Shown here piece after piece: positions 1 through 40,681 of a stretch of DNA of 40,681 nt; the first letter of the stretch is position 1, and each line of letters opens with the position of its first letter. The notes under the pieces were generated by a model that was not told the origin of the DNA, did no database searches, and saw only the letters and a list, made by a program, of their open reading frames with translations. Origin of the DNA: Clostridia bacterium (lineage in GTDB: Bacteria; Bacillota; Clostridia; UMGS1883; UMGS1540); NCBI GenBank assembly GCA_029006755.1, contig JAQXGO010000109.1, positions 1-40,681 of the forward strand, written 5' to 3'. Both the position numbers and the translations under genes were made by a program.

Positions 1-11
1 CGACTTTTCAT
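1..11 (-). CDS. 5' end of a truncated gene running off the left edge
   Basis: Only the first three codons (Met-Lys-Ser) and part of a fourth are in the window. A strong AAAAGGAGG ribosome binding site lies just upstream of the ATG, and an extended -10 box lies at 69-76, so this is very probably a real start. It follows the TetR gene in the same direction after 74 bases. Such neighbours are often the regulated target, for example an efflux pump, but the product cannot be named from three codons. Confidence 0.5.
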
Positions 12-68
12 AATTAATTCCTCCTTTTCATTTCTACCGACTGTGCGGTTATAGAATGAATTTTACCT

Positions 69-76
69 ATTATAAC
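69..76 (-). promoter_or_regulatory. Extended -10 promoter for the truncated left-end gene
   Basis: Read on the minus strand, this is TGTTATAAT, an extended -10 (TGn-TATAAT). No good -35 box is seen 16 to 18 bases upstream. The start codon of the truncated gene is about 58 bases downstream. The 8-mer AATTTTAC (plus-strand reading) at 59-66, next to the -10, also occurs inside the palindrome at the TetR gene's own promoter (815-831). This suggests one regulator acts at both sites. Confidence 0.45.
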
Positions 77-85
77 ATTACATCT

Positions 86-787
86 TTATGCTTTTGTTTC
101 CAGTTCTGTCAAGTCAAAATGGAACTGCATCGCAAGTAATGCAAACAACCGGTGCATAATATCCTCCGAGATTGCCCGAATGTCCAGCGACAGTACAAAC
201 TCCAGGACTTGGTCGATTTCCTCCATAGGAACATTATATGCACGCAGTGCCATGATAAGAAACTTGGTCACCTTCTTTTCCAGCGTAAAATACTGGTCGC
301 ACTTTCTTGCCATAAATCCACGCATGATGCCGGACGAGCCGATTTCGAACTCATAAAAATCACTCGCCGCACAATCAGGATTGTACGGCAGAAAAATCTG
401 CTCCAACTCATACGCCGTACACTTGTAGATGTATTCTGCCGCCGCAGGGTTGGAATACGCCGCAATATAGACCTCCCGTATGTTTTCGTTCAGATCGGTC
501 AGGGTCAGTTGTATCGCCGTCTCCACCGCATAGACAAATACCGGCTTCAGTTCTTGTCCGTCCAGACTCCGTGCCGCATCAAACTGACCGGCAAACATGA
601 TTTGCGTCAACTCCAGCAAGACCCCCTCTTTGTTGACAAAAATATTCTGGAAGGACGAGATGCTCACCCCTGCCTCTTTGGAAATCTGTGCCAGCGTTGT
701 TTTGTCGTATCCCTGTTCCAAAAACAGACGGACGCACGCCGCCAAAATGGACTCTTTTACCTCTTCCCGCGTTCTCCTCTGTGCCAT
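86..787 (-). CDS. TetR/AcrR-family transcriptional regulator
   Basis: This is a 233-residue protein of typical TetR length. The N-terminal DNA-binding domain is visible at about residues 7-55: an initiating helix (TREEVKESILAA), then the helix-turn-helix TLAQISKEAGVSISSFQNIF, ending in the usual aromatic-rich stretch before NKEGVLLEL. The remainder is the variable helical ligand-binding and dimerisation domain, with no residues that reveal the ligand. The ATG start follows GGGGGAG at good spacing. A consensus promoter lies at 828-856 and a palindrome overlaps its -10, so autorepression is likely. The gene downstream (cut by the window edge) is the most probable target. Confidence 0.85.
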   Translation of the reverse strand: MAQRRTREEVKESILAACVRLFLEQGYDKTTLAQISKEAGVSISSFQNIFVNKEGVLLELTQIMFAGQFDAARSLDGQELKPVFVYAVETAIQLTLTDLNENIREVYIAAYSNPAAAEYIYKCTAYELEQIFLPYNPDCAASDFYEFEIGSSGIMRGFMARKCDQYFTLEKKVTKFLIMALRAYNVPMEEIDQVLEFVLSLDIRAISEDIMHRLFALLAMQFHFDLTELETKA

Positions 788-814
788 AAAACTCCCCCTC
801 GCATAAAGTTATGG

Positions 815-831
815 TAATTTTACTAAAATTA
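815..831. promoter_or_regulatory. Palindromic operator candidate at the tetR promoter
   Basis: TAATTTTA-C-TAAAATTA is a perfect 8-1-8 inverted repeat. It overlaps the -10 box (828-833) and the expected transcription start of the TetR gene. Size, symmetry and position fit a TetR-type autorepression operator. The sequence is AT-rich, so some chance palindromy must be allowed for. Confidence 0.5.
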
Positions 832-856
832 TACCACAGTATGCTTGGAAAGTCAA
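828..856 (-). promoter_or_regulatory. Sigma-A promoter of the TetR gene
   Basis: The minus strand reads TTGACT, a 17-base spacer and TATAAT, with TGG directly before the -10 (extended -10). The predicted transcript starts about 30 bases before the TetR start codon. Confidence 0.8.
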
Positions 857-1030
857 TACCTAACCGTATTTTGATCCTACATGCAAGTAAATCTTTTAAG
901 TCTTGGCATTGTCTCATGTCTGCATCATTTGTTATCGTTGCAGGATGCAATCGTGGCATATCGTAACTGCATCCCGTCACTCAACAACATACTTCCCGCA
1001 ACGCTCAGTTTTGCTTATGCTTACAATTCT

Positions 1031-1222
1031 CTATAAGCTTTTCTGATACGCACGCCCCTTTTGCAACAAAGCAATACCGCAGAAGATATTAAAATTCCGA
1101 ATAGGATTTACACCCATTTCTCGGGTTACAGCGTATCGATTTTTGATATCGGAAATCTGCTTTTTCGGAATATTACTCCAAAAATAAAAATATACTGTAT
1201 CCAATATGTGATTGGTGGTGGA
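1031..1222 (-). pseudogene. Possible gene remnant (open frame without a start)
   Basis: The minus strand is open for 63 codons, from just after a TAA at 1223-1225 to a TAG at 1031-1033. The translation has a protein-like composition, with segments such as NRYAVTREMGVNPIRNF and FCGIALLQKGRAYQKSL. There is no plausible start codon with a ribosome binding site near its beginning, and it abuts the start of the DUF6512 gene on the other strand. It may be the 3' remnant of a decayed or displaced gene, or a chance open frame. I could not assign a family. Confidence 0.2.
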
Positions 1223-1224
1223 TT

Positions 1225-1749
1225 ATGAAAAAACATATATTTTTATGGCAGATTTTTCAATTTGTATTTGTGTCAATTTTTGGTATTGTTTTGCACTTTT
1301 TGTATGATTGGACAGAGTCCGGTTTTATCGCAATGTTTTCAGCAGTCAATGAATCTACATGGGAGCATATGAAATTGATTTTCTTTCCAATGCTTTTGTT
1401 TGCATGGATACAAAAGCGTTTTATAGGGGACAAATATACGCATTTTTGGTGTTTGAAACTGCGCAGTATGCTTGTCGGTCTTATGATGATACCAATTTTA
1501 TTCTACACTTTGCGCGGGATATTCGGCAATACACCTGATTGGATAAATATTGCTGTTTTCTTTGTAGCCGTATCTGTTGCAATCGGATATGAAACGAAGC
1601 AGTTTTTAAACCCGGGCACTTCGTATAGAAACAACAAATTATGCATTTTTATGCTTTGCCTGATTGCAATTTGCTTTGCTGTATTTACATTTGCCCCGCC
1701 CAAAATCCCTTTGTTTCAGGATCCCATGAGCCGAACGTTCGGTATATGA
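1225..1749 (+). CDS. DUF6512-type small integral membrane protein
   Basis: This 174-residue, strongly hydrophobic protein has about five predicted membrane segments (roughly residues 7-27, 48-62, 80-98, 107-122 and 138-155). The N-terminal motif SAVNESTWEHMKLIFFP is characteristic of small uncharacterised Firmicute membrane proteins annotated as DUF6512. No enzymatic motif is visible. The upstream GGTGG makes a modest ribosome binding site for the ATG. The gene is visibly more AT-rich than the operons to its right and stands alone. Function unknown; the family call is from memory of the motif. Confidence 0.7.
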   Translation: MKKHIFLWQIFQFVFVSIFGIVLHFLYDWTESGFIAMFSAVNESTWEHMKLIFFPMLLFAWIQKRFIGDKYTHFWCLKLRSMLVGLMMIPILFYTLRGIFGNTPDWINIAVFFVAVSVAIGYETKQFLNPGTSYRNNKLCIFMLCLIAICFAVFTFAPPKIPLFQDPMSRTFGI

Positions 1750-1928
1750 TTGCATGTATTCTTTCAAAACAGATCTTGAACCTGCAAAGGTTTGCATCGA
1801 ACGAGGTGTGCGATCGACAAGTACGCAAGATACGGAGGGTTCATTTGAAAAGCGGAAACTGCGTCATTTGAATACACGTCGGAAATCATGGTGAAATGAT
1901 ATACAAGCGTAAAAATTTTTGTTTTGTA

Positions 1929-1957
1929 TTGAAAATAGAAAAACAATATGGTATACT
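1929..1957 (+). promoter_or_regulatory. Sigma-A promoter of the B12 riboswitch operon
   Basis: TTGAAA, a 17-base spacer and TATACT, with TGG before the -10. Transcription should start near 1964, giving a leader of about 470 bases before the first start codon at 2433. No convincing gene lies between the end of the DUF6512 gene (1749) and this promoter. Confidence 0.75.
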
Positions 1958-1984
1958 ATAATACATAAAATTAAATATTCACAC

Positions 1985-2205
1985 AAAGTGCCTGCTATAC
2001 CGCAAAGGATTACGGATCAAGGTATAGCCGGTGAAAAGGGAATGAGGTGCGAATCCTCTGCGGTGAACTGTCGGTGTGTACGTCGAATGTTTTTGTATTC
2101 GAAGGCGAAAGCCAGTCATTGGGAAACTGAGAAGGCAGAATACAAAAATGCAAGATAAAATCTTATATGGCGTGAGTCACAAGACCTGCTTTGATGTTGT
2201 TTCGA
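1985..2205 (+). promoter_or_regulatory. Cobalamin (adenosylcobalamin-type) riboswitch aptamer
   Basis: The canonical blocks of the B12 element appear in order: GTGCCT (1988-1993); a GCTATACC/GGTATAGC stem (1994-2001 with 2021-2028); GTGAAAAGGGAAT (2031-2043), the diagnostic core; GAGG..CCTC and GCGGTGAACTGT (2044-2071); the GCCAGT...GGGAAACTGAGAAGGC block (2111-2136); and the B12 box variant GAGTCACAAGACCTGC (2174-2189). It lies between a strong promoter and an intrinsic terminator at 2316-2356. Small open frames in the leader are by-products of the structured RNA. By family knowledge, bound cobalamin lowers expression of the downstream genes. Boundaries are approximate. Confidence 0.92.
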
Positions 2206-2290
2206 ACGTGCAGGCTCTGCATAGGAACAATGTTTTTGTTTGTGCGATTAGGCTTCTGCTAAATATGCCGGTATAAGCGTACAAATGAAT

Positions 2291-2320
2291 TGTGGCGCAT
2301 CACAGAAAAACGCAGCTGTG
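2291..2320 (+). promoter_or_regulatory. Candidate anti-terminator and anti-anti-terminator segments
   Basis: CACAG (2301-2305) can pair with CTGTG (2316-2320), which is the 5' foot of the terminator stem, so that pairing would block termination. The same CACA can instead pair with TGTG at 2291-2294. These mutually exclusive pairings would make a compact switching chain between the aptamer and the terminator. The pairings are short and are read by eye. Confidence 0.4.
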
Positions 2321-2356
2321 GTAATTTTTGTATCGAAAAATTACCACAGTTTTTTT
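2316..2356 (+). terminator. Intrinsic terminator of the B12 riboswitch
   Basis: A perfect 14-bp stem (2316-2329 with 2336-2349) closes a six-base loop GTATCG and is followed directly by TTTTTTT (2350-2356). It sits 77 bases before the first start codon and after the aptamer, as in a transcription-terminating expression platform. Confidence 0.92.
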
Positions 2357-2432
2357 ATTGACTGCGCTAAAACACGGAGAGCACGGACAGAAAGAAAATC
2401 ATAAAACGAATGAATGGAAAGGATTGAAAAAA

Positions 2433-5126
2433 ATGAAATTGAAAACATGGATGAGCGTATTACTCACAATATGTATGATTTTCAGTGTGGCATCTGCATT
2501 TGCAGATACAACTGACTACATAACTGTAAATGTGAGCATCGCAAAAGACGGACAGTTTGTAACCGGGAAAAATGGGTTTAAAATTGCACACACGCCGATA
2601 CCTGTCACTGACCGTAACAACGATGGCAGCTATGATATGGAAGAAGTGCTTTATGCGGCACACGAATCCTGTTATGCGGGCGGTGCCGAAAGCGGCTATG
2701 CTTCTGCAGAAACCGAGTACGGACAAAGCCTTACCAAACTTTGGGGTGTTGAAAACGTTGCTTTTGGTTATTACAAAGACAATCAACCTGCTATGAGTCT
2801 TGCTGATCCTGTAGCCAACGGCAACAGTGTTTATGCCTTTATATATCAGGATCAAGATAATTGGAGTGATACTTACACATATTTTGATGACGACACCATT
2901 GCAGCCGTGAAAGAGCAGAGGATATCCGTAAAGCTTAACAAGTTGGGATGGAATGAAAATGGGATGCCCGTTGCATCCCCTGTTGCAAATGCAACCATTA
3001 CCATTGACGGCAGCAGCACAGAATACAAAACAAACGAAGACGGTGTTGCGGAAATTACATTTGCGCATACAGGCATTTATACTTTATCCGCAGTCACTGC
3101 CTATACGATTACACCGCCGATCTGCATTGTAAACGTTACAGAAAATGGCAGTACCGAACCAACACCACCTACGGATGACAAAGATGACACGGAAAAATCC
3201 GACACACCAACGGACACCGAGAAAAAAGACTATGCAATTGTCATCCCCGATGCACTGGAAAAAATAGCGGCCACCTATATCGAAAAAGATGCATGGAGTG
3301 ACTGGATTGTAATGGATATGGGTGCTTATGCCAACTATGCACCTGAAACACAAAGCAAAATGACAGAGGATGCAAAACAAAAATATATCAATTCCGCAAT
3401 CCAAATCATTCAAGATGCTCCATCTGACACCGATATTGCCAAGGCTGTTTTAGGACTTGTTGCAATCCGTAAGGACCCTGCACTTCTTTACTCGGTCAAC
3501 AGCAACATTGCTATTTCGGCAATCGAAAAGCTGAACGATGTTCCCAAATCAACCAGTCCTTGGTCTGCTCCTTATACCTTGGCAGCCTATAATCAGGGCG
3601 ACTATGCTACCAACAACTACGAAACGAAGATGATCGATACTCTACTTGCGCATCAAGAAGAAAACGGCAGTTGGAATGAGTATGGAACTATCGATACAAC
3701 CGCGAATGTAATCGCCGGCTTATCATTCTATAAGGACAAGCCGAAGGTTCGGGATGCGATCGACAAGGCTATCAACTATCTTTCCACACAGCAAAATCCG
3801 GACGGAACATTTTCGGATAGTTTTAGCGGTGCCAATGCAAATTCAACGGCAATGGTTGTCATTGGTCTGTCTGCGGCAGGCGTTGATTTAATAAACGACA
3901 CCCGCTTTATTCAAAATGAGAACACCATAATAGATGGCTTATTGTCATTCTTAGTTGCAGACGGGAATGGGTTCGGACACACAAATAACGAAAGCATAAA
4001 TCCCGGCGCCACTGAGCAAGCGTTTCGTGCCTTAATTGCGATTATGCAAACAACTGCAACCGGTGAAGCCTATAACATATATGATTTTAGCAAGAACGAG
4101 AGGACGCCTGCCCGTGCAACAGGAAGCAGTACATCCTCTTCCACCCCCTCCGCACCGACCGGTCAGATGATTACTGTTACGCTGACCATCAAAGCCGATA
4201 CGGGATATTGGCTAAAAAAATACAAGGTGCGCTTACCCGGTGATGATGCAACAGTTTACGACGCATTTGTAATGGCTTGCAAAGACAACTCCATTGCACA
4301 TATAGGGGCTGCAAGCGGTTATGTTTCCTCCATGACAAACGGTAGCAAAACACTTGCTGAATTTGACAAAGGCGAGAACTCCGGTTGGCTTTATAAAGTC
4401 AATGGCGAATTACCCACCGTAGGACTTACCGATTGCAGGATTGCAGACGGCGATACGATTGTATGGTATTACACAAAGGATTGGGCACGTGATCCAAGCG
4501 CAAGTCGTGATAGCAGTGCTGCTTCTATCTCTGTGCCAATAGACGAACCGAAAGAGGAAATCAAGGATACCCTGCCGACCATAGAGATCCAACAGTATAC
4601 AGACGTCCCGGTAGATGCTTGGTATTATCATGATATAAAAAAAGCGATGGAAATCGATCTTTTACATGGCATATCCGATCATACATTTGCACCCGACATG
4701 GGTGTGACAAGAGGCATGCTTGTCACTGTTCTCTATCGGTATGCCGGTGAAAAAGGCTTTCAGAATTCGATTCATTTTACTGATTGCGATGCGCATGCAT
4801 GGTATTCCGATGCGGTATGCTGGGCATCCGAAAATCATATCGTCAGCGGATATGGCAACGGCATATTTGGACCAGACGATTCTGTAACAAGGCAGCAGCT
4901 CGTAACCATTCTTTACAGATACGCAGGAACAAAAACCCAAGCAGATTGCAGTGAATTTGCAGATGCGGAGGAAATCGAAGATTGGGCAAAAGATGCAATG
5001 ATGTGGGCAGTTGCAAATAAGATTATATGCGGCACAGATCAGAACGCATTAAATCCAAACGGATATGCTACCCGTGCTGAATTGGCAACCATCTTTATGC
5101 GTTATATCTATACGCTGGCAGAATAA
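2433..5126 (+). CDS. Secreted SLH-anchored protein with alpha-toroid and transcobalamin-like (DUF4430) domains
   Basis: This 897-residue exported protein starts at the ATG behind GGAAAGGA. An in-frame start at 2328 lies inside the terminator and is rejected. Order of parts: signal peptide 1-24; a DUF4430-like beta domain about 27-150; an Ig-like or carboxypeptidase-regulatory-like beta domain about 162-237; a Pro/Thr/Asp-rich linker 238-266; an alpha-toroid of prenyltransferase-type repeats about 267-550 (QEENGSWNEYGTIDTTANV, QQNPDGTFSDSF); a Ser/Pro linker; a second DUF4430 domain about 580-685 (SGWLYKVNGELPTVG, DGDTIVWYY); and three SLH domains from about 719 to 893 for binding cell wall polymer. 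An alpha-toroid followed by this beta domain is the architecture of animal intrinsic factor and transcobalamin. With the B12 riboswitch upstream, corrinoid binding at the cell surface is the inferred role. Confidence 0.85.
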   Translation: MKLKTWMSVLLTICMIFSVASAFADTTDYITVNVSIAKDGQFVTGKNGFKIAHTPIPVTDRNNDGSYDMEEVLYAAHESCYAGGAESGYASAETEYGQSLTKLWGVENVAFGYYKDNQPAMSLADPVANGNSVYAFIYQDQDNWSDTYTYFDDDTIAAVKEQRISVKLNKLGWNENGMPVASPVANATITIDGSSTEYKTNEDGVAEITFAHTGIYTLSAVTAYTITPPICIVNVTENGSTEPTPPTDDKDDTEKSDTPTDTEKKDYAIVIPDALEKIAATYIEKDAWSDWIVMDMGAYANYAPETQSKMTEDAKQKYINSAIQIIQDAPSDTDIAKAVLGLVAIRKDPALLYSVNSNIAISAIEKLNDVPKSTSPWSAPYTLAAYNQGDYATNNYETKMIDTLLAHQEENGSWNEYGTIDTTANVIAGLSFYKDKPKVRDAIDKAINYLSTQQNPDGTFSDSFSGANANSTAMVVIGLSAAGVDLINDTRFIQNENTIIDGLLSFLVADGNGFGHTNNESINPGATEQAFRALIAIMQTTATGEAYNIYDFSKNERTPARATGSSTSSSTPSAPTGQMITVTLTIKADTGYWLKKYKVRLPGDDATVYDAFVMACKDNSIAHIGAASGYVSSMTNGSKTLAEFDKGENSGWLYKVNGELPTVGLTDCRIADGDTIVWYYTKDWARDPSASRDSSAASISVPIDEPKEEIKDTLPTIEIQQYTDVPVDAWYYHDIKKAMEIDLLHGISDHTFAPDMGVTRGMLVTVLYRYAGEKGFQNSIHFTDCDAHAWYSDAVCWASENHIVSGYGNGIFGPDDSVTRQQLVTILYRYAGTKTQADCSEFADAEEIEDWAKDAMMWAVANKIICGTDQNALNPNGYATRAELATIFMRYIYTLAE

Positions 5127-5177
5127 TCGATGCAGAATACAAACAGTTGGCTTTTGCCGTTTCATAAGGAGATAAAC

Positions 5178-6764
5178 ATGAAAAAATACGTATCAATCCT
5201 GTTGAGCTTTGTGCTTATCCTCTCCTCTGTCAGCACATTGGCCGCAGAACAAAGTATCGGAGACATCCTTACAGACACAGCAAACTACATATACGCATCC
5301 GTTCAAGAACCGCAGGTTGGCACAGCAGGTGGAGAATGGGCAATTTTAGGCCTGGCGAGAAGTCATGCAGATGTTCCGGCCGAATATTTTGAAACATACT
5401 ATACGAACGTCCAAAAGCATGTAGTGGATCAACAAGGCGTATTGCATGACAAGAAATATACCGAGTATGCCAGGGTGATTCTTGCATTAACTGCCATCGG
5501 TAAAAACCCGATGGATGTATCGGGATACAACCTTGTAGCACCCCTTGAAGATTACGATAAAACAGTATGGCAAGGCATTAACGGCGCAATATTTGCTTTA
5601 ATTGCCCTGGATAGCGGCAACTATTTGCCCCAAAGTACCGTCAGAGATAAATATGTCCATCATATTTTAGAACAGCAAACTGCGGATGGCGGATGGACGA
5701 TGTCAGGCGATACTGCCGATATCGACACAACCGCTATGGCTCTCTCTGCATTATCCAATTACCAAGAGAATGAGGACGTTAAAACAGCCACAGACAAAGC
5801 ACTGGATTATATATCCGATATACAGCTTGCAGACGGCGGTTTTGCTAGTTGGAATATGGAAAATGCAGAAAGCTGCTGTCAGGTTATTGTGGCTCTTTGC
5901 GAGCTGGGGATCAGCATCCATGATCCAAGATTTCTGAAGAACGAAAAATCTGTAGCAGATGCGCTCCTTACATACCGCCTCCCTCAATCCGGCTTTCAGC
6001 ACACGAAAAGCGAAACAACAGGAAATCAAATAGCAACTGAACAGGCCCTGTATGCACTTGTGGCACTGGACAGAATGTATCATAACCAACCCACTCTTTA
6101 TGATATGCAAAATGTGCAGGTTCATTTAACATCAGGCAAAGAACAAATCGGCTTGCCCGGCAAAAGTGCGGCCGTAAAGAAACTGCCTGTTATGCATGAC
6201 GGCAAAACATTTGCAGACGTTGTAAACGCAGAAGAAAAGGCAAAAATCGAAGCACTGGCCGCGCGGGGCATGATCAATGGCAGAACAGAGAATACATTTG
6301 TCCCCACAGCTACATTAACGAGGGCAGAATTTGCGGCAATTCTCGTAAAAAGCTTAGGCATCGAATTTACAGGCGAGAATGTTTTTTCGGATGTGAAAAA
6401 GGAAAGTTGGTACAAAGATTATATCAGAACAGCCTATTCGTATGGCCTAATAAAGGGCGTTTCTGCCACAGTATTTCATCCTGAAGGAACAGTTACAAAA
6501 GAAGAGGCGGCAACAATGGTACAGAGAGCAGCAAAACTTTGCGGAATGGCAAAGTCTTATGACGAAAACAGTGTAAGAGATATACTTGCCGGATTTGTGG
6601 ACTACGCGAAATCCGGTGATTGGGCAAGGGAATCGTTGGCCTTTTGCTATGATAACGGAATTTTGCCTGACAGCGATATGGAAATACTACCTAAGAATGC
6701 TGTGACAAGGGAAGAAGTTGCATCCATGCTCTACAATTTGTTGCTGACAGCAAAACTATTATAG
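5178..6764 (+). CDS. Secreted SLH-anchored alpha-toroid (prenyltransferase-repeat) protein
   Basis: This is a 528-residue exported protein. AAGGAG precedes the ATG at 5178, and the codons upstream in the same frame (from 5130) lack a ribosome binding site. It has a signal peptide at 1-23. Residues about 25-305 form an alpha-toroid with repeats QQTADGGWTMSGDTADIDTT and IQLADGGFASWNMENAESCC; the DTTAMAL stretch resembles the alpha-barrel of intrinsic factor-type proteins. Three SLH domains follow (about 343-389, 402-446 and 470-520), the third rather divergent. Unlike its neighbour it has no DUF4430 domain. It lacks the acidic DxDD motif of terpene cyclases, so I infer a binding role. It lies 51 bases after the first gene of the riboswitch operon. 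Confidence 0.82.
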   Translation: MKKYVSILLSFVLILSSVSTLAAEQSIGDILTDTANYIYASVQEPQVGTAGGEWAILGLARSHADVPAEYFETYYTNVQKHVVDQQGVLHDKKYTEYARVILALTAIGKNPMDVSGYNLVAPLEDYDKTVWQGINGAIFALIALDSGNYLPQSTVRDKYVHHILEQQTADGGWTMSGDTADIDTTAMALSALSNYQENEDVKTATDKALDYISDIQLADGGFASWNMENAESCCQVIVALCELGISIHDPRFLKNEKSVADALLTYRLPQSGFQHTKSETTGNQIATEQALYALVALDRMYHNQPTLYDMQNVQVHLTSGKEQIGLPGKSAAVKKLPVMHDGKTFADVVNAEEKAKIEALAARGMINGRTENTFVPTATLTRAEFAAILVKSLGIEFTGENVFSDVKKESWYKDYIRTAYSYGLIKGVSATVFHPEGTVTKEEAATMVQRAAKLCGMAKSYDENSVRDILAGFVDYAKSGDWARESLAFCYDNGILPDSDMEILPKNAVTREEVASMLYNLLLTAKLL

Positions 6765-6774
6765 AGGATAAGAA

Positions 6775-7608
6775 ATGAGAACTATACTGAAACATAAAAA
6801 CAAAATCATCGCCGGTGCATGCATTGCCGCTGTGCTTGCATTTGCGTTTTGGTGGGGTGGTGATTCTCCCTTACAGCAAAGCCGGGAACCAAATGAATTT
6901 CAATTTGCAGAGAGAACGCAAACGCCTGAAGCTGTACCTACGGATGTACCGAAGCAAGGCGAAGAATCAACTACCGAACCCAACCCTCCGCCTGCGGATC
7001 CTACATCTATGCCGTTTGATGCTAAGAACGAAACTATGAAGGAGATGACAGGCATATCGCAATCGGCGCGTAGCGAAAAGGAAGAATACGCCGAGGAACA
7101 AGGCATTGCATGGAACCAAAGCACAGACAAAGATACATATACGACAAGTCCTATGCCTGCAAAACCGCAGGAGACACAAAAGACAGACAAGGCGTTCACT
7201 TGCATCCTTTCTGTTCGTTGTGATACAATCCTTAAAAATATTCAAAGGCTCGACGAACAAAAGATCAGTATTGTGCCAAAAAACGGCATAATATTTGCGG
7301 AACAGGAAGTCCCTTTTTATGCGGGTGAAAGTGTATTCAATGTGACTCTTCGTGAAATGAAAAGGAATAAAATTCATTTTGAATTTGTAAATACGCCTAT
7401 ATATAAGAGTGCATATATTGAAGGAATCGCTAATCTCTATGAATTTGACTGCGGAGAACTTTCAGGCTGGATGTATAAAGTGAATGGTTTGTTTCCGAAC
7501 TATGGTTGCTCAAGATACATGCTGCAACAAGGGGACAGAGTTGAATGGGTTTACACTTGCGATTTAGGGAAAGATGTCGGCGGCGGCATACAGCAGAGAG
7601 ATGCGTGA
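6775..7608 (+). CDS. Membrane-anchored transcobalamin-like (DUF4430) protein
   Basis: This 277-residue protein has a positively charged N-terminus, one hydrophobic segment at about 11-27 (signal anchor; no lipobox cysteine seen), a low-complexity Pro/Thr/Glu-rich spacer at about 35-138, and one DUF4430 domain at about 140-265. Its signature is GELSGWMYKVNGLFPNYGCS, then QQGDRVEWVYT. The spacer would hold the beta domain away from the membrane, across the wall. GAGGAT precedes the ATG, ten bases after the previous stop, so it belongs to the riboswitch operon. It may take ligand from the SLH-anchored proteins and pass it to a transporter encoded elsewhere. That hand-over is inference. Confidence 0.82.
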   Translation: MRTILKHKNKIIAGACIAAVLAFAFWWGGDSPLQQSREPNEFQFAERTQTPEAVPTDVPKQGEESTTEPNPPPADPTSMPFDAKNETMKEMTGISQSARSEKEEYAEEQGIAWNQSTDKDTYTTSPMPAKPQETQKTDKAFTCILSVRCDTILKNIQRLDEQKISIVPKNGIIFAEQEVPFYAGESVFNVTLREMKRNKIHFEFVNTPIYKSAYIEGIANLYEFDCGELSGWMYKVNGLFPNYGCSRYMLQQGDRVEWVYTCDLGKDVGGGIQQRDA

Positions 7609-7680
7609 TGCGTTTTGGCAGCACCGCACCATCGTAACGCATCTCCACTCTACCGACTGCGCTAATCCTATGTGAAAACA

Positions 7681-7732
7681 AAAGGAGCCATAGCAAAAAG
7701 ATTTTTCATAATCATTTTGTTATGACTCCTTT
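7681..7732. terminator. Bidirectional terminator between the B12 operon and tetR2
   Basis: An imperfect stem of about 20 bp pairs 7683-7702 with 7711-7730 around a TTTTTCAT loop, followed by CCTTTTT on the plus strand. The minus strand also shows a CCTTTTG run after the stem. It separates two convergent transcription units. Its left arm and loop nearly repeat those of the terminator at 16642-16684. Confidence 0.75.
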
Positions 7733-7757
7733 TTCGTATGACACATCCATGGAATGT

Positions 7758-8288
7758 TTATATTTCGTTTTCGATTGCGTGACGAAGCATGTTTAGTTTG
7801 GTTTCGTTGTTGTTTGTATCATTGTCAGTCATGGTCACTGTACCTAACACAAGGGATTGGATTTTAAAAACCTTTTGCGCATCGTTTTCAAAATAACTTG
7901 CCATTAAGTCTGCAATGCTTTGGATCATATTGAGATTGGCTTTTTTACTGCCCAGATTCATCATAAGTATGGAACGAAATTGCGAATTTCCGGTACAAAA
8001 CCGAACGAATGCAATGCATGCTTCCATCAGCTGGCGCTTTTGATCATCCTCAAAAACAGACTTGATCTGCTCCAAAAGTGCAGTCCACTGGTTGTCAACA
8101 TAGCATATAATTGCATTGATAAAATCATTTTTGTCTTTAAAATGCTTGTAGGGTGCCGCACAGGACACATTGCACTTGGATGCAACGCGCCTGAGAGAAA
8201 AATCCGCAAACCCATGAATTTCTAGTTCTGTAAGCCCTTCGGCTAGCAATCTTTCTTTAATCGTTTCGTTTGATATAAATTCTTCCAA
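7758..8288 (-). CDS. TetR/AcrR-family transcriptional regulator
   Basis: This 176-residue protein starts at TTG (8286-8288) behind GGGAG. The N-terminal helix-turn-helix is seen at about residues 24-50 (FSLRRVASKCNVSCAAPYKHF), followed by KDKNDFINAI as in TetR proteins. The C-terminal helices are unassigned and somewhat short for the family. It is transcribed divergently from the aromatic amino acid operon, with 210 bases between the two start codons, so that operon is a candidate target. The protein itself shows no aromatic-ligand signature. Confidence 0.82.
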   Translation of the reverse strand: MEEFISNETIKERLLAEGLTELEIHGFADFSLRRVASKCNVSCAAPYKHFKDKNDFINAIICYVDNQWTALLEQIKSVFEDDQKRQLMEACIAFVRFCTGNSQFRSILMMNLGSKKANLNMIQSIADLMASYFENDAQKVFKIQSLVLGTVTMTDNDTNNNETKLNMLRHAIENEI

Positions 8289-8325
8289 ACTCTACATCTC
8301 CCCAATGTGGTAAAATACATTTATT

Positions 8326-8354
8326 AGTATATCATTTACAGAAAAAAAATGCAA
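8326..8354 (-). promoter_or_regulatory. Sigma-A promoter of the second TetR gene
   Basis: The minus strand reads TTGCAT, a 17-base spacer and TATACT, with TGA before the -10. It drives the TTG-started TetR gene about 30 bases downstream. Confidence 0.72.
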
Positions 8355-8423
8355 TATTCTATGTGCATATGCAATGGTTTTCATAAAGCTTGTTGTTTTG
8401 GCGGACAATGCAGTAAAAAATAC

Positions 8424-8452
8424 TTGACTTTTTTCAAGAATAATAGTATAAT
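8424..8452 (+). promoter_or_regulatory. Sigma-A promoter of the aromatic amino acid operon
   Basis: TTGACT, a 17-base spacer and TATAAT, close to consensus. Transcription should begin near 8459, about 40 bases before the pheA start. No other promoter of this quality was noticed inside the operon, where genes overlap or nearly touch. Confidence 0.85.
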
Positions 8453-8464
8453 AAAGCTATATAA

Positions 8465-8481
8465 AGTTAACACTGTTAACT
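8465..8481. promoter_or_regulatory. Palindromic operator candidate of the aro operon
   Basis: AGTTAAC-ACT-GTTAACT is a perfect 7-3-7 inverted repeat, placed at about +6 to +22 of the predicted transcript and just before the pheA ribosome binding site. A repressor here would block early transcription. The divergent TetR protein is one candidate. A TrpR-like repressor is another, since GTTAAC recurs in known trp operators. The cognate protein is not established. Confidence 0.55.
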
Positions 8482-8498
8482 CAAACAAGGAGTATGGT

Positions 8499-9587
8499 AT
8501 GGATAAACTGCAAAAAGCAAGAAAAATGATCAACGAAATAGATGCAAAAATGTCTGCACTTTTTTGTGCGCGTATGGAGGCTGCAAAGCTTGTTGCCGAG
8601 CACAAGCAGGAGCACGGGTTGCCTATATTTGATAAAGCAAGAGAACAGATAGTGATTGAAAATAATGCAAAACTGGTTGAAGATGATGAAATCCGTTCCT
8701 ACTATATAAACTTTTTAAAGTATACTATGAAGCTTTCCCGTCAGTATCAGCATATGCTTATCAGCGGCATGAAAGTTGCATACAGCGGTGTTGAGGGTGC
8801 CTTTGCCCACATTGCGGCAGGCAAAATATTCCCTGATGCCAATCTTATTCCGTACAGTGATTTTGATTCTGCATACGAGGCTGTGGTTGCAGGCGAATGT
8901 GATTGTGCGGTTATGCCGATTGAAAACAGTTATGCCGGTGAAGTCGGTCAGGTGCTGGACCTTATGTTCAAGGGTTCCCTGTACATAAACGGCGTGTATG
9001 ATCTTGAGGTTTCGCAAAATCTTATAGGTCTTCCCAATAGCAGACTTTCGGATATCCGTGAGGTTGTCAGCCATCCGCAGGCACTGATGCAGTGTGCCGG
9101 TTTTATTAAGGAAAACGGATTTGAGCAAATACAGGAAGTCAACACCGCAATAGCGGCTCAAAAAGTTGCAGAAGGCGGCGACAAGTCCGTTGCGGCGATT
9201 GCCGGCAAAGAAACGGCGGATTTGTATGGTCTTAAAATTATTGAAAAGGATATAAACGAAAGTAGTTTTAACACAACACGTTTTGCCGTATTTTCAAGAG
9301 CGCAAAATATGGATAAGGCACCCGGCAATCACTTTTTGATGCTATTTACCGTCGGCCATGTTGCAGGTGCCCTTGCAAAGGCAATCCATGTGATCGGTCG
9401 CCACGGATTTAACATGCGGGTGCTTCGCAGCCGACCTGTTAAGGATTCCAATTGGCAATATTACTTTTACGTAGAAGCAGAAGGAAATGTAAACAGCGAA
9501 GAGGGACAGAAAATGCTTGACGAATTAAAGGAGTATTGTGAGCAACTAAAGGTTGTCGGTAATTATTCCAATCAAATTGTGCTGTAA
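8499..9587 (+). CDS. pheA: Bifunctional chorismate mutase / prephenate dehydratase (P-protein)
   Basis: This 362-residue enzyme converts chorismate to prephenate and then to phenylpyruvate for phenylalanine synthesis. The start is the ATG behind CAAGGAGT; the 50 in-frame codons upstream run through the promoter and are rejected. Domains: AroQ-type chorismate mutase 1-88; prephenate dehydratase about 91-275, starting VAYSGVEGAFAH and including the catalytic Thr-Arg-Phe at 260-262; ACT regulatory domain about 278-350. In the ACT domain the usual phenylalanine-binding motifs are altered, to GALA (290-293) and RSRP (310-313) in place of GALV and ESRP, so feedback control may differ. It is the first gene of the aro operon. 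Confidence 0.95.
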   Translation: MDKLQKARKMINEIDAKMSALFCARMEAAKLVAEHKQEHGLPIFDKAREQIVIENNAKLVEDDEIRSYYINFLKYTMKLSRQYQHMLISGMKVAYSGVEGAFAHIAAGKIFPDANLIPYSDFDSAYEAVVAGECDCAVMPIENSYAGEVGQVLDLMFKGSLYINGVYDLEVSQNLIGLPNSRLSDIREVVSHPQALMQCAGFIKENGFEQIQEVNTAIAAQKVAEGGDKSVAAIAGKETADLYGLKIIEKDINESSFNTTRFAVFSRAQNMDKAPGNHFLMLFTVGHVAGALAKAIHVIGRHGFNMRVLRSRPVKDSNWQYYFYVEAEGNVNSEEGQKMLDELKEYCEQLKVVGNYSNQIVL

Positions 9588-9599
9588 GGGCGGAACACT

Positions 9600-10610
9600 A
9601 TGATTATCAATATGGATTTAGGCAAAAATAGTTACGATATTGTGGTAGAAAGAGGTTGCCTGCATAGGGCAGACAAGCTGCTTCGCCTGGACCGGAAAGT
9701 TCTTATTATTACAGATAGCGGCGTACCAAAGCAATACAGCCAGTGCATTGCTTCTAAATGCAAAGAGGCTTTCATTGTATGTGTAGAACAAGGGGAATCC
9801 AGCAAGAGCTTCGATACCTACAAAACCCTTTTGTCTGCGCTTTTACACAATGGATTTACCCGCACCGACTGTGTCATTGCAGTAGGCGGCGGTGTTGTCG
9901 GCGATCTTTCCGGCTTTGTTGCGGCATCATTTATGCGGGGGATTGATTTTTACAACATTCCCACTACGCTTTTATCCCAAATAGATTCTTCTATCGGCGG
10001 AAAAGTGGCAATTAACTTTGAAGGCATTAAAAATATTGTAGGTGCCTTTTATCAACCCAAAAAAGTATTGATCGATCCTGATGTTTTACGCACTTTGCCG
10101 CAGAGACAAATTTCAAACGGTCTTGCAGAGGCAATTAAAATGTCACTCACGTCGGACAGTGCGCTTTTTGAGGTTTTTGAAAAGAATGCTATTGCGCAAA
10201 ACATGGATACAATTATTGTAAAATCTCTTTGCATTAAAAGAGATGTTGTCCAGCAGGATGAAAAGGAAACAGGCCTTCGCAAAATTCTAAATTTCGGTCA
10301 TACAATCGGTCACGGAATTGAGAGTCAGGCGAAAACAAACGGGCTTTATCATGGCGAATGTGTTGCACTGGGTATGATTCCCATGTGCAGTCCAAGTGTA
10401 AAGGAGCGTCTTGTTCCCGTTCTGGAAAAAGTGCAATTGCCTACACAGCTTCATTGTGATGTGAACCAAGTATGTGCTGCAATGCGGCATGATAAAAAGC
10501 TCGACGGAAGCACATTGACTGTCATAACTGTCCCAACACCGGGAAGCTTTGAAATGCGAAAAATATCATTAGACGAACTTGAGGAAATAACAAAACAATC
10601 ACTAAATTAA
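9600..10610 (+). CDS. aroB: 3-dehydroquinate synthase
   Basis: This 336-residue cytosolic NAD- and metal-dependent enzyme makes 3-dehydroquinate from DAHP, the second shikimate step. Signatures are the NAD-binding AVGGGVVGDLSGFVA, the PTTLLSQIDSSIGGK segment, the NIVGAFYQPK motif, and the metal-ligand region GLAEAIKMSL with LNFGHTIGHGIE further on. It is slightly shorter than the common length of about 350-360, mainly at the C-terminus, with the core complete. It lies 12 bases after pheA. Confidence 0.96.
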   Translation: MIINMDLGKNSYDIVVERGCLHRADKLLRLDRKVLIITDSGVPKQYSQCIASKCKEAFIVCVEQGESSKSFDTYKTLLSALLHNGFTRTDCVIAVGGGVVGDLSGFVAASFMRGIDFYNIPTTLLSQIDSSIGGKVAINFEGIKNIVGAFYQPKKVLIDPDVLRTLPQRQISNGLAEAIKMSLTSDSALFEVFEKNAIAQNMDTIIVKSLCIKRDVVQQDEKETGLRKILNFGHTIGHGIESQAKTNGLYHGECVALGMIPMCSPSVKERLVPVLEKVQLPTQLHCDVNQVCAAMRHDKKLDGSTLTVITVPTPGSFEMRKISLDELEEITKQSLN

Positions 10611-10623
10611 GGGAATTGGTTTT

Positions 10624-11724
10624 ATGAAAAATACATTTGGCCAAAGTGTCAGCATAACAATATTCGGTGAGAGTCACGGAGAACAAATTGGTGCGATTTT
10701 GGATGGAATGGCACCGGGGATCCCTGTTGATAAAGACTTTATTCTGTCTCAAATGGACAAAAGGCGTGCAAAGGGAAGGATTTCCACCTCCAGAAAAGAG
10801 GAAGACGAGGTTTTGATATCAAGCGGCGTTTTTGAGGGCAAAACCACAGGAACGCCAATTTGCTTTACGATTAAAAACAACAATACGCAAAGCAAAGACT
10901 ACAGCCAAACACGCAATTTTGCAAGACCCGGCCATGCCGATTACGCCGCAAACTGCAAATATCACGGCTTTGAGGACTATCGCGGTGGCGGTCACTTTAG
11001 CGGCAGAATAACCGCAGGTATTGTTGCGGCCGGTGCAGTGGCCATAAGCGCTCTAAGCGAAAAAGGGATACACATAGGCACGCACATTGCCAAATGCGCA
11101 GGCATAAAAGACAGAAATTTTAACGATATTGCAAAAGATATCCAAGCATTAGACAGTATGGATTTTGCGGTGCTGGATGAGAATGCAGCGGCACAAATGA
11201 ACCATGCAATCATCGATGCCGCCAACCAAGGCAACAGCGTTGGCGGTATATTGGAAACTGCAGTTTTCGGCCTTCCGGCCGGTGTGGGAGAACCATGGTT
11301 TGACAGTTTCGAGAGTGTTATATCACATATTCTTTTTTCCATTCCTGCTGTAAAGGGCGTCCAGTTTGGCGCAGGCTTTGCAATGGCAGATATGTACGGA
11401 AGCCAAGCAAATGATGCGTTTTATATCCAAGACGGCAAAGTCAGCACAACTACAAATAACAACGGCGGCATCAACGGCGGTATCACCAACGGAATGCCTG
11501 TGATCATGAGTTGTGTGATAAAGCCTACGCCGTCCATATACCAACAGCAAAACACAATAGATTTTATAAACGGCGAAAATGTGCAGTTTACGATTAAGGG
11601 CAGACACGATCCTGCAATCATTCACAGAGCAAGAGTTGTAGTAGACAGTGCAGTTGCACTTGCACTGTGCGATATGCTGGCGCAGCGTTTTGGCACAGAC
11701 TGGCTGAAAGGAAACGAATCATGA
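10624..11724 (+). CDS. aroC: Chorismate synthase
   Basis: This 366-residue enzyme uses reduced FMN to eliminate phosphate from EPSP, giving chorismate, the last shikimate step. Family motifs are FGESHGEQIGAILDG near the N-terminus, RPGHADYAA, and YRGGGHFSGRITAGIVAAGA. Length is normal for the family. It starts 13 bases after aroB. Its TGA stop overlaps the ATG of the next gene in an ATGA arrangement, which points to translational coupling. Confidence 0.96.
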   Translation: MKNTFGQSVSITIFGESHGEQIGAILDGMAPGIPVDKDFILSQMDKRRAKGRISTSRKEEDEVLISSGVFEGKTTGTPICFTIKNNNTQSKDYSQTRNFARPGHADYAANCKYHGFEDYRGGGHFSGRITAGIVAAGAVAISALSEKGIHIGTHIAKCAGIKDRNFNDIAKDIQALDSMDFAVLDENAAAQMNHAIIDAANQGNSVGGILETAVFGLPAGVGEPWFDSFESVISHILFSIPAVKGVQFGAGFAMADMYGSQANDAFYIQDGKVSTTTNNNGGINGGITNGMPVIMSCVIKPTPSIYQQQNTIDFINGENVQFTIKGRHDPAIIHRARVVVDSAVALALCDMLAQRFGTDWLKGNES

Positions 11725-12953
11725 AATACGGATGTATCGGTGAGCATTTATCACATAGTTTTTCAAAGGAAATACACAACAGAATAGAAAGCTATGCGTA
11801 TGAACTTTGCGAGGTTCCAAAAGATAAATTAGATGAATTTATGACAAAAAGGGAATTTTATGCAATCAATGTTACCATTCCCTACAAGCAAGATGTCATT
11901 CCATTTCTTGATTGCATCGATGATATGGCAAAGGAGATCGGTGCAGTAAACACCATTGTAAACCGCGACGGCAAACTGTACGGCTACAACACGGATTTTA
12001 TGGGTATGCTTGCCCTGTCTTGCAAAATCGGCATTGATTTTAAAGAGAAAAAAGTGCTTGTGCTGGGTACAGGCGGTACAAGCAAAACAGCGGTTGCCGT
12101 TGCAAAAAGTGAAGGTGCAAAAGAGATTGTCATCGTGAGCCGTCGGGGCGGTGAAAACTGCGTTACCTATGACCAGGCAAAGAAGCTCCACCACGATTGC
12201 CAAATCGTCATCAATACCACCCCTTGCGGCATGTACCCGCAAAACGACGGTATGCCCATAGATTTACATGATTATCCTGCTGTTGAGGGTGTTCTGGATG
12301 CTGTCTATAATCCTCTTGTTACGCGGCTTGTTTGCGAGGCGACCAAAAAGGGCATAAAGGCAGAATGCGGACTTTATATGCTTGTAGCGCAAGCCGTTTT
12401 TGCGGCAGAAAAATTTACCGGAAAAGCGTATGATAGAAAAATCATAGACCGTGTTTTTAAGGAGACTCTTGCATCTAAACAAAATATTGTACTAACAGGT
12501 ATGCCGGGCAGTGGCAAAACCACAGTGGGCAAACTTTTATCCACCATGACAGGGAGACCGTTTACAGACACAGATGAAAGAATTGTCGAAAAGCACGGCG
12601 ATATATCAACTATTTTTGCAAAGCAGGGCGAGGGTATATTTCGTGATTTTGAAACACAAGCCGTAAAAATGATAAGTGAAAATTGCGGACAGATTATTGC
12701 GACCGGAGGCGGTGCAATTCTGCGGCAGCAAAATATGGATGCACTGAAATCAAACGGCAAGGTGTTTTTTATAGACCGACCTCTTGAAAATCTGATTCCC
12801 ACGGATGACAGGCCCCTTGCGAACAATGCAGAGGCAATTCAAAAACGCTATGCGGAAAGATATCAAAAATACTGTGATAGCGCAGATGTGATAATAAATG
12901 CCGACTGCCCAATCGAACAAGTGGCACAAAAAATATTAGAAAAGATGGAGTGA
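11721..12953 (+). CDS. aroEK: Shikimate dehydrogenase - shikimate kinase fusion
   Basis: One 410-residue chain carries two consecutive pathway enzymes. Residues 1 to about 250 are AroE: substrate motif LSHSFSKEIHN, catalytic Lys56 in VTIPYKQD, NTD at 90-92, and the NADP-binding LGTGGTSKT. Residues about 254-410 are AroK: P-loop GMPGSGKTT (260-268), TDTDERI, the GGGAI motif and the DDRPLA lid. The ATG at 11721 overlaps the aroC stop; an earlier in-frame codon at 11667 lies within aroC and is rejected. The joint at about residues 248-256 is short, with no long linker. The two activities would turn 3-dehydroshikimate into shikimate and then shikimate-3-phosphate. The symbol describes the fusion and is not a standard name. 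Confidence 0.95.
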   Translation: MKYGCIGEHLSHSFSKEIHNRIESYAYELCEVPKDKLDEFMTKREFYAINVTIPYKQDVIPFLDCIDDMAKEIGAVNTIVNRDGKLYGYNTDFMGMLALSCKIGIDFKEKKVLVLGTGGTSKTAVAVAKSEGAKEIVIVSRRGGENCVTYDQAKKLHHDCQIVINTTPCGMYPQNDGMPIDLHDYPAVEGVLDAVYNPLVTRLVCEATKKGIKAECGLYMLVAQAVFAAEKFTGKAYDRKIIDRVFKETLASKQNIVLTGMPGSGKTTVGKLLSTMTGRPFTDTDERIVEKHGDISTIFAKQGEGIFRDFETQAVKMISENCGQIIATGGGAILRQQNMDALKSNGKVFFIDRPLENLIPTDDRPLANNAEAIQKRYAERYQKYCDSADVIINADCPIEQVAQKILEKME

Positions 12954-12956
12954 ATT

Positions 12957-13397
12957 ATGAAAATAATGGTAATCAACGGGCCGAATCTGAATATGCTTGG
13001 CATCAGGGAGCCCGCTATATATGGAAAAACAACATACAATGACTTGTGCGCGCTGATAAAGGAACACTGCCGGCAAAACCATATTGATGTTGAACTTTAT
13101 CAGTCAAATCACGAGGGGGACCTTGTGGATAAAATCCAAAGCACATACAACACGTTTGACGGCATTGTGATAAACCCCGGCGCATACACGCACACAAGCA
13201 TCGCAATCCTGGATGCGGTAAAGGCTGTGGGCGTTCCTACCGTGGAGGTACACATATCCGATGTAGACAGCCGTGAGCCTTTTCGCAGTGTGAGCTATAT
13301 TCGCTTTGCCTGCGAAAAAACCATTTCGGGCAGAGGGCTGCAAGGATACATAGATGCCATTGACTATCTTGTAAACAAAAAGGGTAACGAATTATGA
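12957..13397 (+). CDS. aroQ: Type II 3-dehydroquinate dehydratase
   Basis: This 146-residue enzyme dehydrates 3-dehydroquinate to 3-dehydroshikimate. It has the type II signature INGPNLNMLGIREPAIYG with the catalytic tyrosine, the Asn and Gly of VINPGAYTHTSIA, and the catalytic histidine in VEVHISDVDSREPFR. Length is typical of dodecameric type II enzymes. It starts three bases after aroEK, and its stop overlaps the aroA start by four bases. Confidence 0.95.
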   Translation: MKIMVINGPNLNMLGIREPAIYGKTTYNDLCALIKEHCRQNHIDVELYQSNHEGDLVDKIQSTYNTFDGIVINPGAYTHTSIAILDAVKAVGVPTVEVHISDVDSREPFRSVSYIRFACEKTISGRGLQGYIDAIDYLVNKKGNEL

Positions 13398-14605
13398 AAC
13401 TAACTTTTGAAAAATCTACACCAAGGGGGACAATATGTGCGCCGCCGTCAAAAAGCATGGCACACAGAATGTTAATCAGCGGCGGATTAAGCGACGGAAA
13501 AAGCATTGTCCATGGAATAGCGCCTTCACAAGATGTCCTTGCAACGCTCGATTGTCTGGAAAGCCTTGGCGCAAAATACACCTATCAAAATGACACTGTG
13601 GTCATTGAGGGTATAGGAACATCAGAAGGTGCAAAAGATACTCTCAAATGCCGCGAAAGCGGCTCTACTTTGCGTTTTTTCATTCCCTTGTGCTTGCTGG
13701 GCAACGGTAAAGCCACACTGACAGGCAGTGAAACACTGCTTGGCAGACCTCTGGATGTATACAAAAATATATGCGATAAACAGAATATCAAATTTATAAA
13801 CGATGGTAAAAAAATCCGGCTGGACGGCAAACTGCAAAGCGGTGACTTTAAAATTCCCGGCAACATAAGCAGTCAGTTTATTAGTGGACTGTTGTTTGCA
13901 TTGCCATTACTTTCCGGGGACAGCACAATCAATATTGTGCCGCCTATTGAAAGTTTGTCGTATATCAATTTAACCATTGAGGCGCTCGGCGAATTTGGTG
14001 TTGAAGCGAAATGGCTTGATGAGCGTACGCTGTATATAAAAGGCAGTCAGCAGTACCACCCGCAGGAAGTTTGGGTGGAGGGCGATTATTCAAATGCCGC
14101 ATTTTTTGCCGCAATGGATTGCCTTGGCGGCGATGTCAAGATTACAGGTCTTAAAGAGCAAAGTATCCAGGGTGACAGAGTATATACCCGCCTTTTTGAA
14201 CAGCTTGGCAAAGGGACACCTGCAATTAATATATCCGATTGTCCGGACCTTGGCCCTGTTTTGCTCGCAGTTGCGGCGGCAAAATCGGGCGGTGTATTTA
14301 CAGGCACGAACAGACTGCGCATCAAAGAGAGCGACAGAGGCGCAGCCATGGCAGAGGAACTTAAAAAATTCGGTGCCTCTGTCAAGGTGGAGGACAATAC
14401 GATTGTGGTATATCCAATAGATTTTCACAAGCCAAACGAGGTGCTTTTCGGTCACAATGACCATCGTATTGTCATGTCGCTTTGCGTCTTGCTGATGTAC
14501 ACAGGAGGAACAATAGACGGCGTCGAGGCTGTAAACAAAAGTATGCCCGACTTTTTTGAAAAATTAAAACAGCTTGGAGTGAATTTTAAAAATGAAACAG
14601 TTTGA
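13394..14605 (+). CDS. aroA: 3-phosphoshikimate 1-carboxyvinyltransferase (EPSP synthase)
   Basis: This 403-residue enzyme joins phosphoenolpyruvate to shikimate-3-phosphate. Visible motifs are PPSKSMAHRMLI near the N-terminus, RESGSTLRFF (the PEP-site loop, with the key glycine kept), GRPLDVY, and RIKESDRGAAMAEELKKFG with the catalytic Lys, Glu and Arg, then GHNDHRIVMSL. Length is slightly below the common value of about 430. The ATG overlaps the aroQ stop (ATGA). Its last 14 bases overlap tyrA. Confidence 0.95.
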   Translation: MKLTFEKSTPRGTICAPPSKSMAHRMLISGGLSDGKSIVHGIAPSQDVLATLDCLESLGAKYTYQNDTVVIEGIGTSEGAKDTLKCRESGSTLRFFIPLCLLGNGKATLTGSETLLGRPLDVYKNICDKQNIKFINDGKKIRLDGKLQSGDFKIPGNISSQFISGLLFALPLLSGDSTINIVPPIESLSYINLTIEALGEFGVEAKWLDERTLYIKGSQQYHPQEVWVEGDYSNAAFFAAMDCLGGDVKITGLKEQSIQGDRVYTRLFEQLGKGTPAINISDCPDLGPVLLAVAAAKSGGVFTGTNRLRIKESDRGAAMAEELKKFGASVKVEDNTIVVYPIDFHKPNEVLFGHNDHRIVMSLCVLLMYTGGTIDGVEAVNKSMPDFFEKLKQLGVNFKNETV

Positions 14606-15452
14606 TATAGAAAGCAAGATACTGATTGTAGGGCTGGGCCTTTTAGGCGGCAGTTATGCAAAGGCTCTTTCGAAAAAGGGAATGTATGTATCTGCTATAG
14701 ATATCCGTAAAGAGAGTATAGAGTACGCACTCAAAAATGGTATCATCTGTGAGGGCAGCACAGAGGTGCAAAAGCAGATGATACAGAATGCAGATGTGAT
14801 TGTGTTTGCACTGTACCCAAAAGTTTTTGTACAGTGGATAAAAGAATATCAGCATCTTTTTAACCCCGACACACTTATCACAGACGTAACCGGTGTGAAA
14901 AAATGCATTGTGGATGAAATCCATGCAATTTTGCGCAGTGATGTGGAATTCGTGGCGGCTCACCCTATGGCAGGCCGTGAAGTGTACGGCGTTGAAAACA
15001 GCGACGACAGGATTTTTAACGGTGCAAACTACATTGTAGTGCCAACCGAACAAAATACCAGAGAAGGCATAGCCAACTGCAAAAAACTCGGCATATATCT
15101 CGGCTTTGCAAGGATAGCAGAACTCAGCCCCGAAGAGCATGACGAAATGATTGGATTTGTATCGCAACTTACCCATTGCATAGCCATAAGCCTTATGACA
15201 TGTTGCGACAATGAAGGTCTTGTAGATTACACAGGCGACTCCTTTCGGGATTTAACTCGAATTGCACGAATAAACGAGAATATGTGGAGCGAACTTTTTA
15301 TGCTGAACAAACAGGCGCTCCTCACGCAGATGGATATATTTATGCATGAATTTCAAACCATCCGCCACTTTATTGCAAATGGAGAGGTTGACAAACTGAA
15401 AGACAAAATGAAACTTTCGACAAAGCGCAGAGCATTGTTTGATAGAAAATAG
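14592..15452 (+). CDS. tyrA: Prephenate dehydrogenase
   Basis: This 286-residue NAD-dependent enzyme oxidatively decarboxylates prephenate to 4-hydroxyphenylpyruvate for tyrosine. The N-terminal Rossmann motif is VGLGLLGGSYAKAL; the catalytic-site motif is AAHPMAGRE, followed by the helical domain with SQLTHCIA. There is no ACT or chorismate mutase domain, so it is the short monofunctional form. It overlaps aroA by 14 bases, with TTGGAG upstream as ribosome binding site. Confidence 0.93.
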   Translation: MKQFDIESKILIVGLGLLGGSYAKALSKKGMYVSAIDIRKESIEYALKNGIICEGSTEVQKQMIQNADVIVFALYPKVFVQWIKEYQHLFNPDTLITDVTGVKKCIVDEIHAILRSDVEFVAAHPMAGREVYGVENSDDRIFNGANYIVVPTEQNTREGIANCKKLGIYLGFARIAELSPEEHDEMIGFVSQLTHCIAISLMTCCDNEGLVDYTGDSFRDLTRIARINENMWSELFMLNKQALLTQMDIFMHEFQTIRHFIANGEVDKLKDKMKLSTKRRALFDRK

Positions 15453-15465
15453 ACGGGAGATAAAT

Positions 15466-16509
15466 ATGATGAACAGCAATATGAACATGGATTTTAAAAT
15501 TAAACTGCCTATACCAAAGGATATAAAATCTGCATATCCGCTGGATGCAGGACTGGAAAAGATTGTAGAAGGCAGAAACCGCGAAATCAGAGATGTGTTT
15601 GAGGGCAAATCGGACAGGTTTGTGCTTGTAATAGGCCCTTGCTCTGCCGATAACGAAGACAGTGTTATGGACTATATTACAAGGCTTCAAAAGATGCAGG
15701 AAAAGGTAAGGGAGAAATTGATTCTTATTCCTCGAATTTATACAAACAAGCCCCGCACAACAGGCGATGGCTACAAGGGAATGCTTCATCAACCGAATCC
15801 GAACGAAAAGCCGGATATGCTGAAAGGCATTATTGCAATACGCAGTTTGCATATGCGAGCTCTCAGAGAAACCGGTTTTACGTGTGCTGATGAAATGCTC
15901 TATCCCGAAAATTACCGATATCTGAACGATATTCTCGGTTATGTTGCCGTTGGCGCACGTTCTGTGGAAAACCAGCAGCACCGTCTTACTGCAAGCGGTA
16001 TTGATATCCCTGTGGGTATGAAGAATCCAACGAGCGGAGATATTTCTGTGATGATGAACTCCATTACAGCGGCACAACATTGCCACACGTTTATCTATCG
16101 CGGTTGGGAAGTTTCTACACATGGAAATCCTTGTGCACATGCCATATTGCGCGGATATGTCAACAAGCACGGACAATCCCTTCCCAATTACCACTACGAG
16201 GACCTTTTAAACCTGTGGGAAGCATACGCCAAATCAGGCCTTGCAAATCCGAGCGTAGTGGTGGATGTCAATCATGCAAATTCAGGGAAACAGCCTTTGG
16301 AGCAAATTAGAATTTCAAAGGAGATTTTGCACAGTATGCGCCACAATGCAGATATTGCCAAAATGGTAAAGGGCTTGATGATAGAGAGTTACATCGTAGA
16401 CGGTGCACAAAAAATCGGTGAATGTATTTACGGAAAATCCATTACTGACCCATGTCTTGGTTGGGAAAAAACAGAAAGATTAATTTACGACATAGCGAGT
16501 CTTCTTTAG
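15466..16509 (+). CDS. aroF: 3-deoxy-7-phosphoheptulonate (DAHP) synthase, class I alpha type
   Basis: This 347-residue enzyme condenses phosphoenolpyruvate and erythrose-4-phosphate, the committed step of the pathway. Motifs match the E. coli AroF/AroG/AroH class: VIGPCSADNEDSV, KPRTTGDGYKGML, GARSVENQQHR, VVDVNHANSGKQ and YGKSITDPCLGWE. The start is ATG behind CGGGAGA; an earlier in-frame codon at 15439 lies inside tyrA. Which of the aroF/G/H paralogues it most resembles, and which amino acid inhibits it, cannot be decided by eye. It is the last gene of the operon, although it encodes the first step. Confidence 0.93.
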   Translation: MMNSNMNMDFKIKLPIPKDIKSAYPLDAGLEKIVEGRNREIRDVFEGKSDRFVLVIGPCSADNEDSVMDYITRLQKMQEKVREKLILIPRIYTNKPRTTGDGYKGMLHQPNPNEKPDMLKGIIAIRSLHMRALRETGFTCADEMLYPENYRYLNDILGYVAVGARSVENQQHRLTASGIDIPVGMKNPTSGDISVMMNSITAAQHCHTFIYRGWEVSTHGNPCAHAILRGYVNKHGQSLPNYHYEDLLNLWEAYAKSGLANPSVVVDVNHANSGKQPLEQIRISKEILHSMRHNADIAKMVKGLMIESYIVDGAQKIGECIYGKSITDPCLGWEKTERLIYDIASLL

Positions 16510-16641
16510 AATGCAAAAACACAGGATGGAATGCCTTGTACTGCTATGGACAAATCCAGTCTTTCCTTTGAAAACAGTATTTTCCCTCACAACAATTGTC
16601 TCCTTGACATTCATATGCAGAAAAACCGGGTATGTTCCCGG

Positions 16642-16684
16642 ATGGAGCCATAGCAAAATGATTTTTTGCTTATGGCTTCATTTT
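16642..16684 (+). terminator. Terminator of the aro operon
   Basis: A stem GGAGCCATAGCAAAA / TTTTGCTTATGGCTTC (one bulged base) is followed by ATTTTG, 133 bases after the aroF stop. A smaller hairpin directly precedes it. The stem resembles the one at 7681-7732. Confidence 0.75.
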
Positions 16685-16869
16685 GATCTGGAGAAAATAG
16701 GGCAGAATGGACATACTGCGCCAAAGCCGCAGGTTTTTGTTACCCGAAGGCGTACATAGTTACGTCGAGAGGCGAATCATTCATTTTTCTACAGACCATT
16801 TTATGGATTCTGTTCCCTTTCAATCCGACATTTCATCCGGCATCATCGTAAGGGTTGGTATTCATTTGT

Positions 16870-16903
16870 AAAAAAAGGCGGCAAACTGAATCATCAGTCC
16901 GCC
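16870..16903 (-). terminator. Terminator of the rpmG-rplL ribosomal operon
   Basis: The minus strand reads GGCGGACTGA-TGAT-TCAGT, a three-base bulge, then CCGCC and a T run (A run at 16870-16876 on the plus strand). It begins 22 bases after the rplL stop, so the operon ends here rather than reading into rpoB. Confidence 0.82.
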
Positions 16904-16925
16904 ACCTCTTATAGCAAAAACGAAA

Positions 16926-17297
16926 TTATTTAATTTCAACCTTTGCGCCAACTTCTTCAAGCTTAGCTTTGTAGGATTCTGCATCATCCTTGGAGATGCC
17001 TTCCTTAACAGGCTTCGGTGCGCCGTCAACAAGCTCTTTAGCTTCCTTAAGGCCAAGACCTGTCAGCTCTCTAACAACCTTGATTACCTTAATCTTCTCA
17101 GCGCCGGCTTCAGCAAGGATTTCATCAAATTGAGTCTTCTCCTCTGCTGCGCCTGCACCGGCATCACCAGCAACTGCAACTGCAACCGGTGCTGCTGCGC
17201 TTACGCCGAACTCTTCTTCCATCATCTTTACGAGCTCTGCAACTTCCAATAACTTTAATTCTTTGATATCTGCAATAATCTGTTCAAGCTTACTCAT
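16926..17297 (-). CDS. rplL: 50S ribosomal protein L7/L12
   Basis: This 123-residue acidic stalk protein recruits translation GTPases to the ribosome as dimers bound to L10. It has the N-terminal dimerisation helix region, an Ala/Gly-rich hinge at about residues 34-52, and the C-terminal factor-binding domain with the signature [16 protein letters not shown]. The start has a good AGGAGG upstream. It follows rplJ by 21 bases, and both are governed by the L10 leader. Confidence 0.97.
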
Positions 17298-17318
17298 TTT
17301 AAATTTCCTCCTTAAAAA

Positions 17319-17876
17319 TTATTCTGCATCCTGAGCGGGTGCGGCATCTTCTGCTTTAGCAGCATTTGCTGCGGCTTCAGCCGGCTCTACGCCATTGTCC
17401 ACAATTGCCTGTAAGGTTCTTGCGAGTGCGGAAATCGGAGAATTCAAGCTGCCCAACAATTTGGCAAGCAAGACTTCACGGCTGGGTGTAGATGCAAGAC
17501 GATTTATTTCATCAATTGAAATTGCGTTTCCATCCAAAAATCCACCCTTGATTTCCAAGTTAGAATTCTTCTTTGCAAAATCTGCAAGTACTCTTGCAGG
17601 TGCGACCGGATCTTCACTCAGAGCAATAGCGGTCGGTCCGTTCAGTGTTTCATCAAACTCTGTGTATCCTACCTGATTTGCTGCAAAACGTGTTAAAGTG
17701 TTCTTTACAACCTTGTAGTACACGCCTGCCTCTCTCAGCTTAACACGGAGTTCTGTGTCTTCCTCAACAGTCAATCCACGGTAATCAACGAAAACACCTG
17801 CGCTTGCTGCTTTAATCTTTTCAGCAAGATCAGCAACAATAGCTTCTTTTTCCTTTAAAATCTTTGCGCTTGGCAT
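17319..17876 (-). CDS. rplJ: 50S ribosomal protein L10
   Basis: This 185-residue protein is the base of the ribosomal stalk, binding 23S rRNA and L7/L12 dimers. The N-terminal part (KEKEAIVADLAEKI, FVDYRGLTVEE) and the rRNA-binding region YKVVKNTLTRFAA are typical. The C-terminus is Ala/Glu-rich, as is usual. The chosen ATG follows GGGAGGTG with a seven-base gap; an upstream in-frame GTG overlaps that ribosome binding site and is rejected. The leader upstream carries the L10 autoregulatory RNA. Confidence 0.95.
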   Translation of the reverse strand: MPSAKILKEKEAIVADLAEKIKAASAGVFVDYRGLTVEEDTELRVKLREAGVYYKVVKNTLTRFAANQVGYTEFDETLNGPTAIALSEDPVAPARVLADFAKKNSNLEIKGGFLDGNAISIDEINRLASTPSREVLLAKLLGSLNSPISALARTLQAIVDNGVEPAEAAANAAKAEDAAPAQDAE

Positions 17877-17896
17877 ATCTTTCACCTCCCTAAATG

Positions 17897-18000
17897 AAAA
17901 GGTTCTCTATCCAAATGCAGACAGAGAACCGTTAATGCAACGTTTCGCCTTTCCTCGGCTGGACTTACGCAAAATGCGGCCGGCTGTCTGCGGACGGACT
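17897..18000 (-). promoter_or_regulatory. Ribosomal protein L10 leader (autoregulatory RNA)
   Basis: On the minus strand, between rplA and rplJ, lies CCGCAGACAGCCGG... then CCAGCCGAGGAAAGGCGAAACG, matching the conserved L10-L12 binding leader of Firmicute rplJ operons. A hairpin GGTTCTCT...AGAGAACC (17901-17930) followed by TTTT is a likely attenuator. By family knowledge, excess L10-L12 complex binds the leader and lowers rplJL expression. Only the spacer between rplA and rplJ is involved, so rplK and rplA are not controlled by it. Confidence 0.85.
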
Positions 18001-18012
18001 AAATATTGATTC

Positions 18013-18708
18013 CTACTCAGCAATCTTACCGGGGTTCAGCTTAATGCCGGGGCCCATGGTAGAAGCAACTGCAACACTCTTTAAGTATTGACCCTTAGCT
18101 GCTGCAGGCTTTGCCTTCAAAATAGCATCCATAAGTGCTTTAAAGTTTTCGGCCAGCTTTTCTTTCCCAAAAGAAACCTTGCCGATGGGGCAGTGAATAA
18201 TGTTGGTTTTATCCAAACGATATTCGATCTTACCGGCTTTAATGTCTGCAATCGCCTTTGTCAGATCCATGGTAACCGTACCGGCTTTCGGGTTCGGCAT
18301 AAGACCCTTAGGACCAAGCACACGACCGATTCGACCAACAACGCCCATCATATCCGGTGTGGCTACCACTACGTCAAAGTCAAACCAGTTTTCTCCCTGT
18401 ATCTTTTGTACCAAATCATCGCCGCCGACAAAATCGGCACCGGCTGCTTCAGCTTCGGCAACCTTTTCGCCCTTGGCAAATACTAAAACGCGAACCTTCT
18501 TGCCTGTACCATGCGGCAGTACAACCGCACCTCTGACCTGCTGGTCAGCATGACGAGAGTCAACACCCAATTTAATGTGTGCTTCAACTGTTTCATCAAA
18601 CTTAGCCTTTGCGGCTTTCACTGTAATATCAAAAGCTTCGTCTATATCATACAGCTTTGCTGCTTCGATGAGCTTTGCGCTCTCCTGATAATTCTTTCCT
18701 CTTTTCAC
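18013..18708 (-). CDS. rplA: 50S ribosomal protein L1
   Basis: This 231-residue protein binds 23S rRNA at the mobile L1 stalk near the E site. It has the family signature [17 protein letters not shown] and the N-terminal basic [13 protein letters not shown]. It starts with GTG behind AAGGAGG at ten bases. It lies 45 bases after rplK. In many bacteria L1 also represses its own operon by binding mRNA; no clear L1-binding site was identified here. Confidence 0.96.
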
Positions 18709-18753
18709 GGATACTTAACCTCCTTGTGGTAATGGCGGAATTACTCCTCCCAC

Positions 18754-19182
18754 TTAATCTTCTTCTACAACAATCCCCATGCTGCGAGCAGTACCCGCAA
18801 TCATGCTCATGGCGGATTCGATGCTGGCTGCATTTAAATCCGGCATTTTGGTTTCGGCAATTTCCCTGACTTGGCTCTTCTTAATTGTAGCAACCTTCGT
18901 CTTGTTTGGAACACCGGAGCCGCTTTCAATCTTACATGCCTTCTTCAAAAGAACAGCAGCCGGAGGTGTTTTTGTAATAAAGGTAAATGACCTATCTGCA
19001 TACACGGTGATAACAACCGGGATGATAAGGCCTGCATCCTTTGCTGTCTTTTCATTAAATTCCTTTGTAAACTGTACGATATTTACACCGTACTGACCGA
19101 GTGCCGGGCCAACAGGGGGTGCCGGCGTAGCTTTGCCTGCCGGGATCTGCAACTTAATGTAGCCCGTAATTTTCTGTGCCAT
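18754..19182 (-). CDS. rplK: 50S ribosomal protein L11
   Basis: This 142-residue protein binds the GTPase-associated region of 23S rRNA. It starts [20 protein letters not shown], with the proline-rich [15 protein letters not shown] motif that is a drug-contact site in other species. Length matches the family. TAGGAGG precedes the ATG. The 75-base spacer before it holds a small AGCC-GTTT-GGCT hairpin followed by TTTT directly after the nusG stop, possibly a partial attenuator. Confidence 0.97.
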
Positions 19183-19257
19183 AACTTTTACCTCCTAAAA
19201 ATGTGGTATCTGGCGGACATGTTTCATGCCCTCCCACCATAAAAGCCAAACGGCTTA

Positions 19258-19779
19258 TTATGTCAAAGCTTCGACCTGATGAAACTCCAGTTCTACCGGG
19301 GTTTCACGGCTAAACATAGAAATGCAAACTCTAAGCTTGCGCTTTTCCATGTTGATTTCTTCAATCACTCCAATAAAACTCTCCAAGGGCCCATCGGTTA
19401 CGCGAACGCTATCGCCCACCTCAAAGTCAAGCTTTACAGTGCGTGTTTCCACGCCCATTGCTTCAACTTCGGCATCGGAGAGGGGCACCGGTTTTGATCC
19501 GGGGCCTACAAATCCTGTAACACCGCGGGTATTCCGTACCACATACCAGCTTTCATCCGACATAACCATCTTAATGAAAACGTACCCTGGGTACACCTTA
19601 CGCAAAACTGCCTTTTTCTCCTCACCCTTTTGTTCCACAACTTCTTCCATGGGAACACGAATGTCAAGAAACAATTCCTGCATACCGCGATTCTCTATTG
19701 TCTTCTCTATATTCGCTTTTACTTTATTTTCGTAGCCCGAATAAGTATGTGCTACGTACCATCTTGCATTACCGGCCAT
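19258..19779 (-). CDS. nusG: Transcription termination/antitermination factor NusG
   Basis: This 173-residue protein binds RNA polymerase during elongation. The NGN domain is recognised by ARWYVAHTYSGYENKVKAN, then RKVYPGYVFIKMVM and TRGVTGFVGPGSKPVPL; the KOW domain is near VRVTDGPLESFIGVIEEI. The start is uncertain. Homology favours the ATG at 19779, but a strong AAGGAGG lies 36 bases upstream, directly against an in-frame ATG at 19815 that is too close to it. It lies 52 bases after secE. Confidence 0.95.
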   Translation of the reverse strand: MAGNARWYVAHTYSGYENKVKANIEKTIENRGMQELFLDIRVPMEEVVEQKGEEKKAVLRKVYPGYVFIKMVMSDESWYVVRNTRGVTGFVGPGSKPVPLSDAEVEAMGVETRTVKLDFEVGDSVRVTDGPLESFIGVIEEINMEKRKLRVCISMFSRETPVELEFHQVEALT

Positions 19780-19831
19780 AAATACACATGTATCGCACCA
19801 ATTCCTGCGACACATCCTCCTTGTTCAAGAT

Positions 19832-20032
19832 TTAACCCATCAGCTTGGATGCACCCAAAGAGAATAGGTAATCCAAAATCCAAATGCCTATACCGATAAC
19901 AAGAATGCAGACAATAACAATTGTTGTGTTATTGATAAGCTGCTTCTTTGACGGCCAAATAACCTTTTTAACCTCTGCCTTTACATCCTTGCAAAATCTT
20001 GCAATTTTGGAAAAAAACTTTTTCACAACCAT
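19832..20032 (-). CDS. secE: Preprotein translocase subunit SecE
   Basis: This 66-residue single-span inner-membrane protein of the SecYEG channel has an amphipathic N-terminal helix and the conserved VKAEVKKVIWPSKKQL before one hydrophobic segment (about residues 37-56). This is the short form normal for Gram-positives. GGAGG precedes the start. It lies between rpmG and nusG as usual. Confidence 0.95.
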   Translation of the reverse strand: MVVKKFFSKIARFCKDVKAEVKKVIWPSKKQLINNTTIVIVCILVIGIGIWILDYLFSLGASKLMG

Positions 20033-20050
20033 ATACCTCCATAGGGTATG

Positions 20051-20200
20051 TTATTTTGTTTCCTTGTGCGCAGTATGTTTCTTGCAGAATCTGCAATACT
20101 TATTCATTTCCAGACGATCCGGACTATTCTTTTTGTTCTTCATTGTATCATAGTTCCGCTGTTTGCATTCTGAACATGCTAATGTAATTTTCACTCTCAT
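20051..20200 (-). CDS. rpmG: 50S ribosomal protein L33 (zinc-ribbon form)
   Basis: This 49-residue protein, [19 protein letters not shown]..., keeps two CxxC pairs (CSEC and CRFC), so it is the zinc-binding variant. The ATG follows GGGAGGTG; codons upstream in the frame run into the promoter hairpin and are rejected. It is the first gene of the rpmG-secE-nusG-rplKAJL unit. Confidence 0.95.
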
Positions 20201-20219
20201 GGTTTTACACCTCCCGCAT

Positions 20220-20244
20220 AAAAAAAGACTTCTTTTTGAGAAGC
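20220..20244 (-). promoter_or_regulatory. Leader hairpin with T run before rpmG
   Basis: The minus strand reads GCTTCTCAAAAAGAAGTC then TTTTTTT, a 5-bp stem with a five-base loop, between the promoter and the rpmG ribosome binding site. It could be a weak attenuator or simply an untranslated leader. It is too weak to call a full terminator. Confidence 0.35.
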
Positions 20245-20250
20245 AAATAC

Positions 20251-20279
20251 AGTATATCATAATGCTTCTTTTTTGTCAA
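20251..20279 (-). promoter_or_regulatory. Sigma-A promoter of the ribosomal rpmG operon
   Basis: TTGACA, a 17-base spacer and TATACT on the minus strand, with TGA before the -10. The consensus -35 fits a highly expressed ribosomal unit. Confidence 0.88.
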
Positions 20280-20287
20280 CCTTTTTT

Positions 20288-21118
20288 TTAATTTTTTTCT
20301 GTTTCGGCAATTTCTGCTTTTATTTCCTCTATTCTCCGCTGTATTTCTTCCCGACTGACAACCGCCAGATGCGAAAACGTATAGGTTAGCGCCTTTTCCA
20401 TATATTCAATTGCCTCTTCCTTTTTGCCCATCACATATAGAGTTTCTCCATAGTGATAATAAGGAATCGGGACACCAAGCCGTTTGTCGGTCAGTTCCTT
20501 ATAAAGGTTTGCGCTGCTGTCAATATCTCCGGTCAACCGATAGGTCAATGCGAGGTTATCCGTAATGGCTTCATCATATTTATCAAAAGCATAGGCTTTC
20601 TTATTCAGTTCCAACGCGTGCTGCAGTTGACCATTTTGCAACAGAAACTGCCCAAGCGTACCATAAACCGCCTTATCCTCGCCCAGTTTCAGCTGTTCCT
20701 CTAAAATGTGAATTGCCTCTTCTTTTTGGCCCTTTTGCCAGGCAAGAAGTGCGCGGTTCACAGCGGCACGGCAGCGGGTTTCCTCTGACATCTTCATTTT
20801 TTCTCCCTGTGTCAGAACCCGTTCGGCACGCGCAATGTCCCCGGCCTTTAGCGCCATAAATCCGTAATACTGCACGTATTCTGCCCGAAGACGCTTTGTG
20901 CGCAAGGCTTTTTCCATTCTGTTCAGTGCTTCCTTCGCTCTTTCCGGATTTTGCCGATACATCTTGCTGGCAGAAATCATTAAATAGTCCGGCATTTTGA
21001 TGATGAGAATGAACAAAAGATAAACAGCGAAACCAATGATACCGCCCCATATCCCTGCGTATTTAAAAAGCAGAGCCAATATGAGTGCAGGCACCAGTAT
21101 GGTAAGTATTGCTTTCAT
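20288..21118 (-). CDS. Membrane-anchored tetratricopeptide-repeat (TPR) protein
   Basis: This 276-residue protein has two hydrophobic segments at about 3-20 and 22-42, followed by a soluble helical domain of TPR-like repeats from about 55 to 265. Examples are KALRTKRLRAEYVQYYGFMA, GQLQHALELNKKAYAFDKYD and GKKEEAIEYMEKAL. No catalytic motif is visible, so a scaffolding or assembly role is likely but unproven. GGAGG precedes the ATG. It follows asnS by 13 bases and ends the rimP-nusA-infB operon as seen here. Confidence 0.8.
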   Translation of the reverse strand: MKAILTILVPALILALLFKYAGIWGGIIGFAVYLLFILIIKMPDYLMISASKMYRQNPERAKEALNRMEKALRTKRLRAEYVQYYGFMALKAGDIARAERVLTQGEKMKMSEETRCRAAVNRALLAWQKGQKEEAIHILEEQLKLGEDKAVYGTLGQFLLQNGQLQHALELNKKAYAFDKYDEAITDNLALTYRLTGDIDSSANLYKELTDKRLGVPIPYYHYGETLYVMGKKEEAIEYMEKALTYTFSHLAVVSREEIQRRIEEIKAEIAETEKN

Positions 21119-21131
21119 GATACGCCTCCGT

Positions 21132-22493
21132 TTAAAACTCAGCCGTTCCTACTGTGCGCGGGAAGGGCAGAACGTCTCGAATATTCGTGATGCCTGTTAC
21201 GTACATCACCATACGTTCAAAGCCGAGACCAAATCCTGCATGCTTCGTAGTGCCATATCGACGCAAATCCAAATACCAGTTATACTCCGCAGGTTCCATA
21301 CCAAGTTCTTCCATGCGGGCAACAAGTTTTTCAAGCCGTTCTTCTCTCTGGCTTCCGCCGATCAATTCCCCGATTCCCGGTACCAGCAAGTCCATCGCGG
21401 CAACCGTCTTATTATCCTCATTCATACGCATATAAAATGCCTTGATTTCCTTCGGATAATCGGTTACAAACACCGGACGGCCAAACACCTTTTCCGTAAG
21501 ATACCGTTCATGTTCTGTTTGCAAATCTGCACCCCAAAATACCGGATAATCAAATTGATCCTTATTCTTTTCCAGTAATTCGATGGCTTCCGTATAGGTT
21601 ACATGTGCAAAGGAGGCATTTGCAACAGAAGAAAGCCTTTCCAAAAGACCGTTATCCACAAATTGATTCAAAAACGCCAATTCATCCGGCGCATTCTCCA
21701 AAACATAGGAAATAACGTATTTCACCATTGCCTCTGCAAGCTCCATATCATCTGCAAGATCTGCAAATGCAATTTCCGGCTCAATCATCCAAAACTCGGC
21801 GGCATGCCTGGTTGTATTGGAGTTTTCTGCGCGGAAGGTCGGTCCAAAAGTGTATACGCTGCCATAGCTTTGCGCCATTGCTTCCGCATTCAGCTGTCCG
21901 CTGACGGTAAGGGAAGTTGCTTTTCCAAAAAAGTCTTTGGAAAAATCGGTTTCTCCGGGTTCTAAGGTTGTAACGCGGAACATTTCGCCTGCGCCCTCGC
22001 AATCACTGCCGGTAATAATGGGGGAATGTACATACACAAAACCATTTTCCTGGAAGAATTTATGAATGGCATACGCACAAAGAGAACGAATGCGAAAAAC
22101 AGCAGAAAATGTATTGCTGCGTGGTCTTAAATGTGCAATTGTACGCAAATATTCAAAGCTATGCCGTTTTTTTTGCAAAGGGTACTCGGGTGTAGATGCA
22201 CCCTCGATTTCCACCTTTTTTGCATGAATTTCAAGTGGCTGTTTTGCCTCCGGTGTTAACACAACCTTACCGGTAACTACAATGGCTGCCCCAACATTTA
22301 GTTTCGTGGCAACGGCAAAGCCGTCTGTCCCTTCATCAAAAACAATCTGTAGTGTTTTAAAACAGCTGCCATCATTGATTGCAATAAACCCAAAATTTTT
22401 GGATACGCGGATGCTTCGCACCCAGCCGGTTACTACTACTTCTGCATCCTGCTTTGGTGCTGCAAGCAGTGTCTGAATTTTTGTCCTTTTCAT
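21132..22493 (-). CDS. asnS: Asparaginyl-tRNA synthetase
   Basis: This 453-residue cytosolic class IIb enzyme charges tRNA-Asn. It has the N-terminal OB-fold anticodon-binding domain ([20 protein letters not shown]), class II motif 2 ([21 protein letters not shown], the AsnRS-type sequence ending in PE), and motif 3 ([15 protein letters not shown], then [11 protein letters not shown]). Its start codon overlaps the ribF stop by four bases (ATGA). Confidence 0.96.
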
Positions 22494-23386
22494 ACAGTTC
22501 TCTCCCCTTTGAAATATTGTATGGCCGCTTCCTTATCCTGCACAAGCTGTGCCATGAGTGCATCCACTGATGCAAATTTAATTTCCGGCCGCAAATAGGA
22601 AAGCAACGTCACAGCTACACTTTTGCCATACGCTTCAGCATCATAACCAAACAGATGACTTTCCATACGAGTCTTTGCAGTTTCTACCGTAGGGTTCTCC
22701 CCCACATTGGTTATGCTGCAATAGCTTTCACCATCTACTGTTGTCCGGCTTATATAAACGCCCTTTTTGGGCAGTAAAATGCCATTTTCAAACGCAATGT
22801 TCAGCGTTGGGAATCCTAATTTTCTGCCTAACTCTTTGCCTCTTATTACCGTACCGCATTTGGTGTATGGCGCAAAGCTCAGGCGATTTACCATTTCTAT
22901 CTCTCCATCGGATAAGCACTGCCGAATTCTTGTACTGCTGACGGATTGACCGTCGAAAAATACGGTATCCATGATTTCGCACCGTACATGCGCTTTTTCA
23001 CATAATCTTTTTAAATACGATGCGTCGCCTGCCGCATTTTTCCCAAAACGATAATTCTCGCCGGCCGTCACAAACGAGGCTTGCAGTTCTTCAGCCAATA
23101 CTTCCTTTACAAATGCTTCAGGCGAAAGCTGTAAAATCTTTTCGCCGCGCCGTTCTGCCTGTACCTTATCTATCCCTAACCGATAAAGAAGCGCCTCTTT
23201 TTCCGCAAAGGTTGTTAAGAGCTCCACCGGCTTTTCCGGCCGTAACAAAAGCCGCGGATGCGGTTCAAAAACATAGGCCATTGCCAACAAATCATGTGTC
23301 CTTGCATAGGAAACTGCGTTGCGGATAAGCGCCGCATGGGCAATATGTACGCCGTCAAAACTACCAAGTGCCACAGCCGTCTTCAT
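22490..23386 (-). CDS. ribF: Bifunctional riboflavin kinase / FMN adenylyltransferase
   Basis: This 298-residue enzyme makes FMN and then FAD. The N-terminal FAD synthetase domain has [13 protein letters not shown] and later [15 protein letters not shown]; the C-terminal riboflavin kinase domain has the [11 protein letters not shown] motif. The ATG at 23386 is seven bases from AAGGGGG, while another at 23392 nearly touches it. It sits after truB, the standard Firmicute order, and there is no FMN riboswitch in front of it. Confidence 0.95.
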
Positions 23387-23404
23387 TCCCATGCCCCCTT
23401 TATC

Positions 23405-24268
23405 TTAATAAAAGCTTGTCAGCATTTTTAAATATATGCCTCGTTTTCCCATTATGCCCTGCGACAAGCATAACAATTTCCCATTCTCTGAGAAAACAGC
23501 ATATCGTTCCTCTTTCCCGTCCGGATAATCTATCGTTGCACCGTTTCGAATACGCCTTTCCTCCTCTGCCGTAACCCTGACCTTCGGCAAGTCCGCAAAC
23601 ACGCTTTCAATCGGTAATATATGATCTTTTGGTGAGGCTTCAAAATCCGCCAAAGCAACCGCATTATCCCTTGTAAATTGACCGGATGCATTCCGCACAA
23701 GGCTTGTCATATGCCCGCCGCATCCAAGTGCCTCTCCGATATCGTGACAAAGCGTGCGAATATAAGCACCCTTACTGCACGTCACCAAAAATGTAACCAT
23801 CGGCACTTGTATTTCTAAGAAAGAAATTTCGAAAAAAGTCACTGGTCTCGGTTTTCTTTCCACCTCTACACCCTGCCGTGCCAGCTGATACAGCCGCTTC
23901 CCATTATGATGCACAGCCGAATACATAGGTGGGATTTGCGTTTTTGCGCCCACAAACTGTTTTGCAATTTTGCGAATCTGTTCCTCCGTACAATGCACCG
24001 GTCGTTCCTTAATGATTGTTCCGGTTTTATCCTGCGTATCGGTAGAAGCACCAAGCTTCATTTGGCAAAGATATGTCTTCCTCGCAGCCACAATATAATC
24101 AACTGCATGGGTCGCTTTCCCAATGCAAATCGGTAAAACGCCCTCGGCCATTGGATCCAATGTCCCCGTATGCCCGACACGGCGTGTCCCTGCCGCCCTA
24201 CGCACTTTCGCCACTGCATCGTGGCTGGTCATGCCGGACGGCTTCCATATATTAACTATGCCGTCCAT
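23405..24268 (-). CDS. truB: tRNA pseudouridine(55) synthase
   Basis: This 287-residue enzyme makes pseudouridine 55 in the T-loop of tRNAs. It has IWKPSGMTSHDAVAKVRR, and GHTGTLDPMAEGVLPI with the catalytic aspartate, plus the KGAYIRTLCHDIGE motif. The second of two close ATGs is preferred, because TAGGAG touches the first at 24274. It overlaps the end of nrnA by about 17 bases. Confidence 0.96.
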   Translation of the reverse strand: MDGIVNIWKPSGMTSHDAVAKVRRAAGTRRVGHTGTLDPMAEGVLPICIGKATHAVDYIVAARKTYLCQMKLGASTDTQDKTGTIIKERPVHCTEEQIRKIAKQFVGAKTQIPPMYSAVHHNGKRLYQLARQGVEVERKPRPVTFFEISFLEIQVPMVTFLVTCSKGAYIRTLCHDIGEALGCGGHMTSLVRNASGQFTRDNAVALADFEASPKDHILPIESVFADLPKVRVTAEEERRIRNGATIDYPDGKEERYAVFSENGKLLCLSQGIMGKRGIYLKMLTSFY

Positions 24269-25205
24269 ATGCATCTCCTATTTGTGTTAGTATTTTATCT
24301 TTCCACTCTTCCGGCGTACCTGCAAGCGTCGCCCCCGCCGCCCTGGCATGACCGCCGCCACCCAATGCACCGCAAAGGGCTGCTGCATCTACGCTTTCCT
24401 CTGTTCGCATAGAAAGCTTTACCATATTGCCTTTACTACGCAAAGACACCGCTGTTTCTACACCGGCAATGCTGCGCAAAAGATTGGAAATTCCGTCTGC
24501 ATCTTGTTCGGTTGTACCGGTCGCGAAAAGCATGTCCTCCGTTACGATGCCGATTGCTGTCCTTCCCTCATGGGTAATAGTTGCCGAGCGGATAACTTCC
24601 GCCTCAAGCAGCATTTTCCCCATTTCTTTTTGTTCAAAAATGGCTCGGCATAACTGCGTATTATCTGCGCCCTTTTCCATCAGCATAGCTGCAAGAGTAT
24701 GTGTCTTTGCACTTGTATTCGAATACCGGAATCCGCCGGTATCCGAAAGCATCCCGGCAAGCATCCAATTTGCTGTTGCCTTCGTAATGGGCGCGCCATC
24801 TTGCAAAAAAAGCTCGGTCACAATTTCTGCTGCTGCAGATGCTGTCGGCAATACATAATTGATATCCCCGAAGAAAGTATTTGTAACATGATGGTCAATA
24901 TTGATGCGCACCTTGGCACCCATAAAAAGCGGCAGCCGATTGGAAAGACGACGTTCATCCCCACAATCTATTGCAATTGCAGTATGTACCGCAGGCAGTT
25001 CCTCTGTATATGCCGTAAAGCGACCGCCCAGAAATTGCAGCCGCCGTGGGATCTCTTCCTCAACGCATATATAATGCGGAATCTCGTAACGATCCAAAAA
25101 CGCCGACAGCGCAAGCGATGCACAAACCGCATCGCCATCAATACTGCCGTGTGGAATGATTACCGCATTTTTTGCTCTTTTTAATGTTTCTATCACCTGC
25201 TGCAT
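24252..25205 (-). CDS. nrnA: NrnA-type DHH/DHHA1 phosphoesterase (oligoribonuclease / pAp phosphatase)
   Basis: This 317-residue protein of the DHH family degrades short RNA oligomers and, in characterised relatives, pAp. Visible motifs are HGSIDGDAVCASLAL (the usual proline before DGDA is a serine or isoleucine here), AIDCGDERRL, the namesake INIDHHVTN, GMLSDTGGFRYSNT, and the DHHA1 glycine-rich GGGGHARAAG. The metal-binding Asp and His residues look complete. It is embedded between rbfA (3-base gap) and truB (overlap). Confidence 0.92.
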   Translation of the reverse strand: MQQVIETLKRAKNAVIIPHGSIDGDAVCASLALSAFLDRYEIPHYICVEEEIPRRLQFLGGRFTAYTEELPAVHTAIAIDCGDERRLSNRLPLFMGAKVRINIDHHVTNTFFGDINYVLPTASAAAEIVTELFLQDGAPITKATANWMLAGMLSDTGGFRYSNTSAKTHTLAAMLMEKGADNTQLCRAIFEQKEMGKMLLEAEVIRSATITHEGRTAIGIVTEDMLFATGTTEQDADGISNLLRSIAGVETAVSLRSKGNMVKLSMRTEESVDAAALCGALGGGGHARAAGATLAGTPEEWKDKILTQIGDAYGRHS

Positions 25206-25208
25206 AGG

Positions 25209-25562
25209 TTATTCCTCATTTTTCTGCATCACATCATGGATCAACCGGTTCATGTGCGCACCGTAAGCAATAGAACGATCGGCCTTAAAGATCAATTCCG
25301 GCGTCGTTCGAAGCTGTAGTTTAGCACCGATTTCCCGTCTAATAAAGCCACTGGCAGCCTTCAGTGCCGAAAGCGTACTCTTTTCCTCTTCTTCGCTGCC
25401 CAGCACACTTACATGTACCTTAGCATAGCGAAGATCACGCGTAGCCTCCACAGCCACAATGCTGACCATGCCTGCCATGCGCGGATCTTTCAGGTTGCGA
25501 ACAATGCTGCCTAATTCCCGCTTGATTTCTTCATTGATACGATCCTGTCTAAATCCTGCCAT
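25209..25562 (-). CDS. rbfA: Ribosome-binding factor A
   Basis: This 117-residue KH-like protein helps mature the 30S subunit at the 16S 5' end. It has the N-terminal RINEEIKRELGSIVRNLKDP, then AKVHVSVLGSEEE and the C-terminal TPELIFKADRSIAYG. Length matches Firmicute RbfA. It follows infB by 15 bases with AAAGGGAG as ribosome binding site. Confidence 0.95.
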   Translation of the reverse strand: MAGFRQDRINEEIKRELGSIVRNLKDPRMAGMVSIVAVEATRDLRYAKVHVSVLGSEEEEKSTLSALKAASGFIRREIGAKLQLRTTPELIFKADRSIAYGAHMNRLIHDVMQKNEE

Positions 25563-25577
25563 TTCATAGCTCCCTTT

Positions 25578-27842
25578 CTATCGGGCGACTTCCTCCATGA
25601 CAGAGCACTCAACAATATCGCCCTCTTTAATATCATTAAACTTTTCAAAACTCATCCCGCACTCATAGCCGGCAGCAACTTCCTTCACATCATCCTTAAA
25701 GCGGCGCAGTGTTGCCAAATCTCCTTCATGGATAACAATGCCGTCGCGGACAATACGAACTTGTGAACCGCGCTGAATTTTACCATCCTGAACATAACAG
25801 CCTGCAATTGTACCAATGCCGCTCACCTTGAATGTCTGTCGGATTTCTGCATGGCCTATGGTGACTTCTTTATATTCAGGTGCGAGCATTCCCTTCATAG
25901 CCGCTTCAATTTCCTCAATAGCCTGATAAATTACGCGGTAAAGCCGCATATCCACCTTATGCATTGCCGCAGCCGCTCTTGCGCCGAAGTCAGGTCGAAC
26001 ATTGAAGCCTACAATAATGGCGTTGGAAGCCGTGGCGAGCATAACATCGGATTCTGTGATAGCGCCTACTGCACCATGGATCACTCTTACACGCACTTCG
26101 TCATTGGAAATCTTTTCTAAGGACTGGGTAACCGCTTCCACAGAACCGCGAACGTCAGCCTTCACAATGATGTTCAGGTCTTGCACTTGTCCTTCCTTGA
26201 TCTGACTGAATAAATCCTCTAAGGATACGACATTCGTAGCCTTTCTTTGCTCTTCCTGCAACTTCTGCCGCCGTGCCTGGACAACATTTCTTGCCATCTT
26301 CTCATCGCTGACAGCATAGAACAAGTCGCCGCCTTCGCAGACATCGTTCAGCCCTGTAATTTCAACCGGTGTCGAAGGTCCTGCAACCTTCAGCCGTTTG
26401 CCCTTATCATCGACCATAGCACGAATATGTCCCATTGCTGTGCCGGCTACAATGGTATCGCCTGCATGCAGTGTGCCGTTTTGTACCAAAATTGTCGCAA
26501 CAGGTCCTCTGCCCTTATCAAGTCTTGCCTCAATGACTGTTCCGCGTGCGAGTCTATCCGGATTGGCGCGAAGCTCCTTCATATCTGCAACCAAGAGTAC
26601 CATTTCCAAAAGTGTATCAATATTTTCATGTTTTTTTGCGGAAATCGGCACACAAATCGTATCGCCGCCCCATTCTTCCGGTACAAGGCCGTACTCTGTA
26701 AGTTCCTGTAAAACACGATCGGGATTTGCATTCTCTTTATCAATTTTATTGACTGCAATGATAATGCTGACACCGGCCGCCTTCGCGTGGTCAAGCGCCT
26801 CAATTGTCTGCGGCATTATGCCATCGTCTGCTGCAACAACAATAATCGCAACGTCCGTTACCTGTGCGCCGCGTGCACGCATAGCCGTAAAAGCCTCATG
26901 TCCGGGTGTATCTAAGAAGGTAATTCTTCTATCATTGATATTTACGCTATATGCACCGATATGTTGGGTAATGCCGCCGGCCTCTGTTGCAATCACGTTG
27001 GCAGAACGGATTGCATCCAAAAGGGACGTTTTACCATGATCAACGTGACCCATAACCACTACAATCGGATCACGCGGCTTTAAAGAAGCCTCATCATCTT
27101 CATCCTCCCCAAAAAGACGATCCTCATCCGTAACAATAATTTCCTTTTCGACAACTGCATTCATGTCCTCCCCAATCAGAACCGCTGTATCAAAATCAAT
27201 ACACTGGCTGATAGAGGCCATAACGCCAAGCTGCATGAGGCGTTTAATCACCTCCGTGGGGCTTTCTCCCAGCTTTGCAGCAAAATCGCCGACGGAAATT
27301 TCATCCCCAATTGCAACATGCACCGGCTCTTTCTTCTTTTCTTTTGCGCGGGGCGGCTCTGCTTCCTGCACCGGCGGCTTTGCACGTTTCGCACCTTTTT
27401 TAATCTTTTGCTTTGCGGCAGGTGCAGCTTCCTTGATTTCTTCCGCAACCATTTCTTCTATTTTTTCAAGCTTATCAATTTTTTCCAAGTCCACAACCGA
27501 GGAACGTGTGTCCACATAGCGGCTTTTCTTAGCCTCTGTTTTCTGTTGCACAGGTGCTTCCTCTACAACAGATTCGGAAGCTTCCGGTACCTTTTTCGGT
27601 TCTTTTTCCGATACGGCCGGCTGTGTCTTTGTTAAGAATTCCGTAATGTCAGAACCGTCATCATACTTCTTTGTGAAGTAATCAAAGATAACATCCATAT
27701 CTGCTGCAGTTAATGTGCTCATATGATTTTTGACGCCCATATCATACTGCGCTAAGACCTGAATGACATCCTTATTGACCAAATCCAAATCCCTTGCGAT
27801 TGAATGTATCCTTGGTTTATTTTGCTTCGTTGTTTTCGCCAA
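25578..27842 (-). CDS. infB: Translation initiation factor IF-2
   Basis: This GTPase of about 754 residues places initiator tRNA on the 30S subunit. It has an N-terminal IF2N domain, a charged Lys/Glu/Pro-rich linker (about 80-185), a second IF2N-like segment, then the G domain with [23 protein letters not shown] and AVNKIDKEN, and domains II-IV. It is the short Firmicute form. A TTG at 27842 five bases after GGGGGTGG is the best start; an ATG at 27857 has no ribosome binding site. Either way it overlaps the end of ylxQ by 26-41 bases. Confidence 0.96.
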
Positions 27843-28146
27843 TCGTGCCACCCCCATAAATTTTCAAAATTGCTTCCGCAAGCCCTTTATCCCGAATCCC
27901 TAAAACGGCCACCCGGTTTTTCCCGGTTGTACGTGATAAGGCTTCCACTGTTCCGTAAGCAATCCATTTGCCGTTAAAGCTTGCGCTTTTATCTCGAATC
28001 AGCTTCTTGGTACGTTCGGAAGCATCCTCCGCGATAATAATTAACGGCAACCTGCCTGTGCGCAAAAGCATTACAGCCTGTTCACTGCCAAAGACCACTT
28101 TGCCGGCCTTAACGGAAAGTCCTATCATGCCATCCATTTTATGCAT
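27817..28146 (-). CDS. ylxQ: L7Ae/YlxQ-family RNA-binding protein
   Basis: This 109-residue protein is related to ribosomal L7Ae/L30e. It has [20 protein letters not shown], then [18 protein letters not shown], the fold's conserved strands. It probably binds kink-turn RNA, but the cellular role is not well defined. AGGAG precedes the ATG. It overlaps ylxR by eight bases and infB at the other end, in the standard nusA-ylxR-ylxQ-infB order. Confidence 0.9.
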
Positions 28147-28399
28147 GTATTTCTCCTATTTGTTCGTATATTTCGTTTTCTATTTTCATGCGAAGCGCTC
28201 GCTCCAGCCGCCGTTCCTGCTTTGCCTTTTTCACACAGGCCGCAGCACGGCAAATATAGGCTCCGCGTCCTGCCATACGGCCGGTTTCATCCATAACTAC
28301 CGTGCCGTCTATACTGCGTACAACGCGTACCAGCTCATTTTTCGGCTTTGCCACCTTGCAGGCAACACACATACGCACGCCCGCCGGACGATTAGCCAA
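28139..28399 (-). CDS. ylxR: YlxR-family (DUF448) nucleic-acid-binding protein
   Basis: This protein of about 86 residues shows the YlxR signature: the N-terminal [20 protein letters not shown], then [16 protein letters not shown] near the middle. Family knowledge suggests RNA binding and possible transcription regulation. The likely start is TTG at 28399 behind GGGGAGG, overlapping the nusA stop by eight bases; a GTG at 28429 is inside nusA without a ribosome binding site. Confidence 0.9.
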
Positions 28400-29441
28400 G
28401 CTGGAACACCTCCCCAACTTCTTTATCACTCTTAATATCTATCTTCCAACCGGTCAGCTTGGCAGCAAGCCTTGCATTCTGCCCTTCTTTACCTATTGCA
28501 AGGGAAAGCTGAAATTCCGGCACAATGACCTCAGCTGCATTATTCTCTTCATCCAGTGTAACACGCAAAACCCTTGCCGGGCTAATGCTTTCGGTAATAA
28601 ACACTGCAGGATCTTCATTATATTTTACAACGTCCACCTTTTCTTCGCCAAGGCCCCGTAAAACAGCGGAAACACGCGCGCCCTTCTGCCCAACGCATGC
28701 ACCAACTGCATCCACATTGGGGTTTTTCGATACAACTGCAATTTTCGAGCGAGAGCCTGCTTCTCTTGCAATGCTCTTTATTTCTACTGTCCCGTTCGCA
28801 ATTTCCGGTACTTCCCTTTCAAAAAGTCGACGCACCAAACCGGGATGTGTGCGGGAAACCGTAATCTGCAATCCTTTGGTTGTATTGCGTACTTCTGTTA
28901 CATATACAGGCAACTTCTGCCCGGGTTTATATACCTCGCCCGGTGCCTGTTCATGCTGCGGCATCAGTGTTTCTGTTGAACCAATCTCTACCAAAACACC
29001 GCGTTTTTCAATCTTTTGCACTGTCCCTACAATCACGTCATTTTCCTTTTCGTGATATTCCGAGTACATACGGCCACGTTCCGCCTCGCGGATATGCTGT
29101 ACCAGCATTTGCTTTGCATTCTGTGCAGCAATACGGCCAAAGTTTTTCGGTGTAGTTTCAATGACAACAACATCTCCTACTTGATACTTCGGATCGATCA
29201 GCTTTGCTTGCTCCAGTGTAATTTCCGTAGCCGAGTCCTCCACGTCCTCCACAACCGTCTTTTTGGTGTGCACAAGAATGCCGCCCTCCGCGTCAATATC
29301 CACCGTTACATCTTCTCCGGCATCATAGTACTTGCGGTATGCGCCGGCCAAGGAAGAACGCAAGGTTTCCAAAAGCTCCTCTTTATTGATCTTCTTTTCT
29401 TTTTCCAAAAGCTCTAATGCCAACATCAGTTCACTTGCCAT
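28392..29441 (-). CDS. nusA: Transcription termination/antitermination factor NusA
   Basis: This 349-residue protein binds RNA polymerase and RNA and modulates pausing. Domains: N-terminal domain with [20 protein letters not shown], an S1 domain near [16 protein letters not shown], and two KH domains ([20 protein letters not shown] and [20 protein letters not shown]). There is no C-terminal acidic repeat region, as in other Gram-positives. The ATG at 29441 follows GGAAAGGA; an upstream in-frame TTG touches that site. It lies five bases after rimP. Confidence 0.96.
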
Positions 29442-29446
29442 TTTTT

Positions 29447-29920
29447 TCAATCCTTTCCACTAGTACCGCTGAACACTGTGCGCACCTGTGCAATTTGCCC
29501 ATTTGCAAGCTTCAGCTCTTGATCTTCTTCCGTTTCTATGATAATTCCGTCTTCGCCGTAGTGCCGCAGGGTACCCTGTAAGCTTTTTTTGCCATCAAGC
29601 GGTGCATAAAGGCGTACCTCCACCCATTCTCCAATCGCCGTTTCAAAGTGCCATGGCCGCTTTAGAATCCTCTCCAGCCCGGGCGATGAAACCTCAAGGC
29701 AATATGCGTCCTGAATAGGATCCTCTTGATCCAATACATCGCTTAGGGCGCGACTGACCGTTTCGCAATCATCCAGCGTAACGCCGGTCTCTCCATACAG
29801 AAACACCCGCAGAAACCAATCCGGCCCTTCCTTTTTGTATTCCACATCGTAGATCCGCAAACCCGCGGCTGCCGCAATAGGTGCAGCAAGGTCTTCTACA
29901 GTTTTTTCAATTTTGGACAT
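29447..29920 (-). CDS. rimP: Ribosome maturation factor RimP
   Basis: This 157-residue protein is needed for 30S subunit maturation. It has the family core GPDWFLRVFLYGETGVTLDD, then SRALSDVLD and YCLEVSSPGLERILKRPWHF. The ATG at 29920 follows GGAGG; longer in-frame codons lack a site. It is the first gene of the rimP-nusA-ylxR-ylxQ-infB-rbfA-nrnA-truB-ribF-asnS unit. Confidence 0.95.
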   Translation of the reverse strand: MSKIEKTVEDLAAPIAAAAGLRIYDVEYKKEGPDWFLRVFLYGETGVTLDDCETVSRALSDVLDQEDPIQDAYCLEVSSPGLERILKRPWHFETAIGEWVEVRLYAPLDGKKSLQGTLRHYGEDGIIIETEEDQELKLANGQIAQVRTVFSGTSGKD

Positions 29921-29950
29921 TGTATGCCTCCAAAGCATTAAAACTAAACT

Positions 29951-29979
29951 GTAAGGGCGGCAAAAACTGCCGCCCTTAC
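29951..29979 (-). promoter_or_regulatory. Perfect 12-bp hairpin in the rimP operon leader
   Basis: GTAAGGGCGGCA and TGCCGCCCTTAC flank a five-base loop, directly after the rimP promoter and about 30 bases before the rimP start codon. It lacks a proper T run on either strand, so it is not a clear terminator. Because NusA acts on hairpins, an autoregulatory role at this leader is conceivable but unproven. Confidence 0.5.
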
Positions 29980-29991
29980 TTACTATTTTGT

Positions 29992-30020
29992 ATTATATCA
30001 TATATTTCCTTAAAATGCAA
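29992..30020 (-). promoter_or_regulatory. Sigma-A promoter of the rimP-nusA-infB operon
   Basis: TTGCAT, a 17-base spacer and TATAAT on the minus strand, with TGA before the -10. It matches the promoter at 38783-38811 at 23 of 29 positions. The rest of the gene-free stretch 29921-30228 holds the leader hairpin (29951-29979) and the HU terminator candidate (30099-30141). Confidence 0.82.
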
Positions 30021-30098
30021 GCTTTTTTTAAAAAATATATATTCTATCATAGCTTTGCAAAAATCAAAATGAAATACCTCATCATGTAAACCCAGAAA

Positions 30099-30141
30099 GG
30101 ACGAAACAAGCTTCTTTCAATTTGTACCGCTTATTTCGTCC
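30099..30141 (-). terminator. Candidate terminator downstream of the HU gene
   Basis: GGACGAAACAAGC (30099-30111) pairs with GCTTATTTCGTCC (30129-30141) with one mismatch and a 17-base loop. On the minus strand it is followed by TTTCTGGGTTT, a weak T run. It lies between the HU stop and the rimP promoter. Confidence 0.5.
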
Positions 30142-30228
30142 CAACAAAATCCACTCAGAATGAATGGTGCACGGCTTTCTCCATACGCCGTACTTCTGCC
30201 TTCTGTTTATTATGTCTTTTAACAAATA

Positions 30229-30501
30229 CTAATTAATTGCATCGCGCAGAACCTTCCCGGGCTTGAAGGCCGGTGCCTTTGAAGCGGAAATAGCAATTCT
30301 TTGCTTCGTCTGCGGATTCACGCCTTCCCTCGCGGCTCTTGTTCTGGTTTCAAAAGTGCCAAAGCCAATCAGCTGCACTTTATCGCCTTTTGCAAGTGCT
30401 TCCGTAACACATGCGGAAAATGCATTCACAAAACTCTCTGCATCTTTTTTGGACAGACCTGCTTCTGTCGCAATCGCCGATATGAATTCACCTTTGTTCA
30501 T
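30229..30501 (-). CDS. hup: HU-family DNA-binding protein
   Basis: This 90-residue histone-like protein bends and compacts DNA as a dimer. It starts MNKGEFISAIATEAGLSKKD and has the family signature GFGTFETRTRAAREGVNPQT and the basic beta-arm. Length is exactly typical. The ATG follows TTGGAGG; upstream in-frame codons have no site. It lies 90 bases after mazG; that gap is AT-rich with no convincing promoter, so it may have its own weak promoter or be read from upstream. Confidence 0.95.
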   Translation of the reverse strand: MNKGEFISAIATEAGLSKKDAESFVNAFSACVTEALAKGDKVQLIGFGTFETRTRAAREGVNPQTKQRIAISASKAPAFKPGKVLRDAIN

Positions 30502-30591
30502 TGAATATACCTCCAACCTGAAAAAGTATTTGTATTGTTTACACAACACTATTTAGTTATATTCCACATTTGTTAAAAAAAACCTTTTTTT

Positions 30592-31368
30592 TTATTTTTT
30601 ATGCGAATTTTTCAGCGTATCCCACAAAACTTCCATATCGTCTATGTGCATTTTATCTAATTTTTTCCCGTTTTTTGTTGCATATTCTTCCATTTTTTTG
30701 AATCGGTGCAGAAACTTATCTGTAGCAGCAGTCAAAGCCTCCTCCGGTTCAATACCGCAAAGCCGTGCGGTATTGACGGCAGCAAAAAGCAGATCCCCAA
30801 TTTCTTCCTTTATATTGGTATTCTCCGCCAGGGCTGTTTCGAGTTCGGCTGTCTCTTCCCTGACCTTTTCCAATGCATCCTCGGGGCATGTCCAATCAAA
30901 TCCCACGCCGGATGCTTTGCCCTGTACCTTTTCCGCACGCATGAGCGCAGGCAAATACCGCGAAACGGATGCCATGCTTTCTGCCACGGAATGTAGCTTC
31001 TTTTCTTCCTTTTTTATCTCTTCCCAATTCGAGAGCACCTCTGCACTGGTATTTGCCACTGCATCTGCAAACACATGTGGATGGCGGCGGATCATTTTCG
31101 TGCAGACAGCATCTGTCACATCATCTATCGTGAACGCGCCGTCCTCCGTACCAATCTGCGCATGAAACACAATTTGCATTAAAAGATCCCCAAGCTCGTC
31201 GGCCATTGTCATGCCATCGCCGCTGTCAATGGCCTCTATGGCTTCATAGGCCTCCTCAATGAGATTCCGACGCAGGCTTGCATGTGTCTGTTCCGCATCC
31301 CATGGGCATCCACCCTTCCCACGCAGCTTTGCAATGATATCTACAAGATCGGAAAATGTATATTTCAT
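30592..31368 (-). CDS. mazG: Nucleoside triphosphate pyrophosphohydrolase MazG
   Basis: This 258-residue enzyme cleaves nucleoside triphosphates to monophosphates and pyrophosphate. It has the N-terminal LRGKGGCPWDAEQTHASLRR, the metal-binding EEAYEAIEAI and ADELGDLLMQIVFHA, and a second MazG-like half with EEIGDLLFAAVNTARL. Length fits the two-domain form. The ATG follows TGGAG. It lies 18 bases after the flippase gene. Confidence 0.93.
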   Translation of the reverse strand: MKYTFSDLVDIIAKLRGKGGCPWDAEQTHASLRRNLIEEAYEAIEAIDSGDGMTMADELGDLLMQIVFHAQIGTEDGAFTIDDVTDAVCTKMIRRHPHVFADAVANTSAEVLSNWEEIKKEEKKLHSVAESMASVSRYLPALMRAEKVQGKASGVGFDWTCPEDALEKVREETAELETALAENTNIKEEIGDLLFAAVNTARLCGIEPEEALTAATDKFLHRFKKMEEYATKNGKKLDKMHIDDMEVLWDTLKNSHKK

Positions 31369-31386
31369 AATTGACTCCATTTCGTT

Positions 31387-32976
31387 TTACTTCAATAACT
31401 TAAATTTTGTGAGCACCGTCGCAAGCTTTTCACCCATAGGCAAAAGCAGAACATCCTCCTTCTGCACGGCACGCAGTGTAAACAGCATGATCATATACAC
31501 CACCACCCCCGCAGCAATAGGCGGAATCAGATTTACAATACGGCCTAAAGGTGCACAGAATCGATAGGCAAGAAGCACTGCCCCACCCATCACAAAGGTC
31601 GCCAATACAGGTTTTATTAACATATCTGACAAGCTGTACTTTACCTGCAAAACTTTACGAATTGCGATTAAATTTAAAATCATAATTATGGCGTTGCATA
31701 CTATCGTACCAATCGGTGCGCCATTTATATATATGGCAGGATTAGAAACCAGCACGTAATTGATAATCACCTTTGCAATGCCTCCAATAGCCATATGTAA
31801 AACCGGTTTATAGACATGGCCGACAGCTTGCAAAATTGCATTTGTTACCTGCACAAGGGAAACAAACAGAATGGCCCAACCCAGAATCGTCAGCATCGTA
31901 CCTGCATTACCGTTGTTATAAATGCCCAACAAAATCGGTCTTGCCAAAAGTGATACCCCTGCTGCACAGGGAAGAGAAAACAGCGTTGTTATCCGTATTG
32001 CGGATTGCACGCTGCGGCGCGCCCCTTTCAAGTTTCCACTCACAAAAGCCGAAGCCACGGCCGGCACAAGGCTAATGCTGATGGCCACAAGCAAGGTGGG
32101 CGGCATATTAAAAATTGGAATGGCGTAGCCGGAGTAGGATCCCCAAAGACGTACCGCTTCCTCCTGTGAAAAGCCGGCAGAGATTAAATTGTGCTTTATC
32201 ATCGCCATGTCGATTACATTTGTCATGCTAAAGACAGAGGCGCCAATTGTAATTGGAATTGCAATGCTGACAATCTTTTTAAAAAGTGCACCATAGGACT
32301 GCACATGTCCCTCCACCCGTACAGAAGGGAACAGATTTTTCTTTTTAACCAAGAAAATTAGCACTAAGGACAAAGCGCCAAGAAGGGCACCGCCGCTCAC
32401 ACCGGCAACCGCGCCGGCAGATGCATTGGGAAGGCCGAATGGCAACAGCAAATAGGCCAACATGTACCCAATCCCAAGCTTGCCCAAGGCTTCTATCACT
32501 TCGGAAATCGCGGTAGGCGTCATATCCTGCCGTCCTTGGAAAAAACCGCGGAAGGCAGACATAATGGAGACAAAGAGCAGGGCAGGCGCAATTGCACGAA
32601 TGCCGTTTGCAGCCAGAGGATTGCCGATAAGCTTAGAAAACGCATCTGCTCCAATAAACAAAATGGCCGTGCCGATTGCACCTAAGCTAATGAGTGTGAA
32701 TAAGCTGACACGCAGAATTCGCCGCGTTTCCGTGGTATTGCCAAGCGCCGTACTTTCGGAAACCATTTTTGAAATGGCAACCGGCAGCCCCGCTGTCGCT
32801 AAAATAAACATCCAGGTATACATCGAATACGCGTCGGAAAAGTGGCCCATGCCTTCTTCGCCAATCAGATATGTAAGCGGCACCTTGAAAGCAAGACCAA
32901 TCAATTTGACCAAAAGATTCGCCGCCATCAAAATTGCAGCACCACTAATAAAGGACGTTGTTTTCTTTTCTTGCAT
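31387..32976 (-). CDS. SpoVB/MurJ-like oligosaccharide flippase (MOP superfamily)
   Basis: This 529-residue integral membrane protein has about 14 predicted spans, including ISGAAILMAANLLVKLIGLA at the N-terminus and LPVAISKMVSES, typical of the SpoVB branch of lipid-linked oligosaccharide flippases. Relatives move peptidoglycan or polysaccharide precursors across the membrane, and in spore-formers SpoVB acts in spore cortex formation. I cannot separate a sporulation role from a general one by eye. AAGGAG precedes the ATG. It lies 15 bases after recO. Confidence 0.85.
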   Translation of the reverse strand: MQEKKTTSFISGAAILMAANLLVKLIGLAFKVPLTYLIGEEGMGHFSDAYSMYTWMFILATAGLPVAISKMVSESTALGNTTETRRILRVSLFTLISLGAIGTAILFIGADAFSKLIGNPLAANGIRAIAPALLFVSIMSAFRGFFQGRQDMTPTAISEVIEALGKLGIGYMLAYLLLPFGLPNASAGAVAGVSGGALLGALSLVLIFLVKKKNLFPSVRVEGHVQSYGALFKKIVSIAIPITIGASVFSMTNVIDMAMIKHNLISAGFSQEEAVRLWGSYSGYAIPIFNMPPTLLVAISISLVPAVASAFVSGNLKGARRSVQSAIRITTLFSLPCAAGVSLLARPILLGIYNNGNAGTMLTILGWAILFVSLVQVTNAILQAVGHVYKPVLHMAIGGIAKVIINYVLVSNPAIYINGAPIGTIVCNAIIMILNLIAIRKVLQVKYSLSDMLIKPVLATFVMGGAVLLAYRFCAPLGRIVNLIPPIAAGVVVYMIMLFTLRAVQKEDVLLLPMGEKLATVLTKFKLLK

Positions 32977-32991
32977 ACAGTTAACTCCTTA

Positions 32992-33759
32992 TTATTTTTT
33001 CGGTGCAACAGCACCGGCATGCCCATTCTTATTCACTATATTCCGTATTCGGTTTAAGTATTCAAGGCTTTTGGGCTCAGTTTCAATATGATACCGAACA
33101 AACTCCTCCGCAAGCGGTGCGAGAATAGGTACTTGCCTTTCTCCTTTAAACTCCAGCGCGGCCCGAAGGCCGCCTTCCACATAGCCTTGCAGCACGGCTA
33201 AATCCGCCCGGGAAAGTGGGGTGCCGCCGCAGGCAGCACAAAGCGTACCCCCATCCGCAACAGAGAAGGCAACGATTTCCTTACTGCCGCAACGAATACA
33301 GTTTTTTGTATGCGGCCGCAGGCCAATTAGTGACAAGAGCCGCAACTCATACAGCATTTTTAAGTCAGCAGGATCTTTTTTTCCTTTTTCTAAATAATGC
33401 AGACAATTCAAAAGAAGGCGAAGAGGTGCATCTGCCTCCATGCCCTCTTTGATTACAATACCGGCAAGCTCTGCAAAATAAATTGCATAAGAAAGCCGCT
33501 CCACATCCTCCCGCAAATAATAATAGCTATGCAAAAGCGTGCATCCCGTCAGGGTATACATACCGGGGCGGGGTAAAAGAACAAGTTCACTATAACAAAA
33601 AAGTCCGGCACCGGCATGCATTGGATTTTTATGGCTGCGCACGCCGCGTGCCCAAACATGAATTTTGCCAAGGTCAGGTGTTAATACCGTCAATACCTGA
33701 CTGCTGTTTTTGCTGTCCGCAGTTCGGAGGATAAGTCCATTGGTTTTCAGCGGGTTCAT
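32992..33759 (-). CDS. recO: DNA repair protein RecO
   Basis: This 255-residue protein of the RecFOR recombination mediator pathway has an N-terminal OB fold (GLILRTADSKNSSQVLTVLT) and a C-terminal helical domain with a zinc site CIRCG...CAACGG. Length is typical. GCGGAGG precedes the ATG, and that site lies within the end of the small yqzL-like gene. It is followed by the flippase gene. Confidence 0.93.
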   Translation of the reverse strand: MNPLKTNGLILRTADSKNSSQVLTVLTPDLGKIHVWARGVRSHKNPMHAGAGLFCYSELVLLPRPGMYTLTGCTLLHSYYYLREDVERLSYAIYFAELAGIVIKEGMEADAPLRLLLNCLHYLEKGKKDPADLKMLYELRLLSLIGLRPHTKNCIRCGSKEIVAFSVADGGTLCAACGGTPLSRADLAVLQGYVEGGLRAALEFKGERQVPILAPLAEEFVRYHIETEPKSLEYLNRIRNIVNKNGHAGAVAPKK

Positions 33760-33841
33760 GTGAAACCTCCGCTCTTTTAAATTTGATATATAAATCCGGA
33801 TTTCCGGTTTGATAAAACATATCCCAATACGTATCTTTCAT
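33674..33841 (-). CDS. yqzL: YqzL-like small protein
   Basis: This 55-residue product, MKDTYWDMFYQTGNPDLYIKF..., matches the YqzL pattern (Trp-x-x-Phe-x-x-Thr-Gly-Asn-x-Asp-x-Tyr), and it lies between era and recO as in Bacillus. Function is unknown. AAAGGA lies about ten bases before the ATG. Its last 86 bases overlap recO in another frame, and the C-terminal tail (QQKQQSGIDGINT) may be only a read-through of that overlap. Confidence 0.7.
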   Translation of the reverse strand: MKDTYWDMFYQTGNPDLYIKFKRAEVSHEPAENQWTYPPNCGQQKQQSGIDGINT

Positions 33842-33908
33842 TTTTTCACCATTCCTTTCTCTTTTAGTGTGCACGAAAAGAAAAAGAATATGGTTGGGAA
33901 AATTTAGA

Positions 33909-34808
33909 TTATTGCTGTTCGGTAAATCCGAGGGATTTCAGCATGAAGTTACTGTTGCGCCAATCATCCTTCACCTTCACCCAAAGCTGTAAATAGATTT
34001 TCTTGCCAAAAAATTCCTCTGCGTCAAGCCTTGCATGCCGGCCAACACGTTTCATCATGGAACCGCCCTTACCGATAATAATAGACTTATGCGAGGATTT
34101 TTCGCAAATAATGTTTGCAGAAACATGCGTTGCACCCTTTGTATCCTTCATTTCAAGAATTTCGACTGCAATCCCGTGTGGGATCTCCTGCTCCAAAAAC
34201 TGTAAAAGCTTTTCGCGAATGAATTCTGCCATAATTTCGCGTTCTGTTTTATCCGTAATCATATCCTCCGGATAATAGAAAGGGCCGGGCGCAAGAAATT
34301 TCTCTAATTCTTCTAAGAGAAGGGCCGCACCATCTCCGGTTTTTGCCGAAAGAGGTATAATGGCTGTAAAGTCAAATTTCTCGGCATAAGCCGCCATCTG
34401 CGGCAACAACGCTTCTGGCTGAACAAGATCGATTTTGTTCAGCGCCAAAACAGCCGGAATATGCTTCGTGCGGAGTTCTTCCATAATGCGTTCCTCCGGT
34501 GCACCAAGGCCACGCGATGCATCTGCCGCCAAAATTGCCGCATCTACCGACTCAATGGCTCCGATAGCTGCATGATTCATATACGTACCAAGCCGCGTTT
34601 TTGGCAGATGAATACCCGGGGTGTCTACAAATACCATTTGATAATTTTCGCCATGCAATATCCCTAAAATTTGTGTGCGCGTGGTCTGCGGTTTTGGCGT
34701 TGTAATCGCAATTTTCGCTCCGCAAAGACGATTTAAAATCGTGGATTTTCCTGCATTCGGACGTCCCACGATGGCAATAAAACCGGATTTTGTTTCTTCC
34801 AAAGTCAA
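33909..34808 (-). CDS. era: GTPase Era
   Basis: This 299-residue GTPase matures 16S rRNA and the 30S subunit. The G domain has GRPNAGKSTILNRLCG, then FVDTPGIHLPKTRLG and ALNKIDLV; the C-terminal KH domain has IIIGKGGSMMKRVGRHAR. Length is standard. The start is TTG with AAGGAAGG a few bases upstream; a second TTG is two codons on. It follows the rodA-like gene by 14 bases. Confidence 0.95.
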   Translation of the reverse strand: MTLEETKSGFIAIVGRPNAGKSTILNRLCGAKIAITTPKPQTTRTQILGILHGENYQMVFVDTPGIHLPKTRLGTYMNHAAIGAIESVDAAILAADASRGLGAPEERIMEELRTKHIPAVLALNKIDLVQPEALLPQMAAYAEKFDFTAIIPLSAKTGDGAALLLEELEKFLAPGPFYYPEDMITDKTEREIMAEFIREKLLQFLEQEIPHGIAVEILEMKDTKGATHVSANIICEKSSHKSIIIGKGGSMMKRVGRHARLDAEEFFGKKIYLQLWVKVKDDWRNSNFMLKSLGFTEQQ

Positions 34809-34822
34809 ATTCCTTCCTTATC

Positions 34823-35929
34823 TTAAAAATTACGTTTTCTACGCATCCCCACACTGGTGACAAGTGCCACCGCCAGCATACTGGCCAAAAGATTGGAGCC
34901 TCCGTAGCTGACAAAGGGGAGCGGAATACCTGTAACCGGCAGCAAGCCGATGCACATCCCTATACTTTCAAACACGTGTGCAATAAACATGAATCCAACA
35001 CCTGCAGCAATCATTTCACCAAAGGAATCTCTGGATGCGGCAGCAATTTGAAAACATCTTATTATGAGAATGGTTAAGAGGACCAAGACGAGGATACAAC
35101 CCCAAAGTCCCATTTCTTCCCCAATGACGGCATAGATAAAATCCGTTTGTGTCTCCGGCAAATAGCCATGTTGCGTTTGAATCCCCTGCCCTATGCCACG
35201 TCCTAAAACGCCACCGGACCCGACAGCAATTTTAGATTGAATCACGTGATATCCGGAGCCTAACGGATCCAGTTCCGGGTTTAAAAAAGTCAAAATACGG
35301 TCCTTTTGAAAATCCTGCAGGAAAAAGAACCAGGCGAGAGGTGCCGCAATCGCCAAAACACCAGCGGCCGCAGCTAAATACTTTAGACTGATACCGGCTG
35401 TAAACAGCATGCCCAACATGATAAAAGCAAATACCATTGCTGTGCCTGTATCCGGTTGCAACAGTATTAAACCGATCAGTAAACCGGCGTGTGCAAGCAA
35501 AAGCAACACATTTTTAGGACGATTTATATCCTCGCGCACGGACTCGATATGCTTTGCAAAAGTAATAATAAAGCCGATTTTCACAATTTCCGATGGCTGA
35601 ATTCCCACAGGTCCTATGCGAATCCATCCGCGCGTTCCCACCTCTGTGCCGCCAATACCAATCAACAGAACCAAAATCAGCAAAACAACATTGCATATAT
35701 AAAAATATACAGCAAGCTGACTTATGGCATCATAATCGACACGGGTGATCAGGAACAACAGAATACAGCCTACAACAAAAGCACTGCCCTGCACAAGACA
35801 GTATCGCATTGGAGAGGATGCCTTGGTTGCACTGCATATCGCAACAAAGCCGATCGCAAATGCAAGACATGTACATACTGTCAGCCATGGGTCAAGCCAT
35901 GAACTGTGTCCATTTTTACGTGGTGTCAA
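34823..35929 (-). CDS. rodA: RodA/FtsW/SpoVE-family peptidoglycan glycosyltransferase
   Basis: This 368-residue SEDS-family membrane enzyme polymerises lipid II with a partner class B PBP. About ten membrane spans are seen. Conserved parts are GTRGWIRIGPVGIQPSE, LLLQPDTGTAM-like, and the C-terminal GIPLPFVSYGGSNL. RodA (elongation) fits better than FtsW because of the short cytosolic ends, but this is a judgement. The start is TTG six bases after GAGGTGG. It lies nine bases after the PHP gene. Confidence 0.88.
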   Translation of the reverse strand: MTPRKNGHSSWLDPWLTVCTCLAFAIGFVAICSATKASSPMRYCLVQGSAFVVGCILLFLITRVDYDAISQLAVYFYICNVVLLILVLLIGIGGTEVGTRGWIRIGPVGIQPSEIVKIGFIITFAKHIESVREDINRPKNVLLLLAHAGLLIGLILLQPDTGTAMVFAFIMLGMLFTAGISLKYLAAAAGVLAIAAPLAWFFFLQDFQKDRILTFLNPELDPLGSGYHVIQSKIAVGSGGVLGRGIGQGIQTQHGYLPETQTDFIYAVIGEEMGLWGCILVLVLLTILIIRCFQIAAASRDSFGEMIAAGVGFMFIAHVFESIGMCIGLLPVTGIPLPFVSYGGSNLLASMLAVALVTSVGMRRKRNF

Positions 35930-35938
35930 AAAACCACC

Positions 35939-36727
35939 TCAATTCTGAATGACAAGATTTTTTTCCGTAATATCAAGAAGCGATACCAGAATACGCAGCC
36001 GTTCATGTAGCACCGCATATTCAGCCGGGTCATGGCAATCTGTCCCGAACACAAATTTACATCCGCACTCTACCGCTGTTTCGTATATACGGAACAGCTC
36101 GCTGCGGTGCATGGAACGAAGCGGATAGGATTTAAATGCCGAAGCATTGATTTCCAGCGCAATATTATGGTAATTTGCATCTGCAAACAAATCCTCCAGC
36201 TTGGCATCCGAAATGCGAAAGAGTACCTCATCAAAATTATCCTTGTTTCCGCTGGGAAAGAAGGGGTGGGCTATCGCTGTAATCATCTGATTTGCTGAAG
36301 ACTCAATGAGCTGTGAAAAGCGGTTACAAAGCGCATTAGCAAGCTTTTTTGTATCGTGCCTGGTCGCGCTGTCAATCATTGCCTCATGCTGGCTGTGGGA
36401 ATGGGTAGCCAAAACATAGTCAAACTTTGCGGCACCCTCTGCCGAAAGGCCGAACACACCTTTTTTGTTCATATCTGCTTCGCAGCCGCGTAAAAAACGG
36501 CAGCCGCTTTTTTTCGGTAAGGTTAAACCCATAATATGTTCTATATCCTGCCCCTCATAAAATCCATTGGGTGCCGGCGAAACCGCCGTATCCCACACAT
36601 GGTCACAAAACCCAAACACTTTAACACCGCAGGCGTTGGCCGCTTCTATATAGGCTTCCGGTGTTGCCGCAGGGCTTCCACAAGGAGAAAAATGCGTGTG
36701 TATGTGTAAATCATGTTGAATTTCCAA
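35939..36727 (-). CDS. PHP-domain phosphoesterase
   Basis: This 262-residue protein of the PHP superfamily has the N-terminal metal-binding HDLHIHTHFSPCGSP, then FGFCDHVW, RGCEADMN, YVLATHSHSQHE, TAIAHPFFP and VFGTDCHDP, the full set of His/Asp ligands for a trinuclear metal site. Relatives include histidinol phosphatase (HisK) and phosphoesterases of unknown substrate. Without a his operon nearby, histidinol phosphatase is only one option. It starts with TTG behind AAGGAGGG and lies 12 bases after the unknown 480-residue gene. Confidence 0.85.
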   Translation of the reverse strand: MEIQHDLHIHTHFSPCGSPAATPEAYIEAANACGVKVFGFCDHVWDTAVSPAPNGFYEGQDIEHIMGLTLPKKSGCRFLRGCEADMNKKGVFGLSAEGAAKFDYVLATHSHSQHEAMIDSATRHDTKKLANALCNRFSQLIESSANQMITAIAHPFFPSGNKDNFDEVLFRISDAKLEDLFADANYHNIALEINASAFKSYPLRSMHRSELFRIYETAVECGCKFVFGTDCHDPAEYAVLHERLRILVSLLDITEKNLVIQN

Positions 36728-36739
36728 AAAAAGCCCTCC

Positions 36740-38182
36740 TTAATTTTCAACAACGAGAACAGCATGTCCGCGCGTGCCAGAAACCACTACGCGATCCTCG
36801 GCAACATCTACCATAACATCGCCGGTTTGATCCAAAAGCCGTGCCTTGCTTTCTGTGGGAACTGTAACAGATTCTCCGCCAAAGCAATCTGCATAAATAT
36901 AAGTTTGATTTTCATACGGCACTGTGTAAACAGAAGTTTTATCCGTTTGCGATGCAAAATACTTTTTGTAGGCAACGCCGCGCGCTTTTGTAACACCACC
37001 GCTCAGGAACGTCGGATATGCTTTGCGCGTACGATAAAGATGCGCTGCAAAAGTAAGATTTTCCCGACGGACGGAAGGCTCCCCATCCAAAATCGGCAGA
37101 TACCCGCATGCAAAGCCTAAATGGTCATGCCCATCGCGATCACGGAATACATCCACAAACCGATCCGGCGGCCATGCGGGATTTTCCCAATAAGAGGCCG
37201 TCAGTTTGACATCCTGCGGATACGGACCGGGATAAAGGGCAATCGGCATTGAAAAATCAAAACTATCTTCCCCTTCCTGAAAGGGCAGAACACCCGGCAG
37301 AGCGCGGTGTATGCCGCCGCCGTAAATATCTATTTTTTCCTGATACATAACGCACATGCAATGTTCAAAATCCACATCCATCAGCTTTTCGAGGTTAAAA
37401 ATACATAAAACGGTGCCGTCTGCGGCTATGCGGTAGATCTTACTTTGCCGCAACATGGGCTTCCCGATTGCAAGGCTTGGCTGTTCTGTATATCCACCCT
37501 CCGGCCGATTCGCGCGAAGCGCGTCGGAAACCAAAGCCGGATTCATGATTTCAAACTCCTCTTGCATCTCCGCATAATCGCATTCTGCGCCGCCATGTAT
37601 CAAAAAGGACTCTCCATTCTGATAACCAACCACCTGTTTTTTCAAAAACCGTATAGCCGGGGCAAGATAGGCAATCGTTTGCGTGCCATCTGCCGCAATC
37701 GTACCCGTATTTACCCCGTGACTGATATAAGTCAGCGATTCAGCAATGCTTTTTTTAAATGCATATCGCATATCGCTTTCTCCGATATTCTCTGAAACAA
37801 AACCTAAAATTTCCTCGTCGACAATAGAAACCAGCGTAAACTTTGTTCCCTCGCCATCTACCCAGAGAGAACCAATGTCCGCATACGTTTTATCATGATT
37901 TTTCACTGCGAGATGCACAACACAAGGATGCCCGTGATTGCCACCAATCCATTCTTGATTTATCCTGCAGGGTGTTGTTTCGTCATTGCTGATGGCAAAA
38001 GGAACATCAATATGCCAGTAATCCGGCTTGCCGTTTTGAATTAAACCGGCATTCATAAAATCGATCGCCCCATTTATGGTTCTCTGTGAAAAGATCAGCC
38101 CGCGAAAGATTTGTACTAAATCGTGCGTGTCAGAATACGGTGTGCGAAACAGCGCATGATTTTTGGAAAGAGACACATACAT
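36740..38182 (-). CDS. Uncharacterised 480-residue protein
   Basis: I do not recognise this protein. It has no signal peptide or membrane segment, so it is probably cytosolic. The composition suggests a beta-rich fold, with distinctive stretches IGGNHGHPCVVHLAVKNHD, a His/Trp-rich YWHIDVPFAIS, ALYPGPYPQDVKLTASYWE, and FRDRDGHDHLGFACGYLP. The last 50 residues look like a small beta sandwich of the kind that caps glycoside-active enzymes. It follows an XRE-cupin regulator (14-base gap) and precedes a PHP phosphoesterase, with a sugar-kinase-like gene divergent nearby. A carbohydrate-related enzyme is a guess from context only. AGGAGGG precedes the ATG. Confidence 0.85.
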   Translation of the reverse strand: MYVSLSKNHALFRTPYSDTHDLVQIFRGLIFSQRTINGAIDFMNAGLIQNGKPDYWHIDVPFAISNDETTPCRINQEWIGGNHGHPCVVHLAVKNHDKTYADIGSLWVDGEGTKFTLVSIVDEEILGFVSENIGESDMRYAFKKSIAESLTYISHGVNTGTIAADGTQTIAYLAPAIRFLKKQVVGYQNGESFLIHGGAECDYAEMQEEFEIMNPALVSDALRANRPEGGYTEQPSLAIGKPMLRQSKIYRIAADGTVLCIFNLEKLMDVDFEHCMCVMYQEKIDIYGGGIHRALPGVLPFQEGEDSFDFSMPIALYPGPYPQDVKLTASYWENPAWPPDRFVDVFRDRDGHDHLGFACGYLPILDGEPSVRRENLTFAAHLYRTRKAYPTFLSGGVTKARGVAYKKYFASQTDKTSVYTVPYENQTYIYADCFGGESVTVPTESKARLLDQTGDVMVDVAEDRVVVSGTRGHAVLVVEN

Positions 38183-38196
38183 AATATAAAGCCCTC

Positions 38197-38751
38197 CTAA
38201 ATAACGATTGCTAAAATTTCCGACGGTGTATCTGAAAGCGAAACCATGCCATGCGGATATGAGGAATCATAATAAATTGAATCGCCTTCTTCTAAGACAT
38301 ACGCCTTGCCGTTAATAACAATTTTAATCTTTCCGTGCAGACAGTAATCAAATTCCTGCCCGGGATGGCTATTGGTATGCAGTTTGTCCCCTTCTGCTGC
38401 AGGGTCTACGCGCACCAATAGCGGCAAAACCTGGTTCCCCGCAAAATTATAGGCAAGATGCTGATAGTCATACTGTTTACTTCGTTCAATACGCAAGCCA
38501 TTCCCCTTTGTTACATGCTGGCAAACATGCAGCTTCGGATTATTACCGGACAAAAGCTCATATACCTGTATTTTAAAGAATGCCGCTGCCTCTGACAAAA
38601 AGCTAATCGGCATATCGCTTTCTCCACTCTCATACTCCAAATAGGTTTCATGGGAAATGTGAAAGGTTTCCGCCATCTCCGCAGTAGAGCACCCTGCAAT
38701 TTCACGCAATTCGCGTAGCCGAAGGGCAACCTTTTTTATATCCTCATTCAT
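38197..38751 (-). CDS. XRE-family regulator with C-terminal cupin domain
   Basis: This 184-residue protein has an N-terminal helix-turn-helix of the XRE type (LRELREIAGCSTAEMAETF, then HISHETYLEYESGESDMP) and a C-terminal cupin barrel (NSHPGQEFDYCLHGKIKIVI, EEGDSIYYDSSYPHGM) with probable metal-binding His and Glu. Such proteins sense small molecules. The ATG at 38751 follows TGGAGG; upstream in-frame codons run into the promoter. It heads the minus-strand operon with the unknown 480-residue protein and is divergent from the sugar-kinase-like gene, so it may control both. Confidence 0.9.
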   Translation of the reverse strand: MNEDIKKVALRLRELREIAGCSTAEMAETFHISHETYLEYESGESDMPISFLSEAAAFFKIQVYELLSGNNPKLHVCQHVTKGNGLRIERSKQYDYQHLAYNFAGNQVLPLLVRVDPAAEGDKLHTNSHPGQEFDYCLHGKIKIVINGKAYVLEEGDSIYYDSSYPHGMVSLSDTPSEILAIVI

Positions 38752-38782
38752 AGAAACACCTCCAATAAATATAATCATTCTA

Positions 38783-38811
38783 AGTATACCATAGTTTCCT
38801 TTAAAATGCAA
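38783..38811 (-). promoter_or_regulatory. Sigma-A promoter of the XRE-cupin operon
   Basis: TTGCAT, a 17-base spacer and TATACT on the minus strand, with TGG before the -10. It opens the operon that runs through rodA, era and recO to mazG. The divergent promoter for the kinase gene lies about 110 bases away. Confidence 0.82.
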
Positions 38812-38924
38812 TTTTTTTCAAAATTTTCCGGTTTCATTTCGGGAAATCCATGTATAGTTGCGCTTTACCTGAATAAGACCGTAAACTTTCCATCGGATTT
38901 GGATTGAAATTATTCATTTTTTTA

Positions 38925-38953
38925 TTGCCAAACACATGTATCTGTGATAAAAT
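38925..38953 (+). promoter_or_regulatory. Sigma-A promoter of the sugar-kinase-like gene
   Basis: TTGCCA, a 17-base spacer and TAAAAT, with TGA before the -10. It lies about 60 bases before the start codon at 39014. Confidence 0.72.
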
Positions 38954-39013
38954 GATATAGATATAGAACCATGTTATGTATACTTACTAAAAAATACAAA
39001 GGGGATTCATGAA

Positions 39014-40120
39014 ATGGTAAATGCTTTGATAAAGGATATTATCCCCCAATTTCAGTTTAAGGGAGAATATGTCTCTGCCAAAGAACTTTCCTCCGGTAAT
39101 GTCAATACCACCTATAAGCTTGCTTATCAGCAAGAAGACGGCAATACAATTTATTACGTAATGCAACGCATAAATAATGTCGCTTTTCAAAATCCTGCCG
39201 GACTTATGCGGAATGTGCAACTTGTCGTAAAGCACATTGCGAAAGCCATGGAGAAAGAAAAACAGGATTGTCACCGCCGTGTTTTGCAATTTGTGCCCAC
39301 AAAGAACGGGGATTCCCTTTGCATGGATGCAGACGGTGCGTACTGGCGGGCTTACATATTTGTGGACGGGGCCACTGCCTATGACAGCATTGAAAATCCA
39401 TTGCATTTTTATGAGGCAGGACGCGGCTTTGGCGCATTCCAACGCTATCTGTATGATTTTGATGCCAAACAGCTTATGGATACGATACCGGATTTTCATC
39501 ATACCACCAAACGGTTTTATGCTTTTGTGGCAGCAGTGGCGGCCGATAAGGCCGGGCGTGTGAAAGAACTCGAGAAGGAAATCGATTTCTTCTTCAATCG
39601 CCGCAAAATGATGAATGAAATCATTGCGTTAACCGAGTCCGGTGCCCTCCCCATTCGTGTTACGCATAACGATACGAAGCTGAATAATGTCTTGATTGAT
39701 AACAAAACCGAGAAGGCTCTTTGTGTGATTGATCTTGACACGGTGATGCCCGGCTCTGTTTTATATGATTACGGGGATGCCGTACGGTTTGGCGCATGCA
39801 CGACCGTTGAAGATGAACCGGATATTGAGAAAATTGACCTCGATATGCATCTGTTCCGGCTGTTTACCGATGGTTTTGTTTCCGAAATTGCAAGTACCCT
39901 GACGGAAAATGAAATCCGGTATTTGCCTTTAGGCATTAAGGTCATTACCTGTGAGCTTGCAATGCGATTTTTAACTGACTATATAAACGGAGATGTTTAC
40001 TTTAAAACGCATTATCCGGGTCATAATCTCGTCCGTGCGCGGGCACAAATGCGTCTTCTTGAAGTTGTAGAAGAACGCTACCCAGAGATGCAAGCCTATG
40101 TAAACACTTTTTTAAAGTAA
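39014..40120 (+). CDS. Phosphotransferase-family kinase, N-acetylhexosamine 1-kinase-like
   Basis: This 368-residue protein has the aminoglycoside-phosphotransferase/choline-kinase fold: a nucleotide-binding start with SSGNVNTTYKLA, the catalytic loop RVTHNDTKLNNVLID (HND at 218-220) and the metal-binding VIDLDTVMPGSVLYDYGDAV. The overall pattern resembles NahK, which phosphorylates N-acetylhexosamines at C1 in mucin and milk-sugar breakdown. Substrate cannot be read from the sequence. AAAGGGG precedes the ATG at nine bases. It is followed 49 bases on by a MATE transporter gene. Confidence 0.85.
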   Translation: MVNALIKDIIPQFQFKGEYVSAKELSSGNVNTTYKLAYQQEDGNTIYYVMQRINNVAFQNPAGLMRNVQLVVKHIAKAMEKEKQDCHRRVLQFVPTKNGDSLCMDADGAYWRAYIFVDGATAYDSIENPLHFYEAGRGFGAFQRYLYDFDAKQLMDTIPDFHHTTKRFYAFVAAVAADKAGRVKELEKEIDFFFNRRKMMNEIIALTESGALPIRVTHNDTKLNNVLIDNKTEKALCVIDLDTVMPGSVLYDYGDAVRFGACTTVEDEPDIEKIDLDMHLFRLFTDGFVSEIASTLTENEIRYLPLGIKVITCELAMRFLTDYINGDVYFKTHYPGHNLVRARAQMRLLEVVEERYPEMQAYVNTFLK

Positions 40121-40169
40121 CATAACGTGATACAGACCTATAGAATGCAAGGAAAGTAGGGACGCAATC

Positions 40170-40681
40170 GTGTATACTGACGACATACCGATTTTGGATG
40201 TAGCAGAAAAAGAAAAAATCGAAAAGAAAAGAACCCAAATGTTAAATGAGCCAATTCCGAAGCTCATCTGCAAAATGGCTGTTCCTACGATTATCAGTAT
40301 GCTCGTTACTTCCTTTTATAATTTAGTGGATACCTTTTTTGTAGGGCAGCTTGGCAGCAATTCCGCTACCGGTGCAGTAGGTCTTGTGTTCTCCCTCATG
40401 GCAATTATTCAAGCCTTTGGCTATTTCTTCGGACATGGGTCCGGAAACTTTATTTCACGCGCCATCGGCAAACGAGACTATGAAAACGCAGCAAAAATGG
40501 CATCCACCGGCCTTTTTAGTTCCGTTTTCATTGGTGGCTTAATTCTTGCCTTTGGTCTCATGTTCCGCCGTCCGCTTGTGTTTCTTTTGGGCGCGACACC
40601 GTCTATGGCAGACGATACGGTCGCTTATATGACCTATATTTTAATCGGTGCCCCTTACATGGTAGGCGCGTTTGTCCTGAA
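40170..40681 (+). CDS. MATE-family efflux transporter, 5' part
   Basis: The first 170 codons of a multidrug and toxic compound extrusion protein are present, and the gene is cut by the window edge. The frame gives a charged cytosolic N-terminus (about 23 residues), then the MATE-type start LNEPIPKLICKMAVPTIISM, the conserved SFYNLVDTFFVGQLGSNS, and FGYFFGHGSGNFISRAIGK. The start is probably GTG at 40170 behind AGGGA; the ATG at 40239 lacks a ribosome binding site. Transport substrate unknown. Confidence 0.85.
   Translation, partial: MYTDDIPILDVAEKEKIEKKRTQMLNEPIPKLICKMAVPTIISMLVTSFYNLVDTFFVGQLGSNSATGAVGLVFSLMAIIQAFGYFFGHGSGNFISRAIGKRDYENAAKMASTGLFSSVFIGGLILAFGLMFRRPLVFLLGATPSMADDTVAYMTYILIGAPYMVGAFVL

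Follow-up and report, generated by a model that had tools for sequence, protein, structure and literature searches.

A cobalamin riboswitch and exported toroid, DUF4430 and SLH proteins: the predicted capture half of a corrinoid uptake system in Clostridia

The locus

The window (the whole 40,681-nucleotide stretch of DNA that was analysed, from a Clostridia bacterium) carries a regulatory leader followed by three genes for exported proteins, here termed P1, P2 and P3 (Table 1). A promoter candidate of the extended -10 type, found by a consensus scan in which its score lies within chance level, would place the start of transcription at about the beginning of a cobalamin riboswitch aptamer. The preliminary description of this DNA had proposed a B12 riboswitch and a terminator ahead of three genes, and both are present: the aptamer scores above the gathering threshold of the Rfam cobalamin model (31.5 bits) and can be aligned from end to end with the riboswitches (six) of sister genomes, and the hairpin downstream of it has the form of an intrinsic terminator. 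The folding z-score of the leader (1967-2360) is -3.3. Within the source genome (1.78 Mb, rated 98% complete) this riboswitch is the single match to RF00174. B12 riboswitches often govern genes for B12 uptake, and the class of this one, together with its terminator, points to OFF control, i.e., high cobalamin would lead to termination.

P1 was assigned the ATG at 2433 as its start, and a TTG of the open frame, lying inside the terminator, was rejected. Its product has a signal peptide (read by eye), then a stretch (residues 25-235) in which no Pfam family scored above cut-off, and then a toroid, a DUF4430 domain and SLH domains. As had been claimed from the DNA letters, the three proteins are built from alpha-toroids, DUF4430 domains, SLH anchors and one membrane anchor, the domains scoring above the Pfam cut-offs and the export signals and membrane anchor being read by eye. 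The genes lie on the same strand with short spacings, so they are likely to share one transcript. The homologues of P1 range from 893 to more than 2300 residues; they have one, two or three toroids, in some cases several DUF4430 domains, and a variable module make-up. The P2 toroid is 44-57% identical to those of 24 relatives, all 25 aligned members matching PF13243, and the outer domain of P3 is 65-75% identical to that of 24 relatives, with a mean column identity of 81%. The variability of P1 and the high conservation of the P3 outer domain fit an arrangement in which P1 would be an exchangeable outer receptor, and P2 and P3 the fixed part at a transporter.

Table 1. Features of the leader, of the three genes downstream of it, and of the transporter genes on a second contig of the source genome
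Feature	Position	Strand	Evidence or remark
Promoter, extended -10 (TTGAAA-17-TATACT, TG before -10)	1929..1957	+	consensus scan; score within chance
Cobalamin riboswitch aptamer	1969..2207	+	RF00174 at 45.5 bits (E 2.1e-8), model matched over its full length
Intrinsic terminator (expression platform)	2314..2358	+	16-pair stem and T run
P1, secreted SLH-anchored receptor (predicted), toroid and DUF4430, 897 aa	2433..5126	+	homologues in sister genomes and in 80 loci
P1 N-terminal conserved domain and Ig-like stretch (residues 25-235)	2505..3137	+	
P1 alpha/alpha toroid	3222..4067	+	SQHop_cyclase_C above cut-off; AlphaFold model
P1 DUF4430, transcobalamin C-terminal-like beta-grasp	4245..4478	+	PF14478, 53 bits
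P1 SLH domains	4578..5123	+	PF00395, 94 bits; match to S-layer protein Sap (6bt4/3pyw)
P2, secreted toroid and SLH protein, 528 aa	5178..6764	+	signal peptide
P2 alpha/alpha toroid	5244..6152	+	Prenyltrans PF00432 and SQHop PF13243, above cut-off
P2 SLH domains	6228..6761	+	PF00395, 88 bits
P3, membrane-anchored DUF4430 protein, 277 aa	6775..7608	+	
P3 N-terminal membrane segment (one), then a long Pro/Thr/Glu-rich stretch	6802..6855	+	read by eye from the sequence
P3 DUF4430	7324..7557	+	PF14478, 59 bits
CbiQ-like T component (EcfT)	contig C77 (locus L037), 1194-2123		
Fused EcfA-EcfA'-S, two ABC ATPases and S domain, 901 aa	contig C77 (locus L037), 2096-4801		

The transporter and the host's need for corrinoid

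The preliminary description had noted that neither a B12 transporter nor a corrinoid enzyme lies in the operon, and had placed the uptake step elsewhere. This is correct, and both were found in other parts of the source genome: the transporter is the ECF pair on contig C77. No riboswitch accompanies the C77 genes, the only RF00174 match of the genome being that of the window; that the transporter of the source genome is neither linked to P1-P3 nor preceded by a separate riboswitch counts against an uptake role. Five of the six genomes in the GTDB family carry the fused protein, according to a search whose query joined the two terminal parts of the source genome's own fused protein and in which the match positions alone are reliable. 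A profile of the S domain, made from 18 sequences with a mean column identity of 73%, matched chain A of PDB entry 6FNP over residues 5-178 (E 3.5e-14), the next match having an E-value of 0.095. Entry 6FNP shows ECF-CbrT from Lactobacillus delbrueckii, a transporter that has been demonstrated to take up cobalamin and cobinamide in an ATP-dependent manner (PMC5997447), and we read chain A of the entry, listed as "Membrane protein" with 182 residues, as CbrT itself. All parts of a CbrT-type ECF transporter, i.e., EcfT, two EcfA domains and a CbrT-homologous S domain, are present, and judged by homology the C77 pair is very probably a corrinoid importer, its likeness to CbrT being the strongest independent pointer to a corrinoid as the predicted substrate. 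The S domain is homologous to that of ECF-CbrT over its full length, but here it is fused to a duplicated ATPase and served by a dedicated T component, and in most relatives the surface receptors share an operon with the transporter.

The source genome, an incomplete assembly of 118 contigs, was examined by targeted family searches. Its sole strong B12-binding-domain protein is MetH, on contig C30; the searches found no PF01717 (MetE), no CobS and no FecCD/BtuC permease above cut-off, with one weak match below it. As MetH is present and MetE and CobS are absent, the bacterium should, within the limits of such an assembly, need to import corrinoid in order to make methionine, and depend on an external supply. 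DUF4430 domains number three in this genome: those of P1 and P3, and one in a small lipoprotein encoded on C30 (L009), divergently from the neighbouring MetH gene and with a tRNA gene between them. This lipoprotein was considered as a further member of the P1-P3 operon and rejected, lying as it does on another contig with no riboswitch nearby.

Occurrence of the gene set

Each of the six GTDB-family genomes has one or two cobalamin riboswitches, eight in total. Six of the eight precede P1-like genes (toroid/DUF4430/SLH homologues), a seventh (G001) precedes a gene for a secreted protein that is truncated at the contig end, and the eighth (G003, its second) lies directly before EcfT and the fused EcfA-EcfA'-S gene. 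One genome, G005, has the whole set in a single operon, in the order riboswitch, P1, P2, P3, EcfT and fused EcfA-EcfA'-S.

A wider scan with the P3 domain, in one genome per species, found at least 579 places that encode it, and 80 of these loci were analysed. They come from Clostridia, Tissierellia and Paenibacillus, and the cultured carriers include Flavonifractor plautii, Lutispora thermophila, Sporobacter termitidis, Ructibacterium gallinarum and Paenibacillus spp. A P2 toroid gene lies immediately 5' of P3 in 64 of the 70 of these loci in which P3 was called cleanly, and an ECF gene immediately 3' of it in 63 of the 68 with enough DNA, the P3 gene abutting or overlapping EcfT in many of them. 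Since the loci had been picked by P3 and not by riboswitch, they offer a fair test of the association with the latter. In 45 of 70 loci a riboswitch of the same orientation, with no opposing genes, was found upstream (44 by a covariance model made from seven riboswitches of the family, and one more, L071, by Rfam); of the other 25, 15 end at contig ends, and 10 with long upstream DNA had no riboswitch within reach, which counts against an uptake role. Counted by genome, 36 of 50 have a riboswitch upstream, where random placement would give 0.28, a contrast whose probability is indicative only, related species not being independent. Among genomes with a single riboswitch, 16 of 22 have it at the P3 locus. 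The search for the same gene set behind B12 riboswitches in other Clostridia, suggested at the outset, had a positive outcome: the arrangement is regular there, and occurs in Paenibacillus as well.

These gene neighbourhoods bear on two other explanations. That P1-P3 are S-layer or adhesion proteins which are just co-regulated with B12 metabolism would suit their SLH domains and the large size and variable modules of P1, but it is extremely unlikely given the high conservation of the P3 extracellular domain across Clostridia and Paenibacillus, the abutting or overlapping of the P3 and EcfT genes, and the existence, at a locus of the Gracilibacteraceae (L106), of a toroid-DUF4430 lipoprotein fusion that lacks SLH domains. 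Alternatively, the proteins might keep corrinoid at the wall, as a store or out of the reach of competitors, and never hand it to a transporter. As P1 homologues can have two or three toroids, along with several DUF4430 domains, they may indeed hold several ligands; the tight operon tie to the transporter, however, and a host that has neither MetE nor CobS, for which uptake is the need, make hoarding very unlikely.

Fold of P1 and the animal B12 carriers

The segment of P1 that spans the toroid and DUF4430 (residues 264-692) was modelled with AlphaFold (pLDDT 87, pTM 0.87). Comparison with transcobalamin and intrinsic factor had been suggested at the outset and was run on this model, and the 15 best Foldseek matches were all cobalamin carriers: transcobalamin (human, bovine and rat), haptocorrin and intrinsic factor, with E-values of 3e-11 to 5e-9 and both domains aligned. 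The next matches were terpene cyclases (2e-5), with shorter alignments that fit the toroid. Superposed as wholes, the model and the carriers gave TM-scores of about 0.4 and an rmsd of about 20 Å, and the orientation of the two domains differed from that in ligand-bound carriers, which may reflect either an open form or an error of the model. Transcobalamin was reached by structure comparison alone, the sequence-only PDB searches with the toroid and with the P3 DUF4430 domain not arriving at it. No eukaryotic cobalamin-binding Pfam family had a match in P1, P2, the L106 fusion or 25 toroids. Domain by domain, the models support the fold of transcobalamin and intrinsic factor. An N-terminal alpha/alpha toroid and a C-terminal beta-grasp in one chain are common to P1, L106 and the animal carriers (transcobalamin, haptocorrin and intrinsic factor); unlike the animal carriers, the bacterial proteins are anchored to wall or membrane, lack a sequence match to any eukaryotic cobalamin-binding family, differ in the domain orientation of the model and, in P2 and P3, divide the domains over two chains.

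By sequence, the toroids belong to the squalene-cyclase/prenyltransferase toroid families. In the rigid-body comparison of the P1 model by VIA-align, intrinsic factor (Z about 18.8) ranked after squalene cyclases (Z about 21), a result of these enzymes superposing as a single rigid toroid. Both the terpene-cyclase families of the toroid sequences and this outscoring of intrinsic factor count against an uptake role.

The membership of the toroids in the SQHop_cyclase and Prenyltrans families also leaves room for a different ligand (a different tetrapyrrole, such as heme, a cobalt complex or something isoprenoid-like), with B12 merely regulating the genes, and so does the CbiQ-like T component, whose name comes from cobalt. 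We consider this unlikely, since CbrT, the S component for cobalamin, is specifically the closest match of the S domain, the toroid and DUF4430 domain are jointly nearest to cobalamin carriers, and B12 riboswitches so commonly govern B12 uptake genes. A further point in its favour is that ECF systems importing heme exist (PMC7299338). Weighed together, the ligand of P1-P3 would be a corrinoid.

P2 and P3 as a split transcobalamin

The L106 fusion is a single lipoprotein of 539 residues, in which a P2-type toroid (E 2e-84) is followed by a P3-type DUF4430 domain (E 3e-61); its gene lies 3' of a cobalamin riboswitch and 5' of EcfA. The 14 top Foldseek matches of its model were cobalamin-carrier chains, the model having a pTM of 0.64 and being poor in the linker and part of the beta domain. 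Carriers were not among the best 50 rows for this model in VIA-align, a result that excludes nothing. Against whole transcobalamin, the models of P1 and L106 gave an rmsd of about 15-21 Å, their domains matching singly. The natural fusion points to P2 and P3 acting as a single unit, and with moderate confidence we regard P2 (the toroid) and P3 (the DUF4430 domain) as the probable halves of a split transcobalamin, which would close over one corrinoid. A more far-reaching version, in which the two form a clamp at the mouth of the CbrT-type ECF transporter, its opening and closing being the handover, and of which animals later inherited the fused form, is tentative, and could as easily fail as hold. 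It is also possible, if rather doubtful, that P2 and P3 do not pair at all, P2 being a receptor, P3 the ECF transporter's docking subunit and P1 the only transcobalamin-like protein, with the B12 role kept. The overlap of the P3 gene with EcfT in many loci and the presence of both domains in P1 alone would agree with this, but the natural fusion in L106 and the adjacency of P2 and P3 (64/70 loci) argue for the pair.

The proposed system and its relation to known ones

Taken together, P1-P3 very likely form the capturing half of a system for the uptake of corrinoid (vitamin B12), with corrinoid binding as the predicted activity. High cobalamin in the cytoplasm would bind the leader RNA, the terminator would form and transcription would stop; at low cobalamin, P1, P2 and P3 would be made. 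P1 and P2 would be exported and held at the wall through their SLH domains and P3 held at the membrane, P1 presenting toroid and DUF4430 on one chain, as in transcobalamin, and P2 and P3 enclosing one corrinoid next to the transporter. This ligand would then be handed, in an order that we infer, to EcfT and the fused EcfA-EcfA'-S protein with its CbrT-type S domain, encoded on a separate contig here and as the last part of the same operon in most relatives. Once imported, it would serve MetH, beside which the third DUF4430 protein is encoded.

The preliminary description had proposed capture of corrinoids at the wall and their passage inward, as a Gram-positive counterpart of BtuB/BtuG. The first of these gained from the link to a CbrT-type ECF transporter, from the fold and from the need of the host, with binding still a prediction; of the second, the capture role stands, and translocation does not, falling here to an ECF ABC transporter. 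BtuB is a TonB-dependent outer-membrane channel. Both this system and BtuB/BtuG with BtuFCD combine surface capture of corrinoid with import, often under the control of a B12 riboswitch, but here there is no outer membrane and no TonB channel, the proteins are unrelated, and the source genome has no BtuC-type permease above cut-off.

That exported Gram-positive proteins with toroids and SLBB (DUF4430) domains scavenge B12 was predicted in silico by Burroughs, Balaji, Iyer and Aravind in 2007, with CbiO/CbiQ-like operon partners (PMC1796856); a proposal that animal transcobalamin and intrinsic factor are of bacterial origin also dates from 2007. The present proteins share with this transcobalamin-like SLBB clade of low-GC Gram-positives a DUF4430-type beta-grasp fused to or beside toroids, and export: DUF4430 scores above cut-off in P1 and P3, export was read by eye, and CbiO/CbiQ-like genes are in the operon at the 63 loci counted above and in G005, and on another contig in the source genome. 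A role in corrinoid uptake is thus of a kind already predicted, and we hold it with high confidence. The text of the 2007 paper has no mention of a riboswitch or an S-layer anchor, and its contextual section does not name a fused S component. In the literature searched, outside which all preprints and most subscription papers lie, we found neither the riboswitch control, the CbrT link or the split architecture, nor experimental work on these proteins.

How Gram-positive bacteria, which have no outer membrane, capture scarce B12 at the wall is poorly known, and the gene set, present in at least several hundred genomes, those of cultured gut and soil species included, offers a defined and testable answer. 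It connects the in silico prediction of 2007 with a B12 riboswitch and with a type of transporter proven to carry B12, and it bears on the origin of animal transcobalamin and intrinsic factor and on the competition for B12 in the gut. With binding as predicted, P1-P3 and their ECF transporter are very probably a way in which Gram-positive bacteria of gut and soil catch B12 at the wall.

Riboswitch Placement and Genomic Surroundings

In the sister genome G003, the EcfT and fused EcfAA'S genes of the ECF transporter are controlled directly by a cobalamin riboswitch, and the surface genes sit on a different contig with a separate riboswitch of their own. Behind a second cobalamin riboswitch in G005, another sister genome, stands a lone gene for a protein resembling P1 (toroid, DUF4430 and SLH), which has the toroid and for which the domain search gave neither an SLH nor a DUF4430 match. 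In the window, the riboswitch operon is flanked by two TetR-family regulators; the aromatic amino acid operon encodes chorismate mutase/prephenate dehydratase, AroB, AroC, fused AroE-AroK, AroQ, AroA, TyrA and DAHP synthase.

Coordinates of the loci discussed
Feature	Location	Strand	Remark
TetR-family regulator, one flank of riboswitch operon	window 86-787	minus	
TetR-family regulator, other flank	window 7758-8288	minus	
Compact aromatic amino acid operon	window 8349-16509		from translations
EcfT + fused EcfAA'S, direct cobalamin riboswitch	L028:453-3751		G003 contig C6
Second G005 cobalamin riboswitch + stand-alone P1-like gene	L030:5905-9370		G005 contig C44
Small DUF4430 lipoprotein	L009:4063-4464		own-genome contig C30; lipobox LVGC
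Natural single-lipoprotein fusion, P2-type toroid + P3-type DUF4430	L106:780-2399		Gracilibacteraceae

Putative Stand-Alone, Fused and Multi-Module Receptors

The small DUF4430 lipoprotein of the own genome is possibly a stand-alone corrinoid binder. Its gene adjoins, in divergent orientation, those for MetH and a MetH activation-domain protein, with a tRNA separating it from the MetH side.

The Gracilibacteraceae fusion gene has a cobalamin riboswitch upstream. In the P1 homologues at three further loci (L092, L105 and L109) the toroid occurs two or three times within a single chain, alongside several DUF4430 domains, and these proteins are possibly multivalent receptors.
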